64,000 bases of DNA. Origin: Coleofasciculus sp. FACHB-T130. Its GTDB lineage: Bacteria > Cyanobacteriota > Cyanobacteriia > Cyanobacteriales > FACHB-T130. A program made the position numbers and the translations under genes. Of the stretch, positions 1 through 64,000 are shown one piece after another (the first letter of the stretch is position 1; each line of letters opens with the position of its first letter). The stretch is taken from positions 124,001-188,000 of the forward strand of contig NZ_JACJOG010000050.1 of NCBI RefSeq assembly GCF_014695375.1, read 5' to 3'. The notes beneath the pieces are model-generated. The model was given only the letters and a program-made list of their open reading frames with translations. It ran no database searches and was not told the DNA's origin.

Positions 1-1094
1 AACACCCCAGACGGCATCGACACCACCCCATCCAGGCGATGAGTTTCAATAATCTTCTTGCGAATCTCCTGATGTTGCTTGCTTGAACCAAACAGCACCC
101 CATCCGGCACAATTACCGCACAGCGTCCCCCCATATCCAACACGCGCTCAATCAGGTGCAAAAATAGCAGTTCCGTCTTCTTACACTTCGTTGGCAGGGT
201 GGGGTTAATATCCGATTCATCCATCTTCCCCTTAAACGGAGGATTCATCAGCACCACATCCAAGCTTTTCTCATCCTTGAACGACTTAGACAGGGTATCC
301 ATGTAGAAAAAGCGGGGGTGCTTAATTCCGTGCAGCATCAGGTTCATCGAACCAATCCGCAGCATCGTCATGCCAGAATCATTGTCATAGGCAGTAAACG
401 CCTCAGTTTGTAAAAACTCCCGTTCTTCGTCACTGAGTAAATCCCCAATTAACTGCGGTTTCCCCTGCTCATCCGGTTCGCTGTGCTGTTCTAGGATGTA
501 CTCATAGGCATTGACCAAAAACCCACAAGTCCCCGCCGCCAAGTCCCCAATTCGTTCCTTCGGTTTGGGGTCAACCATCTGCACCATCATGCGGATAATA
601 TGGCGAGGCGTCCGAAACTGTCCGTTACGTCCTGCGGTGTTGAGTTTACTCAGCAGGTACTCGTACAAGTCCCCCTGAACATCCTGATTCTGTCCCGAGA
701 TTTTCAGCGCATCAATCAGGTTACAGACTTCTATCAACGTCCCCGGTTTGCTGATTTTAAACTCAGCATTCTGCATATACCGCTCAAAAGAACTCCCTTG
801 AGTTCCCGCCGTCCGCAACCAGGGAAAGACTTCCTCTCGAACGTGCTTCAGCGCCTCGTCTGCTTTAAAGTTAATCCAGTGTGACCAGCGTAATTCTGGC
901 TTAATTTGCGGTTCAAAGGGTTTATTGCGGCGTTTTGCCTGTTTCTCCCGCTGGTTCTCTGCATCATCCAGGCGTTTGAGGAACAGCAGGTAGGAGAATT
1001 GTTCAATGGAATCCATCGGGTTGGAGAGTCCCGACGACCATAATCTATCCCAAATTTGGTCAACTTGCGATCGCAGTTCAGGGTCAGTGAGCAT
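1..1094 (-). CDS. hsdM: Type I restriction-modification DNA methyltransferase subunit HsdM (partial, left window edge)
   Basis: Adenine-N6 methyltransferase subunit of a type I restriction-modification system; with HsdS it methylates host DNA and it is also required for restriction. The frame opens with ATG at 1094 (MLTDPELRSQ...) and stays open for about 364 codons to the window edge. Visible parts are the helical N-terminal HsdM domain, a SAM-binding region (GDLAAGTCGFL) and the catalytic NPPF motif, followed by the usual PDGVLFG segment. It is the third gene of an operon hsdR, HEPN gene, hsdM; hsdS presumably lies beyond the edge. The start is only 3 bases after the HEPN stop, so translational coupling is likely. 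Family assignment is firm; the C-terminus is not visible. Confidence 0.9.
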   Translation of the reverse strand, partial: MLTDPELRSQVDQIWDRLWSSGLSNPMDSIEQFSYLLFLKRLDDAENQREKQAKRRNKPFEPQIKPELRWSHWINFKADEALKHVREEVFPWLRTAGTQGSSFERYMQNAEFKISKPGTLIEVCNLIDALKISGQNQDVQGDLYEYLLSKLNTAGRNGQFRTPRHIIRMMVQMVDPKPKERIGDLAAGTCGFLVNAYEYILEQHSEPDEQGKPQLIGDLLSDEEREFLQTEAFTAYDNDSGMTMLRIGSMNLMLHGIKHPRFFYMDTLSKSFKDEKSLDVVLMNPPFKGKMDESDINPTLPTKCKKTELLFLHLIERVLDMGGRCAVIVPDGVLFGSSKQHQEIRKKIIETHRLDGVVSMPSGV

Positions 1095-1097
1095 TTT

Positions 1098-2870
1098 TTA
1101 GAAGCAAAGAACAGGAAATCTAGTAATTCCGCTAGCTAAGACATCATCAGGATTTATTATCTTATTTTTATGCCGTTCAAGATAATTAATACTTGATTGA
1201 TACTGTCCTCGAAGACATCCAAATACTATATCTCTTGGATTAGCATCTAACTCAAAGTTGAAAGAAATATTATCTAGGATTAAAATTGATACAGCAAGTA
1301 ATTTTGCAACATACCATTCAAGATGAATCCATAAATAATTCCCTGATCGCCCAAAACGTCCTGAATGCACGATTCTATTTCTTGTTTGATACAAACGATC
1401 TAGTTGGTAATCCAAATTTCGCTTAGAAAGAGTTATCAACTTGTGTAAATCTTCCAATTTTTCCCACTTTTCGTTTATATCGCGATATTGCTTGCATAAT
1501 AATGGCTCACTCTGCATATCATGATAAGGATCTTCGGATGTGTTTTTCTTACTTCGATCAATAATCCAGCAAATCCAATCACATAAGCCAATAGGATCAA
1601 ATTCATTGGCTTTGCTGTTATTTTGAGGGGAGTATATTTTTGTCCATTTAATAGCATTCGATGTCGTTCTTATTCGTTGAATTGTAGCATTTACACGCCT
1701 GCCTACCGCTCCTAATGCTAACGTGCTAGATACATTTTTTTTAATAGTTAAAATATCTGCTTCATTTGTTCTAAGTCCCATTAGTGATTCTAGAGCTGTC
1801 CACAGCAATACATAGGAATTTTCTATAGTTGGTACGCTTAATGCAAGATGATATAAATACAGAGATTCTTCAACTTTTCCTAAAACTTCATCTTCAAAAT
1901 CTTGGAGCTTTTTGTATTTTTTTAATGATTCTTCCAAGGTATTGATACGCGCTAAGGGAATAATGGGATCTCTATCATCTATAAAATTTAACTGTGACTC
2001 TTGGTTAGTGTTTTCATTAAAAAAAGTTACATTTTCCCATATTACTGCATTATCTTTCAAATTTATATCAGCATTTTTTACGTACAGTTTTCTAAAAGCA
2101 GTTGTTACTTTATTCCTATAAGCAGAAAAAGCGTCTTTCCCTGAAGCCTTAAAAATATAAGCTGCCCTAGTGTTATCATAATTAGCATCTAGCTGTGCCT
2201 TTAACTCAACGTTGAGAGCGTCACTCATTTTTATATAATACTCATAGTTTCTGTCTTGAGCGAATGAGAAAATTTTAGATAACTGTTCAACCAATGTATC
2301 AGGACTATCATTTATTAACCCTTTAAAAGAAATTTTTAAGTGAATAAGAGAGTGTTCGCTATGCAAAGCAAATGCTACTAAGATTTTCAAAATGCTATCA
2401 ATTTTTTGAGACTGAGTATCAAATTTATTACTATATAAATCTATCGCTTTTAATTGTAAAAAAATCAATTCTACGTATTTATTATTTATTGTTGCAATGT
2501 ACGTCAACGAGATTGATTGCAGTTTTTTTATATCTGTTTCATCTAAATCCTTATTTAAAAAGGGCTGAAAATCATTTTTTATATTTTTAAAATATTTTTC
2601 AAGTACAGGATCGTTAATTATTGAAGTTTGAATATTAGTATCCAGACATTCTTCTAATAAAGATTTCAATCTATCTTTAGTTTTGGGTCGTTTTAAGCAA
2701 GCTGTTGCAGTATCATATAATTCTTCAAGAAGAATTATTCCATTAGTTATGGGATATCGGTAACTGATAACTTCATAAATATCTACGAGTTGATACAATC
2801 GTGTTACCAAATATTTACTTAAACAGGTATGGGATTTATCCCATTCATTAGGTTTTGCTAAAAATTGCAT
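1098..2870 (-). CDS. Apea-like HEPN domain protein inside a type I restriction operon
   Basis: 590-residue protein, AT-rich compared with its neighbours. The C-terminal third has the hallmarks of Apea-like HEPN domains: a YVLLWTALESLMG helix and an RNRIVH motif (residues 497-502) matching the Rx4-6H active-site signature of HEPN ribonucleases. The N-terminal two thirds are helical with no motif I recognise. It lies between hsdR (38 bases upstream) and hsdM (3 bases downstream) on the same strand, so it is co-transcribed with a type I system. By analogy with other HEPN genes in defence loci it may be an RNase effector triggered when restriction fails; that role is inference. The low GC suggests it was inserted into the operon from elsewhere. 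Confidence 0.7.
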   Translation of the reverse strand: MQFLAKPNEWDKSHTCLSKYLVTRLYQLVDIYEVISYRYPITNGIILLEELYDTATACLKRPKTKDRLKSLLEECLDTNIQTSIINDPVLEKYFKNIKNDFQPFLNKDLDETDIKKLQSISLTYIATINNKYVELIFLQLKAIDLYSNKFDTQSQKIDSILKILVAFALHSEHSLIHLKISFKGLINDSPDTLVEQLSKIFSFAQDRNYEYYIKMSDALNVELKAQLDANYDNTRAAYIFKASGKDAFSAYRNKVTTAFRKLYVKNADINLKDNAVIWENVTFFNENTNQESQLNFIDDRDPIIPLARINTLEESLKKYKKLQDFEDEVLGKVEESLYLYHLALSVPTIENSYVLLWTALESLMGLRTNEADILTIKKNVSSTLALGAVGRRVNATIQRIRTTSNAIKWTKIYSPQNNSKANEFDPIGLCDWICWIIDRSKKNTSEDPYHDMQSEPLLCKQYRDINEKWEKLEDLHKLITLSKRNLDYQLDRLYQTRNRIVHSGRFGRSGNYLWIHLEWYVAKLLAVSILILDNISFNFELDANPRDIVFGCLRGQYQSSINYLERHKNKIINPDDVLASGITRFPVLCF

Positions 2871-2908
2871 ATATAATTCCTTATTTTTTGATTTAATTCT
2901 AATTTTAT

Positions 2909-5644
2909 TTATGCTGCTAACTTCTCGGTAAACTCAATCAACTCATCCACCTCTTCTTCACTAAACCACCGCTCAACAGCATCCTCCCCAAATCTATCCA
3001 ATGGTTCCTCATATAAATCCGCCACCTCCAACCGCCGATTCTTCAAAAACACATTCTGCACCGCCCTTAAAAACCGAATCTGATTTGCATTAAACTGCCG
3101 TTGGGCAATAAACTCCTCAAAATTCCGCCTCACCACCTCCTGATAATCCGGCAGCGCCTCAATCTCCATCAACTCCCGCAAAAACGCCAGCAAACTATTC
3201 ACCTTCAAATTAAACGCCTTGCGAATATTCGATTCCGATAACTGCACGTTTCCCCCACCCAACTCTTGCCGCAGCGTCCTCTCCAACGCCACCAGTTGCA
3301 AGTCTGTCACCGCTTCCCCATTGCGAATTGCTGCGATCGTCGGGTGAGTCTCCACAATCTCCAACACCTTCCCCTCAACCCGCTGGCGGTATTCCTCAAT
3401 ATAAACCTGCTCTCCCCCATCGCCCAAGGTAATATAACCACTAACGGCAATGCGATCTGCCAGGTCAATTTCAATAAACGAACTCGGTCGTTCCCGTCGA
3501 TTCTTCATCTGATCTGCCAAGGAAGCGATCGCACGATTCAACTCCTCTGGTGTCGCAGTCCTCAGCTTAGATGAAAGGCAAAGATTTATCGAGTCCCGAC
3601 GCTCCAAGTCTTCATAAACAAAATCCGGCAACCGGCTCACATCCTCTACGATAGATTCCAGCGTTCCCGGTTTTGCTTCACCCGTAACGATTTCAACCTT
3701 CAACCGTTCCACCTTATTCGTAAACGTCGCCTCAGCCACATCCACCCCCGCCACAAACCGCAGCAAAGGAGCAACCTGAGTGCGGAGAAAATTAATCTTC
3801 CTCTGAGTCAAATACCGCCAAAACCCATCCGTCCAAGCCTCCTCAACCTGAGAATAAACCTGCTGGACGCTAAACGCATCGCGAGGAATTTGCCCAATGT
3901 GCTGCCGTAAATCTGCGATCGCCTGTTTGCAGTCTGCCGACTCTTGATTATCTAAGTAAAACTCCAGCAGCTTCAACCGGGTGTTAAAAATTTTCACCGT
4001 AACGGGCAGATTTTGAGTAACCGTCTCCTCACTGGGGTCTTTGTCAAAGTCATTCTCCCAGAAGTCGATAATCAGAAACTCATCCTTGCGCCCATTGGGA
4101 AGCCGATGCAAATACCGACAAGCTTCATGGCTGCGCGTTCCCCGCCCTATCATCTGCTGCATTTTGATTAGAGAGTGAACGGGCTTCATAAACACCAGAT
4201 TCACCACCTCCGGCACATCCACGCCCGTATCCAGCAAATCCACAGAAATGGCAATGCGAGGCATCTCTTCCTTCTTAAAGCGGTCAATCAAATCATCCGT
4301 GCGTTCCATCTCGGAGGTAATCACCTGCACCATATCGGGATACTGGGGATACATCTCCTCAAACACACTTGCCAACCGCAGGGCGTGCTTTTGACTCACC
4401 GCAAATACAATCGTCTTGCCGGGATACTGCCCCGATTCATCTTTGTGGCAAACCTCCATAATTTCTTCCCACTGTTTCCGCAACGTATCTTTGTTGCTGA
4501 CAGTGCGCTCTAATTCCGTCCCCTCGTAATCAATCTCATCCGGGTCTAACCCTTGCTCAATCAAGGTATTGCGGTCTTCTTCCGAAAGGTTTGCCCCCCG
4601 AATCCCCTCCCGTTGAAAATGACTCTGAGCTTGATAAAGGCTGTAATCAACCAGATAGCCCTCATTAACCGCATCTCGATAGGGATAATTAAACGTCGGA
4701 AGACCATCAGAACAGCGAAAAACCTGGAACGTATTGCGCTCAATAAAATCGGCTGGCGTTGCCGTCAGTCCAATAATCCGCGCATCAAAATATTCCACCA
4801 CTTCCCGGAACTGGTTGTAAATCGAACGGTGACTCTCATCAAAAATCACCACATCAAAGAAGCCAGGGCTAAACTTTTTGTGGCATTTAACCAGGGTTTG
4901 CAGTGTCCCGACATACAACCGCTTGCTGTAATCAACGTTGTAGGTACGGATGCGATCGCGTGGCTCGTTCGGCAAATAAACCTTAAAATTATCATCTAGC
5001 GCTTGCCTCACCAACGTATCTCGATCTGCGACAAACAGCACCGTCCGCGCTTGATTCGCTCTCAGGAACAACTCAATCAACGCCATGATGGTGCGCGTTT
5101 TCCCCGTCCCCGTCGCCATGACCAGCAGCGCCCGTCGATGTCCCTCATCAAACCGTTCGCTAACCCGCCCAATTGCCTCTTGTTGATAGGTACGGTTTGC
5201 GATCGCTAAATTAACGCTCAACTGTTGCAGGGGAATTTTGTTCTGGCGGATGTAGAGCAAATTCTGTAAGTCTCTTAGGGAGAAAAACCCCGCTACCTGC
5301 CGCTTGTTTTCGTTCCCCACATCCCAGAAGAACGTCCTATCCCCATTACTCATAAAAGCAAAGGGACGAAAACTCTGGTGCTTCTCAATCTCTGTTACAT
5401 AATGCCTAACCTGCTGTTCTGCCACCCGTGGATCGCGGCTTTGTCGTTTCGCCTCTACAACAGCAATTACTTCCCCATTCGGCAAATAGAGGCAGTAGTC
5501 CGTGACTCCATTCCAAGGTGCTGCATCATACCCATCTACTGGGATTTCAATCCTCACCAGGTTTGGATCTTTCAGGCTCCATCCTACTGTTGCTAACGCC
5601 CCGTCAATTAAATCTTTTCGAGTATTCGCTTCGTTGCGAGACAT
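2909..5644 (-). CDS. hsdR: Type I restriction enzyme endonuclease/translocase subunit HsdR
   Basis: 911-residue motor and nuclease subunit; it translocates DNA using ATP and cuts it away from the recognition site. The N-terminal nuclease domain has the PD-(D/E)XK-type EAK at residues 64-66 (VVEAKRQSRD). Walker A is ATGTGKT (177-183), the helicase motif II is DESH (269-272), then GLTATP and a late IGRGTR helicase motif VI. The C-terminal region resembles the EcoEI-type R-subunit C-terminal domain. First gene of the operon hsdR, HEPN gene, hsdM. An inverted repeat upstream (5845-5867) may be its operator. Family assignment is firm. Confidence 0.93.
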   Translation of the reverse strand: MSRNEANTRKDLIDGALATVGWSLKDPNLVRIEIPVDGYDAAPWNGVTDYCLYLPNGEVIAVVEAKRQSRDPRVAEQQVRHYVTEIEKHQSFRPFAFMSNGDRTFFWDVGNENKRQVAGFFSLRDLQNLLYIRQNKIPLQQLSVNLAIANRTYQQEAIGRVSERFDEGHRRALLVMATGTGKTRTIMALIELFLRANQARTVLFVADRDTLVRQALDDNFKVYLPNEPRDRIRTYNVDYSKRLYVGTLQTLVKCHKKFSPGFFDVVIFDESHRSIYNQFREVVEYFDARIIGLTATPADFIERNTFQVFRCSDGLPTFNYPYRDAVNEGYLVDYSLYQAQSHFQREGIRGANLSEEDRNTLIEQGLDPDEIDYEGTELERTVSNKDTLRKQWEEIMEVCHKDESGQYPGKTIVFAVSQKHALRLASVFEEMYPQYPDMVQVITSEMERTDDLIDRFKKEEMPRIAISVDLLDTGVDVPEVVNLVFMKPVHSLIKMQQMIGRGTRSHEACRYLHRLPNGRKDEFLIIDFWENDFDKDPSEETVTQNLPVTVKIFNTRLKLLEFYLDNQESADCKQAIADLRQHIGQIPRDAFSVQQVYSQVEEAWTDGFWRYLTQRKINFLRTQVAPLLRFVAGVDVAEATFTNKVERLKVEIVTGEAKPGTLESIVEDVSRLPDFVYEDLERRDSINLCLSSKLRTATPEELNRAIASLADQMKNRRERPSSFIEIDLADRIAVSGYITLGDGGEQVYIEEYRQRVEGKVLEIVETHPTIAAIRNGEAVTDLQLVALERTLRQELGGGNVQLSESNIRKAFNLKVNSLLAFLRELMEIEALPDYQEVVRRNFEEFIAQRQFNANQIRFLRAVQNVFLKNRRLEVADLYEEPLDRFGEDAVERWFSEEEVDELIEFTEKLAA

Positions 5645-5844
5645 TCAAGCATCCTTTAGAAGTGAATCAGCAGCAAGGGTGAGCGATCGCGCCTGGAGCA
5701 GGCGCTACTCTCTTAGTGTTCCCACTGATTACGTCGCAAATCACTGCTAACCATTCTGGCTTCGGAATTGACCAGAAGCCAGGAATGTGAAATTGATTCT
5801 CTTTCAAAGTCTTTGTGGAAAGGTAAAAGGCAATTGTTCCTCTC

Positions 5845-5867
5845 ATGTGTCCAACAATTGGACACAT
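5845..5867. promoter_or_regulatory. Perfect inverted repeat upstream of the hsdR operon, candidate operator
   Basis: ATGTGTCCAA, a 3-base spacer and TTGGACACAT form a perfect 10-bp inverted repeat. It lies about 200 bases upstream of the hsdR start and 40 bases beyond the end of the NACHT gene. No T-run follows on either strand, so it looks more like a dimeric repressor site than an intrinsic terminator. The binding protein is unknown; the HTH protein encoded at 8856-10232 is one candidate. Confidence 0.5.
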
Positions 5868-5906
5868 CAATCGTATTACTTCTTGAGTGTAAATTTTGTA
5901 CAAGGT

Positions 5907-7118
5907 CTAACTGAGATTGAGTTGCTTGCCCAGCCAGTTACGGAAGCTGGAATGATAGAGACAGTAACAGGTTGCTCCACCGATTTGCTGTTGCTGTAAG
6001 AATTCAATCCAATTTTCTAGCACTTCCTCTACTTCGTATTCATCCTCATCAATGATTCGGGCGATCGCTTCTGCGGATATCGGTTGTGCTGCCTGTACTA
6101 AGATGTTCAGTACCGCTACATCCACTGATGGTAATGGCTCGATGCTTTCACCCGCTAAGTTAACTTGTCGCTTGGCGATCGCGTTTTGCCAGTGGCTTTG
6201 ATAGTATTCTGTCAAACCGGGATGAAATGGATCGAATTGGAAGGGTTGAGAGTAAAATCCCGTGGCGATCGCTTTGATAATTTGGCTCAGGTACGCGAAA
6301 TTATTTTCGCTCTCTGGCGCGAGGCGATCGCAGAATTCTTGTTCGCTTATATTGTGGGTGATTAGCCAAGATTTTAGATCCCTTAAAAAGGAGGGAGAAT
6401 TGCGCTCGCTTGATTCCTCCATTGCAATTCCCTCCTTCATTCTTGTTCCCTCCTTACCAAGGGGGGTTAAGCATTGTCGGATATACGCCTGCACGTCTTC
6501 CCGGTTGCGATCGGGGTATTTTTCGAGGGTGAGAATCTGAGACGGTGTTTCGATTAATAAACCAGATTTTTCCCGGATAAAGGGTCTCCGAGCTAGGAGA
6601 AAATAGATTTTCTCAGGGAGATATCGGGGAAGGTAGAACAGATTTGAACCAGGGGGTTGACTGCTAGGGTCGATCGCATCTAAACCATCAATGACTGTAA
6701 TTAGCTTTTGATTGGGTGGGAGAGAATCGCTAATTTTCTGGAGTAACAGAGATAGAAACCAACTCCCCTCCGTGGCATTATCTGGTAGCGCGGTATCTTC
6801 ACCAAGCGTTGCCATTAATTGCTGGCAGATGGAAGCGAGGAATCGATCGGCGCGATTTTTACCAGCAATTTGGGCCTTGTAATAAGCAACGCCGGGATTT
6901 TCAGTGACGTACTTGGCGAGGATGGCACTTTTGCCGCTACCGGGTGCGCCGACAATCGTGAAGTAACCGCGATCGCACTTGTGTAAAAATTCCTCAATGG
7001 CGGTAAAGACAAAATGACGACCAACGAAATTAGCGCTTTTTTCGCTAATTGTTTGCTGGAATTCGGCAGCGTAGGAGGGGGTATAGAGCGGGGTTGGCGA
7101 TCGAGGTGGGTTGTTCAT
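5907..7118 (-). CDS. NACHT-like P-loop NTPase of a WD40-linked signalling/conflict module
   Basis: 403 residues. A segment NFVGRHFVF precedes Walker A GAPGSGKS (57-64); Walker B is near residue 140 (LITVIDGLDAID). Further STAND/NACHT-like features are RRPF and the Y-Q-xHW segment. It is homologous in layout to the upstream HTH-NACHT protein (both have VGR/CGRxFVF, GYFTxVG, SENNFAYL/MYL, a DEYEVEEVL/DEYEVQSVL helix and a terminal CYxxYHxSF), so the two are probably duplicates. The start overlaps the stop of the WD40 gene by 4 bases. The protein has no sensor repeats of its own; the separate WD40 protein may serve as sensor (inference). It probably acts as an NTP-driven switch in stress or phage response. 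Confidence 0.75.
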   Translation of the reverse strand: MNNPPRSPTPLYTPSYAAEFQQTISEKSANFVGRHFVFTAIEEFLHKCDRGYFTIVGAPGSGKSAILAKYVTENPGVAYYKAQIAGKNRADRFLASICQQLMATLGEDTALPDNATEGSWFLSLLLQKISDSLPPNQKLITVIDGLDAIDPSSQPPGSNLFYLPRYLPEKIYFLLARRPFIREKSGLLIETPSQILTLEKYPDRNREDVQAYIRQCLTPLGKEGTRMKEGIAMEESSERNSPSFLRDLKSWLITHNISEQEFCDRLAPESENNFAYLSQIIKAIATGFYSQPFQFDPFHPGLTEYYQSHWQNAIAKRQVNLAGESIEPLPSVDVAVLNILVQAAQPISAEAIARIIDEDEYEVEEVLENWIEFLQQQQIGGATCYCLYHSSFRNWLGKQLNLS

Positions 7119-8854
7119 GGTGATGCTATCCCTTCCAACCGGAGGAAATGCACTCGTCCTGAATGTTCACCCGCCACAATTGTCAATCCATCTGGTGCAA
7201 CACCACAACAGAGTAATGGATTCTCCCCAGTGAAAGTAGCAATTACCTCTCCGGTTTCCAGATTCCAGACTTTGAGAGTATTGTCCCTTGAACCAGAAAT
7301 CGCCTGCTTGCCATCTGGGGTGACGGCTACCGCAGTTACCGAGTGGCGATGACCGCTCAGGGTGAAGCGTAACTCTCCGGTTTCCAAATTCCAAACTTTG
7401 AGAGTATGGCCCCCTGAACCAGAAATCGCCTGCTTGCCATCTGGGGTGACGGCTACCGCATTTACTGAGTGGCGATGACCGCTCAGAGTGAAGCATAACT
7501 CTCCGGTTTCCAAATTCCAGACTTTGAGAGTATTGTCCCTTGAACCAGAAATCGCCTGCTTGCCATCTGGGGTGACGGTCACCGCAGTTACCGAGTAGTG
7601 ATGACCGCTCAGGGTGAAGCGTAACTCTCCAGTTTCCAGATTCCAGACTTTGAGAGTATTGTCCCCCGAACCAGAAATCGCCTGCTTGCCATCTGAGGTG
7701 ACGGCTACCGCAGTTACCGGGTGCCAATGACCGGTCAGGGTGAAGCGTAACTCTCCAGTTTCCAGATTCCAAACTTTAAGAGTAGTGTCCCTTGAACCAG
7801 AAATCGCCTGCTTGCCATCTGGGGTGACGGCTACCGCATTTACCGAGTAGTGATGACCGCTCAGGGTGAAGCGTAACTCTCCAGTTTCCAGATTCCAAAC
7901 TTTGAGAGTAGTGTCCCTTGAACCAGAAATCGCCTGCTTGCCATCTGAGGTGACGGCTACCGCAGTTACCGGGTGCCAATGACCGGTCAGGGTGAAGCGG
8001 AACTCTCCGGTTTCCAGATTCCAGACTTTAAGAGTAGTGTCCCTTGAACCAGAAATCGCCTGCTTGCCATCTGGGGTGACGGTCACCGCATTTACCGAGT
8101 GGCGATGACCGGTCAGGGTGAAGCGTAACTCTCCAGTTTCCAGATTCCAGACTTTAAGAGTAGTGTCCCTTGAACCAGAAATCGCCTGCTTGCCATCTGG
8201 GGTGACGGCTACCGCATTTATCCAGTCGCGATGACCGCTCAGGGTGCGTAGTAACACCTCGTTAGGATTCGTTAAGCTACCTATCAAGGGACGCAACCAA
8301 GGTTTAGATTTGCACTGCTTCGCCTGTTCTACTAACTTCTGAATGAGAGGAGACTGCCTAATATCCTCAATGAGAGGAAGCTGGCTAATATTTTGTAGTT
8401 TAGGTTTCTGAGAGTATTTCGATAAAAAATGTCCAATCAAGGGAATGTATTGCCAAAAATATTTATATTCGTGTCGATCTTCCTGAAATGCCACAGCAGG
8501 GGATGGTAACAGCCGTCCCAACAATTGCCCCGCTAGTTGCGACTTATCCTCAGCCAAAATATGTCCCGATAGCCGCAGCACCCCTTGAATCCATTTCAGC
8601 GCCTTAGTCTTCTCCGGATCGTACTCTGGGTTAGTTGATGCTTCTGGAGTAGAAATCAAATAATAATCCTCAATCAGCGTCTGCACCCCAAACTCAGGAT
8701 GATTAATCTTTTCTGCCAAGAAATCAAAATCAGCTAGGATTTGGTAATACTTATCTAACTTCCCTGACTTCACCAGATTTTGCGGTAAGCCACCCAGATA
8801 AGCACGTTGAAAGGCGGGACTTTTTGCCGCTAATTTGTCAGCAAATTCTCCCAT
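7115..8854 (-). CDS. WD40-repeat beta-propeller protein with nearly identical blades
   Basis: 579 residues. The N-terminal 200 residues are non-repetitive and helical. From residue 207 there are eight 42-residue WD40 blades, each of the form GHxxxVxAVxVTPDGKQAISG then TLKVWNLETGE, followed by one degenerate blade at the C-terminus (about 575). The blades differ mainly at the residues right after GH (RDW, RHS, WHP, HYS) and at the SRD/SGD/SGG turn. The start lies 2 bases after the upstream HTH-NACHT stop and the stop overlaps the next NACHT gene, so all three are one operon. WD40 propellers next to NACHT ATPases act as ligand-binding sensors in NLR-like proteins; here the sensor is encoded separately. 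Near-identity of blades suggests recent amplification or gene conversion. Confidence 0.85.
   Translation of the reverse strand: MGEFADKLAAKSPAFQRAYLGGLPQNLVKSGKLDKYYQILADFDFLAEKINHPEFGVQTLIEDYYLISTPEASTNPEYDPEKTKALKWIQGVLRLSGHILAEDKSQLAGQLLGRLLPSPAVAFQEDRHEYKYFWQYIPLIGHFLSKYSQKPKLQNISQLPLIEDIRQSPLIQKLVEQAKQCKSKPWLRPLIGSLTNPNEVLLRTLSGHRDWINAVAVTPDGKQAISGSRDTTLKVWNLETGELRFTLTGHRHSVNAVTVTPDGKQAISGSRDTTLKVWNLETGEFRFTLTGHWHPVTAVAVTSDGKQAISGSRDTTLKVWNLETGELRFTLSGHHYSVNAVAVTPDGKQAISGSRDTTLKVWNLETGELRFTLTGHWHPVTAVAVTSDGKQAISGSGDNTLKVWNLETGELRFTLSGHHYSVTAVTVTPDGKQAISGSRDNTLKVWNLETGELCFTLSGHRHSVNAVAVTPDGKQAISGSGGHTLKVWNLETGELRFTLSGHRHSVTAVAVTPDGKQAISGSRDNTLKVWNLETGEVIATFTGENPLLCCGVAPDGLTIVAGEHSGRVHFLRLEGIASP
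7229..8236 (-). repeat. Eight tandem 126-bp repeats encoding WD40 blades
   Basis: Eight in-frame units of 126 bp inside the WD40 gene, very similar even at third codon positions (for example the stretch encoding DGKQAISG is repeated with almost no silent change). Some pairs of units look like a duplicated two-blade block: the WHP and HYS blades alternate twice. This points to recent unequal crossing-over or conversion. Assembly of this stretch should be treated with care because the units are longer than some short reads. Confidence 0.9.
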
Positions 8855-8855
8855 C

Positions 8856-10232
8856 TCACGCCATCTCCTTTTCTAAGTAATCAACAATGCGTTGATTAAC
8901 CTGGTGAAATAGCTTCCGCCTTGACTTCAGTTCCCGTTTGCTTTTTAGAAAGTCAAGAAAACTGGCATGATAGATGGTATAGCAGAGTTCTCCCTCAATT
9001 CCCTGCATCCTCAAATACTCAACCCACTCATCCAAGACTGATTGCACCTCATATTCATCTTGATCGGCAATTGCAGCAATCATCTCACAAGGAATCGGCG
9101 TACCAATCTCCACCAAAATAAACAAAGCGATCGCCTTAATTTCATTCGGTGCCGCATCCATATTCATCCGCACCCAATGAGTTTGATAATAATCCTGAAG
9201 ACCGTCCGGTAATTGCTTTAAACTCAGATCGTCATAGAAACCGCGCATAATTCCTGGTAAGACATAGCGCAGATACATGAAATTGTTTTCGCTTTTTGCC
9301 GCTACCTGTTCGACAAACTCTTCCGGATAAATGTTACGGTCTTGAATCCACTTTTTCAGCCCATCTTTATAGTCTGGATCGCAATTGAGAGACAAGCGAA
9401 TATACTCTTTAATATCATTATGGCTGCAATCAACATATTCCCTCGCCCTTAAATCCAACTCCTGCACCGGAATACCAGGCGATAGAGTTAATCTTTTTTT
9501 CTCTTGGTTATAAGGTCGTCTAGTCAGCAGGAAATAAACCCGCTCTGGCAGCTCCTTCGGTAAATATAAAAGATTCTCTGCGCCCCATTCTTGCTCCACT
9601 TCATCCAGCGCATCAACCACAATTACAAGGCGTTCCCCAGAGGGAAGTTTTGGCACGACTTTGGAGACTAAAGTTGGCAGATCCGCATCTCTTGCATCCT
9701 GCAACTGGTAACGATTAATCAGTTGTTGGCGAATACTTTTGAGAAACAGTTCCGGTCGATTGCGGCGCTCTGCGAGAATGTTGAAATAGCAGGGAGAATG
9801 GTAGTCATAAACGTACTTGGCAGCGATCGCACTTTTCCCCATCCCCGCATCCCCCACCACCGTAAAGTAACCTTTAGGATTTTGTTGAAGGAAGTTTTTA
9901 AAGGCCTCAAAAACGAATTTCCGCCCGCAAAATGTCTTAATCTTTTCTGCGATTAGCGGCTCAAACTCTGATGGTAGCTGCTGCTGACGATACCACTCTT
10001 TCGGATCGACAATATCCGTTGGTTCAATCTCCAAAACCTTCACAATATTACTCACCGCCAACCTTTCCACCCCATTTGGACATTCTTTTGTACCAAGCAA
10101 GCGCTTCACCGTATCAAGCGAAACCTTGGCTTCTTTCGCTAGTTCCTCTTGAGTCAGCTTTGCTTCTTTACACGCCTGTCTAAGTGTTAATTTGCCTTCT
10201 GGACTAGATTGAACTTTATCAGATGGAAGCAT
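8856..10232 (-). CDS. HTH-NACHT regulator/ATPase of the WD40-linked module
   Basis: 458 residues. Residues 17-45 form an XRE-like helix-turn-helix (RQACKEAKLTQEELAKEAKV...TVKRLL), followed by a linker and FCGRKFVFEAF. Walker A is GDAGMGKS (127-134) and Walker B is RLVIVVDALDEVE. The remainder is the helical NACHT/winged region, ending in CYTIYHASFLDFLKSKRELKS. This is the first gene of the three-gene operon. The DNA-binding domain suggests it controls its own operon, possibly through the nested inverted repeat at 10498-10580. Cyanobacterial HTH-NACHT proteins of this form are common and often carry their own WD40 repeats; here the repeats are in the next gene. Exact role unknown. Confidence 0.8.
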   Translation of the reverse strand: MLPSDKVQSSPEGKLTLRQACKEAKLTQEELAKEAKVSLDTVKRLLGTKECPNGVERLAVSNIVKVLEIEPTDIVDPKEWYRQQQLPSEFEPLIAEKIKTFCGRKFVFEAFKNFLQQNPKGYFTVVGDAGMGKSAIAAKYVYDYHSPCYFNILAERRNRPELFLKSIRQQLINRYQLQDARDADLPTLVSKVVPKLPSGERLVIVVDALDEVEQEWGAENLLYLPKELPERVYFLLTRRPYNQEKKRLTLSPGIPVQELDLRAREYVDCSHNDIKEYIRLSLNCDPDYKDGLKKWIQDRNIYPEEFVEQVAAKSENNFMYLRYVLPGIMRGFYDDLSLKQLPDGLQDYYQTHWVRMNMDAAPNEIKAIALFILVEIGTPIPCEMIAAIADQDEYEVQSVLDEWVEYLRMQGIEGELCYTIYHASFLDFLKSKRELKSRRKLFHQVNQRIVDYLEKEMA

Positions 10233-10497
10233 AGGAGATTTTTAGTTGCGATCGCGGATATTCATTAGATTAGGTTTTTGCACTCTTATTGCCTGTTGGC
10301 TACACCCGCGAGAGAATCGATTCCCTGGCTTATAGAGCAAATCCTTTCCCATAAGAATCAACACTTATTGGAAAAGGGCTTTAGTCAGTTTAATCGGCTT
10401 GCTTAATTAGCCTAAAAATTAATTCAAGGACAGACAGTGCGGCTTATCAGAAAGAGTGCAATATGTCAGGTATAACTGATTTTTAATTTTACTGTCT

Positions 10498-10580
10498 AGG
10501 GCAGATAGGTTTTCACGCCTTGCCCTATTTGCCCCAAAATTTAGGGCAAATAATCAATACAAACTAAATCTATCTGCCCT
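10498..10580. promoter_or_regulatory. Nested double inverted repeat between divergent conflict-system genes
   Basis: The outer arms are AGGGCAGATAG (10498-10508) and CTATCTGCCCT (10570-10580). The inner arms are TATTTGCCC (10526-10534) and GGGCAAATA (10544-10552). All four arms share the core GGGCA followed by GATA or AATA, so this may be four half-sites of one binding protein. It lies between the HTH-NACHT gene (minus) and the small membrane gene (plus, 74 bases downstream). It has no downstream T-run, so an operator is likelier than a terminator. Confidence 0.5.
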
Positions 10581-10653
10581 GGAAGTCACTTTTTATTCCC
10601 AGTAGGATATCTGTATCGAGTTCCAACAATCAAATCTTCGAGGGGATTAACAA

Positions 10654-10965
10654 ATGAATTTCAACTTATTCAGAAAATTTCTACTCAATTATCAGCCAAG
10701 TTTTAAAGACGATTATAGCGATATCAAAGAAGAGATTATACGAGAATTGTTGCGAGAAGTTCGTCAAAGTTATAACCTTGCTCTTGCCGTAACTGCTGCA
10801 TCTGCCCTAATCACTTTATTAGGTGTTGGATTGCTTTACTTAGACAAAGTACCAGAAGCCTCCATTACCACGGGCGCAGGAGTTCTCGCAAGTCTTCGCA
10901 GCGTTCAATTTGCAAAAGATGCAAAAGAGGAACTTCGTCAAATGCTCACTAAGCTCCCACAATAA
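10654..10965 (+). CDS. Cyanobacterial TRADD-N-associated two-transmembrane domain protein
   Basis: 103 residues, start supported by a GAGGGG ribosome-binding site 9 bases before the ATG. An amphipathic N-terminal helix (EEIIRELLREVRQSYNLALAV) runs into a first membrane helix (AVTAASALITLLGVGLLYL), a short turn (DKVPEAS), a second hydrophobic helix (ITTGAGVLASLRSVQFA) and a charged tail (KDAKEELRQML). This is the pattern of the cyanobacterial TRADD-N-associated TM domain described in NTP-dependent conflict systems. Its place opposite an HTH-NACHT/WD40 operon fits a membrane-acting effector or anchor; that pairing is inference. Confidence 0.75.
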   Translation: MNFNLFRKFLLNYQPSFKDDYSDIKEEIIRELLREVRQSYNLALAVTAASALITLLGVGLLYLDKVPEASITTGAGVLASLRSVQFAKDAKEELRQMLTKLPQ

Positions 10966-11222
10966 AACTTACTCTGCGGCTTAGGCAATAGCATAGCTGC
11001 ATCACAGGTGTGGTTGTAGTGCGTGGTGCAGGTGCATAGTTAAGAATTCCATCACGCTCTAGCCCTCCCCTGCCTTTGGAGAAACTTCGCTCTTGCTACC
11101 AAAAGCTTCCAACTGAAAGCGCTTATTCTAGCAGGGAGTCAAACCGTAAACAGCTTCCTGATTTGCAATTAGAGTGTAGTCAAACTGAACTACGTTAACA
11201 ACACGTCACTCGCGATCGCTTA

Positions 11223-11792
11223 TCAAAGTCGCTTCTGTCTTTTTGCCATCGTCGCAAACGGCAACAAACAATGCGGACATTCACCGTGTACCCACAACGC
11301 AGGAACCGGGAACGGTGTTTCACAGTTAGTGCATTTCGCTAACAAACGCAACTGATGGCGATCGCATCCCCATCGCTCCTTAAACTGCCACTCAAGCCGA
11401 TGATAGGGGTTCTCCCCATAACAAGCTGCACACAACAGAATGGGTCTTGGCTTCATCGTTACGCCTTTGGGCGGCAGCATTGCGGCGAGTCTGGTTGCAT
11501 CCACTCGAATTACCTTTCCCAATGCTTCCAATTCTTTATGGGAGGGAAACGGGTTGAAATATAGTTTTTCCCATCTTCCCAAAGTTCCACCAAGCTCGGT
11601 TAGTTTTCCCAATGAATAGGCGGAAGGAAGACTATTAGCCTTGAACCGCCGCAAGCGTCCTAAATAATGACTAATGCTCTCGCCTTCATAAGGCTCAACA
11701 TAGCCTAATCTTGGTAAGTTATCATCCCTTTCCTGCATTTGAGTCGTGTCAAATAAAGTTTCAGGACTGCTAGATAGCAACAGAGTAATCAC
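11223..11792 (-). CDS. tniQ: TniQ family target-selection protein of Tn7-like module 1
   Basis: 189 residues from a GTG overlapping the tnsC stop by 4 bases; an internal ATG 18 codons later (MQERDDNLPRLGYVEPYEGE) is an alternative start. It has the TniQ signature YEGESISHYLGRLRR, then RWEKLYFNPFP, then two zinc-binding clusters (CAACYGE; CTNCETPF...CPHCLLPF), with the GCDRHQLRLLAKC segment typical of TniQ. TniQ links the target-recognition complex to TnsC in Tn7-like transposons. It resembles the short TniQ of V-K CASTs (about 167 residues) but differs clearly from the copy at 34802-35314. Third gene of the tnsB-tnsC-tniQ operon. Confidence 0.9.
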   Translation of the reverse strand: MITLLLSSSPETLFDTTQMQERDDNLPRLGYVEPYEGESISHYLGRLRRFKANSLPSAYSLGKLTELGGTLGRWEKLYFNPFPSHKELEALGKVIRVDATRLAAMLPPKGVTMKPRPILLCAACYGENPYHRLEWQFKERWGCDRHQLRLLAKCTNCETPFPVPALWVHGECPHCLLPFATMAKRQKRL

Positions 11793-12649
11793 TCGCTGTC
11801 ATTTCTTGGTTGAAGGGGAACATATTTCATACCATAGCGATTGGCAATTTTCCCCAAAATTCCTTCATCAACCTTGAGAAAACCCTTTTTGAGCGAGTGT
11901 AAAACTGCCTTGGTCAAAATTTTGACTAACACTCCTATACGAGCTTCTGTACTGAGCGATAGGATTTCAAACATCGTTCCTTCCGTTAAACGAGATGCTT
12001 CCGGTAGGGCAAGGATATCAAACTCAATAGTTTGTAAGGTTTTTCTAAAGTCTTCGTAGTCGAGTCGTTCAAAGGCGAACAGCGTTGGAAAACAACTCAG
12101 TAAGTCGAAGCTATGCAATTTGCTGTCTAGTTCTTGTCCTCCAACTAAAATAATAGGAACCCTAGACTCATCAAAAAGTTGCTTGAGATCGAGCAGGGCT
12201 TCCCGTTGAAGATTTTCGGCATTGTCAACGATAACAAGTTCAATGCCAAATAGTTCAAGGCTACCTGCCAATCTAGGACGCAAATCTTCCCGCTTACCGT
12301 TTGCGGCTGCATGATTAATGTCTTTGAGGATTTGCGTAAATAATCGTTTGGAACTGGATTCTGACCACGCTTTGACATAAGAAACTCGTTTGCGATCTTC
12401 TTGTCGATAGTGGATTGATGCACGGCTTTTGCCAACATCTCTCGGCCCAATAACACGCCCACATTGTTTAAGGAACCGCAGTTCATCCAACCATCTCACG
12501 TAGTCTGAAGCACGATCGGTCGGGATAAAAGCCGTTCTGAATAGCTCCTCTATTTGAGCAACCTTGGCAAGTTGAGCGGTCAAATCTAACTGAGGAGCCA
12601 GAACTTCAACAGGTGTCTGAGTTACAAGTTGCGATCGCGCCATAGTCAC
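11789..12649 (-). CDS. tnsC: TnsC AAA+ ATPase of Tn7-like module 1
   Basis: 286 residues. Walker A is GPRDVGKS (68-75); Walker B is ELVIVDNAENL, with D142 and E145; a sensor-like IILVGGQELD follows. TnsC is the AAA+ regulator that forms filaments on DNA and connects target selection by TniQ to the TnsB transposase. The TnsC at 35311-36147 has the more typical IDEAD box. This one has a VDNAE sequence, so the acidic pair spacing is kept but the motif diverges. The start overlaps tnsB by 4 bases and the end overlaps tniQ by 4 bases. Confidence 0.9.
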   Translation of the reverse strand: MTMARSQLVTQTPVEVLAPQLDLTAQLAKVAQIEELFRTAFIPTDRASDYVRWLDELRFLKQCGRVIGPRDVGKSRASIHYRQEDRKRVSYVKAWSESSSKRLFTQILKDINHAAANGKREDLRPRLAGSLELFGIELVIVDNAENLQREALLDLKQLFDESRVPIILVGGQELDSKLHSFDLLSCFPTLFAFERLDYEDFRKTLQTIEFDILALPEASRLTEGTMFEILSLSTEARIGVLVKILTKAVLHSLKKGFLKVDEGILGKIANRYGMKYVPLQPRNDSE

Positions 12650-14529
12650 CAGATCCTTTTCGATTTGCTTTGACGATTAGAAATTACCAGCCGATGCCTA
12701 TCCTGCTGTTGAGCATCAGATGTAGAAGGCAAGGTTTCTTCAGGTTGTGGTTCTGGTTGTTGAGGCTTTATTTGTTCCCTGGAAATCCGCTCAGGTAAAA
12801 TTTCAAGCGGCTCATCTTTCTTTGAAGAGGTTGAAGCTCTACGCTGACGTAACTTGACGACATTTGAGTCTTTCTTTGAGGATCGTCGTAACTGTTTCTG
12901 TTCAGCTCGCTGTTTGTCCTTCTTATCCTGTTTACGCTCCTCAACAAGTTTCTTTCGTTTGCCTAGCGCTAGCAGAGCATCATAATTTGAATGTTCCTTA
13001 CGAGCTTTACTTCGCTCTTTATTGAGCCTTTTTAACTCATCCAAACTCAAATCCTGAGTATCCAGGTTTATGGCATGAGCATATCCCAGAAAATCTCCCA
13101 GCTTCTCATCCGTTTCGTTGCTGTAGACACACAACGTCAGAATATTGTCAGGATCGTATCGCAATGTGACGTATTTGCCGCTAAGTTGCCTTAGTGATTC
13201 TCCTCGATAGGTCAGATTCTCAAATTGGACAGAGCCATGAGCTTGAACAACTCGCTGAGCCTCTTGCATTAGACAAATATCTAGTTCTCGCTCGTCTGGT
13301 GGTTCAGGCAATTTTCCACCCATTCCCTTAAACCATCTCTCAAACCTTGTATCGCGAGGGTCTTTAGGATATGGCTGGTAGTTATAGTCATCGCAGAAGA
13401 ACTGAGCTAGGATTTTATCCAAATCGTGAATGGTCAAGCAGGCTTCCTTTTCTGCCTGCTCTGGGCGCTCCTGAACATTTGAACCTGTATAACCGGGAAG
13501 TCCCTTAAGAACCTGAGTATTGATGGTTTTGAAAACTCGTTCTACAATTCCGCCTTGAGGTGGGCGATCGCGCAGTTCGCACTGGAAACCTAGCTTCTTT
13601 CCAATAGCTTTTAGGTGCTTTGAGCGAAAATCCTTCCCTCCGTCAGTGAAAAAATATTGGAGTGAAGAGCCACATATTTGCCAAGGTTTTTCCAGCTCGT
13701 ATGCCGAGGGATAGTGCTTGGGTAAGATGGCATGTCTTAAAGCCAGAGCTACTTCATCAGAACCCGGTTGTTTTCTCCATAAGTGATAACCAATAACACA
13801 GCTTGAGAACGTATCTATGACAGTGGTTATCCAGGGTCGATCAGGTAATAACACGCCATCACTACCGACAATCCGAATATCCAACTTTGTATGATCGCAT
13901 TGGACAATTTGGTTGCTAAACTCAGCCTTTAAGAGGTGCCCAGTTCTTGTCTCAACTGCCAACCAAGAGCCGGAACCCGGATTGCGAACGCGCTTTTTCC
14001 GGTTTTGATGCTCGATTAATGGTTGCAAAACTCGATAGATAGTGGCTGGATGGGGATAGTCACACTCTTCAAGCCCAAGCTCGACGATTGCGTGTCGCTT
14101 CACTTCACGAACGACTTCTGCTGGAGATAGTGGGTGTTTATCTTTAAGACTCTTTTCATAAGTTGACTTCACAAATTCTTCCCAATAGTCACTGATGCGA
14201 TGCTTCCCCTTATCTGAGCGCTGCACTCCTGTTGTCTCTGGTAGCTCATCTCTGATGTATTGCTTGAGGAGGCGCTCTACCTGCCGAGTAGAAATATTTA
14301 GGGTATTTGCGATCGCCTGCTTCCTTTGAGACTTAAGCGTGCGATTCGGGGACTGGGCAAGCCATTGAATGAGATTAAATTTAAGTTTGTGTTTATCAGC
14401 AGTTTCTCGAAGAATTTGTGAGGGATCGACTTCAAAATTACTCTCACCGAGGTAAAGAGTGTCTAAATCTTGTGCCAATTCTTCTATCAGTTCAGATGGG
14501 TCGTCTAGCATGAGGGGAAGATCATCCAT
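12646..14529 (-). CDS. tnsB: TnsB DDE transposase of Tn7-like module 1
   Basis: 627 residues. N-terminal HTH domains (NTLNISTRQVERLLKQY) are followed by an RNase H-fold core with the DDE triad D212 (VQCDHTKLD), D296 (FFTDGGKDF) and E330 (GGIVERVF), then the GLPGYTGSNVQERPEQAEKE segment shared with V-K TnsB proteins and a basic, low-complexity C-terminal tail. It lacks the acidic/aromatic C-terminal hook that V-K TnsB uses to bind TnsC (LKEDYGW in the copy at 36150-37811); its tail ends SKSKRIW. TnsB binds the transposon ends and joins them to target DNA. Its own end lies just upstream (14581-14785) with sites unlike those of the CAST. Confidence 0.93.
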   Translation of the reverse strand: MDDLPLMLDDPSELIEELAQDLDTLYLGESNFEVDPSQILRETADKHKLKFNLIQWLAQSPNRTLKSQRKQAIANTLNISTRQVERLLKQYIRDELPETTGVQRSDKGKHRISDYWEEFVKSTYEKSLKDKHPLSPAEVVREVKRHAIVELGLEECDYPHPATIYRVLQPLIEHQNRKKRVRNPGSGSWLAVETRTGHLLKAEFSNQIVQCDHTKLDIRIVGSDGVLLPDRPWITTVIDTFSSCVIGYHLWRKQPGSDEVALALRHAILPKHYPSAYELEKPWQICGSSLQYFFTDGGKDFRSKHLKAIGKKLGFQCELRDRPPQGGIVERVFKTINTQVLKGLPGYTGSNVQERPEQAEKEACLTIHDLDKILAQFFCDDYNYQPYPKDPRDTRFERWFKGMGGKLPEPPDERELDICLMQEAQRVVQAHGSVQFENLTYRGESLRQLSGKYVTLRYDPDNILTLCVYSNETDEKLGDFLGYAHAINLDTQDLSLDELKRLNKERSKARKEHSNYDALLALGKRKKLVEERKQDKKDKQRAEQKQLRRSSKKDSNVVKLRQRRASTSSKKDEPLEILPERISREQIKPQQPEPQPEETLPSTSDAQQQDRHRLVISNRQSKSKRIW

Positions 14530-14580
14530 TCTGAGGAATAGTAAAAATGTACCATCCCTTCTGAAGAATAGCTAGACAAT

Positions 14581-14785
14581 GCGACACTCAATTTGCGATG
14601 TCGCTAAATTTAAAAAACGACAATTAATTTGCGAGACAAGATTTCCGACATGGAGTGTGCGAAATCGACAAAGTTGCTGCTTTTGGAATTAAAAAGCCTA
14701 AAAAGTTTTCGGGGAAAGGCTTTCACTGGTTTGTAGCAGCTATGCCGTTATTCAAAAATTGCGACATTTAATTTGCGAACGTACA
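14581..14785 (-). mobile_element. Left end of Tn7-like module 1 (TnsB site array)
   Basis: Three copies of a site of the form CGACA-N3-AATTTGCGA lie at 14581-14598, 14618-14634 and 14761-14779, with a degenerate fourth near 14647-14662. Read on the minus strand, the outer boundary starts TGTACGTTCGCAAATT at 14785, fitting the TGT start of Tn7-family ends. The array sits directly upstream of the tnsB at 12646-14529, as left ends do. The sites differ from those of the neighbouring CAST (TTTGCGA instead of TTTGTCA). I could not find the matching right end, which may lie beyond the left edge. Confidence 0.65.
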
Positions 14786-14866
14786 ATTGACTAATTATTT
14801 GTCATCGTTGCCAAATTAGTGTCGTCTTGTCAAATTATTTGACGTTTTGACAAAATAATTGTTGTC
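14780..14866 (+). mobile_element. Right end of the type V-K CAST (TnsB site array)
   Basis: Four closely packed sites spaced about 20 bp apart start at 14787 (TTGACTAATTATTTGTCA), 14808 (TTGCCAAATTAGTGTCG), 14827 (TTGTCAAATTATTTGACG) and 14847 (TTGACAAAATAATTGTTGTC). The outermost one closely matches the outermost site of the left end at 38055-38071 read on the other strand (ATTGACTAATTA then TGTCATC). Right ends of V-K elements lie beyond the CRISPR array, as here. The terminus reads CGTACA rather than TGTACA and overlaps the terminus of module 1 by about six bases. Confidence 0.8.
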
Positions 14867-14919
14867 CAATGTTTGTGACATACAACATTCTGTACTTTGT
14901 TTGTACGATCGCAGCGCTC

Positions 14920-15509
14920 CTTTCAACCCACCTTAATAAATTCCTTTCTGTACATCTACTTTCAACCCACCCCTAGTTGGGATGGTCGTTGAAACGAAAA
15001 CGTTGTCGCTGCTGCCCACGAAGTACCCGCTCTTTCAACCCACCCCTAGTTGGGATGGTCGTTGAAACCGCTCATCTTCGCAAGCAGTACCCTGGCGAAT
15101 ACAGACTTTCAACCCACCCCTAGTTGGGATGGTCGTTGAAACTCACCAACACGTAAGCTAGATCGCTCCCGTCCGCAAGTGTCTTTCAACCCACCCCTAG
15201 TTGGGATGGTCGTTGAAACTTTGGCTTCAGGGGGTGCGCTCGGTTCTTTCTTAACTTTCAACCCACCCCTAGTTGGGATGGTCGTTGAAACCTCCAGTCA
15301 TTGAGGCAGCGCAAGCCCATAATTTCTTTCAACCCACCCCTAGTTGGGATGGTCGTTGAAACAAATACATTGACGGCTATTTTGATGGGGCAATAGAACT
15401 TTCAACCCACCCCTAGTTGGGATGGTCGTTGAAACTTCTGCCAGCAGACGAACCCACCAAGCCCCCATTGACCTTTCAACCCACCCCTAGTTGGGATGGT
15501 CGTTGAAAC
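14920..15509 (-). CRISPR. Type V-K CRISPR array, eight full 37-bp repeats plus a truncated terminal repeat
   Basis: Full repeats start at 14959, 15032, 15106, 15183, 15255, 15326, 15399 and 15473, each 37 bp and identical. In the transcribed (minus) direction each begins GTTTCAACGACC and ends GGGGTGGGTTGAAAG, the usual V-K repeat form. Spacers are 34-40 bp. The array is read away from cas12k and the tracrRNA, so the repeat at 15473-15509 is leader-proximal. At the distal end a 26-bp spacer (14933-14958) is followed by only the last 13 bases of a repeat (14920-14932). Spacers match nothing else I could see in the window. Confidence 0.97.
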
Positions 15510-15699
15510 AGCGATCGCTACAACAGTTACCTGGAGGAGCTTTTAGAGGCGACTTTCGTAACCCTCTAAAATTTTCGCTTTATCTGTCCTGTATCTACAG
15601 GAGCAACCATCCCACAGAAATACTGGAATCAATATTCCATAAGGGATTCACAGTTTTCGTAAACCTCCCAGGAATTTTGCCCCCGCTTAGGTTCACGAA

Positions 15700-16007
15700 A
15701 AATAAAAAATTAGGGTGGATTCCCCCTTGCTCGGAGGTGATTCAGTAGCTATCACTGTAGTAAACCCACATCCTTGTTGCTGGGGGCGCACCTACCCCAT
15801 AAGATTGAAGTATCAATGAACCTCAACTTACAGGTTAATCATTTCTACAGCCGGAACTATAGATATCAGCATCGGGGTGGACAGCTACCAGGGTCAGAAA
15901 GCACAACTGTCTTCCAACAGTCAAACTAACCCATACTTTTCACAGTTCAGAGGTTCCAAGGAACATCAGAGGTTCCAAGGAACATGACCTGTGGCGCTAT
16001 TGATTAT
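15700..16007 (-). ncRNA. V-K tracrRNA
   Basis: On the minus strand this stretch shows the conserved blocks of V-K tracrRNAs. They are a 5' region ATCAATAGCGCC, GGGTTAGTTTGACTG with its hairpin partner ACAGTTGTGCTTTC, CTGACCCTGGTAGCTG, GGTAGGTGCGCCCCCAGC, and CTACTGAATCACC. An anti-repeat CCACCC (complement of 15713-15718) follows; it can pair with GGGTGG in the crRNA repeat. It lies between cas12k and the array, the standard position. The 5' stem sequence is tandemly duplicated (15948-15985). The 5' boundary is placed by similarity to known tracrRNAs and the 3' boundary is approximate. Confidence 0.88.
15948..15985 (-). repeat. Perfect 19-bp tandem duplication within the tracrRNA 5' stem
   Basis: The 19-bp unit CAGAGGTTCCAAGGAACAT occurs twice head to tail (15948-15966 and 15967-15985). 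Each unit contains GTTCCTTGGAAC, a perfect palindrome that can fold as a small stem. The V-K tracrRNAs I can recall have one such stem at this place, so this RNA should have two. Confidence 0.85.
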
Positions 16008-16045
16008 TTTATTCTATTGTCAAGGTACTGAGTCTAAATTAGGTT

Positions 16046-17896
16046 TCAAGATTTACGACGATTGCGATAAGCAGAAATTGCTACTTCTTTAGCTTTTTCT
16101 TGGGGACTTGCTCGGATGGGTTGTTGTCCTTCCTCAACAACCATACCTAATTTGCTGGCTTGGGCTTTGATATCGTTTATTAATCTTCCATAGCTCCACT
16201 GATGAACTTGAATTCGATAGCGCTTGAGGTATTTTTTTCTGTTTTCAATAAGCTCCGGAAATTTCTGCTCTGCTTGCGCTTGAATCTTACTCTCAAAAGA
16301 CTCACGTATATCGCCTAGCTTTGGTAACACAATACTACCTGCATCAGAGGTTTGAGCAAACGTGACAATAGCTTTGGCTATTAAACGATCTATGTGTTCG
16401 CCTAATTGAGAATCTCCGAATTGATTGGAGCTTCCATCTCTTTGAGCTTTGTGGCGTTGATGAGATTCCTTTTGTTTACGCTTGTGTCGTTTGTTTAACA
16501 GCTCGTAATTATCTCCGAGTAATTGTTTGAAACTACGATAAGTAATTACTTTGTCTTTTTTTCCATCAAAAACTGCTATTGTTGTAGGTTTATGTCGTTC
16601 TAATGCCACACCTATAAGAATATGAGGTTGACCTTGATAGGGGGGTTGGCTGGGACGGGGAAAGGGGTTGTTAAGTCGAGCTAGGGTTGATTGTTCGTGG
16701 CGGATAAAAGCTTGCTGGTTGTCATTGAGTTCGCCTTTTTCCTCCATTTTGGTAAGGGTTTTGGCAATACCTTCCGCTTTTTCTTTGCAAACTTGCTCTG
16801 TGCCTTCAGCCGTCCAGAAACGGGTGTCTACGGTGCAGTAGAGGATGAGTTGATGAATTTTCCAAGGATCGTCTTTATTTGTATTTGTGCCTCCTTGCCA
16901 AGCAATCCTTCCTGAGCGCAGAGTAAAAAGACTACTAGAGTATTCATTCTTACTGCCTTTTCTGATTTTTTGATCTTCGTAAAAGCGTTCAAACCATTTA
17001 AGCTGGCGTTGGTCACAGTAGATTTGAAACGTATGTTTGCCTAAGCCATTAAATTTAACACTAAGGCGACCTTTATCGTTTTTTCTCCAAGTCAAATCTT
17101 CGCTAGTTTCATAACCGACTGGAAAGGGTATTAGCTTTGGTTCAGTTAGCAGTTTATTTTGCCAGGATTTAGCTTCTGACTCATCTGTGGGAGCAGTGGT
17201 AGATGCGATCGCTAATGTCTCTAGCCAGCTTTCCCCTGTTAAATCTCGACCTTTGGGTAGGCGACTTTCTAATTGCCGTTTTATTCGTTCAATCTGAATT
17301 TCAGTTTTGCGACGGCGTTTAGCAAATTCTTCTAAGTTTTCTTCAGATTTTTCAGGAACTTCATTACTATTTTTGAATAAGTAGCAGACGACGCAGCGAG
17401 TAAGGAGGTCGTCTGCGTCGTTGTATACTTTCCAAAGTTTGGTATAAATACTACCCTCTTCAGAGGATAGGGAGTTGAGGAGTTCGGCAGCATTGGTGAG
17501 AATTACCTCAACAGAAGTGTTACTTTCTGCGGTTAATTCTTCATCGCTTTTGAGCATTCCTAACCAACTAATTTTCCTACTCAGTTTTTGTGCTAGGCGT
17601 TGCTGAAGTTTAAACCAGGATTTATAGATGTATTCAACGACGGCAATTGCACTTGTATAGAACCGTGCAGGTTGATTAGTGAATCGAGGGTCAGCTTTGA
17701 GGGGTTGGCACAATTGTTTGACTATTCCAGCCGGAAGACTGCCCTTTTTTCGCCAAGTTTCAAACTTAGGATGTTGAGCCATTTGCGCCAGTAATTCGTT
17801 AATTAAGGGCGTGTTCAGGTCTGCCATCAATTTCCAGAGATGATGGCGAGTTGATTCGCTTGCAACCAAACGGCACTGAACGGTTATATGGCTCAT
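16046..17896 (-). CDS. cas12k: Cas12k, nuclease-inactive type V-K effector
   Basis: 616 residues, slightly shorter than the well-known V-K effectors (about 637). It starts MSHITVQCRLVASES and shares the family blocks LWKLMADLNTPLINELL, EFAKRRRKTEIQIERI, SRLPKGRDLT and GQHIDRL-like GEHIDRLIAKAI. The RuvC-I region reads GVALE (429-433) where active Cas12 enzymes have a catalytic aspartate. The RuvC-II region reads VLPKLG (523-528), without a catalytic glutamate. Cas12k therefore binds guide and target but does not cut, and recruits TniQ/TnsC. It is encoded divergently from cvkR with a 68-bp promoter region, followed on its own strand by the tracrRNA and array. Confidence 0.97.
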   Translation of the reverse strand: MSHITVQCRLVASESTRHHLWKLMADLNTPLINELLAQMAQHPKFETWRKKGSLPAGIVKQLCQPLKADPRFTNQPARFYTSAIAVVEYIYKSWFKLQQRLAQKLSRKISWLGMLKSDEELTAESNTSVEVILTNAAELLNSLSSEEGSIYTKLWKVYNDADDLLTRCVVCYLFKNSNEVPEKSEENLEEFAKRRRKTEIQIERIKRQLESRLPKGRDLTGESWLETLAIASTTAPTDESEAKSWQNKLLTEPKLIPFPVGYETSEDLTWRKNDKGRLSVKFNGLGKHTFQIYCDQRQLKWFERFYEDQKIRKGSKNEYSSSLFTLRSGRIAWQGGTNTNKDDPWKIHQLILYCTVDTRFWTAEGTEQVCKEKAEGIAKTLTKMEEKGELNDNQQAFIRHEQSTLARLNNPFPRPSQPPYQGQPHILIGVALERHKPTTIAVFDGKKDKVITYRSFKQLLGDNYELLNKRHKRKQKESHQRHKAQRDGSSNQFGDSQLGEHIDRLIAKAIVTFAQTSDAGSIVLPKLGDIRESFESKIQAQAEQKFPELIENRKKYLKRYRIQVHQWSYGRLINDIKAQASKLGMVVEEGQQPIRASPQEKAKEVAISAYRNRRKS

Positions 17897-17901
17897 ACTC
17901 T

Positions 17902-17940
17902 TTGAACATTAGTGTTCAATAGGCACACAAATGTATTATA
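17902..17940 (-). promoter_or_regulatory. cas12k promoter with palindromic CvkR-type operator
   Basis: A perfect -10 box TATAAT on the minus strand (17940-17935) would start transcription near 17928 toward cas12k. The palindrome TTGAACA, 4 bases, TGTTCAA (17902-17919) sits just downstream of that start, where a bound dimer would block transcription. In the opposite direction the overlapping TATTAT (17934-17939) could serve cvkR, leaving a short leader of about 19 bases. In described V-K systems CvkR represses cas12k from such an intergenic operator; the exact operator here is my inference. Confidence 0.65.
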
Positions 17941-17964
17941 ACTGACCTCGGTAAAATCAGAGGT

Positions 17965-18393
17965 ATGTCAGAAAGATTTTTTAGCAGTAAGGAAGCGGCT
18001 GAGATTACAGGCTGTAGTTTGCGCCAGTTGCAGTATTGGAGGGAAAGGGGAGTTGTTGTACCTCCGATTAGTGCCACTGGAACAGGACGGAGTATTTACT
18101 ACTCTCGTTCTGAGTTGGCTGAGTTGGCAGTGATGGAATACTGGTTATCGGTAGGATTAAGTTTTGAGGTGGCAGCTAGGGCATTGCAGGCTTTGAAACA
18201 TAAAGCACCGGATTTTTCCGCTCCAGGGGTGCCGAAGCGGTTTATGTTGGTCTGGAATAGAAAGGAGAAGGATTTTCGGTTGGAGGAGTTTGAAAGGGAA
18301 GAGGCGATTTCATCTATAGATAATGGTCAACCTGTAATTCCGGTATGGTTGGACGAGATTCATCAGCAATTGGCGGTTAGGTTGAAGAGTTGA
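17965..18393 (+). CDS. cvkR: CvkR-type MerR-family repressor of the V-K CAST
   Basis: 142 residues. The N-terminal MerR winged helix-turn-helix is clear (FFSSKEAAEITGCSLRQLQYWRERGVVVPP, then GRSIYYSRSELAEL). No C-terminal metal-binding cysteines are seen; the tail is short and carries an FSAPGVPKRFMLVWN segment. Position and divergent orientation next to cas12k match the CvkR regulators shown to repress cas12k and tracrRNA in cyanobacterial V-K CASTs. A purine-rich AGAGG directly before the ATG is too close for a normal ribosome-binding site, so translation may be nearly leaderless. Confidence 0.88.
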   Translation: MSERFFSSKEAAEITGCSLRQLQYWRERGVVVPPISATGTGRSIYYSRSELAELAVMEYWLSVGLSFEVAARALQALKHKAPDFSAPGVPKRFMLVWNRKEKDFRLEEFEREEAISSIDNGQPVIPVWLDEIHQQLAVRLKS

Positions 18394-18461
18394 GCGCGAT
18401 CGCGTTTATTGCGATAAAGCATCGCGTCACATAACATTTTGAGGAAAAGCAAATATTATCT

Positions 18462-20024
18462 ATGGGCAAACTGACATTGCCACAACTTGAGCGTCACCTT
18501 TTTGCCGCTGCGGATATCCTGCGGGGGAAGATGGATGCTTCGGATTTCAAGGAGTACATCTTTGGGATGCTGTTCCTCAAACGCGCTTCGGATGTGTTCG
18601 AGCAGCGCTACGAGCAGATTGTGCAGGATAATCTGAAACGGGGACGCACACCGGAAGAGGCGAAGCAGAGGGCAGAAAACCCCATCAGTTACCGAGAGGC
18701 GTTTTTTGTACCAGAGAAGGCGCGGTGGGGGTATATTCGCGATGAGCTGCATCAAAATGTCGCGGATGGGCTGAATAAGGCTTTGGGCGCACTTGGAGAT
18801 AGTAACCAAGCTCTGGCGGGTGTATTGACTCACATTGATTTCAATCGTCAGGCGGGGAGAAGTCGCATTCCTGATGTGAAGCTGCGGGAACTGATTAAGC
18901 ACTTCAGCAGGTATCGGCTGCAAAATGAGGATTTTGTCTTTCCTGACTTGTTGGGGGCAGCTTATGAGTACTTGATTGCGGAATTTGCCGATTCTGCGGG
19001 GAAGAAGGGAGGCGAGTTTTATACGCCGCGTGAGGTGGTGCAGTTGATGGTGCGGCTGTTGAAACCCCAGGAGGGGATGTCGGTTTATGACCCTTGCTGT
19101 GGTTCTGGGGGAATGCTGATTCAGTCGAAGCAGTATGTGGAAGAGTGCGGCAGGAATGCCAGAAATCTGGCGCTGTACGGTCAGGATAATAATGGCGGGG
19201 TGTGGGCAATTTGCAAGATTAATATGCTCTTGCATGGGATTCGGGATGCGGATATTCACAATGACGATACGCTGTTCAATCCCTTGCATACTGAAGGCGG
19301 GGAATTGATGCGCTTTGACCGGGTAATTAGTAATCCGCCTTTTTCCCAAAACTATACCCTTGAAGGTATGCAGTTTACTGGGCGGTTTACGCATGGGTGG
19401 TGTCCAGAAACGGGGAAGAAGGCAGATTTGATGTTTGCCCAGCATATGCTGTCTGTTCTCAAGAGAGATGGGATGATGGCGACGGTAATGCCGCATGGGG
19501 TGCTGTTTCGTGGCGGTGAGGAAAAGAAGATTCGGGAGAGTTTTATTGAAAATGACCATCTGGAAGCGGTGATTGGGTTGCCGCCGAATTTGTTTTATGG
19601 GACGGGGATTCCTGCCTGTATTTTGGTGATGCGATCTGCTGCAAGCAGCGGCGCTTCGCTATCGCACGGGGCGAAACCTGTGGAACGTCAGGGTAAGGTG
19701 TTGTTTATTAATGCCGATGCTGAGTATTATGCGGGTCGCGCTCAGAATTATCTGCGACCGGAGCATATTGAAAAGATAGCTTTTGTGTTTGAACGGTTTG
19801 AGTCTTTCGCTGGTTATTCGGCAGTGGTGAGTAAGGAGAAATTGGCAGAGAATGATTACAACTGCAATATCCGCCGCTATGCCGATAATGCGCCGCCACC
19901 GGAACCCCAGGATGTGAGGGCGCATTTGTTGGGAGGGATTCCTAAAGCTGAGGTGGAGGCAAAAAGTCCTTTGTTAGAGGCGCATGGGTTTGACCCGACT
20001 AGGATTTTAGTGGAGCGCAATTAA
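18462..20024 (+). CDS. hsdM: Type I methyltransferase HsdM, N-terminal methylase part (split gene)
   Basis: 520 residues. It contains the HsdM N-terminal helical domain ([21 protein letters not shown]), SAM motif [12 protein letters not shown] (from about 209) and the catalytic NPPF (291-294), ending in [12 protein letters not shown]. In full-length relatives this sequence continues into a YYDFADAI-like segment and a coiled-coil tail. Here a TAA follows, then two uma2 genes, and the missing tail restarts at 21195 as MDYLDFISAI in the same reading frame. HsdM activity therefore probably needs both fragments to associate. First gene of the restriction cargo of the CAST, 68 bases after cvkR. Confidence 0.92.
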
Positions 20025-20025
20025 G

Positions 20026-20604
20026 ATGAACAGTTTAACCCTCAACATACCTTCTGTTCTCAAACTTACCGATGAGCAGTTTGAACAATTGGCTGCTGCG
20101 AATCGCGATTTGCGCTTGGAATTGACGGCTAAAGGGGAGTTAATTATTATGCCGCCTACAGGAGGAGAAACAGGCGATCGCAATTTTGAGTTAGACGGAC
20201 AGCTTTGGTATTGGAACCGTCAAACTCGTTTGGGGAAAGCCTTTGATTCTTCTACGGGCTTTCGATTGCCCAAGGGGGGGACTCGTTCTCCAGATGTAGC
20301 GTGGGTATCAATGGATCGATGGGAAGCGTTAACGCCTGCCCAACGCAAGAAATTCCTGCCTTTGTGTCCCGATTTTGCCGTAGAACTGGTTTCGGAAACC
20401 GATGATGTGGAAGAAACGCGGTCAAAAATGCAGGAGTACGTTAATAATGGGCTGCGGTTGGGGTGGCTGATTAATCCCAGAACTCGGCAGGTAGAAATTT
20501 ATCGCCCGAATCAAGCGGTTGAAGTTTTACAGTCTCCTACGACGTTATCAGGTGAGGATGTTTTACCTGGATTTGTATTAGATTTGCAACCTATTTTTGG
20601 ATAG
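20026..20604 (+). CDS. Uma2 family putative endonuclease (first of a pair inserted in hsdM)
   Basis: 192 residues. It has the Uma2 pattern LTDEQFEQLAAANRDLRLELTAKGELIIMPPTGGETG, then SPDVAWV, DFAVELVSETDD and MQEYVNNGLRLGWLINPRTRQVEIYR. Uma2 proteins have a PD-(D/E)XK-like fold and are greatly expanded in cyanobacteria; their biological role is unproven. The start is one base after the hsdM stop. The gene directly downstream is a close paralogue, pointing to local duplication after insertion into hsdM. Confidence 0.9.
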   Translation: MNSLTLNIPSVLKLTDEQFEQLAAANRDLRLELTAKGELIIMPPTGGETGDRNFELDGQLWYWNRQTRLGKAFDSSTGFRLPKGGTRSPDVAWVSMDRWEALTPAQRKKFLPLCPDFAVELVSETDDVEETRSKMQEYVNNGLRLGWLINPRTRQVEIYRPNQAVEVLQSPTTLSGEDVLPGFVLDLQPIFG

Positions 20605-20615
20605 GCGGAATTCAT

Positions 20616-21194
20616 ATGAGTGCTTTAACTCTACAATTACCCCCAGTCCTCAAACTGACTGATGAGCAGTTTGAACAATTAGCTGCGGCTAACCAAGACT
20701 TGCAGCTAGAACTCACGACTAAGGGAGAATTAATTATTATGCCGCCCACGGGGGGAGAAACGGGAAACCGGAATTTTGAGGTTTACATTGACTTGGGTAT
20801 TTGGAATCGTCAAACCCGTCTGGGAAAAGCCTTTGATTCTTCTACAGGGTTTCGGTTGCCTAAGGGTGGTACTCGTTCTCCTGATGCGTCTTGGGTGAGG
20901 ATGGAACGATGGAATGCTCTTAGTGAGGAGCAACGCAAGAAATTCCTACCTTTGTGTCCCGATTTTGCTGTAGAACTGGTTTCGGAAACGGATGATGTGG
21001 AAGAAACCCGGTTAAAAATGCAGGAGTATGTCGATAATGGGCTACGGTTGGGTTGGTTGATTAATCCCAGAACTCGGCAAGTAGAAATTTATCGCCCTAA
21101 TCGAGAAGTTGAGGTTTTACAATCTCCTTCGACTTTATCAGGTGAAGAGGTTTTACCTGGATTTGTATTAGATTTACAGCCTATTTTTGAATAG
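20616..21194 (+). CDS. Uma2 family putative endonuclease (second of the pair)
   Basis: 192 residues, the same length as the preceding Uma2 protein and very similar along its whole length, including identical FLPLCPDFAVELVSETDDVEETR and GLRLGWLINPRTRQVEIYR segments. Differences cluster in the middle (VYIDLGIWNRQ against LDGQLWYWNRQ) and in the SPDASWV strand, where the first copy has SPDVAWV. It ends exactly where the second hsdM fragment begins (stop at 21194, ATG at 21195). Confidence 0.9.
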   Translation: MSALTLQLPPVLKLTDEQFEQLAAANQDLQLELTTKGELIIMPPTGGETGNRNFEVYIDLGIWNRQTRLGKAFDSSTGFRLPKGGTRSPDASWVRMERWNALSEEQRKKFLPLCPDFAVELVSETDDVEETRLKMQEYVDNGLRLGWLINPRTRQVEIYRPNREVEVLQSPSTLSGEEVLPGFVLDLQPIFE

Positions 21195-22268
21195 ATGGAT
21201 TATTTGGATTTTATCTCTGCAATTAGCGAGAGAGGGCAGATAAAAACCTTTGTCGAATCTGACACCGGAGTTCAAGCGACTGAAGCGAAGCTCTACGGCG
21301 TCTTTTCGGCTTGGTGGCAGTTGCACGCGCCAGGGTTGGGGGAGTTGCCGAAGACGAAGAAGGTGATGGAACTGAGGGCGGAGTTTTTGAGTTCGTTTGT
21401 CGATAGCCTCCAACCTGTGGGTTTACTTGACCGCTTTAAGGTTGCGGGTGTGGTGGCGAGTTGGTGGGATGAGGTGAAGTATGAACTCAGAACGCTATCG
21501 GAATCGGATTTTGGCGGGTTGGTGGATAGTTGGGTGGATACGATTCGGGATGCTCTAGAGCAGGATGATGAGACGCAGAAGAATCAGACGAAATTCGACC
21601 CGCTCAATCATAAGCTGGTGGTGCGGTTGTTGCCGGACTATCTGGAGGAAATTGCTGAGGCTGAGGCGAGAATTGCTGAGTTAGAGCAGCAAAAGGAAGC
21701 GTTTGAACGGGGGGAAGAGGCGGAGGCGGAAGAAGGAGAAGCAACAGAGGAGGAGTCGGAGGCGGTTAATTTTGCTAAGGAGTTGGAGACAAGGCTCAAG
21801 ACTCTGAAAGCTTCGATTAAGGAGCCGAAGAAGGAAATTAAGGATTTAAGGAAGAATTCGCCGTTGTTGAATGCGGCTAAAATCGCAGAACTTGAGGCGA
21901 TGGTTGAGCCGATGGAAGCGGAAATTGCCGAGATTGAGAAACAACTGGAACCCTATAAGGAAATTAAAAAGCAACTGGCTCAAGCGAAGGGGATACTGAG
22001 GACGCTCAAGAATGAATTGGTGAAGCGTTTGGAGGCTAAACGTGCGGCGTTGACGGATGAGGAGTGTCAGGGGTTGGTGTTGGCGATTTTCAAGGATGGC
22101 TTAACGGCTGAACTGGAGCGATATGTCTCGGCTCACCGTCAGCAGGTTATTGTGGCGGTTGAGAATTGGTGGGATAAGTATCGGGTGACGTTGCAGGATA
22201 TTGAAGCTCAACGGGATGCGGCGCGTCAGCAGTTAAGTGAATTTCTGAGTGGGTTGGGTTATGCGTGA
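21195..22268 (+). CDS. hsdM: C-terminal coiled-coil part of the split HsdM
   Basis: 357 residues. It matches the C-terminal extension of long HsdM proteins: ERGQIKTFVESDTGVQATE, LLDRFKVAGVVASWWDEVKYELRTL, LPDYLEEIAEAEARIAELE, a long charged coiled coil (about 150-280) and YVSAHRQQVIVAVENWWDKYRVTLQDIEAQRDAA. It has no methylase motifs and makes sense only as the tail of the protein ending at 20024. Its frame matches that of the N-terminal part exactly, 1170 bases apart. It overlaps the hsdS start by 8 bases, so it is translationally coupled to the specificity subunit. Confidence 0.85.
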   Translation: MDYLDFISAISERGQIKTFVESDTGVQATEAKLYGVFSAWWQLHAPGLGELPKTKKVMELRAEFLSSFVDSLQPVGLLDRFKVAGVVASWWDEVKYELRTLSESDFGGLVDSWVDTIRDALEQDDETQKNQTKFDPLNHKLVVRLLPDYLEEIAEAEARIAELEQQKEAFERGEEAEAEEGEATEEESEAVNFAKELETRLKTLKASIKEPKKEIKDLRKNSPLLNAAKIAELEAMVEPMEAEIAEIEKQLEPYKEIKKQLAQAKGILRTLKNELVKRLEAKRAALTDEECQGLVLAIFKDGLTAELERYVSAHRQQVIVAVENWWDKYRVTLQDIEAQRDAARQQLSEFLSGLGYA

Positions 22269-23589
22269 AACTCTGGTTAAGACTGAGGAGTTTAAGGATT
22301 CGCCTGTTGGGAGAATTCCGAAGGATTGGGAGGTTTCTTCGCTAGCATCTCTCACTCAATACATAACTTACGGATTTACCAACCCAATGCCGACCACCAA
22401 AGATGGTCCGTGGATGATAACAGCTTTCGACATAGCTGATGGAAAGATTTGCTATGGACAAGCTCGACACACATCAGAAAAAGCCTATAAAAATGACCTG
22501 ACTCAGAAAAGTAAGCCAAATTTAGGCGACATTTTAATAACAAAGGATGGAACGCTAGGCAGAATTGCTGTTGTTGATCGGACTAGCATATGCATAAATC
22601 AATCTGTTGCCTGCTTGCGTCCACTCCTGGACACAGATGTTAGATTCCTCGTTCATTACCTACGCTCTGATATAGGACAAGAGCGTATGCTGGCTGATGC
22701 CGGAGGGTCAACGATTAAGCATATCTACATCACGAAACTGGCACAGATGGAAGTGCCTGTTCCGCCGAGGGAAGAAAGAACTAGAATTTCTGACATCCTC
22801 GATACGATAGATGAAGCGATCGCACGTACCTCCTCCCTCATCGCCAAGCTCAAGCAGATGAAGGCTGGACTGCTGCACGACTTGCTCACACGGGGGTTAG
22901 ATGAGAATGGGGAATTGAGGGATGCGATCGCGCACCCCAAACAGTTCAAAGACTCCCCACTGGGGCGAATTCCAAAAAATTGGGAAGTTTGCCAACTTCG
23001 TGATTTTTACACCGTTCCTGCACGAAATGGGCTTTACAAACCTGCTAAGTTTTACGGTCGCGGCGTTTTAATGATTCATATGCCTCAGATGTTCAGAGGC
23101 TTCACAATTGATGTATCTGATGCTGCTCGCGTAGATGTTAATCCTAGTGAATTAGAGCGTTTTAGTTTAGCAGTAGAGGATTTAGTTTTTGCTCGTCGGT
23201 CTTTAAATTTAGAGGGAGCCGGACGCTGTTCATTAGTACCTGCGCTTTCTGAACCAACTACCTTTGAATCATCAATCATTCGTGTCAGGCTATTGACAGA
23301 TAAATTACGCCCTATTTTTGCAAATTACTTTCTCAACAGTGAAACAGGTTTTAGACTTCGATTGCCTTTAATTAGGCAAGTTGCTGTATCGGGAGTTTCT
23401 AGTGAAGATATCGCTAGTATTCCTGTACCCTGTCCTCCGCCTGAAGAACAAGATGCAATTATAAAAATCATTGATACCCACGACACCCGCATCCGCACAG
23501 AAGAAGCCTATCACGATAAGCTCAAACTCCAGAAACAAGGACTGATGCACGACTTATTAACCGGAAAAGTACGTGTCAAAAATGCTTGA
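22261..23589 (+). CDS. hsdS: Type I specificity subunit HsdS
   Basis: 442 residues from the ATG at 22261 (an upstream GTG at 22249 is possible but less likely). There are two target-recognition domains, each introduced by the same phrase (DSPVGRIPKDWEVSSL and DSPLGRIPKNWEVCQL). Each is followed by a conserved helical segment (PREERTRISDILDTIDEAI...KLKQMKAGLLHDLL; PPEEQDAIIKIIDTHD...KLKLQKQGLMHDLLTG). The two recognition domains differ and so set a bipartite target sequence. A decayed copy of the 3' end recurs after the macro gene. Confidence 0.93.
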   Translation: MRETLVKTEEFKDSPVGRIPKDWEVSSLASLTQYITYGFTNPMPTTKDGPWMITAFDIADGKICYGQARHTSEKAYKNDLTQKSKPNLGDILITKDGTLGRIAVVDRTSICINQSVACLRPLLDTDVRFLVHYLRSDIGQERMLADAGGSTIKHIYITKLAQMEVPVPPREERTRISDILDTIDEAIARTSSLIAKLKQMKAGLLHDLLTRGLDENGELRDAIAHPKQFKDSPLGRIPKNWEVCQLRDFYTVPARNGLYKPAKFYGRGVLMIHMPQMFRGFTIDVSDAARVDVNPSELERFSLAVEDLVFARRSLNLEGAGRCSLVPALSEPTTFESSIIRVRLLTDKLRPIFANYFLNSETGFRLRLPLIRQVAVSGVSSEDIASIPVPCPPPEEQDAIIKIIDTHDTRIRTEEAYHDKLKLQKQGLMHDLLTGKVRVKNA

Positions 23590-23995
23590 ATTTAAGCAAG
23601 GCAACTTATTGGAAGAAGATGCTGAAGCCCTAGTAAATGCCGTCAATTGCATCGGTGTTATGGGTAAGGGTATTGCCTTGCAGTTTAAACAGGCATTTCC
23701 TGAAAACTTCCAGCAATATAAAAAGGCTTGCGATACCAAGGAAGTGCAGCCTGGGCGAATGTTTACCGTTCCTACTGGGAAGTTATTCAATCCCAAATAC
23801 ATTATCAACTTTCCCACCAAACGCCACTGGAGAGACAAGTCAAAAGTCGAAGATGTTCAAACTGGACTGAAGGCACTTGTGGCAGAAGTTCAGCAATTAG
23901 ATATTACTTCTATTGCTATCCCTGCTTTAGGGTGCGGTAACGGTGGGTTAGATTGGTTAGAAGTTAAGCCCCTGATTGGAATCAGCGTTTGTTGA
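23582..23995 (+). CDS. Macro-domain protein, C-terminus probably frameshifted
   Basis: 137 residues as read. It has the macro-domain core: GNLLEEDAEALVNAVNCIGVMGKGIALQFK, then YIINFPTKRHW and IAIPALGCGNGGLDW. This resembles DarG-type domains that bind or remove ADP-ribose, including ADP-ribosyl-DNA antitoxins. The reading ends early (LIGISVC). In the next frame the sequence continues sensibly as ESAFVEHPEVKVVVFEPS, so one base is probably gained or lost near 23975-23982. The start overlaps the hsdS stop. No toxin partner such as DarT is visible. Confidence 0.75.
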   Translation: MLEFKQGNLLEEDAEALVNAVNCIGVMGKGIALQFKQAFPENFQQYKKACDTKEVQPGRMFTVPTGKLFNPKYIINFPTKRHWRDKSKVEDVQTGLKALVAEVQQLDITSIAIPALGCGNGGLDWLEVKPLIGISVC

Positions 23996-24043
23996 ACACC
24001 CAGAGGTAAAGGTAGTTGTTTTCGAGCCTTCTCTCTGGCATCT

Positions 24044-24154
24044 ACACAGAAAAAGCTTACCTCAACAGGCTCAAGCTCCAGAAAAAAGAACAAAGGACTA
24101 ATGCTGCATGATTTATTGACTAAAACAGGACGAGTTAACTCTGTAAATAATTAA
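24044..24154 (+). pseudogene. Remnant of a second hsdS 3' end
   Basis: The stretch reads, with frame changes, TEKAY...LKLQKK then KGLMLHDLLTKTGRVNSVNN. It parallels the true hsdS end TEEAYHDKLKLQKQGLMHDLLTGKVRVKNA. It lies right after the disrupted macro gene. The simplest reading is that the macro gene was inserted at, or captured between, duplicated hsdS 3' ends. Confidence 0.7.
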
Positions 24155-24160
24155 ATTGAT

Positions 24161-25330
24161 ATGACTTTAATAGCTACTTTAACGATAAGCAATCTTCCTG
24201 TCCTTATTGGAGATGCATTGTTATCAGGTGAGGAATCAGGGCAAAATATAACTATTCCAACAATTGGTAATATTTCTGATGTTTTTCCTGAAGGGTCTGG
24301 TTATACTATCACAGGATTAAGACAAAAAATTAACATAATAGATGACAATTTAGCCATCGGATGGGCTGGCAGCTATATAGCAGCAAAGACAATTATATCA
24401 GAATTAAAAAGGCAATCAAATAGCCAAAAATTTACAAGGGAATCCATTCATCAATTTTTTAGGGAAATCTATAGAAGCCCTAGTGAATGGGGAGCAAACC
24501 AAGGAGTTGCTTTTCTAGGATACATCGCCGACTCGGAGGGCATAGAACATTTTGAATATTCTTTTAATGATTGTCTTATTTATCAAACAAATTCTTCTAG
24601 ATACGGAGATGTAAAAATCTGCGGTAGTGGGACTTCCGATATGGAAGAATTGCTGAAAAAGATTTCTAGACCATCTTTGGGGTCTGGGAAAATACAAACC
24701 GACTTTGATGATGTTGTTATTGAATGCCTTACTATCTGTGGATGGCTTTTTAGTTGTGAAATGTCAATATCTGAAAATTTGTTTTACTTTTACGGTGGAG
24801 CTTACGAGATTGCTACTCTTGTAGAAGGAAGATTTCAAAAAATTAACGATATTACATATTTAGCTTGGATAATTGAGGATATTGATAATGCTCCTAAACT
24901 AAATTTAGTTAATCAAGGATTTAAACTTGCCTATATAGATGATTTATTGTGCATTCATACTATTAATTTTGATTGTGTGACAGATGAAAACAATATTTAT
25001 GATTTATTTCTAGCAACCAATATAAAAAGATATTTTATATTACCTATTTATAAAGACATAAGCGAAAGCCAGCTAAATAAAATCCTAGTGCAAAGAAGTC
25101 TTCCTCAATTGACTTCTGAATTTAACTGTAACTACTTATTTCCGGAAATCATATCTTCAGGAAAACCATTTTTCGCGTGTAAACCTTTGCGTTCTAATAA
25201 ATTAAGTCTGAATCCTATCGAATTTATTGATAGAGATGACCAATTGTTCTTAGCCATAGAGCATTCTTACCTTGAGTATTTAAGAAACACCTTCAATGAC
25301 TCAACAAACTCCAGAATATATCTACGCTGA
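24161..25330 (+). CDS. Uncharacterised protein between hsdS and hsdR, possible Ntn-hydrolase-like N-terminus
   Basis: 389 residues, AT-rich relative to the flanking hsd genes. I do not recognise a family. The opening MTLIATLTISNLPVLIGDALLSG and the later LAIGWAGSYIAAKTII recall proteasome/Ntn-hydrolase beta strands (an exposed Thr2 and a GD pair), but this is weak. A cysteine-rich glycine turn, KICGSGTSDMEEL, is present. The last 35 bases overlap the start of hsdR, so it belongs to the restriction operon. Its base composition suggests a later arrival, and it may be an accessory defence gene. Confidence 0.65.
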   Translation: MTLIATLTISNLPVLIGDALLSGEESGQNITIPTIGNISDVFPEGSGYTITGLRQKINIIDDNLAIGWAGSYIAAKTIISELKRQSNSQKFTRESIHQFFREIYRSPSEWGANQGVAFLGYIADSEGIEHFEYSFNDCLIYQTNSSRYGDVKICGSGTSDMEELLKKISRPSLGSGKIQTDFDDVVIECLTICGWLFSCEMSISENLFYFYGGAYEIATLVEGRFQKINDITYLAWIIEDIDNAPKLNLVNQGFKLAYIDDLLCIHTINFDCVTDENNIYDLFLATNIKRYFILPIYKDISESQLNKILVQRSLPQLTSEFNCNYLFPEIISSGKPFFACKPLRSNKLSLNPIEFIDRDDQLFLAIEHSYLEYLRNTFNDSTNSRIYLR

Positions 25331-28300
25331 AAAGCCAACCATCGACCAACTTACTAGCATGGGTTGGCAGTACATCGAAGGCAGTTGGGACAACCCCCAA
25401 GTTACCGATCGCGAGAATTTCAAGCAAGTCCTAATTAGCGATCGCCTAAAAGCCGCCATCAAGCGCATCAACCTCGACGACAACGGCAATCCTTGGCTCG
25501 ATGATACCCAAGTAAACGCTGCCGTGAGTCAGCTAGAACGTCTGGGCACACAAAGGCTGATGGAAGCCAATCAAGCCGCTACAGAATTACTCCTCAAAGG
25601 CACCACCGTTCTGGGGCAAGACGGCAAACAGCACACCGTCCACTTCATCGACTTCGAGCATCCTGAAAATAACGACTTCCTAGCCATCAATCAATACCGA
25701 GTAGACCCCCCTTGGGCAACAGGCAACCGAGGGTTTATCGTCCCGGACATCGTGCTACTCGTCAACGGCATCCCCCTCGTCGTCATCGAGTGCAAAAGCC
25801 CTAAACTCGATAACCCCATCACCGAAGCCATACGCGATTTGTTGCAATATTCCAATCAACGGGGAAGCAGCCAACCGGAAGGTGCAGAAAAGCTATTTCA
25901 CTACAACCAGTTAATGATAGCTGCCTCTAGAGGAAGGGCGGCAGCAGGAACCATCGGAGCGAACTACGAGCATTATGTCGAGTGGAAAGACACCACTTCC
26001 CGCCCCAAAGCCGAAATTACCGCAGAACTCGGCGTTACCGAACTCAACTCCCGCCAAATGCTCATCGCCGGGATGCTGCACCCTGCCAACCTCCTCGACA
26101 TCCTGCGAAACTTCACCCTGTTCAAAACTAGGGGCGGACGCACGATTAAACTCGTCCCCCGTTACCAACAATATCGGGCAGTCCACGAAGCCATCGGGCG
26201 ACTCCTGCACAACCCAACCCGCACCCAACACGGCAGCGACGACCAACGCGGTGGTATCATCTGGCATACCCAAGGCTCCGGCAAAAGCCTGACAATGGTG
26301 TACTTGATACGGAAAATCCGCACCATCCCTGCCTTGCGCCGCTTCAAGATAATTGTCGTTACTGACCGCACCGACTTAGAAAAGCAACTCTCCGATACAG
26401 CCGTCCTGACAGGCGAACCCTTACAGAGAGCAAAAAAGGTCAAAAAGCTAGAAGACTACCTCAAACAACCCGGTGCTGGCTTAGTCTTCGGGATGATTCA
26501 AAAATTCAAAGGCGGCGAAGATTCCGAGGAAGAAGAACAAATTGAGCCAATCAAGAAAAACCTCAATCCTTCCGAAGATATCCTAGTCCTAATTGACGAA
26601 GCTCACCGTTCCCACGCCAGCACCCTCCACGCCAACCTCCTAGAAGCCTTACCCAACTGCGTCCGCATCGGCTTCACTGGCACCCCCATCGAAACCAGCG
26701 CCAGAACAAACACCCGGCGCATCTTTGGTTCCTTCATCGACCAGTACAACATCCGCCAATCCCAAGCAGACGGCGTTACCTTGCCCATCCTTTACGAAGG
26801 CTTAGAAGCCAGAGGTGCCGTCACCTCTGGCGATGACCTCGACCAACTGTTTGAAATCATCTTTCAGGATAAAACCCCAGAAGAACGGGCGGAAATTAAA
26901 GCCAAATACGCCACCAAAACCCAAGTCTCGGAAGCACGGGAACTCATTAAAGCCAAAGCCCGGAATATGCTGCGCCACTATATCGAGCGTATCCTACCCG
27001 GAGGCTTCAAGGCTCAAGTCGTCGCCTCAACCCGTCTCGCCGCCGTGCGCTACCAAGAGGCATTTGTCGAAGCGCAACAAGCACTGGTGCAACAACTCCA
27101 ATCTCGCACCGCCATCTTAGCCAGTCTAAACCCCGAAACCTTAGAATCCCTGGATGCAGAAACTCGCTTTCTCGCCTTAGCCTTCCCCCACCTAGACACC
27201 ATCCGCCGCTTGGAATTTGCCACCGTCATCTCCTCCGACAAAGACGACGACCCAAGCTGGAAAAAGTGGACGGATAAGAGTCAACAAGAAACCCATATCG
27301 AGCGATTCAAAAAGCCATTAGACCAAGCTAGTTTAGCGATTTTAACGGTTAAAAGTATGCTCCTGACTGGCTTTGATGCCCCACTGGAGCAAGTTTTATA
27401 TTTAGACCGGGGCATGAAAGAATATGAATTGCTGCAAGCCATTGCCCGTGTCAACCGCGTCTATGACGATACCAAAAAATACGGGCTAGTCGTCGATTAC
27501 TACGGCGTTGATATCGCGGCTGCCCTCTCGGTTTACGACAATGTGGATGTCGAAAATGCTTGGTTTGATATTCGCCAAGAATTGCCCAAACTGCGCGACA
27601 AACACCAGCGAGTCATTGCCTTATTCACCCAAAACGGCTGCACAATTGATGACGTAGAAAGCTGTGTAGACTTACTCCGAGACGAACGCCTGCGAGTCGA
27701 ATTCAACGACACCTTCAAAGACTTCCTCGACACCCTCGACACTATCCTCCCCCGCCCAGAAGCCTTGCCCTATGTCAAAGATGCCAAGAAACTCGGTTTA
27801 ATTAAAAAATCCGTTGCTGACCTTTACCGGGATGAAAAACTCAACCTTGTCAGTGCCAAAGAGAAAGTCCGGGCATTAATTGACCAATACATTGAATCCC
27901 AAGGAATTGACCCGAAAGTGCCGCCAATTGATATCCTGTCCTTGGACTTCAAAACCCACGTCCAGCGCCATCGCTCAATTAAAGCACAAGCGGCAGAAAT
28001 GGAATTCGCTGCCCGTCACCACATCAGCATCCACTATGATGAAGACCCCGTTTATTACAAAAACCTGAGCGAAAGACTGACAGAAATCCTGGAATCTCTT
28101 GCCGACAATTGGGACGAAAAAGTTGAGGCGTTACGCCAGTATATCGAACAAATCCAAGCAGGTCGCCCCACCAATGAAACGGGACTCGACCCGAAAACTC
28201 AGCTTCCTTTCCTCAACATCTTGGGCGAACATTCACAGATAGAACTGCCCAAACTCGCCCAAGCCACTGTAGAAATTGTCGATCGCATCCGCCAAGAAGT

Positions 28301-28463
28301 GCGGCGGGTGAATTGGGCAAGTCCCATTGTCCAAGAAGACTTGAGACGCTGGATAGCCGATTACTTGGATACTAACGATTTAGTGGACTACGACCAACTC
28401 GAAGAAGTGGCGGATAAACTGGTGCAACTAGCACGTAAGAATCGTGATAGTTTGATGGCATGA
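25296..28463 (+). CDS. hsdR: Type I restriction endonuclease subunit HsdR of the CAST cargo
   Basis: 1055 residues. The N-terminal nuclease domain has VPDIVLLVNGIPLVVIECKSP (PD...ECK). Walker A is TQGSGKS (325-331), DEAH lies at 434-437, followed by GFTGTPIE, MLLTGFDAP and ARVNR helicase motifs, and a helical C-terminus. It is a different subfamily from the HsdR at 2909-5644. It completes the R-M-S set carried as transposon cargo. The stop overlaps the YgjP-like gene by 4 bases. Confidence 0.95.
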   Translation: MTQQTPEYIYAEKPTIDQLTSMGWQYIEGSWDNPQVTDRENFKQVLISDRLKAAIKRINLDDNGNPWLDDTQVNAAVSQLERLGTQRLMEANQAATELLLKGTTVLGQDGKQHTVHFIDFEHPENNDFLAINQYRVDPPWATGNRGFIVPDIVLLVNGIPLVVIECKSPKLDNPITEAIRDLLQYSNQRGSSQPEGAEKLFHYNQLMIAASRGRAAAGTIGANYEHYVEWKDTTSRPKAEITAELGVTELNSRQMLIAGMLHPANLLDILRNFTLFKTRGGRTIKLVPRYQQYRAVHEAIGRLLHNPTRTQHGSDDQRGGIIWHTQGSGKSLTMVYLIRKIRTIPALRRFKIIVVTDRTDLEKQLSDTAVLTGEPLQRAKKVKKLEDYLKQPGAGLVFGMIQKFKGGEDSEEEEQIEPIKKNLNPSEDILVLIDEAHRSHASTLHANLLEALPNCVRIGFTGTPIETSARTNTRRIFGSFIDQYNIRQSQADGVTLPILYEGLEARGAVTSGDDLDQLFEIIFQDKTPEERAEIKAKYATKTQVSEARELIKAKARNMLRHYIERILPGGFKAQVVASTRLAAVRYQEAFVEAQQALVQQLQSRTAILASLNPETLESLDAETRFLALAFPHLDTIRRLEFATVISSDKDDDPSWKKWTDKSQQETHIERFKKPLDQASLAILTVKSMLLTGFDAPLEQVLYLDRGMKEYELLQAIARVNRVYDDTKKYGLVVDYYGVDIAAALSVYDNVDVENAWFDIRQELPKLRDKHQRVIALFTQNGCTIDDVESCVDLLRDERLRVEFNDTFKDFLDTLDTILPRPEALPYVKDAKKLGLIKKSVADLYRDEKLNLVSAKEKVRALIDQYIESQGIDPKVPPIDILSLDFKTHVQRHRSIKAQAAEMEFAARHHISIHYDEDPVYYKNLSERLTEILESLADNWDEKVEALRQYIEQIQAGRPTNETGLDPKTQLPFLNILGEHSQIELPKLAQATVEIVDRIRQEVRRVNWASPIVQEDLRRWIADYLDTNDLVDYDQLEEVADKLVQLARKNRDSLMA

Positions 28464-29158
28464 CCACCATCACCTTTGGCGACCTCAGTTTTGAACTGCG
28501 CCACAGTGCCAAACGTCGCACCATCGGCATCACCGTCGAACGGGACGGTCAATTAATCCTGGCATCTCCTCCAGAAGTGCCGATGGAAACGCTGGAGAAG
28601 GTAGTTCGTGACAAACGCCTCTGGATTTACAGCAAACTCCTCAAAAAAGAATCCCTCAATCCCCCCACTACTGTCAAAGAATACGTTTCAGGAGAAGGGT
28701 TTTATTACCTGGGACGCAGCTATCGCCTCAAGCTGGTAGATGGTGTGAACCGACAGCCACCGCTGAGATTGTACCAAAGCCGCTTTGAATTGCAGCGCGA
28801 CGCACAGGCACGGGGGAGAGAAGAGTTTATTCGATGGTATTGCGATCGCCTTCGCCCGATTTTAGATACACAGATTGCTGCTTCTGTCAAGCGTGTTGGG
28901 GCTTCTCCCCGCTCGGTGCAGGTACGCGAGTTAGGCTACCGTTGGGGTTCCTGCGGACACAAGGGAGACTTGTATTTTCATTGGCGAGTGGCGATGCTGC
29001 CGCGAACGATGATTGAGTATATGGTGGTTCACGAGTTGGTGCATCTGATTGAACCGCATCATACCAATGCGTTTTGGGATAGGGTGGAGCGGGTTGTGAG
29101 TGATTGGTGCGATCGTAAGCAGTGGTTAGCCCAGAATGGGGCAAGTTATGACCTTTAG
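28460..29158 (+). CDS. YgjP-like (DUF45) zinc metallopeptidase
   Basis: 232 residues. The zinc motif HELVH lies at 191-195, followed by LIEPHHTNAFWDRVERVVSDW. Upstream is RELGYRWGSCGHKGDLYFHWRVAMLP, the family block. Such genes often lie next to type I hsdR genes, and the 4-base overlap supports co-expression. Substrate unknown; a role in processing or disposal of the restriction complex is inference. Confidence 0.9.
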   Translation: MTTITFGDLSFELRHSAKRRTIGITVERDGQLILASPPEVPMETLEKVVRDKRLWIYSKLLKKESLNPPTTVKEYVSGEGFYYLGRSYRLKLVDGVNRQPPLRLYQSRFELQRDAQARGREEFIRWYCDRLRPILDTQIAASVKRVGASPRSVQVRELGYRWGSCGHKGDLYFHWRVAMLPRTMIEYMVVHELVHLIEPHHTNAFWDRVERVVSDWCDRKQWLAQNGASYDL

Positions 29159-29453
29159 GGATGGGTGAAAAGCCCTGAGTCGGTTTGTAGACACACTGAT
29201 TGGTTCTGGCTGCTCTAAGGATCTGACTTTCTTCCGACTTTTCTCTGACTTTTTCCGACTGCCAAGGCGTATGCCGACAGTTAGATTGGTTTCATGCAAC
29301 GAGATGAGGGTTTCAGATGCAAGGGTCTTTTGCCCGTTGCTCAACAATTGAAAAATTTACAAACCCTTACAAAAGTAACTCACTTTTTCTCACCGACAGT
29401 GGGAGCGGGAGTGGGGTATTCGTTGGTTAGACCAATATTGAAAATATTTCAAC

Positions 29454-29570
29454 ATGAGCAAACAATCCAATAAAGGGGTGGCAGATGCTGTAAAACGCGG
29501 CTATGCTGGATTCTTGCCACACAAGCTCGGTCTATTTCCCCATTTTCACCAGTTAAAAGATATTAGTTGA
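29454..29570 (+). CDS. Possible 38-residue small protein
   Basis: MSKQSNKGVADAVKRGYAGF followed by 18 further residues, ending KDIS. It lies in the 430-base gap after the YgjP-like gene and ends 18 bases before the metzincin start. No family is recognised and no clear ribosome-binding site is visible. The rest of the gap (29159-29453) shows no other gene; it ends the restriction operon and may hold the promoter for the next gene. Confidence 0.25.
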   Translation: MSKQSNKGVADAVKRGYAGFLPHKLGLFPHFHQLKDIS

Positions 29571-29588
29571 CGAAAGAATTGACGTGCC

Positions 29589-30320
29589 ATGAAGAAATCA
29601 ATAATCCAGTTTCTCAAGTTTCTGTTCGTAGGTTTTGTCCTCAGTGTTAGTTTAATATTTGTAGTTCCTAGCATTGCTGAAACCTTTGTTGACACAGCCT
29701 ATATCCGCCCACGGACGCTTGTATTTGCTAAAGGTAATTTTTGGGTATATGCTCACAACAATTTTGATCAGTCTGAGCAAACTATGATTAGATTATCAGC
29801 AAGCAAGTTGCATGAGCAGCTAAATAATGCAACACAGAGGTCAAAACTTATAGATTGTGCTTTAGTGAGAACTGTCAGATCTAAACCCAATAAACAAACT
29901 GTGGACAATCAACTAAAGCAAGTGTTTGTTAATGCTGCAAGTGGAAATCGTCCTATAAAGACGACCGTTGCCTATATGTGGTCTGGAACAGATCCAAGGC
30001 ACAAAGATGCTGTTGGTTGGGCTCCAATTGGTAATGCTGGTCAATTTCCAGAAAAGGGAGACCTTCTGAGAGTTGCTTTCAACAGAGACTATTTAGGCGA
30101 TGGGTCTAGCTATTGGCTAAGAAGTGACGTTGACTATTGGGCCGCTACCTTAGTACATGAAATCTTTCACAATTTAGGGTACGATCATCCGACAGGTAGA
30201 GGAGACTTCATAACGGAGTTGGATTTGTGCGTGAATTTTAATGGAAATATTCCTCAGCGTCTTGGGTTAAATGGCCCAGAAGACGACATAGATAGCAGAT
30301 ATTTCCTCATGAAAAAATAG
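29589..30320 (+). CDS. Secreted metzincin-like zinc protease
   Basis: 243 residues. The N-terminal segment KKSIIQFLKFLFVGFVLSVS with VVPSIAE forms a signal peptide or anchor. The mature part carries HEIFHNLGYDH (190-200), the extended HEXXHXXGXXH zinc motif of metzincins. It has no recognisable prodomain cysteine switch. The likely location is periplasm or outside the cell. It stands alone in the CAST cargo, with no neighbouring inhibitor or secretion gene. Substrate unknown. Confidence 0.75.
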   Translation: MKKSIIQFLKFLFVGFVLSVSLIFVVPSIAETFVDTAYIRPRTLVFAKGNFWVYAHNNFDQSEQTMIRLSASKLHEQLNNATQRSKLIDCALVRTVRSKPNKQTVDNQLKQVFVNAASGNRPIKTTVAYMWSGTDPRHKDAVGWAPIGNAGQFPEKGDLLRVAFNRDYLGDGSSYWLRSDVDYWAATLVHEIFHNLGYDHPTGRGDFITELDLCVNFNGNIPQRLGLNGPEDDIDSRYFLMKK

Positions 30321-30644
30321 ATCATCTATCATTCATTTTACGCGGTCTAACAACGTAGTGGAGCAGGAGCACGGAGCCTTTGCACTTTGCTAATGGCTAT
30401 TCCTCGCTGCTCACTTTTATGGTTAATTAAGAAAAATACTTCGCTAAAAAAGCTTTCTGATAGGCACTCATCCCCTTAAAAGGCAACCGACAGCGATCAC
30501 ATCTCGGATGATAAACGGATGTCATCGCTCATTCATTCCCTCCCAACTTCTCCGGCAACGCTTGCCACGCCTCGATCTGCTGCTGTAACTGCTGAAAGCG
30601 ATCGCACCTCGGACGATGAGGAAAAGCGATCGCACATACTGCAC
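30321..30644. other. Gap without an intact gene
   Basis: Contains HIP1 palindromes and, on the minus strand, a start-less fragment DRFQQLQQQIEAWQALPEKL that looks like the tail of a lost gene. No RNA gene or clear terminator was seen. Confidence 0.4.
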
Positions 30645-30827
30645 TCAACGCTCCTGCTGCTTATCAGATGGCGGGGGCTGTTTTTGTATCTGTTCCTGAT
30701 GCTCTCTAACAGCTTTTTCTAGAAGGAATGCTGCCAAGCTGCTAATAGAGCGACGTTCTTGATTTGCCCAGTCTTCAAGTAGATCATAGATTCCATCTGC
30801 TAAATAGGTGGCTAAGCGTTTGGTCAT
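30645..30827 (-). CDS. Ribbon-helix-helix (CopG-like) small DNA-binding protein
   Basis: 60 residues. The pattern MTKRLATYLADGIYDLLEDWANQERRSISSLAAFLLEKAVREH fits a ribbon-helix-helix domain: a short beta strand with alternating residues, helix A, the SISSL turn and helix B. A charged tail follows. Such proteins regulate plasmid copy number, toxin-antitoxin pairs or transposon cargo. It is divergent from the gene at 31020, and TGTGCTGTA repeats lie between them. Confidence 0.7.
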   Translation of the reverse strand: MTKRLATYLADGIYDLLEDWANQERRSISSLAAFLLEKAVREHQEQIQKQPPPSDKQQER

Positions 30828-30863
30828 CGGAAAAGTTTCTCGTCTAAGCCGATCATCATTAAC

Positions 30864-30925
30864 TGTGCTGTATCTAGCCCATTATGTCGAGTTCAGCCTA
30901 TACACAGCATTTATATGTGCTGTAT
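30864..30925. promoter_or_regulatory. Repeated TGTGCTGTAT half-sites between divergent genes
   Basis: TGTGCTGTAT occurs at 30864-30873 and 30916-30925. An inverted, imperfect copy (ATACACAGCA, 30899-30908) lies between. Such clustered half-sites suit a ribbon-helix-helix protein such as the one encoded next door at 30645-30827; the pairing is inference. Confidence 0.4.
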
Positions 30926-31019
30926 AAGTGCTAAATTTGAAAAAAAGCCGAAAGCCAGCGGTTAAGTTTGCGAGGCTCTCCGCTGGCTCCTGGCTCCCCA
31001 ATACAAGGAGACTCTAACA

Positions 31020-31577
31020 ATGGTAAAACCAAGCTATCGAACTGATAACCTCTGTATCTATCAGAAAGGCTATCAGCAAGCCTTAGAAGATTTTGCGATT
31101 CCTCACCTCCTCACCCGCCTGAAAACCTACTCCGATGCCGACTTCGATGCCGCGTGGATGAACCTAACTCAACCCGAACTCGAAAGCCTAGCCGCCATCC
31201 TCATCCGAGAATTAAGCGCCAACCTCAAAGGAAAAGCGATCGCTGGCTACTTAAACGCCATCCGTCACGGCAGCACCGACATACTCCCCAGCTTAGTTCA
31301 CCAAGTATTCCCACCCCTATCCATTGACCTGCCAGCCAACTTCCCCAACGTTCAAACCCCTCGCTACTTGTACGGCAACAAACTCCGGTGGATTCCTGAT
31401 GGCGACAAGACAGACTGGGGAGTTGCGATCGGCAGATTCTATAGCTTTGCTCCTCATCTGTGTGCTTGGACGTGGTGCTACCTGATCTGGCTCGATAAAC
31501 TCTCCCCCAGTTCGCCTTGGACAGTTGCCGATATCGCCTGGGAAAACGACCTCGAACCTGTGGAGGACGCCGCATGA
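31020..31577 (+). CDS. Uncharacterised cyanobacterial accessory protein
   Basis: 185 residues, start preceded by an AAGGAG ribosome-binding site 9 bases upstream. The N-terminal half is helical (AWMNLTQPELESLAAILIRELSANLKGKAIAGYLNAI) and the C-terminal half is tryptophan-rich (GVAIGRFYSFAPHLCAWTWCYLIWLDKLSP). I do not recognise a family. The stop overlaps the following HTH gene by 4 bases. The same two-gene arrangement recurs at 32742-33339 in decayed form, so the pair is probably a mobile-element-linked unit. Confidence 0.7.
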   Translation: MVKPSYRTDNLCIYQKGYQQALEDFAIPHLLTRLKTYSDADFDAAWMNLTQPELESLAAILIRELSANLKGKAIAGYLNAIRHGSTDILPSLVHQVFPPLSIDLPANFPNVQTPRYLYGNKLRWIPDGDKTDWGVAIGRFYSFAPHLCAWTWCYLIWLDKLSPSSPWTVADIAWENDLEPVEDAA

Positions 31578-31819
31578 AACCCCGTCCCCTCACCGAACGA
31601 GAGCAAACCCTAATCGACCTCTACGGCTACTGTCAACTTGGGATGACCCCGCAGCAGTTCTACGCTAAATGGCAAGTGAATCATGAAGCGATCGCTTTCA
31701 TCTGCTCTCGTTCCATGTCTACCGTTCGACGCTGGTTTAGAAGGGGTAAAAACTACCGCTGTCCGCAACCTGCCGATTTACGCCATCTGGCTTTGATGGA
31801 CTTCCTATTGGAGCATTAG
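31574..31819 (+). CDS. Small helix-turn-helix protein
   Basis: 81 residues from the ATG at 31574, overlapping the upstream stop. MTPQQFYAKWQVNHEAIAFI then STVRRWFRRGKNY has a helix-turn-helix shape, with the STVRRWF helix as likely recognition helix. It is related in layout to the 97-residue protein at 33046 (SPSEFSFRWGLGYQELAQIC then STTYHWLAGQ). Probably the DNA-binding partner of the 185-residue protein. Confidence 0.65.
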   Translation: MKPRPLTEREQTLIDLYGYCQLGMTPQQFYAKWQVNHEAIAFICSRSMSTVRRWFRRGKNYRCPQPADLRHLALMDFLLEH

Positions 31820-31972
31820 CAGGATATTCCCAGACAACTCTTAAACGCGCTGTGCTGTCCTAAGCACAATCCTTAAGAATCCCATCACCCAATGTAAATA
31901 CTCATTTGAAATTCTCTCGCTAGCCATCCTATGAGTAGGGTGGCTTTAGTTGTTTAGAGCGAGCTACAAACA

Positions 31973-32098
31973 TTGAGAACAATCAAAGCGAACCAGAGCA
32001 AAGCCAATAACCGCAGGGCTTCAGGACGGCGTATCGCCCAAAAAATTGAAGTTATCCGCGCTGCACTCAAACGACGCGGCTACCGCAATCATTTTTGA
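31973..32098 (+). CDS. Possible 41-residue basic protein
   Basis: Read from TTG at 31973 it gives MRTIKANQSKANNRRASGRR then IAQKIEVIRAALKRRGYRNHF. It is strongly basic with a coherent helical C-terminus. The start codon is weak and there is no obvious ribosome-binding site, so it may equally be a gene remnant. The rest of 31820-32189 shows nothing else. Confidence 0.3.
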   Translation: MRTIKANQSKANNRRASGRRIAQKIEVIRAALKRRGYRNHF

Positions 32099-32189
32099 AC
32101 CAGGACTGGAACAGCAAGACTTATCTACACCAAGGAATAGTTTTAATCCTTCTCAAAGACGCGATCGCTTTTCCGAGAAATGATGGAAT

Positions 32190-32339
32190 TTACTGTAAAA
32201 CAGGCTTCTGATACTTTGCCATCTCAGCAAACGTCATAAAACACCGCTGACAATGCCCGTCCACCCACAAAGCAGGTATTTTAAACCTTGCCCCACAGTT
32301 GGGACATTCTGAAAGTAAACTTAGCTGGTGGCGATCGCT
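32190..32339 (-). pseudogene. tniQ 3' fragment (zinc-finger tail)
   Basis: Encodes SDRHQLSLLSECPNCGARFK followed by IPALWVDGHCQRCFMTFAEMAK, almost the same as the tail of the intact tniQ at 34802-35314. A 60-bp stretch is identical in DNA (32279-32338 and 34897-34956). The TniQ N-terminal domain is missing and unrelated sequence precedes it. This records an earlier duplication, or a second V-K insertion, inside the present element. Confidence 0.85.
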
Positions 32340-32370
32340 GAGGCGTGAGTGATTGTCTACGCACCTAATT

Positions 32371-32628
32371 TCAGGCATCGTTTTCCGGTTCGCTCTTAAC
32401 CTCAATACCGTAATTAACAAAGAGACCAGAAACAGAGATTTCCAAAGCTGCCACTAGCTTGACGACATTTTTTAATGAAGGGTTACGCTCTCCGCTTTCT
32501 ATACCTGAGATGTAGTTACGATGAAGTCCTGACCTTTCAGCCAGTTCTTCTTGGGATAAATCTAGTTCTCGCCTTCGCCGCCTAATCGCTTTGCCAAAGC
32601 GGTACTCAATAGTGTTGTTGTTTTGTGT
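32371..32628 (-). CDS. XRE-family helix-turn-helix regulator
   Basis: 85 residues from the GTG at 32628 (an ATG at 32667 would add 13 residues unlike the family). The HTH is FGKAIRRRRRELDLSQEELA then ERSGLHRNYISGIESGERNP, followed by SLKNVVKLVAALEIS. Single-domain XRE proteins of this size act as repressors in restriction systems and mobile elements. Possible targets are the adjacent small genes; controlling the restriction cargo would be a controller-like role, but no C-box is seen. Confidence 0.8.
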   Translation of the reverse strand, partial: TQNNNTIEYRFGKAIRRRRRELDLSQEELAERSGLHRNYISGIESGERNPSLKNVVKLVAALEISVSGLFVNYGIEVKSEPENDA

Positions 32629-32741
32629 CACAAAACAATACTGAACGAGTACCGTAGCTAAATCCATCTATTATCAGTGAGTTTTTGCACACTATAAGTG
32701 TTATAAGGGGAAGTAGTACAGCCTCAGACAAGCAAGTTCCT

Positions 32742-32993
32742 ATGTCTAACGTAGCTACTCAGGCTCCACTCTTCGCTTTACCAGAGGTTTTGCCAAAACA
32801 CATTCCCCAACTCAAATGCCAATTGGGTGAATAGGTTTACTGGCATCAAGTTCTCAACCGAGATTTTGGTCTTATCATCGGTGTCCTCTAGACGCACGAA
32901 GCCAGTTGTCTTGCCACCAGACGACACTATCTAGTCTGGCTGGATGAGAACAGCCCTTCCTACCACATCACTAATTTCGGCTTTGCCTTTTAA
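32742..32993 (+). pseudogene. Decayed relative of the 185-residue accessory gene, two in-frame TAG codons
   Basis: The frame starting ATG at 32742 reads MSNVATQAPLFALPEVLPKH, reaches KCQLGE and TAG, continues VYWHQVLNRDFGLIIGVL and TAG, then RHYLVWLDENSPSYHITNFG. The last segments parallel WTWCYLIWLDKLSPSSPWTV of the 185-residue protein at 31020. Both stops stand where Trp (TGG) would fit. It is followed by an HTH gene, repeating the arrangement of the intact pair. Confidence 0.65.
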
Positions 32994-33045
32994 AACAATA
33001 TCCCGCCTTTCAGTCAACTAGAACTAGAAGCAATAAGGGGTTACT

Positions 33046-33339
33046 ATGCCTGACGATCCTCAAGCTCAAAAACGGCAACAATTGCTAGAACTACACAACC
33101 AGATGTTTATATCTCCTAGTGAGTTCAGCTTTCGATGGGGTTTGGGTTATCAAGAACTAGCGCAAATCTGTCAAATCTCTAAATCCACCACTTATCACTG
33201 GTTAGCCGGACAAGCCAGCCGTAGAGAAACTGGTAAACCCTATCAGCGCATTATGGCTGTAACCGATATGCTACTGGAGAATAGCGATCTAGTTTTCCCA
33301 TTAATAGAACAATGGCAAGCAATGAGAAAAGAACCTTAG
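33046..33339 (+). CDS. Small helix-turn-helix protein, paired with the decayed accessory gene
   Basis: 97 residues, ATG preceded by AAGGGG. SPSEFSFRWGLGYQELAQIC then QISKSTTYHWLAGQASRRETG forms a HTH with the STTYHW recognition helix. It is a distant paralogue of the protein at 31574-31819. It remains intact although its upstream partner is broken, so it may have an independent regulatory role. Confidence 0.65.
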   Translation: MPDDPQAQKRQQLLELHNQMFISPSEFSFRWGLGYQELAQICQISKSTTYHWLAGQASRRETGKPYQRIMAVTDMLLENSDLVFPLIEQWQAMRKEP

Positions 33340-33443
33340 CTAACTAAGTTTTGCAATTTGACAAAACTTTTTAGCAGAGAGTTGACCTCCATAAAAATTT
33401 GGTACTACAGTGCAAGTAATTTAATAAATATGCTCTTAGTTCA

Positions 33444-34757
33444 ATGAACCGGATTCCCAAGTATTACGACAATCAATCTCTTCCTCCAATTGAGATTTGC
33501 GATAATACCATATTGATTTGCGACTTAGAGATAGTAAGCAGAGATGCAGTAAGCTACCTGCAAAGATTACCAGAAGCAGAATACGAACAAGCTTGTATTC
33601 GAGCGTTTGAGGTGGGTATATTTTGCCTAGAAAGAACCCAAACCAGCCAAGATACCGAATTTGTCAAAAGGCAGATTGAGTTATTAATGGCTGAAGTCAA
33701 TCGCGCTGTCACTGCTATTCCGAAAGCTGTTCAAAAAGAATTAGTTAGTAAAATTGGTACGGCTGAAGGTCAAGTATTAGCGCCAATCAATGCTCAAATT
33801 AATCTAGCATCAACTGTCCTCACATCGCGATTGAATGATGTCAAAACCTTGCTGTCTAATGATATAGACCCTACTAAAGAATCTTCTGTTTTGGGCAGCA
33901 CTCTCAAAAATCTTAAAACCTTCTTAGACCCCAAACGCAGTGACTCAATTCAAGGCGTATTCACAACCACCCTCAAAAGCGTCACTGCTGAAAATGGCAC
34001 TTTAGCTAAAGTTATCAAAACTGTCGTTAGTGAATCAATCAAACCTCTGACTACCGAAGTAGACAAACTGACTCAACAATTTCGCGAACGAGAAGTAGCC
34101 GAATCAGTTCTTCAACAGACAATCGCTAAAGGTACTACCTATGAGGAGTCTGTAGTAGCTGAACTGCAAAACTGGTCAAAATTTAGTAATGCTGAAGTTT
34201 ATTATGTCGGTAATGATAAAGAATCTGGCGATATTGTCATTAAACTGACTCCCAACTCGCTGATTCCTACACCAATCTCGATTGTGATTGAAGTCAGAGA
34301 CAGGGAATCGCAGCGTTGGGGCAGACAAAGAATCGCTCGACAACTAACTCAAGCAATGGCTCAACGTCAAACCAACGCTGCTATTTTCTTGAGCCGTTCT
34401 CGCGATGGTTTGGCTCAAGAGATTGGCAATTGGGCGGTAGGCGAATGCGAATACGGTCAATGGGTAGCAACTAGCCACGAAATGCTAACTGTCGCCATTC
34501 AGTTTTTGATTATTCGCCAACAATTAGCGAGTCAACAAAATTATTCGTCTCAACTGGATTGCGGTGCTATAGAGGCGCAGATACAGCGAATTGAAACGGC
34601 ATTAGACTGTATTACCAAAATTAATACTTACCTAACTAATTTACGGACTAACGCTGACGCAATTCAGACGCAAGCCAAAGCACTCAAAGCTGAAATCCGT
34701 AGCGCCCTCGAATCAATCCAAGAAGCTATTCGTGTTGTCTCTGATGAAGGTAAGTGA
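33444..34757 (+). CDS. Coiled-coil protein with a possible PD-(D/E)XK nuclease domain
   Basis: 437 residues. The N-terminal 210 residues are helical and coiled-coil-like (KTLLSNDI..., VDKLTQQFRERE). Then comes a compact domain: GTTYEESVVAELQNW, GDIVIKL, ISIVIEVRDRESQ and QRQTNAAIFLSR. The order E, GD, then ExR across beta strands fits a PD-(D/E)XK-type fold, recalling RmuC-like proteins, but with R in place of the usual final K. Another coiled coil forms the C-terminus. It lies next to the tniQ end of the transposon genes, convergent with them. Function unknown; a nuclease in defence or in element maintenance is inference. Confidence 0.6.
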   Translation: MNRIPKYYDNQSLPPIEICDNTILICDLEIVSRDAVSYLQRLPEAEYEQACIRAFEVGIFCLERTQTSQDTEFVKRQIELLMAEVNRAVTAIPKAVQKELVSKIGTAEGQVLAPINAQINLASTVLTSRLNDVKTLLSNDIDPTKESSVLGSTLKNLKTFLDPKRSDSIQGVFTTTLKSVTAENGTLAKVIKTVVSESIKPLTTEVDKLTQQFREREVAESVLQQTIAKGTTYEESVVAELQNWSKFSNAEVYYVGNDKESGDIVIKLTPNSLIPTPISIVIEVRDRESQRWGRQRIARQLTQAMAQRQTNAAIFLSRSRDGLAQEIGNWAVGECEYGQWVATSHEMLTVAIQFLIIRQQLASQQNYSSQLDCGAIEAQIQRIETALDCITKINTYLTNLRTNADAIQTQAKALKAEIRSALESIQEAIRVVSDEGK

Positions 34758-34801
34758 GCTAAATTAGTTTTCTACAAAAATTATGCAGTTATGGTAAATC
34801 A

Positions 34802-35314
34802 TCACAGACTGTTTCTTTTACCCTTTTGCATTTTTCCCATTTCTGCAAAAGTTGTAAAACAACGCTGACACCATCCATCTGCCCACAAAGCCGGAATTTT
34901 AAACCTTGCCCCACAGTTGGGACATTCTGAAAGTAAACTTAGCTGGTGGCGATCGCATCCCTGTGTTGTCTTAAACTGCCACTCAATCTTGTGACAAGGG
35001 GACTCACCATAACACGCCCCACACAAACGAATTGGTTCGTGCTTCATCCCCACCCCTTCAGGCGGTAACATCTCCCACAAGAGATCCGCATCCACCTGAA
35101 CCACCTTCGCCAACGCTTCCAACTCCCTGCGCGATGGAAACGGATTGAGATAGAATTTTTCCCATCGTGCTACAACAGCACCGATTCCTGCCTCTTTCCC
35201 TAACCTTGAAGTAGATAAATTATTTTCCCGTCGAAAACGCCCTAGAAAATGACTTAAACTCTCGCCTTCTAGTGGTGCGATCGCAAACAACCAAGGTTGA
35301 ATCTGATCCATCAC
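34802..35314 (-). CDS. tniQ: TniQ of the type V-K CAST
   Basis: 170 residues, the short V-K form. PWLFAIAPLEGESLSHFLGR then RWEKFYLNPFPSRRELEALA forms the N-terminal TniQ domain. The zinc clusters are CGACYGES and CPNCGARF...CQRCFTTF, with GCDRHQLSLLSEC. In V-K systems TniQ bridges the Cas12k complex and the TnsC filament. It overlaps tnsC by 4 bases. A truncated copy of its tail lies at 32190-32339. Confidence 0.95.
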   Translation of the reverse strand: MMDQIQPWLFAIAPLEGESLSHFLGRFRRENNLSTSRLGKEAGIGAVVARWEKFYLNPFPSRRELEALAKVVQVDADLLWEMLPPEGVGMKHEPIRLCGACYGESPCHKIEWQFKTTQGCDRHQLSLLSECPNCGARFKIPALWADGWCQRCFTTFAEMGKMQKGKRNSL

Positions 35315-36147
35315 TTATATTCCTGTGCTACCTGTTGCAAAGTTGCCTGATCGATCTTCATCAATCCCTTCTCTAAAGCTCTAATTCCCGCTTCCCGCAA
35401 AATCATATCCATCAACCCGATATAACCACCCGTTGCTTCGCCTAAAATCTTCAACATTTGCTTAGTACCCAGATTTGACGGTACAGGTAAACGCAATACA
35501 TCTTGTTCCCAAATCTCTACAGTTTCTTGAAACTCATTCCCCTGCAACTTGCCAAAACGATAAGAAGCACGGAAACGGTTATGAACCTGTTCATCACGCT
35601 TAATCACGGTATCAAGGCGATCTGTTCCTACCAAAACCACAGAAATACCCAAATTATCAAAAATATCCCGCACATCAGCGAAAGTCTTGGGCTTTAACCG
35701 ATCCGCCTCATCAATAATCAACATTTCTACACCGCAGCGTTTAAGAACCTGTAGCGTCCGACTACGAATTTCTCCCACCGTTCCCTTAACCATTTTGTAT
35801 TTCAGATGCTCAATAATCACCCGAAATAATTCGCCTGAAGTACATTCTTGTGGAGGTTGAATATACACTACAGGCACAATCGGCGGTTTTCCTACTTCTT
35901 GAATTGGTCTGTGCCTTAATCTATAAGAATCACAAGCTACAGTTTTTCCTGTCCGCGACTCCCCGACAACTCTACAAGATTGACGCGCTCGCCTTTTCCC
36001 TTCTAACCAATCATGGAGTTTGCTAACTTGCTCCAACTCCACAACGCTTTTGCCTCTTAATCGTTCAATTTCCGCTTGTAATTTGGCATCTAGCGACTTA
36101 ATTTCTCCTAATTGTTCGGCGACAGATTGAGCTTTATTTTCTGCCAT
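35311..36147 (-). CDS. tnsC: TnsC AAA+ ATPase of the type V-K CAST
   Basis: 278 residues from the ATG at 36147 (MAENKAQSVAEQLGE; a GTG 9 bases earlier lies inside the tnsB end). Walker A is GESRTGKT (62-69), Walker B is LIIDEADRLKP (IDEAD 145-149), and VVLVGTDRLD is a sensor segment. V-K TnsC polymerises on DNA, is stopped by TniQ/Cas12k, and recruits TnsB. Middle gene of the tnsB-tnsC-tniQ operon, with overlaps at the downstream side. Confidence 0.95.
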   Translation of the reverse strand: MAENKAQSVAEQLGEIKSLDAKLQAEIERLRGKSVVELEQVSKLHDWLEGKRRARQSCRVVGESRTGKTVACDSYRLRHRPIQEVGKPPIVPVVYIQPPQECTSGELFRVIIEHLKYKMVKGTVGEIRSRTLQVLKRCGVEMLIIDEADRLKPKTFADVRDIFDNLGISVVLVGTDRLDTVIKRDEQVHNRFRASYRFGKLQGNEFQETVEIWEQDVLRLPVPSNLGTKQMLKILGEATGGYIGLMDMILREAGIRALEKGLMKIDQATLQQVAQEYK

Positions 36148-36149
36148 GA

Positions 36150-37811
36150 TTACCACCCATAATCCTCTTTTAACTGGTCATAATTCAATACCCTTGGTTT
36201 CTTTTTCGGTACTGGCGTATCTTCAATCTCTGGTTCTGGTTCAACCTCAACAGGCTTGGATTTCAAGACAGCAGATTGTAATTGTTTTTGTTCTTCCTTC
36301 TGTCGTTCCTTCTTGGTCTTTTTCTTGGCAACAAAAATATCTCTGTCTCTTACTTCCTCCAAAATCGAATGATTACTGATGGTTTTCCCTTTTTCCCGAA
36401 TCTTCTGATTACTTGTCTTAACTTCTTCCAACGATATTTGTTCTGTCTCCAATCCAGTGGCATACGCCCTAGCCAAAAATATTTCTTTATCTTTTTGCCG
36501 TTGATAAACCAGCACACTGGTAATATCTCTAGGGTCATAGCGCAAAACCACCCGTTCCCCCGCATATCCCGCTAACTTCTCTCCTTGATACATCAAATTC
36601 TCAAAGCGGATATAACCCTCTCGGTAAATTGAGCGATTGGTCTGCTTCATCAAACAAATATCTAAATCTCGCTCACCAATTAAATCTGGCGTTGCTAACA
36701 AACCTGCTTCCCAACGCTGATAGCGCGTCTGATCTCCCATGCGCTTATCTATCCGTTGGTTATAGCTATCTACGATGTAGCGGACAATTAACTTTTCCAA
36801 TTCCCGCAGAGTTAAACAAGCTTCCTTTTCCGCTTGTTCTGGACGTTGCTGTACATTTGATCCAACATATCCAGGTAATCCTGCAAATAACTCTGTATTC
36901 AGAGTCCCAAACGGACGCTCAACCACACCACCTTCACTAGGGCGAGCGCGTAGAATACAACTAAAACCTAACTGTACGCTAATTTGCTTTAAGTGTTCCG
37001 AGCGAAAATCTTTGCCGCCATCTGTAAATAAGTATTCTGGTTTGCCATACGTTCCCCACTGACAATGCAACCTATACTCAGCCCCATAGTTTTTGGGTAA
37101 TATCGCATGACGCAACGCCAACGCTACTACTTGAGGACTTGGCGCATCAAACCCCACGCGAATGCCCAGAATGCAGCGTGAGTAAGTATCAATTACAGTT
37201 GTCAACCAAGGACGACCTATAATTTCTCCCTCTATATCAACCACCAGCGCATCGACCCAAGTATGGTCACACTGCCACACATGGTTGCTGTACTCCACTG
37301 AAATATCCTCACCTGTGCGGGTTTTAACCGATAACTGTGAACCTCGCCACCCTGGACTACGAACCCCTTTCTTTTGCTCTTGCGCTTCAATCAAGGGCTG
37401 TAATACTCGATAAACCGTGCGGTAATTCGGATAATCCTCTTCTCCTAATTCCTTAGCTCTAACTTCAACCCTTAAAGCAACCTGCTTGCGGGACATCCGC
37501 TTACCACCCTTATTCCCCTCACGGTAGGTTTTGATAATAAAGTCTTGCCACTCTTGAGAAATGCGATGCTTGCCTTTATCTGCCCTCTCTGTGCCAGTTA
37601 AGGCTAGTAAACCTTCTGCTTGCCACTTTTCTACCAATCGCTGCACCGTTCTTACTGATTTGCCAAGTTTCTTGGCAGCTTCTTTGAGTCGTTGCCCGTA
37701 AGTTTGGCGATCGCACGGTTCCAGCAAACTCTCAATAATGTCTAGCTTCAGTTTCGCCTCATGCGAGAGTTCGGTCACAATTGCAGAGGCATCATGGTTA
37801 TCTGCCGTCAT
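36150..37811 (-). CDS. tnsB: TnsB DDE transposase of the type V-K CAST
   Basis: 553 residues, slightly short for V-K TnsB. The HTH domains include LGKSVRTVQRLVEKW. The catalytic triad is D182 (WQCDHTWVD), D264 (LFTDGGKDF) and E298 (GGVVERPF). The C-terminus has a basic coiled region (KKKTKKERQKEEQKQL) and ends NYDQLKEDYGW, the acidic/aromatic hook that contacts TnsC in V-K elements. V-K TnsB works without a TnsA partner, and no tnsA is present here, so cointegrate products are expected. Its left end with five sites lies just upstream. Confidence 0.96.
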   Translation of the reverse strand: MTADNHDASAIVTELSHEAKLKLDIIESLLEPCDRQTYGQRLKEAAKKLGKSVRTVQRLVEKWQAEGLLALTGTERADKGKHRISQEWQDFIIKTYREGNKGGKRMSRKQVALRVEVRAKELGEEDYPNYRTVYRVLQPLIEAQEQKKGVRSPGWRGSQLSVKTRTGEDISVEYSNHVWQCDHTWVDALVVDIEGEIIGRPWLTTVIDTYSRCILGIRVGFDAPSPQVVALALRHAILPKNYGAEYRLHCQWGTYGKPEYLFTDGGKDFRSEHLKQISVQLGFSCILRARPSEGGVVERPFGTLNTELFAGLPGYVGSNVQQRPEQAEKEACLTLRELEKLIVRYIVDSYNQRIDKRMGDQTRYQRWEAGLLATPDLIGERDLDICLMKQTNRSIYREGYIRFENLMYQGEKLAGYAGERVVLRYDPRDITSVLVYQRQKDKEIFLARAYATGLETEQISLEEVKTSNQKIREKGKTISNHSILEEVRDRDIFVAKKKTKKERQKEEQKQLQSAVLKSKPVEVEPEPEIEDTPVPKKKPRVLNYDQLKEDYGW

Positions 37812-37860
37812 CTTTCAACAATACTGTTTAATTGCAACATAGTACAATTATACTGATGGC

Positions 37861-38077
37861 GACAAACAATCTGTCAAAGATGATAAAAATCCTCATTTCC
37901 GAACTTGGACAACTAATTTGGCAATTTCCAGAGATTAGACACTTAATTTGTCAATAGACTCCAAATGAGGGTAAAGATAGTAAAATAGCCTGTAACCCTT
38001 GTATAGTGATGGTTACAGGCTTTGATTTAACTACGACAAATAATTTGTCAAGATGACATTTAATTAGTCAATCGACA
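37861..38077 (-). mobile_element. Left end of the type V-K CAST (TnsB site array)
   Basis: Five sites of the form GACA-N8/9-TGTCAA: 37861-37877, 37908-37924, 37938-37954, 38035-38050 and 38055-38071. On the minus strand the terminus reads TGTCGATTGAC (38077 inward), with the TGT start of Tn7-family ends. Spacing is wider than in the right end, as usual. The gap between the second and third site from the terminus holds a hairpin (37987-38021). The base after the element starts the flank GCAAGGTAAT. Confidence 0.85.
37987..38021. terminator. Perfect 11-bp hairpin inside the CAST left end
   Basis: AGCCTGTAACC (37987-37997) and GGTTACAGGCT (38011-38021), 13 bases apart, followed on the plus strand by TTGATTT. 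It could end transcription entering or leaving the element, or be a structural site in the transpososome. Confidence 0.5.
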
Positions 38078-38257
38078 GCAAGGTAATTAATCTAAAGTCT
38101 ACTAAAACTCTACTAAGAATGAGTAGCTATATGGAGATTTTGGTCTTCTTAGCTGTAGGAAGCTCTACAGTTCGATGGTTTAATTGCAGATTGATAAATT
38201 GCACATCGCCTGTCACCTTAGTATCTGCGATCGCTTACAGGCAAATCCTTATCCGTC

Positions 38258-38812
38258 TTAGAGCGTTAACCAACTAAAAACCTGCTCAACCGTCAGTTTT
38301 AACCCAATCCCACTAAGAATAGGTAACTCAGCCGTTCCCCTTAGCAATTGTACTCGCTGCTCCGGAAACACAACTAAAATACTCTCCTCTTCTGGATCGA
38401 TTAACCACCCTAACTCTGTACCATGCTGGGAGCAGTGGAGCAATTTCCCTAATACTTTCGTTTGACTCTGATCGGGGGATAAGATTTCAATTGACCAATC
38501 GGGATAAATCTCGAAGTGATTGGCAATCCTTCCAGAAGGACGAAGCGGAATTCTTTCCCACCGAAACACCACAACATCTGGAACAATCGAGTCTCCCCCA
38601 AACGTACAGCGTAGTTCTGGGAATGCAATCGCAATTTTCTGCGGTTCGGCGACTGCGTTAACAACCGCGCAAAATTTAAACTGCAATCGGCTATGCTCAC
38701 CTTGAGGCATGGGTTTTTGAATAACCTCTCCGTCAATAAACTCAGATGCGGGTTTAGTTTCTGGGAGTTTTAAGAACTCATCGAGAGTTAAGGGCTGCGT
38801 GACTATACTCAT
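38258..38812 (-). CDS. Uma2 family putative endonuclease
   Basis: 184 residues: LTLDEFLKLPETKPASEFID GEVIQKPMPQGEHS, then VPDVVVFRW, WSIEILSPDQSQTK and LGWLIDPEEESILVVFP. This is the common cyanobacterial Uma2 form, more divergent from the pair inserted in hsdM than those two are from each other. It is the first gene outside the CAST left end, 180 bases away; the intervening sequence shows no gene or tRNA. Confidence 0.88.
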   Translation of the reverse strand: MSIVTQPLTLDEFLKLPETKPASEFIDGEVIQKPMPQGEHSRLQFKFCAVVNAVAEPQKIAIAFPELRCTFGGDSIVPDVVVFRWERIPLRPSGRIANHFEIYPDWSIEILSPDQSQTKVLGKLLHCSQHGTELGWLIDPEEESILVVFPEQRVQLLRGTAELPILSGIGLKLTVEQVFSWLTL

Positions 38813-38843
38813 CTTCTCACTCAGTAGATCGCCATTCCGCTTC

Positions 38844-38936
38844 TCAGCGGGTTAGGAGGGATCGTGCCTGTAATAGTTTCTTGAATTCTCGCACTTCCTC
38901 CGCCATGAACTGTTCTAACTTCAGTAACCTTTGCAT
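38844..38936 (-). CDS. Possible 30-residue small protein or remnant
   Basis: MQRLLKLEQFMAEEVREFKK then LLQARSLLTR. A single amphipathic helix, about 30 bases upstream of the uma2 start on the same strand. No ribosome-binding site is evident. Confidence 0.25.
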   Translation of the reverse strand: MQRLLKLEQFMAEEVREFKKLLQARSLLTR

Positions 38937-39449
38937 CGATCGTCACCTATGGCGACTCATAAAACGGCTTATCTTGCTCAATCTGACGGTAACGGCTCGC
39001 TCTTTACTTGCGCCTTTGTCACCCAAAACTAACGACTCAATTGATTGATTTCCGCTTACAACACTTGCAGCCTGAGTCTTTTAGCCTCTTTCTTGGCTCA
39101 ATTTTCCTGAAACGCCTATTGAGCCTAAATTTTTTCACGAGGGTTGGGATGGGGTTTCAGAGGTCTCTACAAGCCTTGAGCGGCTCCCTTCCATCGTTAA
39201 TCCGGAACCAGTTTTAACTTTCCGCCTTAGTCCCTGTCAAGTTATTGTTCGCTTTGTTAAGTATTTGGTAACTCTTGTTGCAACTTGTGCGATCGCGATT
39301 TTGGTATTACCAGATAAGTTATCGTGGAAAACTAAAGGAATAATTAAATAAGAGGCCGTGTGCCGTACCCATCTGCTCCCACCACCCACATAACACCCGT
39401 TCCTAGCCAATTCGGCACTCAGAACAGCTATCCGCTTATAGGAGGTTTT
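38937..39449. other. Gap with a start-less reading frame, no intact gene
   Basis: From about 39088 to 39351 on the plus strand one frame stays open without a start codon (…VRFVKYLVTLVATCAIAILV LPDKLSWKTKG). It includes one likely membrane helix and ends in TAA at 39351. It looks like the 3' part of a decayed membrane protein gene. A GGAGG site at 39441 belongs to the following gene. Confidence 0.35.
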
Positions 39450-39683
39450 ATGACTCCCACAATGCTGCGTCAGCTTTGGGCTTTAATTGAAACGACTCAG
39501 GCCAATATGTTATTGAAGCTAGACGATGCCAGCCTAGTACAGTGGCTGCTGAAGCAACTGAAACAACAGCGATCGCTCAATTCCGACGAAACAAATATTA
39601 TGACTGACTATCTGCACTCAAAGCTATCCCTGATCCGGGATCTCGCTCAAGAGCGTCAGTCTGTCTGGCAAGAAACCCATTAA
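39450..39683 (+). CDS. Conserved small cyanobacterial protein
   Basis: 77 residues from the ATG at 39450, chosen because GGAGG lies 5 bases upstream; a frame extending to 39360 exists but begins with unlike sequence. MTPTMLRQLWALIETTQANM LLKLDDASLVQWLLKQL is helical and acidic, with no catalytic motif. Its role is unknown. Confidence 0.7.
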   Translation: MTPTMLRQLWALIETTQANMLLKLDDASLVQWLLKQLKQQRSLNSDETNIMTDYLHSKLSLIRDLAQERQSVWQETH

Positions 39684-39747
39684 CAGTAGAGACGCGATGT
39701 AAATCGCGTCTCTACTTTCTAAAGTGCCAATTGTTAGAAGCCAAAAG

Positions 39748-40359
39748 CTACCTGGGTGCCAAGGGACGCTTTGGGAAAGACTGCGGCTCTGGTGGGGGTG
39801 CGGCAGGTGTATTAACTTGTGAAGAATTCGCAAGCGTTGCCGACACGAGGGCATAGCCCAAATAAGCCGGTAAACTTATCGCCATCACAGCAGCGATCGC
39901 TGCCGCCCAGGTACGCCGCGTCAAGACAGGCCCGTAATGGCTGCGATAGGGGTCATAAGCGAGAGATTCTGATGGAATCATGTCCCTCATGGCAGTCGGT
40001 CGCTTGAACCGCACCCGCCGGTCATCCATTTTTTCTAATAAAATCCAGCCGGATTGTGCCTCTTCTTCACACAGCTTTTGAAAAACCGTTGGATTGCGAA
40101 ATAAATCGCCTTTAGCTCGCACAATTTTAAATTCCCAGCCCATCAGTCGCGGATCTTTGAACGTTTGGGCAGAGGAACCATTAGAAGGCAGCTCTGCGGG
40201 TGCCAGGTCTTGTTTAGATTCATAACGAGTCAAAGTTTCTTCCTCTTCCTCATATTGCTGACCTGCACTCACCTGCTGCCAGCGCATCCATCCGCTTACC
40301 ATGACTGCCTCCAGACCAAAACTTCCAACCAACAGGCTCCATACAATCACTTCGACCAT
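39748..40359 (-). CDS. Conserved cyanobacterial membrane protein
   Basis: 203 residues from MVEVIVWSLLVGSFGLEAVM at 40359, whose N-terminal helix spans the membrane; an in-frame start 75 bases upstream would lie in repeat-like sequence. A cytoplasmic middle part has MGWEFKIVRAKGDLFRNPTV FQKLCEEEAQSGWILLEKMD, followed by a second membrane helix (AAAIAAVMAISLPAYLGYAL) and a proline-rich tail. Function unknown. Same strand as ribD. Confidence 0.7.
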   Translation of the reverse strand: MVEVIVWSLLVGSFGLEAVMVSGWMRWQQVSAGQQYEEEEETLTRYESKQDLAPAELPSNGSSAQTFKDPRLMGWEFKIVRAKGDLFRNPTVFQKLCEEEAQSGWILLEKMDDRRVRFKRPTAMRDMIPSESLAYDPYRSHYGPVLTRRTWAAAIAAVMAISLPAYLGYALVSATLANSSQVNTPAAPPPEPQSFPKRPLAPR

Positions 40360-40444
40360 ATTTTGATAGCTATCAGCTTTGTGAATGGCGAATGGCAATT
40401 GACAATTAGCTATTCGCCATTCACGAATGACCAATAACCACTGA

Positions 40445-41596
40445 CTACTGACTACTGACTGCTAAGGGTAAATAACCTTCAACCAGGCAATCTGAGCCGA
40501 CAGCTCGCCAACGGACGCGCTCTAGCGTGAGTGCATCTGTCATGCTTGCAAACCCCAAATCCCCAACAGGAGAAGGAGCCAACCTGCCGCCGACAATTTT
40601 GGGAGCAATGAAGGCCAGAATTTTTTGCACTGTCCCTTCTGCGATCGCACTTGCTGCTAACGTGCCGCCACATTCCCACAGCACGCCCGATAATCCACGC
40701 TCATATAAGTACGCCATTGCCTTCGTCGGTGTCAGTGGAGTCAGCTCCACTACCATCACACCCTTTTTCAGCAGCATCTGCTGAAAATCCGGATTAGCTC
40801 CCACCTCTGTTAAGACTAAAGTGGGAGCCTCCGCTGTCTCCCACACATGAGCCTCTACGGGCAAATCCAGCGTGCGACTCATAACGACGCGCAAGGGATT
40901 GTGTGCCTCTGTCTGATGGCTGGTCAAGTGGGGATTATCCAGACGCACCGTATTGCCGCCCACGATCACCGCATCACACGCCACCCGCATTCGATGTACC
41001 TCATTGCGGGCATCAGGGCTGGTGATCCAGGCACTGTGTCCGGTCGTTGTAGCAATTTTGCCATCCAAAGTCATGGCGTATTTTAAAATGCCGAACGGAC
41101 GCCGGTAGAGAATTCGATGGATAAAAGCCTCATTCAGCTGCCGACAGGCGTCTTCTTCCACGCCCACCACAACTTCGATTCCTGCTGCTCGTAACCGCTC
41201 AATCCCGCCTCCCGACACGCGCGGATCGGGGTCTACCATGCCCACCACCACCTTGCTCACCCCTGCGGCTACCAACGCTTCCGAACAGGGAGGCGTCCGT
41301 CCGTAGTGGTTACAAGGTTCCAGATTGACATAAATTGTGGCTCCTTTGGCTCGTTCACCGGCGTCTCGCAGCGCAAAGACTTCTGCATGGGGATGACCGG
41401 CACCGGGATGAAACCCTTCCCCCACAATCTGCCCATCCTGGACAATGACAGAACCCACTAGGGGATTGGGCGCGGTTTGTCCTAAGGCGCGACGGGCTAG
41501 TTCTATACACCGCTGCATCATCGCGCGGTCGAAGGAGGTAAAAGGGGACTCCTGTTGGGGTGCATCCGATTGGGTGTTTGCGGAAAAGTTGTCCAT
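40445..41596 (-). CDS. ribD: Bifunctional riboflavin biosynthesis deaminase/reductase RibD
   Basis: 383 residues. The N-terminal deaminase has HAEVFAL and PCNHYGRTPPC (zinc ligands), the C-terminal reductase has GKIATTTGHSAWIT and DAVIVGGNTVRLDNPHL. It carries out the second and third steps of riboflavin synthesis (deamination of the pyrimidine and reduction of its ribose side chain). Full length and intact. A housekeeping gene that marks return to chromosomal sequence. Confidence 0.96.
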   Translation of the reverse strand: MDNFSANTQSDAPQQESPFTSFDRAMMQRCIELARRALGQTAPNPLVGSVIVQDGQIVGEGFHPGAGHPHAEVFALRDAGERAKGATIYVNLEPCNHYGRTPPCSEALVAAGVSKVVVGMVDPDPRVSGGGIERLRAAGIEVVVGVEEDACRQLNEAFIHRILYRRPFGILKYAMTLDGKIATTTGHSAWITSPDARNEVHRMRVACDAVIVGGNTVRLDNPHLTSHQTEAHNPLRVVMSRTLDLPVEAHVWETAEAPTLVLTEVGANPDFQQMLLKKGVMVVELTPLTPTKAMAYLYERGLSGVLWECGGTLAASAIAEGTVQKILAFIAPKIVGGRLAPSPVGDLGFASMTDALTLERVRWRAVGSDCLVEGYLPLAVSSQ

Positions 41597-42001
41597 GAGT
41601 TTGCTGCTGTCCTGGCTACACCTGAGTGTAATAGCCAGCCTACTTTAGCAGCAGCAGGCTTAGGGAGGGATGCTAGGTGGATTATCCCTGCAAAAAAAGA
41701 GGATCGCGTGTTTACCTGTGAAGAGCGGAATATTAGGAGATCGTATGAGCCGATAAGCACCGTTTCATGGTGCTTCACTTTGAGGAATTCATCCGTCGGG
41801 GAACCAATCACTAAGTTTGCGATTACCCGCCTTCAAAAGTTATATTGATCTTCACCCCGATTTTCACCCCTATAGTTAGGCGATCGCTACATATCCCTAT
41901 AAATAGGTCTAATATATTTTGATGGCTAAATCCCATGACAACTTATGTTGCACCTGTTAATGTAAATAAACGTATCAAAAAGTTCGGATTCGTAACGTCC
42001 T
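41597..42001. other. Intergenic region between divergent ribD and HAD genes
   Basis: No gene seen. It should contain promoters for both flanking genes. An imperfect stem (GCACCGTTTCATGGTGC, 41757-41773) lies in the middle. The AT-rich stretch 41895-41990 contains no clear -10/-35 pair I can assign. Confidence 0.4.
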
Positions 42002-42814
42002 ATGAACTGCTGCCCCGCCGCCTCAGATTTGCAACCACCTCAGCCCTACCGGGGTCAAGCCGCTGCCCCTCATTTACAAAAACTGACCGTGTTTTGCGAC
42101 TTTGACGGCCCACTTGTGGACGTTTCCCACCGCTATTACAGTACCTATCAGCTAGGACTCGCTGATACTCAGGAGATATATCAGGAGCAAGGAGAAATCC
42201 TGCATCTTCAGGTATTGACTAAAGAGCAGTTCTGGCAAATGAAGCAAGATCGTGTCCCAGATGTGGAAATTGCAATGCGATCGGGCTTACAGGGTGAGCA
42301 AATTAATGTATTTTTGCAGCGTGTCGTCAGCATCGTCAATCAACCAGCGCTGTTACAGAAAGACAAAATGCAGCCAGGAGTGAACTGGGCGCTTGCATTG
42401 CTACATTCTCAGGGCATCAAGCTGGTGTTAGTGACATTACGATGTCAATCCCAAGCTCTGCAAATCTTGCAGAATCACGGTTTGGCTCGTTTGTTTAGTG
42501 GCATTTACGGGACTCAAGACAGCCATGCCGCCTATCAAAACTACGCTGAAGTGAAAACGCAACTTCTCACCACAGCGATCGCAGAACATTGTTCGCCTTG
42601 GCAAACTGCCGATGATTGTTGGATGGTCGGGGATACGGAAGCAGACATTTTAGCAGGACAAGCGCTTTCGATTCCCACCATCGCGCTGACTTGTGGCATT
42701 CGTAGCCCCCAAAGGTTGCGACAGTTCCAACCAACCCGCATTCATAGCGATTTACTTTCTGTTGCTCATTACCTGCTGGGAGTGAGTCATCACTCATTGG
42801 TCAATCGTCAATAG
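42002..42814 (+). CDS. HAD-superfamily phosphatase
   Basis: 270 residues. Motif I is VFCDFDGPLVDVSHRYY (D-x-D nucleophile), motif II LVLVTLRCQS, and motif IV WMVGDTEADILAGQAL. It resembles phosphoglycolate-phosphatase-like enzymes. The substrate is not predictable. It is convergent with mreD and separated from it by a hairpin at 42823-42846. Confidence 0.85.
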   Translation: MNCCPAASDLQPPQPYRGQAAAPHLQKLTVFCDFDGPLVDVSHRYYSTYQLGLADTQEIYQEQGEILHLQVLTKEQFWQMKQDRVPDVEIAMRSGLQGEQINVFLQRVVSIVNQPALLQKDKMQPGVNWALALLHSQGIKLVLVTLRCQSQALQILQNHGLARLFSGIYGTQDSHAAYQNYAEVKTQLLTTAIAEHCSPWQTADDCWMVGDTEADILAGQALSIPTIALTCGIRSPQRLRQFQPTRIHSDLLSVAHYLLGVSHHSLVNRQ

Positions 42815-42822
42815 TCCTCATT

Positions 42823-42846
42823 CAATACTCAGAAGACTGAGTATTG
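42823..42846. terminator. Bidirectional terminator-like hairpin between HAD gene and mreD
   Basis: CAATACTCAG, AAGA, CTGAGTATTG is a perfect 10-bp hairpin. An outer pair, CAATCGTCAATA (from 42802) with TATTGACGATTG (to 42853), can extend it. It lies between convergent genes. Confidence 0.6.
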
Positions 42847-42861
42847 ACGATTGGCTAGAAA

Positions 42862-43413
42862 CTACTTAGAAGACTGCCCTAACAGGTTCATCTGCTGCCA
42901 CCAGCGATTTAGAGGATAGTAAACAACGGGTGCCCAAAGGCTGCTCAGGATGGCACTGGAGAGGGCAATGCGCTGGTGATATGTCCAAATTGCTCCCAGA
43001 TCGCGATCGCCCTGGAGCGTGAACTGAAGGGCACTCACCGTCTCCCCCACAACCGCCATCCCAAAAACAATTAACGCCACCGAAATAAAATCTTCCTCAA
43101 TATACCGCTGCTTTTGAATCCGAGCGGTCAAAATTCCTACCAATGCTAAGCTCAGGGTATGACTGGGATCGGGGGATGTCATCCCATCTTGGATCAGTCC
43201 CAACACTAACCCAGCGATCGCACCCTGCAAAACGGTTCGCTTCAAACTCCAAGCAACCACCCAAATTAACAACCAGTTGGGGCCAATTCCCAACAATTCC
43301 ATTCCCGGTAGGCGCAGTGGCAAGACCAATAAGCACAACAGGACAGAACCAATGGTTACTGCCCAGTTAACCATTTGACGAGGCCAAGGTGACAAGTCAG
43401 ATACATTGATCAT
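42862..43413 (-). CDS. mreD: Rod shape-determining protein MreD
   Basis: 183 residues, an integral membrane protein with about five hydrophobic helices (for example WLLIWVVAWSLKRTVLQGAI AGLVLGLIQDG). MreD links MreC and the elongation peptidoglycan machinery to MreB filaments. It is the third gene of mreB-mreC-mreD on the minus strand. Confidence 0.9.
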   Translation of the reverse strand: MINVSDLSPWPRQMVNWAVTIGSVLLCLLVLPLRLPGMELLGIGPNWLLIWVVAWSLKRTVLQGAIAGLVLGLIQDGMTSPDPSHTLSLALVGILTARIQKQRYIEEDFISVALIVFGMAVVGETVSALQFTLQGDRDLGAIWTYHQRIALSSAILSSLWAPVVYYPLNRWWQQMNLLGQSSK

Positions 43414-43434
43414 GGGTCATGGGTCATGGGTCAT
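43411..43434. repeat. Heptameric tandem repeat (STRR-like)
   Basis: Three and a half copies of CATGGGT directly before the mreD start codon, followed by TGATTAGTCCTTAGTCC-type sequence. These short tandem repeats are typical between cyanobacterial genes. Confidence 0.7.
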
Positions 43435-43524
43435 CCGTGATTAGTCCTTAGTCCATCGTCTGTGGTTAATGACTAATCACTATTTACTATTGCTATGTCC
43501 TAATGACAGCTAACCGCTCATTCC

Positions 43525-44259
43525 TCATTTCGGGTACACAACCACCCATTCCAAGGAACTCATCGGTGCTGTCAACTCAATCACAGCTTCAGGAGCTGGA
43601 GTTTTGTCCAAATTTACAGATTCTATTCGCCCTATCGGCAACCCTGACGGAAAAAGTTTACTGACAGATGATGTTGCCACGACATCGCCCCGACGGACAT
43701 CAGGAACTTTATCAAAAAACTGCATCACTGCTCGGTTAGAACCTTGTCCTCGAAGATAGCCCATATAACGGCTGCGGCTAATCGCAACCCCTACCCGGCT
43801 GCTGGGATCGCTGACCAGTAAGACCCGGCTGCTATGGGGAGTCACGTTGGTTACGCGACCGACCAAGCCACCCGTACCCATCACGATGAAATCTGCTTTG
43901 ATACCGTCTTGACTTCCTCGACCGAGGGTTATCTGTTGCCACCAATGATCGGCGCTACGTCCCACAATCGGAGCGACTATCCCTGGCTGTTTTTTCTGTT
44001 TAACATAACCCAACAGCTCTTGTAACTTCTGATTTTGGCTTTCGAGTTCAACTAACCGCTCCTGTAATTCCAGAACGCGGGCATTCTCGATGCGCTCTTG
44101 TGACGTGGGTTCCCCTTGAAAAGGACGGGTGAGCAACTGGTAAGTCTCATAAAGAGCAGCTCCCTGAGTCTCCCGGATCGCCCAGGCACTTCCAATCGTT
44201 AGCCCAGCCAATATAACTTGTATTCCGTGCCGAACCCACCAGCGACGCAGTGTAAACAT
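43525..44259 (-). CDS. mreC: Rod shape-determining protein MreC
   Basis: 244 residues: an N-terminal membrane helix (IQVILAGLTIGSAWAI), a coiled coil (ENARVLELQERLVELESQNQ KLQELLGYV), then the beta-domain GRSADHWWQQITLGRGSQDG ... GTGGLVGRVTNVTPHSSRVL LVSDPSSRVG. Periplasmic scaffold of the elongasome. Complete and typical. Confidence 0.94.
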   Translation of the reverse strand: MFTLRRWWVRHGIQVILAGLTIGSAWAIRETQGAALYETYQLLTRPFQGEPTSQERIENARVLELQERLVELESQNQKLQELLGYVKQKKQPGIVAPIVGRSADHWWQQITLGRGSQDGIKADFIVMGTGGLVGRVTNVTPHSSRVLLVSDPSSRVGVAISRSRYMGYLRGQGSNRAVMQFFDKVPDVRRGDVVATSSVSKLFPSGLPIGRIESVNLDKTPAPEAVIELTAPMSSLEWVVVYPK

Positions 44260-44350
44260 TTAGGTATCAGCGATTCGTCTTGAGTCCTTTAGTTTTTAGT
44301 CCTTGTCCCTAGTCCCTAGCCTTAGCCTTTAGTTCATCGTCTACTGCCGA

Positions 44351-44385
44351 TGACTAATGACTAATGACTAACGACTAATGACTGC
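44351..44385. repeat. Heptameric tandem repeat (STRR-like) between mreC and mreB
   Basis: TGACTAA repeated about five times with small changes (TGACTAATGACTAATGACTA...). A similar TGACTAC run lies at 40441-40463 before ribD. Confidence 0.7.
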
Positions 44386-45428
44386 TACATCTGGCGCGAT
44401 CGCCCGCTGAACACCCGCTCTAGCTGTTTGAAATTCTCCAACACCCGCCCGGTTCCTAGCACCACGCACGAGAGCGGATCTGCCGCTACGTGGGTGACAA
44501 TGCCAGTTTCGTGGCTGATGAGCGTGTCCAGCCCCTTTAACAAAGCACCGCCGCCAGCCAGCATGATGCCCCGGTCGATAATATCGGCTGCGAGTTCGGG
44601 AGGCGTGCGCTCTAAGGTTCGCTTCACCGCATCCACAATTACTGAAAGCGGTTCAGACATACTTTCCCGAATTTCCGGTCCCTTGATGGTGACAGTGCGC
44701 GGCAAGCCAGAGAGCAGGTGCAAGCCCCGCACTTCCATGATGGCTTCTTCATCAAAACTGGTGGGGTAGGCAGAACCAATCTGAATCTTGATTTCTTCAG
44801 AGGTGCGTTCCCCAATCACCAAGTTATGGACTTTTTTCATGTACTGCATGATGGCTTCTGAAAGCTCATCCCCAGCCACGCGAACCGATTCACTTAAAAC
44901 CGTTCCTTGTAAAGAAAGCACGGCAACTTCTGTGGTGCCGCCACCAATATCAATGATCATGTTGCCCGTAGGCTCAGCCACTGGTAGTCCAGCGCCAATG
45001 GCAGCAGCGACCGGCTCATCTATCAAGTACACATCCCTGGCACCTGCCTGAGATGCTGCTTCCATAACGGCTCGTCGTTCTACGCCAGTGACACCCGAAG
45101 GAATGCCAATGACAACACGAGGTGAAACTAAGGCTCTTCCCTCATGTACTCGCTGAATAAAATGCTTAAGCATTAGCTCAGCGACATCGAAATCTGCAAT
45201 GACACCATCGCGCAGGGGGCGCAGGGCCACCACATTGCCGGGAGTTCTTCCCAACATTTTTTTTGCATCTTCGCCCACGGCTAGCGGGGTTTTTGTGTCC
45301 ATATCCATAGCAACCACAGAGGGTTCTTGGAGAACAATGCCTTTGCCGGACACATAAACCAGGGTGTTAGCAGTGCCCAGGTCGATACCCATGTCCCGGG
45401 ATAAGGAAAAGCGACTGAAAAGACCCAC
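44385..45428 (-). CDS. mreB: Rod shape-determining actin homologue MreB
   Basis: 347 residues with the actin-fold nucleotide motifs GIDLGTANTLVYV (phosphate 1), IDIGGGTTEVAV (phosphate 2) and GIMLAGGGALLKGLD (adenosine). It polymerises under the inner membrane and guides cell-wall elongation. First gene of the mre cluster, divergent from ssb with a 261-bp promoter region between them. Confidence 0.97.
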   Translation of the reverse strand: MGLFSRFSLSRDMGIDLGTANTLVYVSGKGIVLQEPSVVAMDMDTKTPLAVGEDAKKMLGRTPGNVVALRPLRDGVIADFDVAELMLKHFIQRVHEGRALVSPRVVIGIPSGVTGVERRAVMEAASQAGARDVYLIDEPVAAAIGAGLPVAEPTGNMIIDIGGGTTEVAVLSLQGTVLSESVRVAGDELSEAIMQYMKKVHNLVIGERTSEEIKIQIGSAYPTSFDEEAIMEVRGLHLLSGLPRTVTIKGPEIRESMSEPLSVIVDAVKRTLERTPPELAADIIDRGIMLAGGGALLKGLDTLISHETGIVTHVAADPLSCVVLGTGRVLENFKQLERVFSGRSRQM

Positions 45429-45689
45429 TCGTTTCTACGCCCCCAAAATGAAATGCTGTTGTGTGAGATGGAATTCTAACGGAAATGGAACCGAGGTGGA
45501 TTCTATTACGTTTTCTATCCAGAGTCTAGTCAGGTAGACGAATTTATCCAGTGAAAACGCCTCAAGGCCATTTCCAAGCATCATTCTGGTAGTTGAAGAG
45601 CAAATCAGGATAAAGTTGACTTGAGCCTACTATCTAAATTCGTTAAAGTATATTCACTGTAGTTCAGTACATTTGTACTAATCAATTTT

Positions 45690-46052
45690 ATGAGCCTGAA
45701 TGTTGTGAACTTGGTAGGTCGTGTGGGTACAGAGCCTGATGTCAAGTATTTCGAGTCAGGTAAGATTAAGTGCAATCTGACGCTGGCAGTAGATCGTCGA
45801 ACTCGCAATAGCGACCAGCCTGACTGGTTTAACCTGGAACTGTGGGGGAAAACAGCGGAAGTCGCTGCGAACTACGTGAGAAAGGGTAGTTTGATAGGGG
45901 TACAAGGCTCCTTGAAAATAGAGACTTGGAGCGATAATAAGGCATCTAACCGATCTAAACCTGTTATTAAGGTGGATCGCCTAGATTTACTCGGTTCTAA
46001 ACAGGATACAGACCCCAGTGCGGTGAATGGCTATAACGACACCGAATTTTAA
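45690..46052 (+). CDS. ssb: Single-stranded DNA-binding protein
   Basis: 120 residues, the short cyanobacterial SSB. The OB-fold pattern is MSLNVVNLVGRVGTEPDVKY, CNLTLAVDRR, DWFNLELWGKTAEVAANYV and KGSLIGVQGSLKIETW. The C-terminus ends NGYNDTEF, lacking the full acidic DDDIPF tip. It acts in replication and repair. Confidence 0.93.
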   Translation: MSLNVVNLVGRVGTEPDVKYFESGKIKCNLTLAVDRRTRNSDQPDWFNLELWGKTAEVAANYVRKGSLIGVQGSLKIETWSDNKASNRSKPVIKVDRLDLLGSKQDTDPSAVNGYNDTEF

Positions 46053-46165
46053 TTCGTTGCTAGTTGTTAGCTGTTAACGACAAGCCATCAGTCCCCAGAA
46101 AACTGATGGCTAATGATTGTATTTGGGCGGGAAAGACGAAGAATCCCCAAATCTTTAACGACAGT

Positions 46166-46783
46166 CTACCTCTTGGTGATTTGCACCGAGCCGCTGCTAG
46201 ACGAGTTCAGATCGCCAAAGCCAGGGATATTCGTAATCAGGTTTTTGCCGTCCATCGTGACGCTACCCGATACGTCCGCAGTCCGATAAGAGCCAACATA
46301 GCGAGAGTGCGACATACCGCCCATCCACTGATAGTGAGAACTGCTGTGACCCCGGAATGTCTCGCCTGTTCCCGTCCAATTTAGCGCTACGTCAACCGTT
46401 TTGGCAGTCGTTGAGTCGGGATTCTCTGACGAATATTCGTCAACTTTGAAGGTACTTTTCAAACTAGCTGAGCTGAGCTGGTTATTGGCGGTGAAGGTGA
46501 CATTTGGAGCGTAACCGTAACCATAGGAATACTTGCCGGTACACCAATTCGAGTTCCAATAAGAGACGTTGGCTCCCTTCTCCGAAGTCGGTGCTCCTGG
46601 TGCGCTACGGCTGACGTTATCGGCAGCCCAAACACTGACACCGCTTGAGCTACAGTCGTCAGATTGGTAAAAAGAGGCGGAAGCGTTTTGCCCTTTGACC
46701 TGGAATTTCTCTGTAGTGGCAGCCATTGCTGGAAGGCTAAAGCTCAAAATAGTTAATAAAGCGCCAGAAATTGCCCGTTTCAT
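46166..46783 (-). CDS. Secreted Ser/Asn-rich hypothetical protein
   Basis: 205 residues. The signal peptide is MKRAISGALLTILSFSLPAMAA with AMA cleavage site. The mature part is beta-rich and rich in Ser, Tyr, Asn and Trp (NSNWCTGKYSYGYGYAP), with two cysteine pairs possible. I recognise no family. It stands alone between ssb and the disrupted TVP38-family gene. Confidence 0.7.
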   Translation of the reverse strand: MKRAISGALLTILSFSLPAMAATTEKFQVKGQNASASFYQSDDCSSSGVSVWAADNVSRSAPGAPTSEKGANVSYWNSNWCTGKYSYGYGYAPNVTFTANNQLSSASLKSTFKVDEYSSENPDSTTAKTVDVALNWTGTGETFRGHSSSHYQWMGGMSHSRYVGSYRTADVSGSVTMDGKNLITNIPGFGDLNSSSSGSVQITKR

Positions 46784-47353
46784 CGGTTTGTCTCTTTCCT
46801 ATTGCTATTTACGTAATCTTGCTAACTCTTCAGAACTGATTGGAGCTAATTAGGTTCCCAGCTAAGCAATTTTCCCAAGTTGTGCAAGAAGTTATCAGTT
46901 GATCTCATAACGGAATCAGTTGCCGTGCAGCGTCCGGCAGCAGTGGCGCTGCGATCGCTTCGTTCTTGGCATCAGCGGACTGCGAGTATCCGGCACAGCC
47001 GGTGAAAACAAAAATTAAGGGAAATAAAACCAAAAATTGGTTGAATTTATTCGTCAGTTAATGGGTTTCGTCTTTTTACGAGCCAAAATAGGCAATACAC
47101 ACAGGAGAGTTAAAAAACTGAGCGCTAGTAGCAAGGGCAAGCGATCGCCTCCCTGCAAAGCTTGCTCACCCGTAACTCCCACCCAAGCGTAAGCCAGCGT
47201 CCCTGGAATAATGCCGATAAACGTGCCAACTGAATAAGGCACCCAGCTGATAGGCGTGAGTCCCAACAAGAAATTAACCACCGTGAAGGGGGAGATTGGT
47301 GCAAAGCGGATCGCCAGCACAAAAGCCAGAGGCTGACGGGTCACGGCTTGATT

Positions 47354-48298
47354 AGACCTCCTGCATGAATCAGGAGGCATGTGCCAGTTCGTAGTTCAGC
47401 AAGCCAGCAATTAGGTTTAAGCGCAAACCAAATCTCTGCCTGCGATTGCGATAACGTCCTGAAAAAATGCGAAAAATCTTGAAGCGGCGAATCACATGCT
47501 CGACTCGTACTCGCAATCGCGCTAGCGCCCGATTATGCTGCTTTTGTTCAACAGGTAACGGTTGCTTACGGCGCTTCTTAGTTGGTATGCAAGCTCCCAC
47601 ATGACGCGCAAGCAAATCCTTGATAACCTCGGTCAGCTAAACATAATTGGGACGATACGAACGGCAAACGGCTACGCTTGAGCAATTTGAAGTCATGTGT
47701 TTTGCCAGTATCTACTGCTGTACAAATCACTTGCCCACTATCAAACTCCACTAACACTTGAGCTTTCAGTGTATGGCACTATTGAAGAGCCACTGTAGTA
47801 GCGTTTCTGGTTTTTTTTGGACGTTCAATCTCAATTTCTCCCACATCAACAACCAGCACTTTCCACTCCCAAGCAGGCTGATATAGTTGACGTTGACTGG
47901 GCAGACGGAACTTGCCGCACTTGATCAACAAGTCTTCAACGCCTGCGAACAATTCGCCCTACGGTCGTCTCGTGCAATCCCCAACTCACTCCCATGTGAA
48001 ATTGACTGCGATACTCTCTCCAATATTCCAATGCCACTCTTCTATTGGTCTTCAACGCTGAGCTTGGGTTGTCCCCCTCGTCGTCCTTGGCGCTCCAGAT
48101 GCGGGCGTAATACTTCAACTATTTCAGCAAAGGTTTCACGACTAACGCCGCATAAGCGCTTGAACTCACCTTCTGAAAGCGATTGTAGCTCCGTATACGG
48201 CATACCAACTCCCCAGTGTCTTGATGCTGATCTACTCCCTTATTGTGCAATCTCGATTATGAACTGGCACACTACTTGACCATTCATGCAGGAGGTCT
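47354..48298 (-). mobile_element. IS5-family insertion sequence, 945 bp, decayed
   Basis: Perfect 16-bp terminal inverted repeats: AGACCTCCTGCATGAA at 47354-47369 and its complement at 48283-48298. The target duplication is ATT (47351-47353 and 48299-48301). The size, ends and 3-bp A-N-T duplication fit IS5-family elements of the ISL2 type. The element interrupts the TVP38-family gene. Its transposase is broken, but the ends are intact, so it could still be moved in trans. Confidence 0.88.
47370..48203 (-). pseudogene. Broken IS5-family transposase
   Basis: It starts MPYTELQSLSEGEFKRLCGV SRETFAEIVEVLRPHL and reaches VEDQ before a stop. It continues in another frame as LEYWREYRSQFHMGVSWGLH ETTVGRIVRR, then VVDVGEIEIERP, then the C-terminal NRALARLRVRVEHVIRRFKI FRIFSGRYRN. 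Several frame changes and stops separate these pieces, so no active enzyme is made. Confidence 0.85.
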
Positions 48299-48806
48299 AT
48301 TGAACCGCATCAACGCTTGATGTTGACCAAATCGGCGTTCCGCCCAGTCGCGCAGCAGGTAGCGAGACGCCAAAAATGCGCCAATTGCCCCCAGCGTTGC
48401 GCCGATGACCGACCAAAGGCTTCCCCAGACGAAACCGAAAACCGCACCAGCCGCAACAGGAAACATAATTCCAGGGATGCCGATGGCGCTAGACAGGGCA
48501 AAAACCAGGATAAACAGGCAGACTGCCCAGCTACCGAATCTTTCCAACTGACTAACCAGGAAAGATTTATCCAACAAAAGTTTCAATGGGCTAAAGATAC
48601 AGAGCATGATGCCGATCGAGAGTGCGATCGCTAGCCACAAGGGGGGACTTTTGAGCGTTCTGACCCACTGGCTGTAACGTTTCGGCATCGGGGAAGCACT
48701 TTGGTTGATCTTATTTCTCATCCGATAGAATCCAGGCAAAATTTTATTTTCCGAACAAACTTTGCCTTGACTGAGAAGAGGCAGAATCCTCCTTTTTTTG
48801 CTAGTT

Positions 48807-49808
48807 TCAAATCAGGGCACCCCCACAGCTAGAACCACATCCAGCCGTGCAACCATAGCAGTAAGATGCAGTTTGTATTTCTTCAATAATGTCTAAGCTG
48901 CCAGCTTCCAAAATCTTGGCAACTGTCAGCTTTTCACCATTGCGGGTTTTCGCAGGTAAATTTTCCATCTGGTTAAAGTCGCAATCATAGACATTTCCCA
49001 GATAGTCAATTGAAAGTTCATCCCGACACATTAAATGTTCAAGGGTGCTGCCATTGAAATTTGACTCTAGGAAGTGTAAATAAGGCTTGATTAATTTTCT
49101 GTGTTCTAAATGAAACTTGGTTCGCCCAATTGGTAAATTTGTAATCGTGAACAAGCTGTTAAAAACAATGTCGAAATGCTCTTTTAGATAAGCCTTGTAA
49201 TCTTGTTCCAGATTTACCTGATTGGGGGTTAAAGAAAAATTTTCTGTAGCTGGAACTGGAGGGTTGTATACCAGATCGAGGATTAAGTTAGGGTCAAGAC
49301 CATACCCTTGCTGGTTCAAACATTGCAGTGCCTGAATTGAGTCGTTATAGACCCCAGAACCGCGCATTTTATCAACATTGTCTTCCAAATAGCATGGCAA
49401 GGAAGCAACAATTCTCGTTTGGTGTTTGGCACAGTATTCTGGAAGAGTCTCAAACCCTTTTTCAAAATAGATGGTGAGGTTAGACCGCACAATTACTTGT
49501 TTAGCTGCATCCCGTGCCGCCTCTACCAGGGGTTTAAAACCATAGTTCATTTCCGGGGCACCCCCTGTCAAGTCAACAATCTTGATTTGGGGAAATCTAT
49601 AGATTAGTTCAATCAGCTGATTACAAACTTCTGGGGTCAGTTCTTCAGTTCGTTTTGGCCCTGCTTCTACATGGCAGTGAGTACAGGCAAGGTTGCAGCG
49701 CTTCCCCAAATTGATTTGTAAAACGCTAATTTTACTTTTAGTTAAAGGGACACCAATTTTTTCTTTAAAAGGTGTTACGTTTGAACGAGTTGATTCGAGA
49801 TTAATCAT
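48807..49808 (-). CDS. arsS: Radical SAM protein ArsS (arsenosugar biosynthesis)
   Basis: 333 residues. The radical SAM cluster is GKRCNLACTHCHVEAGP (CxxxCxxC), followed by GGAPEMN. The C-terminal half carries further cysteines ending YCYGCTAGCGSSCGGALI, probably for auxiliary clusters. ArsS is proposed to attach the adenosyl group to dimethylarsenic on the way to arsenosugars, after methylation by ArsM. It lies about 0.75 kb from the rest of the arsenic genes, on the same strand. Confidence 0.9.
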   Translation of the reverse strand: MINLESTRSNVTPFKEKIGVPLTKSKISVLQINLGKRCNLACTHCHVEAGPKRTEELTPEVCNQLIELIYRFPQIKIVDLTGGAPEMNYGFKPLVEAARDAAKQVIVRSNLTIYFEKGFETLPEYCAKHQTRIVASLPCYLEDNVDKMRGSGVYNDSIQALQCLNQQGYGLDPNLILDLVYNPPVPATENFSLTPNQVNLEQDYKAYLKEHFDIVFNSLFTITNLPIGRTKFHLEHRKLIKPYLHFLESNFNGSTLEHLMCRDELSIDYLGNVYDCDFNQMENLPAKTRNGEKLTVAKILEAGSLDIIEEIQTASYCYGCTAGCGSSCGGALI

Positions 49809-49850
49809 GAGATAGCCCTAAACAGGGAAAGATGGTTATCGAAGAGCGCG

Positions 49851-50057
49851 TTGGTAATAACAATGTCAACACTGTCATCTGCCAAAATTCCCTGCCTAAA
49901 CAGTTGTTTGCCTCATTTTGTAAAACACAAAGAAGGCATAAATGGCACGCGAAAAATTAGGTGCCGTAACGGTGGCAGACAATTTATGGAGAACCTATCT
50001 AATAAATTAGTACGCGGACAACTCAATGTTGGATTGAGCAAGCCTAATTGCCGCTAA
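49851..50057 (+). pseudogene. Probable remnant of an IS1-type transposase N-terminus
   Basis: The frame reads LSSAKIPCLNSCLPHFVKHK EGINGTRKIRCRNGGRQFME NLSNKLV. The order of C..C, VK, GTRKIRC and GRQF resembles the zinc-finger start of IS1-type transposases, in which the second cysteine pair should read CxxC (here CRNGG). No further transposase follows. Confidence 0.4.
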
Positions 50058-50565
50058 TCTCCTAAAAGGAAGTGACAAAAACACTGTTTTATGTTAATAA
50101 ATTTTTAAGTACAACTTTAAGCACTGCTGCTGTCGCAGTAGATGCTAGCATAAGTGCCAGGATTTTTTTGTTCTGATTTTTTCTGAAATACAGCGATACT
50201 CTGATAACTCATCGTCCTATCCTAATCATTGGCTGTAGCTCAGTACATTGACCCTCGGCAAGATGCGTCGGCTGTTGCCGAACTTGCCCAAAAGATAGAG
50301 GGATGTAACCTGCATACTCTCGTGTGACTAAAATTACAGGGGTCAGGGATTAAGCTTAGATATTATTAAATCTTGGCAAGCTGAGTATCAGTTGAGAACA
50401 ATCTTAGAAGTGGTATATAGCGGTTCTGACGCTTAGTGCAATGTACACACTCGTAACCCACCCCCAACGCCTCGACCTCCACGGGAGGGGAATATTGAAC
50501 CCAGCCCCGGTCACGGGGCTGGGCTGGGGTCTTTCAAGGGTAGGTTTTTAAAAAGCGAGGTGTCG
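50058..50565. other. Gap without a gene; hairpin downstream of arsH
   Basis: No gene seen. A perfect 10-bp hairpin CCCAGCCCCG, GTCA, CGGGGCTGGG (50500-50523) lies 43 bases beyond the arsH stop and may end the arsenic transcript. The AATATTGAACCC segment next to it also occurs at about 60128, so it is part of a dispersed repeat. Confidence 0.45.
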
Positions 50566-51192
50566 TTATAACCTCAGCTGAGTCGCTGCTTTTTCCTTGC
50601 GTTCGCTGTAGCGATCCGTCAGGTAGTCTACTTTATCTCGCAGTAGTAGCGTAAATTTGTAAAGTTCTTCCATTACGTCGATAACCCGATCGCGATAAGC
50701 GGAATCCTTCATCGTTCCGTCTTCGTTAAACTCGTTGTACGCTTTAGCAACGGAAGACTGATTGGGGATGGTAAACATCCGCATCCAGCGTCCCAAGATT
50801 CGCATAGTATTGACGGCATTAAACGACTGAGAACCACCGCTGACCTGCATGACTGCCAAAGTTCTACCTTGAGTCGGTCTTACTGCCCCTAAAGTTAGAG
50901 GAATCCAGTCGATTTGGTTTTTCAGAATGCCAGTAATATTCCCATGCATCTCTGGGCTAGACCAAACTTGTCCCTCAGACCACAAGCTTAAATTCCGCAA
51001 TTCTTGAACCTTCGGATGGTCAGCCTCTACGCTACCGTGAATCGGCAATTCACGCGGGTCAAAGAATTTGGTTTCTGCACCAAAACCTTCGATGATTCTG
51101 GCGGCTTCTTCTGCTAATAAACGGCTGTAAGAACGCTCTCTTAAAGAGCCATACAAGAATAAAATTCTGGGTGGATGCTCGAAAGTTGTCAT
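50566..51192 (-). CDS. arsH: Arsenical resistance flavoprotein ArsH
   Basis: 208 residues. The NADPH-dependent FMN reductase fold is seen in [40 protein letters not shown] and [19 protein letters not shown]. ArsH oxidises trivalent organoarsenicals and reduces quinones or metals. It follows arsC in the arsenic operon, on the minus strand. Confidence 0.93.
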
Positions 51193-51264
51193 GAGAAGGA
51201 TAACTTTTGCTCAAGAACCTGCTGAATTGGTTGCTCTATCGGTGTTTGGTTTGTCATTGAAACC

Positions 51265-51678
51265 TTATCCAACAGGTGTCGCTTCTTCCTTTAGCGATTC
51301 GATGAGTTTAGTCACCCGTTCTTTTATCTGATCGCGCACTCTGGGGAAAATTTCAGGCTGTTCAGCCGGATCGTCAAGCTGCCAATCCTCAAATACTTCC
51401 CGACGTACCCAATCTGTCGGCAGATTAACTCCACAACCGCACAGGGAAATTACCACATCAAAGTCTTCAGCCTTGAAGTCGCTAAGGGGTTTCGAGTGTT
51501 GATTGGTAATGTCAATGCCGATTTCTTTCATGGTAGCGATCGCTTCCGGTCTAACCTGAGAAGCTTCTAATCCAGAGCTAATCACTTCAATTTCTCCCTT
51601 ACCCAGTGTTTTTGCAAAGCCTTCTGCCATTTGGGAACGGGCAGAATTTTTCTTGCAAACAAACATCACTCGTTTCAT
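51265..51678 (-). CDS. arsC: Arsenate reductase ArsC (low-molecular-weight phosphatase type)
   Basis: 137 residues. The catalytic P-loop VCKKNSARS has C8-X5-R14, followed by SGLEASQVRPEAIATMKEIG ID and SLCGCGVNLP with the resolving cysteines. It reduces arsenate to arsenite; cyanobacterial members may use glutathione/glutaredoxin. It lies 13 bases after the MIP channel gene. Confidence 0.92.
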   Translation of the reverse strand: MKRVMFVCKKNSARSQMAEGFAKTLGKGEIEVISSGLEASQVRPEAIATMKEIGIDITNQHSKPLSDFKAEDFDVVISLCGCGVNLPTDWVRREVFEDWQLDDPAEQPEIFPRVRDQIKERVTKLIESLKEEATPVG

Positions 51679-51691
51679 CAGGTTTTCTCCC

Positions 51692-52384
51692 TTACTTAAT
51701 GTCCCGAAATCCGTTGGAAAGTTGGCTGTAAATCAACACGGCTAATTGCGCCCCTAAGATGGGTGCAACCCAATAAACCCAGTGGTGCTGCCAAATGCCG
51801 CCCACTAAAGCGGGGCCGAGCGATCGCACTGGATTCATACTCGCTCCGGTAATTGGCCCCATAAACGCCGCCTCTAGCCCCACCGTCAAGCCAATCGCTA
51901 ACCCCGCAAAGCCAATCGGGGCGCGGCGATCGAGACCGGAACCAAAAATCACAAACATTAAAATAAAGGTGAGAACCGTTTCCAGCACCAGGGATTGCAG
52001 CCAATTCCCTTCTAGCGGCACCGTCGCACCCAGATTGCCAACGCGCCCTAAAGCCATCCAGAGTAAAGCTGAGGCGGCAATTGCTCCTAAAGACTGCGCC
52101 AAGATGTAGGGCAATACTTGGCGTTTCGGGAAAAAGCCGCTTGTCCAGAAAGCCAGCGTTACCGCCGGGTTAAAGTGAGCGCCGCTAATGTGTCCCAAGG
52201 CGTAAATTAAAGCGGCAACAACTGCGCCAAACACAAAGCTGATGCCGAGATGAGTCACCGCGCCATCGCTAATTTGGTTTACCATCACGGCACCCGTACC
52301 GGCAAACACCAGGATGAATGTACCCACTCCCTCAGCGATCGCTTGTTGCTTGCACGATTGGAAAACTGAGTTACAACGCGCCAT
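51692..52384 (-). CDS. MIP-family aquaglyceroporin of the arsenic operon
   Basis: 230 residues from the ATG at 52384 (MARCNSVFQSCKQQAIAEGV). Six membrane helices are present. The two pore boxes are HFNPAVTLAF and GASMNPVRSLG. In some bacteria such a channel replaces ArsB and lets arsenite flow out after ArsC reduces arsenate; placement right before arsC fits that. No arsB or acr3 gene is seen in the window. Confidence 0.88.
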   Translation of the reverse strand: MARCNSVFQSCKQQAIAEGVGTFILVFAGTGAVMVNQISDGAVTHLGISFVFGAVVAALIYALGHISGAHFNPAVTLAFWTSGFFPKRQVLPYILAQSLGAIAASALLWMALGRVGNLGATVPLEGNWLQSLVLETVLTFILMFVIFGSGLDRRAPIGFAGLAIGLTVGLEAAFMGPITGASMNPVRSLGPALVGGIWQHHWVYWVAPILGAQLAVLIYSQLSNGFRDIK

Positions 52385-52441
52385 CCGCGACACTGATTTC
52401 ACGACCATCCCCAGCACCAAAGAATTTTCTGCAACTTATAT

Positions 52442-52486
52442 TTCAAAAAAAATTGATGCATTAAGCATATTTCAAAAAAAATTGAT
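52442..52486. promoter_or_regulatory. Two ArsR-type operators
   Basis: TTCAAAAAAAATTGAT occurs at 52442-52457 and again at 52471-52486. On the other strand each reads ATCAA, 6 bases, TTGAA, the usual ArsR/SmtB palindrome form. They lie between arsR and the channel gene, so ArsR probably represses channel, arsC and arsH and is released by arsenite. Confidence 0.75.
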
Positions 52487-52495
52487 GTGTCAAGC

Positions 52496-52822
52496 CTAGT
52501 CTTTACAGGGAAGCGCTGATAAGAGCGGGCTGAAGCGACTGTACTCTGCCAAATACTGCTCCAAAACAACAAATTGAGGCAGATTGAGGCTGTAGTAAAT
52601 CCAGCGTCCTTCTTGTCGGGAGCAAACTAAAGCGGCTTCTTTGAGAGTTTTTAGGTGAAAGGAAAGTTTAGACTGAGTGACCCCCAACTGTTCGCAGAGT
52701 TCGCAGACGCAGCGCTCTTGTTCGCGGAGCAGCTCTAACACTTGAATCCGTAGGGGGTCAGACAGGGCATGAAAGCCAGAAGAAACGGAAGGAGGTGCGA
52801 TCGCAGGTAGTTTAGCCATCAA
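52496..52822 (-). CDS. arsR: ArsR-family arsenic-responsive repressor
   Basis: 108 residues: LSDPLRIQVLELLREQERCV CELCEQLGVTQSKLSFHLKT LKEAALVCSRQEGRWIYYSL forms the winged HTH. Cys-rich ERCVCELC supplies the arsenite-binding cysteines. A second start codon follows the first (MMAK). Its operators lie just downstream in the intergenic space. Confidence 0.93.
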   Translation of the reverse strand: MMAKLPAIAPPSVSSGFHALSDPLRIQVLELLREQERCVCELCEQLGVTQSKLSFHLKTLKEAALVCSRQEGRWIYYSLNLPQFVVLEQYLAEYSRFSPLLSALPCKD

Positions 52823-52878
52823 GTTTTATTGAAGAATCTCTTCAGCTATCCTATCCAAGCACCCAACAAATTCGTCAC

Positions 52879-53847
52879 TTAACAGCAACCGCCGCCCGTA
52901 TAGTACCAGGTTGAATCAGTAATCAGGATGTCTTTTGGCATCAATGCACCAAGCTTTCCTGCTGTCTTATCGCACACTGCGGCTGGTAAACCCCGCGGGA
53001 GGATATGCCCGTTCGAGTCATCAAAAAACTCTTCGGTGCCGGTGTAAATCGCCGTTTTGCCAGTAAAAATACAAGCACCATCTTCAGGAATTGCCACTTT
53101 AAAAGAAACAGAATCCAAACTTTCTAATAGCAATGGTTCCTGCAACCCGTAGCTAGCGCAATCCAGCAGTCGGTAAGGACGCCGCGCTCGAATTTCTATC
53201 TGCCCAAATCCAGCATCAATAAGATGCTGAGTATATTGCTCGTAAGTTAAAGCACCTGACAGACACATTGCCCGTAACCGTTCATCCTGCCGCAGATGTG
53301 GTGGGATGGGACGAGTGGCGATCGGGTCGCTCATCAGTAGACGACCCCCTGGTTTTAACACCCGGAAGGCTTCTCGAAGCGCCCGATGCAGGTCAGCGGG
53401 TTCAAAGATATTAAATAGACAATTCTGCGCCACCACATCTACAGAGGCGTCTGGCACTGGGAGGGAGAAGGCATCGCCTTCCCGAATCTCCACAAAACTG
53501 GGGTCAAACCAGGAATTTTCTTGGGCAGCGATCGCTAAGTTCCGAGTCGCTGCCTCGCGCATCGCCGCCACTGGATCGACGGCAATCACCCCACCCGGAC
53601 GGCGAGAAAAATAAGCAAATTGCAGCGCTTCCAAACCACCGCCAACGCCGACATATAGCACCGTCGGGTCATTAGCGAGTTCAGCGGCATGGACGGTAGT
53701 ACCGCAACCGTAGTTCATCTCCTGCATCTGAGGCGAAATTTTTAGTCCTGGCAGTTGCAGGGGACTGCTTTGGACACAACAAAGTCCGACTTGTGGCGTC
53801 TGCGCTACTTCACTATAAAACTCAGCAGCAGTTTCGAGATAGCTCAC
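52879..53847 (-). CDS. arsM: Arsenite methyltransferase ArsM (arsenosugar pathway type)
   Basis: 322 residues. SAM motif is VLYVGVGGGLEALQFA; then IAVDPV, VDVVAQNCLFNIFEPADL and LRVLKPGGRLLMSD. Cysteines for arsenic binding lie at LCCVQSS, at NYGCGT and at the very end (TGGGCC). It methylates arsenite, supplying substrate for ArsS. First gene of the arsenic cluster, 56 bases before arsR. Confidence 0.9.
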   Translation of the reverse strand: MSYLETAAEFYSEVAQTPQVGLCCVQSSPLQLPGLKISPQMQEMNYGCGTTVHAAELANDPTVLYVGVGGGLEALQFAYFSRRPGGVIAVDPVAAMREAATRNLAIAAQENSWFDPSFVEIREGDAFSLPVPDASVDVVAQNCLFNIFEPADLHRALREAFRVLKPGGRLLMSDPIATRPIPPHLRQDERLRAMCLSGALTYEQYTQHLIDAGFGQIEIRARRPYRLLDCASYGLQEPLLLESLDSVSFKVAIPEDGACIFTGKTAIYTGTEEFFDDSNGHILPRGLPAAVCDKTAGKLGALMPKDILITDSTWYYTGGGCC

Positions 53848-54035
53848 TCAAATATTCTCCTAGATTGGCGTTGCGACTTTTTAGCAAATTGCTAAAAATA
53901 CTCTGATTCCAATCTATAAGGCTATCAAATCCCTAATAAATGAGCATTGCCTGAAAAAGGGCTCTCCCCAGCGCTACCAACTTTTCCCCTGGTCTGCTAA
54001 GGCGAAGTTAACATAGAGCCATAGGAATTTATACT

Positions 54036-54374
54036 GTGCTGGGCTCAAAAGTGGAAACTGGTTCGCAAGAAAAGTGTTTGGAGCAAGATCGGCGTTGCGT
54101 CATCGTTTGCCAGTACCGTTCCTGTTTGGTAAATGGAAGCGCAGAGGTACTTGCCGCTTTTGAGAGTGCTGATATTCCCGGAGTCATGGTGACGGGGAGC
54201 GGTTGCCAGGGACAGTGCAGCTGTGGTCCTACAGTGCGAATTGTCCCGGAAGAAACTTGGTACTGCCGAGTTCAACCCAGCGATGTCCAGACGATCGTTG
54301 AACAACATTTACAAAAAGGGGAACCAATAGAAGCAAAGCTGAATCCCAGAATTCACATGAGAATCAGTTTTTGA
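54036..54374 (+). CDS. Thioredoxin-like [2Fe-2S] ferredoxin
   Basis: 112 residues from GTG; the first in-frame codons are weak and the true start may be later. The cluster pattern CQYRSC...GSGCQGQCSCGP with VRIVPEETWY is that of thioredoxin-like 2Fe-2S ferredoxins. Divergent from arsM. It is an electron carrier of unknown partner. Confidence 0.82.
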   Translation: MLGSKVETGSQEKCLEQDRRCVIVCQYRSCLVNGSAEVLAAFESADIPGVMVTGSGCQGQCSCGPTVRIVPEETWYCRVQPSDVQTIVEQHLQKGEPIEAKLNPRIHMRISF

Positions 54375-54568
54375 AGTGATTTTCACTCCGATAACTGCCG
54401 CCGTGTCAAGTTTTCTCAGATGTAGGTTGGTTACTTGCTTAAATCAAGCAGTTTTTGTGGCAGTTTAACGACACGGCGATCGCGCATCCCTGTGATGTAG
54501 ATCAAAAGCCGCTCGTTGTATTTCTAGGCTTTAATAGTTCAGTAGAACGCTGTATAAGGCTCATCAAT

Positions 54569-55543
54569 ATGCCTACTTATACCGGAATTTCCAGTGAAGC
54601 TTTTAGACATCCCCTCGACCGACAAGCCGAGCAAGCCTTACGCAGCGTGCCTGGATTTGATATGGTTGCCCGTAAATTTGTGGAATTTGCCTCTGAGCGT
54701 CCCCAGTTTGTCTACCACATGGGCAATAGCATTCAGGTCGGGCCGCGTCAGTATGCTAGCATCTATGGCATTTTCCGGGAATGCTTGCGCGATCTGGACG
54801 TTTACCCAGAACCAACGCTTTTCGTTTCCCAAGCGCCTTGGGTTAATGCCAGCGCCCTCGGACAAGAACGCCCTTATGTGATCCTGAACTCTGGACTTTT
54901 AGACCTGCTCAACGAAGCGGAACTTCGGGCAGTCATTGCACATGAATTAGGACATATTAAATGCGGTCACACGACCTTACGTCAGATGGCGGTTTGGGCT
55001 TTGCAAGCCGTCAACTTTATCGGGAATGCGACCTTTGGCTTCAGCACTTTGGTCAGTACCGGCTTGGTTTTGGCGTTTATTGAATGGAGCCGTAAAGCGG
55101 AATTATCAGCAGATCGAGCCGCTTTCCTGGTGACAGACGACCTGAATCCGGTGATGCACTTAATGATGAAATTTGCTGGTGGCAGCGCCCGTTATGCCAA
55201 TGAAGTAAATTTAGATGAATTTATTCGTCAATCGCAAAAATATCAGGAATTGGACGAAGACGGGTTGAATCAAGTCTACAAGTTCTTACTTTACAATAAC
55301 TTTACTCAAGGTTGGTTTACGACCCATCCCTTTACGGTCGATCGCCTTCACCACTTGCAGGAGTGGGCAAACTCAGAGGAATATCGTCACATTCGCCGGG
55401 GCAATTACCAACGTTCCTCTGCACAGGGCGCGGTGAATGTCCCATCAGAAACAGCCGTTAATGAGGTGGATGCGCTACAGCGTCAAATTGAGGAATTGCA
55501 AGAACAAATTAACCGTCTCCGGTCTGAATCAGAAGATCCTTAG
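54569..55543 (+). CDS. M48-family zinc metalloprotease
   Basis: 324 residues from the ATG at 54569 (MPTYTGISSEAFRHPLDRQA); the open frame reaches upstream to 54455 but that part is unlike the family. The zinc motif is VIAHELGHIKCGH, the third ligand region is KAELSADRAAFLV, with two hydrophobic helices between. The tail is a coiled coil (VDALQRQIEELQEQINRLRS). Likely membrane-bound protein quality control. Confidence 0.9.
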   Translation: MPTYTGISSEAFRHPLDRQAEQALRSVPGFDMVARKFVEFASERPQFVYHMGNSIQVGPRQYASIYGIFRECLRDLDVYPEPTLFVSQAPWVNASALGQERPYVILNSGLLDLLNEAELRAVIAHELGHIKCGHTTLRQMAVWALQAVNFIGNATFGFSTLVSTGLVLAFIEWSRKAELSADRAAFLVTDDLNPVMHLMMKFAGGSARYANEVNLDEFIRQSQKYQELDEDGLNQVYKFLLYNNFTQGWFTTHPFTVDRLHHLQEWANSEEYRHIRRGNYQRSSAQGAVNVPSETAVNEVDALQRQIEELQEQINRLRSESEDP

Positions 55544-55698
55544 CGGTTAAGAGCAAGTTCCCCAAGCGTATGTATTTTCAAGGATTGCTATGGGCAGTCA
55601 AGTCAAGTACTATACACTGCAATTAGCATTGACGCTGGGTGCCATCTACTTTCGCTCTTCACACTCTAAGGAAGGACTCAATAGTCCTAATTAATGGA

Positions 55699-57057
55699 AT
55701 GGTCAGGGACATTCTATCAGATGGATATCAGGCCGAGTTTCGTGTCATTTCCAACCAGTCAGATCGAGATATGATCTATCGTTTTTTGGTGGACATTGTT
55801 CAGCAATGGCCCCCAGAAGCCGTTCTGCAAGAATTTAAGCAGTTATTTATTTATTACAGTCCTAACGCTGTTAATACCAACGCGATCAAAGCGCTTTCAG
55901 ACATTATCTTTGCAAATGATGAAGAAGAATTTAAAAACACTCTAAAGCGCTCTTGTTATATCCTCATCAATAATTGGGAAACGACGCGAAGCTATAAAGC
56001 AATTAAAGAATTAGTTTTAGTATTTAGCGATTTAAATATTAGCAAGTCAACCTTGTCTCCAAGTTTAAGTAAGTTGAGACTTTGGCTTGTAAATTTTATT
56101 AAAAGCCAAGACTATCAAGATTTAAAGATATTTGCTGCTAGATACGAAGAACATGAAGCAACCCATTGGAGCCATCGTTATACTTCTTATCTGTTAGTTC
56201 CTCAATATGCGAATCTCTCAAACCCCGTCGAACAGCGGGAAGCTGCCAGAGCATTGTCGCAAGAACTGAAAGATCGCTTTAAGTTTGAGCTAGCAATGTA
56301 TACCACGCGATCGCAGTCGGCGATGCCTAGAGAAATTTTGCCTAAAAACCCGACTGGTTTAGGGGATGAGGTACTGCGTCTGATCAAGACGATTGTTGCG
56401 AAACGGGGGCCATTTAGCTATACAAATCTGGCAAATATTTTTCTCCAACAAACTCAAGGACTTCTCTACAAAAACTTTAAGCATAGTCTACAAAAGTATT
56501 TAATTTTTTCTGTGGAAAACAGAAAATTTGTAGAGGTCTTGAAAACAAAATTAGAAGAAAAGCTAGATGTTGTATATGAAAATCATCATGAAGAACCGCT
56601 AGATGATGCCCTGTTGTTAAGAACCTGTAATCGGGTGATCGAATATTTAACGACTGAAAATCATCGGGAACCTTCGCCTCTATTTATTTTATTGATGTCG
56701 CAAGGGCATCCTTTGACTTTAGTAATCGTACTGCTGAAAATTTTATTAATTTGTAAAAATGTTCGCACCCATTTAGAAACTTGCATTGCTGAACTAATCA
56801 AATACTATATGCACTATCCGGAAGAGGATTGCAAGTGGGTAGTGAATTTCTTTGAAATATTTCATATAACCTTTGCTATCTATGGTGAAAACGTTCAGTA
56901 CAATTTGATCAAGATGAACGGAAATGGCACGAAGAAGCTGCCTAACGGGACGGCAGAGATGTATCGGGTTTTTTCTCAACTGAAGTTAGATAGCGATATA
57001 AAAGCTGCAACTTCTGCGATCGCAGAGGCGATGTCAGATCAAGTTGCAGAGGATTAG
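55699..57057 (+). CDS. Large helical protein of unknown function
   Basis: 452 residues from the ATG at 55699 (MVRDILSDGYQAEFRVISNQ); a GTG at 55639 would add 20 residues. It is helical throughout, with many leucines and charged residues. No catalytic motif is recognised. The composition and stable frame support a real gene, possibly a conserved cyanobacterial protein. Convergent with the flippase-like gene at 57183. Confidence 0.7.
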   Translation: MVRDILSDGYQAEFRVISNQSDRDMIYRFLVDIVQQWPPEAVLQEFKQLFIYYSPNAVNTNAIKALSDIIFANDEEEFKNTLKRSCYILINNWETTRSYKAIKELVLVFSDLNISKSTLSPSLSKLRLWLVNFIKSQDYQDLKIFAARYEEHEATHWSHRYTSYLLVPQYANLSNPVEQREAARALSQELKDRFKFELAMYTTRSQSAMPREILPKNPTGLGDEVLRLIKTIVAKRGPFSYTNLANIFLQQTQGLLYKNFKHSLQKYLIFSVENRKFVEVLKTKLEEKLDVVYENHHEEPLDDALLLRTCNRVIEYLTTENHREPSPLFILLMSQGHPLTLVIVLLKILLICKNVRTHLETCIAELIKYYMHYPEEDCKWVVNFFEIFHITFAIYGENVQYNLIKMNGNGTKKLPNGTAEMYRVFSQLKLDSDIKAATSAIAEAMSDQVAED

Positions 57058-57182
57058 GTTTCTGGCTACCCGTTGAAAGCGGGACAGGGGAACCCCACCC
57101 TTAATCCCTCCCCGGTTTTCGGTGAGGGGAACCTGGATTGAGGGGGAATAAAGTTGTCATAGCTGTGTAGTTGATAGCCCTT

Positions 57183-58187
57183 TTAGCGATCCTTCAGCTC
57201 GCTCAAAGTTGCCAATCCAGCAGCGGCGGCTTCCGCTAAAATACTCACCAAGCGGAATAGGGCGACGACGCTGAGGAGAATGGCGGCAGAAAAATGTTGA
57301 CCGAATAGAGCGATCGCTGTCGCTTCAAATACCCCGATTCCCCCAGGTGCGCCGGGAACAATCAAACCCAACAGCCATGACAAACTAAACCCACTCAGCA
57401 GCATCGGGATTTGATTGGGATTCACTGGTGTCAGCGCTAGCATGGCAAACAAAAACCCCGCGCCGCGCAGTAACAAAAAGCCAATTTCTCCCAACAAAGG
57501 AAATAGAGGATAGCGCTCAAGTCGAAAAGAAGCTTCTGCCGCTTCTGTGGGGGGTTGAGAAGCTGAAGCAGAGATAGCATTTTCTTCTCCCCCGCGCCCC
57601 TGCGCCCCTGCACCTCTTGCTTTCTTTCCCTTAAATTTACTTGCCAACTGCATCAGCGGGTTCAAAATTCGGGGATGAACGCCCAGCAAAACCACACCCA
57701 GACCAAGAATTTGTAAGGTTCTCGTCTGGGTATTCTGAGGGACACCGGCCCAACCCAACTGGCTACCTGCTAAGGCAACTAATAAAGCGGCAGCCGCCAT
57801 CAGCAGGGGTTCGAGTAACACGCTGAGAGTCGCGGCACCGAAAGAACCCCCGTGGGATGTCACCGCCACGATGCGCCCGTAGTAGTGCCAGACATTCCCT
57901 GGTAAATACTTGGCAAGGTTGGTTTTCAGGTAAACTTGGAGCGCCCATCGAGGCTGAACGGGTTGCCGGAACGATTGCAAAATCCAACTCCAGACGAATC
58001 CAGACCAAGTATGAGCCAGTAAAGTAATCAAAAAGGCGATCGCTAGATTTGTCCATCCCGCACCAGTCATTCGGATGGCTGCGACTTCCCGCCAATTGTC
58101 TTTGAGAGCTTTTGCCAAAAAAAATAGCGTCCCGCCGAGAATCACCCAGCGCAAGTACGGCTTCAGGGATGACCAAATTTTTTTCAT
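57183..58187 (-). CDS. Lysylphosphatidylglycerol synthase/flippase-like membrane protein (UPF0104)
   Basis: 334 residues with about eight membrane helices. The family features are LKTNLAKYLPGNVWHYYGRI near residue 90 and SWLLGLIVPGAPGGIGVFEA near the C-terminus. A low-complexity insert GKKARGAGAQGRGGEENAIS lies in the middle loop. Related proteins flip lipids or are the membrane half of lipid-modifying enzymes. Substrate unknown. Confidence 0.85.
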   Translation of the reverse strand: MKKIWSSLKPYLRWVILGGTLFFLAKALKDNWREVAAIRMTGAGWTNLAIAFLITLLAHTWSGFVWSWILQSFRQPVQPRWALQVYLKTNLAKYLPGNVWHYYGRIVAVTSHGGSFGAATLSVLLEPLLMAAAALLVALAGSQLGWAGVPQNTQTRTLQILGLGVVLLGVHPRILNPLMQLASKFKGKKARGAGAQGRGGEENAISASASQPPTEAAEASFRLERYPLFPLLGEIGFLLLRGAGFLFAMLALTPVNPNQIPMLLSGFSLSWLLGLIVPGAPGGIGVFEATAIALFGQHFSAAILLSVVALFRLVSILAEAAAAGLATLSELKDR

Positions 58188-58678
58188 GACCTTTCACACT
58201 GGGTAGCGAGTTGAGGCAAATACCTCATCCTAGAGTATGAGAATACCAAAGTGAGAACGGTAGCGAGTCTGTAACTTTTGCCAGAGGGAGCGATCGCTCT
58301 TCTGTTTCTACACTTTGCAGACATTCGCGAACAATTTCCCAGCCAAGCTTGGCACATCTGGGATACGGATAACGATCCGCTACCTGATGGTGAGGCAAGT
58401 TTGATGTGAGCGATCGCGTTTGAGGCAGCGATGCCCAGACCCATCTGATGCTGAAAGATTGAGAAAAATCAGCCAAGTTCTAGGCTGAGCGATGTTTTTA
58501 GCTGGCATGGTCGCGAACCAACCAATATCACCGTAGTTTTGCTTATTTTTTGGGAATCTCTCTACGGTTAGAGAGAGGTTGCTTTTAGTTGCAACCAGAA
58601 TGTGACCTGCGCTAGAGGTAGGAACACTGTAGCTTTTGTATTGTTTATGACAGTTCGTAAAAATCTTGGGAGTAGTGT
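58188..58678. other. Gap with possible gene remnant
   Basis: On the minus strand at 58225-58476 an open frame contains DRYPYPRCAKLGWEIVRECL QSVETEERSLPLAKVT, which looks more protein-like than chance. It has no convincing start or family and is probably a remnant. The rest is AT-rich; a promoter for the lipoprotein gene at 58679 is likely. Confidence 0.35.
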
Positions 58679-59233
58679 GTGAAACACTTAACTGCTTTCT
58701 TTAAAAAACTACGGTTACGTCAAATATTGACCGTTTTTTTGGCAGGCGCGTTGCTAATTGTTACCAGCGCTTGTAACAATGGCGATTCTTTAGGGGCACG
58801 TCCACAAAATCCCCCCGTGCAAATGGGAGGGAACAACAATCCCCACAGCAATGGTGGAGATGGCTACACGAATTACAAAATGTCTACCGATCCTAACGTC
58901 AGCAAAACAGCGAATCCACGAGATCGCGCTGACTTGCAGATCCTGTCCAATCAGTTAATTGCTACCAGCGATTCTGAAATCCTCTACCCGGGTGCTGAGA
59001 CACCAGCAGGTCGAGCAGCAAAGGAAAAAGAATTGCCCATAAAAACTTCAGAGGATTTTGAAGTCTCTGGAGCTGGAGGTCGTCAACCTATAATCAATCG
59101 CAGCGATCCTAATGCCAAGATATTAGAAAGTATCGGTGAAGAGTTCAAAGAGGCTTCCAGCTTCATCAAAGATAAATCAGATGAAGCCGGTCAGAGACCT
59201 GAAATGCAAAGCAACCCTGCTTTGCACAAATAA
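58679..59233 (+). CDS. Lipoprotein of unknown function
   Basis: 184 residues from GTG. The signal peptide FFKKLRLRQILTVFLAGALL IVTSAC ends in a lipobox (TSAC), so the protein is probably lipid-anchored. The mature part is polar and disordered-looking. It shares its leader style (LTVFL, TSAC/TTAC) with the next gene, suggesting a paralogous pair. Confidence 0.75.
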   Translation: MKHLTAFFKKLRLRQILTVFLAGALLIVTSACNNGDSLGARPQNPPVQMGGNNNPHSNGGDGYTNYKMSTDPNVSKTANPRDRADLQILSNQLIATSDSEILYPGAETPAGRAAKEKELPIKTSEDFEVSGAGGRQPIINRSDPNAKILESIGEEFKEASSFIKDKSDEAGQRPEMQSNPALHK

Positions 59234-59333
59234 GCAAATAATTGAGATTTTCGATTGGCAGTCAATCGAAAATCTCGGATTGCAATGCTAACCAAAACAA
59301 CCATTGACTCGTACAGAAAAAGGAGTTTTTTTG

Positions 59334-59930
59334 ATGAACAGCGTAATTAATTGGTTGAAAAAAATCAACTTGGGCAAAATCCTGACCGTGTTTTTGTCCG
59401 CCACGATCATTTTTGTTACCACCGCTTGTAATGGTGGGGCACAAGCGAAGACCGCCGACCAAATTAGGGAGGACGTTCCTACAGGTGCCTTAACCAATGA
59501 GTATAAAGGTGGGATGAACGACTATAGCGATACCGATCCCAGAAGAGACACCTCAGGCGTAGCAGCTAAGGCAAAAGGCCTAATTGACAATGCTGAGCGC
59601 CACGTAATTGACGAGACCGATGACGTAGGTACAAACACCAAGCGGATTCTGGATAAGAAGGGCGAAAACGCTAAACAGTTCGGTGAGAATGTCAAGCAAA
59701 ATACCGACGCAATTGGCGACAAAGCGCAAAAATCGGCTAGTGATTTCGCTAAGGGAACAAAGCAGGGAATTGAAAATCTCAAGGGCAATACTCAGGATGC
59801 AACCAAAGACCTGGGTAAAGGAACGCAGCAGGCAGCTGACAATGTCCAGGAAAATAGTAAATATGCAGGCAGAAATGTAATTGAGAGTGCTAAGCGGGCA
59901 GCAGACAAGGCTGCTGATGCGATTGATTAG
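59334..59930 (+). CDS. LEA-like helical lipoprotein
   Basis: 198 residues from the ATG at 59334, chosen because AGGAG lies 9 bases upstream. The signal WLKKINLGKILTVFLSATII FVTTAC ends in a lipobox. The mature part has repeating 11-residue-like helices rich in Lys, Asp, Ala and Asn (ENAKQFGENVKQNTDAIGDK AQKSASDFAKGTKQGIENLK), resembling LEA or apolipoprotein-like proteins. Possibly stress-protective at the membrane. Confidence 0.78.
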   Translation: MNSVINWLKKINLGKILTVFLSATIIFVTTACNGGAQAKTADQIREDVPTGALTNEYKGGMNDYSDTDPRRDTSGVAAKAKGLIDNAERHVIDETDDVGTNTKRILDKKGENAKQFGENVKQNTDAIGDKAQKSASDFAKGTKQGIENLKGNTQDATKDLGKGTQQAADNVQENSKYAGRNVIESAKRAADKAADAID

Positions 59931-59974
59931 CAGCGTCTGGAATTAAATAAACACCAGACTCAATCAATGATTCT

Positions 59975-60035
59975 AGGGGCGGGATAATCCTGCCCCTATT
60001 TGCTTTGATTCTAGGGGCGGGATAATCCTGCCCCT
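59975..60035 (+). terminator. Tandemly duplicated hairpin terminator
   Basis: The hairpin AGGGGCGGGATAATCCTGCC CCT (23 bases) occurs at 59975-59997 and, unchanged, at 60013-60035, with a 38-base period. Each is followed by ATTTGCTTT. It lies 45 bases after the LEA-like lipoprotein gene. Confidence 0.8.
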
Positions 60036-60331
60036 ATTTGCTTTTGTATCCCTATAGCGGTTCTAACTTGAGTGCTATATCACTCGGAACCTCACCCCCA
60101 GCCCCTCTCCGTTCACGGAGAGGGGAGAATATTGAACCCCTCTAGTTGAAGTGAAGGGAAGGTCGAGGGGCAAGGGTGGGGTTAAACCGTACTGCATCGA
60201 ATAGAGAATTGTGATAGTACCCTGTCAGGGTTTCTCCGGGAGAATCCTTTCGGACAAACCGGATCAAAAATACATAACCTCAGCCTGACTGAAGATATAG
60301 CCGAGTAGAACACACACTCTCGGCGATTGAA
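60036..60331. repeat. Dispersed repeat region, no gene
   Basis: Contains a C-rich stretch CCTCACCCCCAGCCCCTCTC C with GGAGAGGGG arms and AATATTGAACCCC. Related sequences lie near 50480-50520 and 57090-57140. These are common interspersed repeats of cyanobacteria. The last 100 bases probably hold the promoter of the HetZ-like gene. Confidence 0.55.
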
Positions 60332-61312
60332 ATGAAAAAATTTCTAACCGTTGTGCTGTCTCCAACTGAGGTGGCGAAGCAGCTGGCATCTGACTGTCCT
60401 GGCTATAGCGCAGCAACCCATGAAAGTATTGCTCTGTGGCTGGTGGGAGAGGAAGGAGAGCGTTTTGAAACGTTTAACGCAACTCAGAGGGTAATTGCCT
60501 TGCAAGCGATGGATTATCGCTATCGCATTTTACGGCAACGCTACTTAGGCGTGGCACCAGAGCGTGCTTATTGCAACTTGACGACTCGGCTGGGGAGTTT
60601 AGTATTGCTGAAGAATAAAATTCGGACTTGGGTGGCGCTATCGCGCGATCGCTCGGCAACGGTTGTCGATGTGTTGCAAGAAGTCATTCAGGAATTATTG
60701 CATCGCGATCGCTACATTCAACAGCAAATTGCCTGGATTAGCAAATGTACTTCAGACGCTCGCTTAGGCAACTCTCTACTGATGAGCAGCATCGAAGAAT
60801 ACTGTCTCAGACCAATTTGCAACCAGCCACTTTTAGTTTATAGATTTTTTAACTATCTACGTCGTTCCCGGCGGGGAGGGATGACTCATATCCCCGATGG
60901 TGAACTGGTGCGACTGATTTCTGAGGAAGTGGTGTCCCACGAGACAAACAATCCGGTTAGTTTCCTCGATATCCACGCAGTTGCCGAGTATCAAGAGAAT
61001 CAAGCAATTGAAGAACAAATGTTTCTGCGGACAACCGTAAAGCAGGAGTTTTACAACTATTTAGCCGAAAATGTCAGTCGAGAAGCAGCGGTTTGGCTGG
61101 AACTTTACCTCGCTGGCAATTCTCAACAAGCGATCGCTCGCGCCTTGAATTTGCGGACTAGGGAAGTCTATCGTCTGCGGGAAAAAGTCAGTTACCATGC
61201 AATTCGCATTTTTGCTCGAAAAACAAAGCCGGAGCTAGTCGCAAGCTGGCTAAAACCCGCCGCAGCAGGTAGAACGTCTGAGCAAGTTGTGGCGATAGGA
61301 ATGGAAAAGTAG
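60332..61312 (+). CDS. HetZ-related DNA-binding protein
   Basis: 326 residues. The C-terminal block FYNYLAENVSREAAVWLELY LAGNSQQAIARALNLRTREV YRLREKVSYHAIRIFARK resembles the C-terminal region of HetZ and HetZ-related proteins (a HTH followed by YHxIRF). HetZ acts in heterocyst development, but HetZ-related proteins also occur in filamentous cyanobacteria without heterocysts. The assignment rests on recall of the family pattern; a direct role in differentiation is not shown. Confidence 0.65.
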   Translation: MKKFLTVVLSPTEVAKQLASDCPGYSAATHESIALWLVGEEGERFETFNATQRVIALQAMDYRYRILRQRYLGVAPERAYCNLTTRLGSLVLLKNKIRTWVALSRDRSATVVDVLQEVIQELLHRDRYIQQQIAWISKCTSDARLGNSLLMSSIEEYCLRPICNQPLLVYRFFNYLRRSRRGGMTHIPDGELVRLISEEVVSHETNNPVSFLDIHAVAEYQENQAIEEQMFLRTTVKQEFYNYLAENVSREAAVWLELYLAGNSQQAIARALNLRTREVYRLREKVSYHAIRIFARKTKPELVASWLKPAAAGRTSEQVVAIGMEK

Positions 61313-61511
61313 CCGAGTGAAGTTTGGGGAAAAGCGGGAATTTCTTGAAGATGTCACTCGCTTTGTTTAAAGTTATCCTTATCGTTTTTAGCCGTTCAAT
61401 CAGCTCCCCCGAACTTGCCTCAATTGACTTTGATCGGCATCCTGGTTTACGCGAGGCAAGGATGAGGAATTTCAGAGTCGCTTTGCATTTGCACAATTGA
61501 GTGAAATAACG

Positions 61512-62891
61512 ATGGGTACGGCATCGAGATACTGGCTTTTGATGAGAATTGATAGTTTCGGCAAGTGTCGAATTGAAGAAGTTGAGTCGGCAAAAGCCTT
61601 TTTCTTGACTCAATTTCCCGACCTCTCTGACCGAGAGGATATGCCAGACCGGGAAATTCAACGCCAACTCATGCAGTGGTTCCAGAACGATGACACTCGC
61701 CGTCAGATGGCTGAGGTGTGTCTGCGCTGCTTTATCTCTCATCAAATTCAAGAATTTTGCTTAGAACTAGAGCAGAAGTTTGGCAAAAACCATGACTTCA
61801 GCAGTATGGATCTGTTGCCGTTGGTACTCGATAGCACTTTGCGTTCTCCACGTCAGGAAATGGATGAAAGCCGGATAAACTATCCATCTGTAACCGCTCG
61901 AATTTTGCAAACCTTTGACCCGGATAAGAGTAAATTATCGACTTGGACGGTCAGGATGGTAAAGAGCGATCGCTTCCTCAAACGATTCTTACTCGAACAC
62001 GGAATTGAGCAAGTGACTGACTGGATGATTCTGAGTTACATGAACCCCGGACGATTACAGCGAGTTTTATTAGAGTTTGACCGGACACCAGCAGAAATCA
62101 ACCAAGCACTTCAGCTACTTGATAGCTACCATCAAATTTATCGCACCCAACTTTTGCAGCACCGCAAGGCTGGAGAGAAAAGCCGATATCCAGATCCAAC
62201 CGCCTTACAATTGCGTCAAATGGCTGAACAATTATCAGCTACTCGGACAATATCTCCCGAACAAATCTTAAGAGAATTGCAAGAACTCGCGCAGTTACTT
62301 AGAGCCGAACGCCTCCGAAATCGCAAAAGCTTACCGTTAGATAATCCAGGAAATCCTGCGGAAAGAAATAGAGCATCCAGTGAGGAGGATTCTAATGAGC
62401 AATCAGAGTTCTTAGCAGGTTATCAACAGCAATTTAATACCTGTTTAGCTCAGTCCGTCAAGCAGGTCATTCAAGCTCGCTTTATCTATTTGCAATCTAA
62501 GAAAACGCAGAAAGCACAAAACTTCCTCAAAGCACTTCATTTATTTCACTGTCAGGGAGTCCCCATGAAAGAAATAGCTCCCCAACTCGGCTTAAAAGAC
62601 CAGCCTCAAGTAAGCCGCCTGCTGGAACTCAAAAACTTACGCAGCGATATCGGACGCCGAACCTTATTGTGCTTGAGAGCTTGCGTTTTAAAGTTAGCTC
62701 AATGTTATGTTAATCCCGTGCAGCTCCAAGATTTGGAGTCAAAAGTCCAATTCATTTTAGATAAAGAGATTTCTACAGAGATTGAGAAGGCGAAAAAAGA
62801 ATCTCACATAGGACACAATCGAGTGATGAACAGTCAACTAGCTGCAACGATTTGTAACCATCTTAATAGCCAGAAAGAAGAACGAGCATGA
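61512..62891 (+). CDS. Sigma-factor-like regulator paired with DUF1822
   Basis: 459 residues from the ATG at 61512; a TTG at 61497 is possible. The phrase FDPDKSKLSTWTVRMVKSDR FLKRFLLEHG resembles sigma region 2-like sequence. The C-terminal FLKALHLFHCQGVPMKEIAP QLGLKDQPQVSRLLELKNLR resembles a region 4-like HTH. The stop overlaps the DUF1822 start by 4 bases, a pairing I recall from many cyanobacteria. Exact function unknown. Confidence 0.6.
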   Translation: MGTASRYWLLMRIDSFGKCRIEEVESAKAFFLTQFPDLSDREDMPDREIQRQLMQWFQNDDTRRQMAEVCLRCFISHQIQEFCLELEQKFGKNHDFSSMDLLPLVLDSTLRSPRQEMDESRINYPSVTARILQTFDPDKSKLSTWTVRMVKSDRFLKRFLLEHGIEQVTDWMILSYMNPGRLQRVLLEFDRTPAEINQALQLLDSYHQIYRTQLLQHRKAGEKSRYPDPTALQLRQMAEQLSATRTISPEQILRELQELAQLLRAERLRNRKSLPLDNPGNPAERNRASSEEDSNEQSEFLAGYQQQFNTCLAQSVKQVIQARFIYLQSKKTQKAQNFLKALHLFHCQGVPMKEIAPQLGLKDQPQVSRLLELKNLRSDIGRRTLLCLRACVLKLAQCYVNPVQLQDLESKVQFILDKEISTEIEKAKKESHIGHNRVMNSQLAATICNHLNSQKEERA

Positions 62892-64000
62892 ATTACTTAA
62901 CAGATTTGACAGATGATTGGGTCGAATTTGAAGAATTGGCAGAAACAATTCCTTTAGAATCGGAGCAGCTTGACCAAGCTGTAGAATTGAGTAACCAAGT
63001 AGGGAAAGAAGACCGAAAATGGCAAATTTATCTTCAAGCTTTAAGTTTATTGAGTTTTGAGGAATGGCTCCGGAAACGAGAACCGGAAATTTCTCTAAAT
63101 AGAGAACACTCTTCAGTTTTGCAACCTCAGTATGTTAATGCAATTGACGCCGTTTTTAATTTGAGAGTTGGCGAATTTAAAGTTTGTTTAATCCCTACTA
63201 TTACCTTAACCGATAAAGAAGTCACTATCCCTAGAGCTGTAGTAGATTTACCAGAGTTTACAGCTCATTTTTATGTAGTTATTGGTATTGAGGAAGACTT
63301 AGAAATTTCAGCAATTAGAGGTTTTTTGCGTCATGAACAACTGATTAATTATCAACCGCAATTACAATCGGAAGTGGATTGGAATTATCAGATTCCGATT
63401 GCTTGGTTTAATCGCGAACCTAATGAACTATTGCTTTATTTGCAATGTTTAATTCCATCAGCAATTCCTTTACCTGAAATCCCAACGAATCGTCAGGCTA
63501 CCTTAGCTCGAATGCAGTCAACCCTATTAACATTATTACCCCAACTGCGTAACCGTCCTTTGTGGCAAATCTTGACGTGGGAGCAGGGAACAGCAGTCCT
63601 AACGACGCCGGATTTACTTAATTGGCTCTACCAGCCGCTAACTGAGAATACAGCAACCGTTACCAACCATCTATCAGAGTTGCTGCAAATCTTGACTCAG
63701 CAAGCAGTAAATGTCAGGAACTGGTTACGCAACCAAGTGGATGAAGTAATGCAAGAATTGTCCTGGGAAGCCTTACCAGCACCGTCTCCTTTGCGCGGAA
63801 CTGAGCCACTAAGAGAGTTGCCAGCATCATTCTCCCTTCGCAGAAACGAACAAAACCCATCTCAAGAATTAGATGAAATTTTGATAGAAATTAGTCGCAA
63901 TAATCAGTTAGAGATTCCAGCCAATACGGGTCGTGCTTACCGAGACTTAACCCTAGGAAACCGGGTGCGGCTGTATGCTGTTACCTGGTCTTTCCCGGAT
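62888..64000 (+). CDS. DUF1822 family protein (partial, right window edge)
   Basis: 371 codons visible, start overlapping the previous stop (ATGA). The family features are QIYLQALSLLSFEEWLRKRE, then VNAIDAVFNLRVGEFKVCLI P and VIGIEEDLEISAIRGFLRHE QL. The C-terminal part (GTGRAYRDLTLGNRVRLYAV TW-like) continues past the edge. DUF1822 proteins are cyanobacteria-specific with no known activity. Confidence 0.85.
   Translation, partial: MNYLTDLTDDWVEFEELAETIPLESEQLDQAVELSNQVGKEDRKWQIYLQALSLLSFEEWLRKREPEISLNREHSSVLQPQYVNAIDAVFNLRVGEFKVCLIPTITLTDKEVTIPRAVVDLPEFTAHFYVVIGIEEDLEISAIRGFLRHEQLINYQPQLQSEVDWNYQIPIAWFNREPNELLLYLQCLIPSAIPLPEIPTNRQATLARMQSTLLTLLPQLRNRPLWQILTWEQGTAVLTTPDLLNWLYQPLTENTATVTNHLSELLQILTQQAVNVRNWLRNQVDEVMQELSWEALPAPSPLRGTEPLRELPASFSLRRNEQNPSQELDEILIEISRNNQLEIPANTGRAYRDLTLGNRVRLYAVTWSFPD

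Follow-up and report, generated by a model that had tools for sequence, protein, structure and literature searches.

A tnsB-tnsC-tniQ module beside an ShCAST-like transposon is part of a second type V-K CAST, probably nested in its neighbour's tip at a shared tRNA gene

In a 64,000-nucleotide stretch of the genome of Coleofasciculus sp. FACHB-T130 (the window), a tnsB-tnsC-tniQ set, here called module 1, is joined end to end with a CAST (element B). This raises the question of what kind of element the module belongs to and how the two came to adjoin. The initial annotation took module 1 to have no cas gene and offered three readings, a Cas-less Tn7-like transposon, a CAST that had lost its Cas part or a module borrowing the neighbouring Cas12k. 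Plain numbers below are window positions and the prefix C50 denotes the contig, which is used for the pieces left of window position 1 (Table 1).

Module 1 lies where it was first placed and consists of three intact minus-strand ORFs with Pfam support (Mu-transpos_C, AAA_22/TniB and TniQ, the TniQ score being slightly below cut-off). TnsB keeps the DDE residues D212, D296 and E330, and no tnsA was found among the annotated ORFs beside tnsB. The module appeared Cas-less because the window begins inside its element and cuts it. Element A, to which it belongs, spans C50:107486-138785 (31,300 bp, 31.3 kb) and carries, upstream on the same contig, an intact cas12k (642 aa, C50:108.8-110.7 kb), a CRISPR array of five repeats, a truncated repeat (GGGTTGAAAG) with a 17-nt anchor guide to tRNA-Ala, and a right end. 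Its Cas12k scores 826.9 bits against NCBIfam V_Cas12k NF038191 (cut-off 150) and matches the PDB ShCas12k at E=3e-168. The tips, TGTACG...CGTACA, are of the TGT...ACA type with ATTGA on both sides, and an inverted 30-bp copy of the left tip is found at C50:107486. Cas12k, the tnsB-tnsC-tniQ order without tnsA, an array with a truncated repeat-guide, and TGT...ACA tips with a 5-bp target-site duplication (TSD) are the features of a V-K CAST. The element is a complete type V-K CAST, for which RNA-guided activity is predicted from sequence, and module 1 forms its transposition half. Element A is of a known kind in an unusual form, the TnsB tail and the TnsC ATPase site setting it apart.

A free-standing Tn7-like transposon that has no Cas gene and finds its targets in some other way, or one that uses the neighbour's Cas12k, would fit the part of element A inside the window, which contains no cas gene. 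We regard this as practically ruled out by the element's own Cas12k, which is enclosed, together with an array and a guide, by the same pair of tips; moreover, Cas12k is on the same strand in every A-class relative (defined below) with enough contig. All three of the original options presuppose that Cas is absent. No isolated Cas-less copies of the module were found, every A-class case examined that had enough contig sitting in its own Cas12k element. Recent duplication, which the annotation had named as one of its two refuting cases, is excluded by divergence: identity between A and B is 45% for TnsB, 30% for TnsC, 57% for TniQ and 45% for Cas12k, and the two TnsBs fall in separate clades. 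The description of the module as diverged, hookless and joined end to end to its neighbour has thus held, and its Cas-less reading has not.

Table 1 Features of elements A and B (plain numbers, window; C50, contig).
Feature	Position	Strand	Remarks
Rest of element A	C50:107486-124000		further cargo, cas12k, CRISPR array, right end; left of window
Element A cargo within window	1-11222		hsdR, WD40, HTH-NACHT, TRADD-associated proteins
Type I restriction hsdR	2909-5644		element A cargo
WD40 protein	7115-8854		element A cargo
HTH-NACHT protein	8856-10232		element A cargo
TRADD-associated TM protein	10654-10965		element A cargo
Element A tniQ	11223-11792	minus	189 aa, intact ORF
Element A tnsC	11789-12649	minus	286 aa; Walker A GPRDVGKS; Walker B VIVDNAENL (D-N, not D-E)
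Element A tnsB	12646-14529	minus	627 aa; basic tail RHRLVISNRQSKSKRIW where ShCAST has hook
Element A left end	14530-14785	minus	tip TGTACGTTCGC (minus strand) at 14785
ATTGA, TSD of element A	14786-14790		second copy C50:107481-107485; also within B right end
Element B right end minus outer 10 bp	14786-14905	minus	missing 10 bp = TGTCGATTGA, one TSD copy included, at C50:107476-107485
Element B truncated repeat and anchor guide	14906-14932	minus	GGTGGGTTGAAAG + GAGCGCTGCGATCG...; targets tRNA-Ala(CGC)
Element B CRISPR array	14959-15509	minus	eight repeats, Rfam CRISPR-DR15
Element B cas12k	16046-17896	minus	616 aa
Element B MerR-type regulator	17965-18393	plus	CvkR-like in position and type
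Element B tniQ	34802-35314	minus	ShCAST-like set
Element B tnsC	35311-36156	minus	ShCAST-like, D-E Walker B
Element B tnsB	36150-37811	minus	ShCAST-like, hook present
Element B left end	37812-38077	minus	tip TGTCGATTGACTAATT (minus strand) at 38077
GCAAG, TSD of element B	38078-38082		second copy C50:107471-107475

The abutting ends described at the outset are exact: the element A tip (...GCGAACGTACA) ends at 14785 and position 14786 opens with ATTGACTAATT, the right end of element B. Read alone, this junction looks like plain adjacency, as if A merely stood beside B, between it and the tRNA, and the tip of B had decayed later with no insertion into B. We consider that very improbable, since the B right end lacks its outer 10 bp, judged by the B left end (TGTCGATTGACTAATT), and precisely these 10 bp (TGTCGATTGA) stand between GCAAG and the A tip, since ATTGA flanks A on both sides and GCAAG flanks the composite, and since the same geometry recurs in two other genomes (G091 and G340). 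The explanation that we favour, with a probability of about 0.92, is that B came first to the tRNA and that A, module 1 included, then nested inside the right end of B.

Elements A and B are different V-K lineages with a common attachment site, tRNA-Ala(CGC). The anchor guide of A matches this gene with PAM GGTA; the B insertion lies 66 nt from the protospacer start, and that of A lies 76 nt out from the same protospacer, 10 bp inside the B right-end tip. Chance is dismissed for the tandem because both elements have 5-bp TSDs and the A guide matches the tRNA at 17/17 nt. Counting against nested homing, the B guide matches the tRNA over only 14 nt before a mismatch, and the 76-nt spacing of A exceeds the 54-63 nt of other A-class elements. 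Both the tRNA-A and the A-B junction were read from one draft assembly of 60 contigs, which might have joined two CASTs from different places. An artefact of this sort has even less to recommend it than side-by-side placement: both TSD pairs fit this arrangement only, both guides point to the adjoining tRNA, and in relatives the chromosome is colinear on either side of the tRNA. In three genomes of the same family (G396, G398 and G399), tRNA-Ala(CGC) stands between colinear left and right flanks with no CAST, although the gap from tRNA to right flank in CAST-free relatives is about 1.5-2.5 kb and is not homologous throughout to the source genome. In G395, of the same genus, the tRNA is rearranged and uninformative as an empty site.

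The sequences show the anatomy, both TSDs, both guides, the CAST-free flanks in relatives and the insertion order, and we propose that Cas12k-guided transposition produced each of the two insertions. Element B would have homed to tRNA-Ala(CGC) by its truncated-repeat anchor guide, leaving GCAAG. Element A, using its own anchor guide and the same protospacer, would then have inserted 10 bp inside the right-end tip of B, leaving ATTGA and stranding the outer tip of B next to the tRNA. The right end of B would now be crippled. Element A could have disregarded the target immunity of B because its TnsB, TnsC and ends differ too much from those of B for the two sets to work on each other.

Stacking is not confined to this genome. 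Two further TSD-verified junctions of the same geometry, with clean TSDs, occur in G091 and G340, and in G091 the invaded resident end is itself of A type. Two other stacked loci without a clean 5-bp TSD were left uncounted, one at tRNA-Ala with three Cas12k (G382), which has an 8-bp repeat TGTACATT instead, and one at tRNA-Pro (G143), whose junction looks decayed. In G042, a left end lies within a cas12k remnant with no matching TSD, and a deletion is likely. A-class insertions adjoin tRNA genes of five families, and most have a guide that matches; a simple search of G388 found no guide match. The nested junctions show the outcome when a single attachment site serves two homing CASTs, namely that the newcomer ends up in or at the tip of the resident. 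The Cas12k proteins that accompany A-class TnsB do not form a monophyletic group (p-AU 3e-5), and near-identical interiors (83-96% DNA) are paired with different tnsBCQ-plus-ends sets, which shows that Cas12k and cargo are able to change their transposition machinery.

The A-class TnsBs form a monophyletic group (tree support 100/100), separate from the clade of B TnsB. The lack of the known TnsC-binding hook, already seen in the initial annotation, is clade-wide: element A TnsB aligns to ShCAST TnsB over residues 10-547 of 584 only, whereas the alignment of element B TnsB runs to residue 584 and takes in the hook. Like that of A, every complete A-class TnsB ends in another, basic motif. Tail net charge is +2 to +5 in the A class and -4 to -10 in most others (class 2, 0; B, +2). 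Mean conservation of the tail is no higher than that of the preceding linker (0.73 vs 0.76), so that its conservation rests on particular residues, RH, a hydrophobic pair and a terminal IW. Relatives of A TnsB were not found in viral contigs, and a plasmid search gave nothing of at least 60% identity, the best matches being about 40% in cyanobacteria and mostly other TnsB/TniA-type transposases.

TnsC differs in parallel. In each of the 11 distinct A-class TnsCs, the D-E of Walker B (E145 in ShTnsC) is replaced by D-N, the region of the nucleotide-sensing residues Q185/R189 of ShTnsC is replaced in the aligned A-class proteins, and charge is about +6 to +13 in Sh-type TnsC vs -4 to +1 in the A class. 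Neither the TnsB hook nor the glutamate of Walker B is dispensable in ShCAST (PMC9371665; PMC11406308), and the two changes could accordingly signify decay, with loss of function and immobile elements. We think this improbable, since A-class tnsB and tnsC are both under purifying selection (dN/dS 0.08-0.22 and 0.06-0.24, with some pairs reaching as much as 0.6 over the last 60 TnsB codons), D-N is uniform, and insertions stand at five tRNA families with guides matching in most.

Our tentative view is that TnsB continues to dock on TnsC through the new tail, with a changed chemistry, and that ATP-driven removal of filaments is weakened or missing. It is somewhat less likely that the mechanism is unchanged, with ATP hydrolysed through other residues and the tail a diverged hook. 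LVISNRQKHLKKIW and EVFDYEQMREDYGW, set gapless end to end, have by eye V, Q and the terminal W in common, and most A-class Walker B motifs have a second acidic residue two positions on (DNAEN); against this, tail charge is mostly reversed, TnsC charge is shifted and the Q185/R189 region is replaced. A broader model, speculative and on balance unlikely to hold in full, is that A-class TnsC binds ATP without hydrolysing it while TnsB docks by a basic tail that has taken over from the acidic hook; there would hence be no ATPase-driven filament trimming or target immunity, and elements would insert into the ends of CASTs already present, such as B in this genome and, in G091, one whose end is of A type. 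Pile-ups of this kind at a single tRNA would leave the earlier arrivals immobile and provide material for exchanging entire tnsBCQ-plus-ends cassettes while the cas12k-cargo interior stays the same. According to ShCAST biochemistry, V-K transposition and target choice depend on both the TnsB hook and ATP hydrolysis by TnsC. A widespread clade that has neither in its known form, but is under purifying selection and occurs beside five tRNA families, would show which features of the ShCAST model are general. The A class could serve as an orthogonal V-K integrase with which insertions are stacked at a single site. Should the TnsB of AcCAST or AnCAST prove to be A-class, activity of the variant tail and Walker B would already be established.

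The literature covered, which does not extend to the 2021 preprint on tRNA guides or most subscription papers, so that absence from it is weak evidence, describes no CASTs in each other's tips, no hookless V-K TnsB class and no report linking loss of the glutamate to a hook-replaced TnsB clade with its own ends. ShCAST (Tn7747, Scytonema hofmannii) resembles both elements in its tnsB-tnsC-tniQ, cargo, cas12k, tracr region, array, TGT/ACA tips and 5-bp TSD. The TnsB of element B matches ShTnsB to the last residue, whereas element A has no hook, a D-N Walker B and other end motifs (TTCGCAAATTAAATGTCGC). Guides and spacings of A and B fall within the range for V-K CASTs, 46-82 nt with an anchor spacer of about 17 nt (PMC9938897). 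V-K CASTs with tRNA anchor spacers have been described (Hsieh and Peters 2021, as cited in PMC8649781) and likewise combine a truncated repeat and an about 17-nt guide to the adjoining tRNA gene with a GTN PAM; here, in contrast, one tRNA serves two lineages, one inside the tip of the other. V-K TnsCs lacking the catalytic glutamate or Walker A have been noted in review (PMC11406308). A-class TnsC likewise lacks the glutamate, but here this loss goes with a single TnsB clade in which the hook is replaced and the ends are of a type of their own. Finally, the Cas-less Tn5053-type transposons (tniA-tniB-tniQ) have a similar tnsB-tnsC-tniQ-like set and no tnsA, and element A differs from them in possessing Cas12k, a CRISPR array and a guide.

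The three open reading frames of module 1 (tnsB, tnsC and tniQ) were confirmed. The central claim of the initial annotation, that the module has no Cas gene, is wrong and arose from the window edge, since element A has its own Cas12k 13 kb beyond it. Searching the same genome (6.2 Mb, 60 contigs; the window is C50:124001-188000, C50 being contig NZ_JACJOG010000050.1) with the window's Cas12k found a second intact copy on the same strand, 45% identical and matching the NCBIfam Cas12k model at 826.9 bits (cut-off 150). The left tip of module 1 recurs as a 30 bp inverted copy, and the two tips enclose tnsB, tnsC, tniQ, cas12k, a five-repeat CRISPR array and a truncated repeat plus guide. As this is a complete V-K set, module 1 makes up half of a full V-K CAST, here called element A. 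Ends are named as in ShCAST (left end, tnsB side; right end, CRISPR array side), opposite to PMC9938897. The annotation's side remarks were borne out: module 1 is diverged, lacks the C-terminal TnsC-binding tail (hook) of ShCAST TnsB, and is joined end to end with the other CAST, element B.

The cargo of element A (about 24 kb) is mostly of defence type and resembles a defence island, with a GmrSD-type protein, a KAP/STAND NTPase, two large WD40 proteins, a complete type I restriction system (hsdS, hsdM, hsdR) and an HTH-NACHT protein whose C-terminus matches Avs1b. Unlike that of element B, the cas12k of element A had no visible MerR (CvkR) regulator next to it (L005, positions 10707-10816).

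Coordinates of the elements and loci discussed
Feature	Coordinates	Remark
Element A	C50:107486-138785	full V-K CAST
Inverted copy of module 1 left tip	C50:107486	30 bp
Element A cas12k	C50:108.8-110.7 kb	
Module 1	window 11223-14529	minus strand
Element A cargo	window 1-10232 and loci L005/L006	
Element B left tip	window 38077	
Element B MerR (CvkR) regulator	window 17965-18393	
Element B hsdM	window 18462-20024	own type I restriction system
Element B hsdR	window 25296-28463	own type I restriction system
A-class element of genome G042	C1:218162-240338	L122-L124
Related interior in genome G352	C1	L138-L139
TnsC without Walker motifs, G143	C3: about 3095692-3096585	L135
TnsC without Walker motifs, G042	C1: about 204953-205930	L122
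Stacked CASTs of genome G382	C1:3974-4008 kb	L136-L137

The sequence of the contig beside tRNA-Ala(CGC) is GCAAG-TGTCGATTGA-[TGTACG...A...CGTACA]-ATTGACTAATTATTTGTC. The left tip of element B is TGTCGATTGACTAATT, with GCAAG next outward. GCAAG flanks the 54.6 kb composite and ATTGA flanks element A. In the simplest history, B would have inserted beside the tRNA gene with target-site duplication (TSD) GCAAG, and A later, with TSD ATTGA, into the right end of B at a distance of 10 bp from the tip. That right end now reads GTACA-ATTGAC instead of TGTCG-ATTGAC, which probably keeps B from leaving on its own. Three genomes of the same family (G396, G398, G399) have the CAST-free site, in which the genes of the left flank are followed by tRNA-Ala(CGC) and, after about 1.5-2.5 kb, by those of the right flank.

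Both guides point to this tRNA gene. Element A carries GGGTTGAAAG then GAGCGCTGCGATCGCAC, with 17 nt identical to tRNA-Ala behind PAM GGTA; element B carries GGGTTGAAAG then GAGCGCTGCGATCG, which mismatches after 14 nt. From the first protospacer base, the tip of B lies at 66 nt and that of A at 76 nt; reported anchor spacers are about 17 nt long, have a GTN PAM and lie 46-82 nt from the end of the transposon (PMC9938897). Each CAST leaves its tRNA target intact, hence a second one aiming there can land a few bases from the first tip. The best reading of A's insertion is that Cas12k-A with the anchor crRNA would bind tRNA-Ala, TniQ-A and TnsC-A would assemble downstream, and TnsB-A would insert the element about 76 nt out, in B's tip.

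Two further junctions, both with clean TSDs, are of this kind. In genome G091 (tRNA-Lys, ACATT on the tRNA strand) the younger tip lies at 63 nt and the older at 55 nt; in G340 (tRNA-Pro, GTTGT on the tRNA strand) the younger lies at 60 nt, and the older tip's outer 3 bp fall inside the TSD, so the duplication restored that tip. Stacked CASTs without clean TSDs occur in G382, G143 and G042. The G382 stack holds three Cas12k genes or remnants at tRNA-Ala(CGC), two of these have guides containing GAGCGCTGCGATCG, as in the window, and its junction shows an 8-bp repeat, TGTACATT, in place of a clean 5-bp TSD.

TnsB relatives of A (64-74% identity) occur in about ten other genomes, including Nostoc, Anabaena, Nostocales and Cyanocohniella, and form one clade (A-class; support 100/100) on a long stem. 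Cas12k lies on the same strand wherever the contig permits, and the tips, TGTAC[A/G/T]TTCGC, differ from those of other classes. All complete cases examined except G185 have a tRNA gene at the right end (Lys, three Thr, Ala, Val, Gly), and in six of these seven relatives a guide match of 11-18 nt, preceded by GGTA, was found.

In ShCAST, the last 15 residues of TnsB are required for TnsC binding and transposition (PMC9371665). A hook-like or acidic motif, such as EVFDYEQMREDYGW, closes the TnsB of element B and almost every other complete TnsB that was examined. Without exception, the complete A-class TnsBs carry variants of ERHKLVISNRQKHLKKIW there. Aligned ungapped by eye, the two motifs agree at V, Q and the terminal W, a likeness for which we claim no homology. 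A-class TnsC has the Walker A motif GPR(D/N/E)xGKS, a Walker B motif with D-N-A where ShTnsC has D144-E145, and a replaced region around Q185 and R189, two residues that sense the nucleotide state in ShTnsC (PMC9876797). D-E is retained in about 35 TnsCs of other V-K elements, and two of a further V-K-like class have lost both Walker motifs (LIIGKADYL, LIIGNADYL); the accompanying TnsBs have hook-like ends (DWNQFMRDNW, DWNEYKKNNW). Decay of the A-class proteins is argued against by dN/dS of 0.08-0.22 (TnsB) and 0.06-0.24 (TnsC). A review (PMC11406308) had already noted V-K TnsCs that lack the catalytic glutamate or Walker A; a link between glutamate loss and a replaced TnsB tail was not found in the literature searched. 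Because A-class is one clade, the two changes amount to a single coincidence and do not prove a functional link.

Target immunity requires resident TnsB to touch incoming TnsC (PMC11702153). The two TnsCs are 30% identical and the tails differ, so the TnsB of B would not be expected to clear A's TnsC. A-class elements should be without immunity even against their own kind if their TnsC does not hydrolyse ATP; the G091 junction, with an A-class element inserted into a right end of A type, is one case that agrees with this.

A-class TnsBs are monophyletic and their Cas12k partners are not: forcing the latter together, as a group named beforehand from TnsB data, costs 158 log-likelihood units (p-AU 3.4e-5), with pairing assumed for G390 and G391, where tnsB and cas12k lie on separate contigs. 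Between the A-class element of G042 and an element of another class in G352, whose TnsC has an aberrant Walker A, the cargo, cas12k and array match in blocks at 83-96% DNA identity; these blocks start immediately behind tniQ and reach into the CRISPR array. The tnsB-tnsC genes and both ends of the two elements are unrelated. G019 and G340 repeat the pattern (84-94%). Hence tnsBC(Q) and the two ends were exchanged as a matched set around a retained interior, and CASTs stacked at one tRNA gene would plausibly provide the substrate. Element A is a known kind of element in an unusual variant, with an instructive junction.
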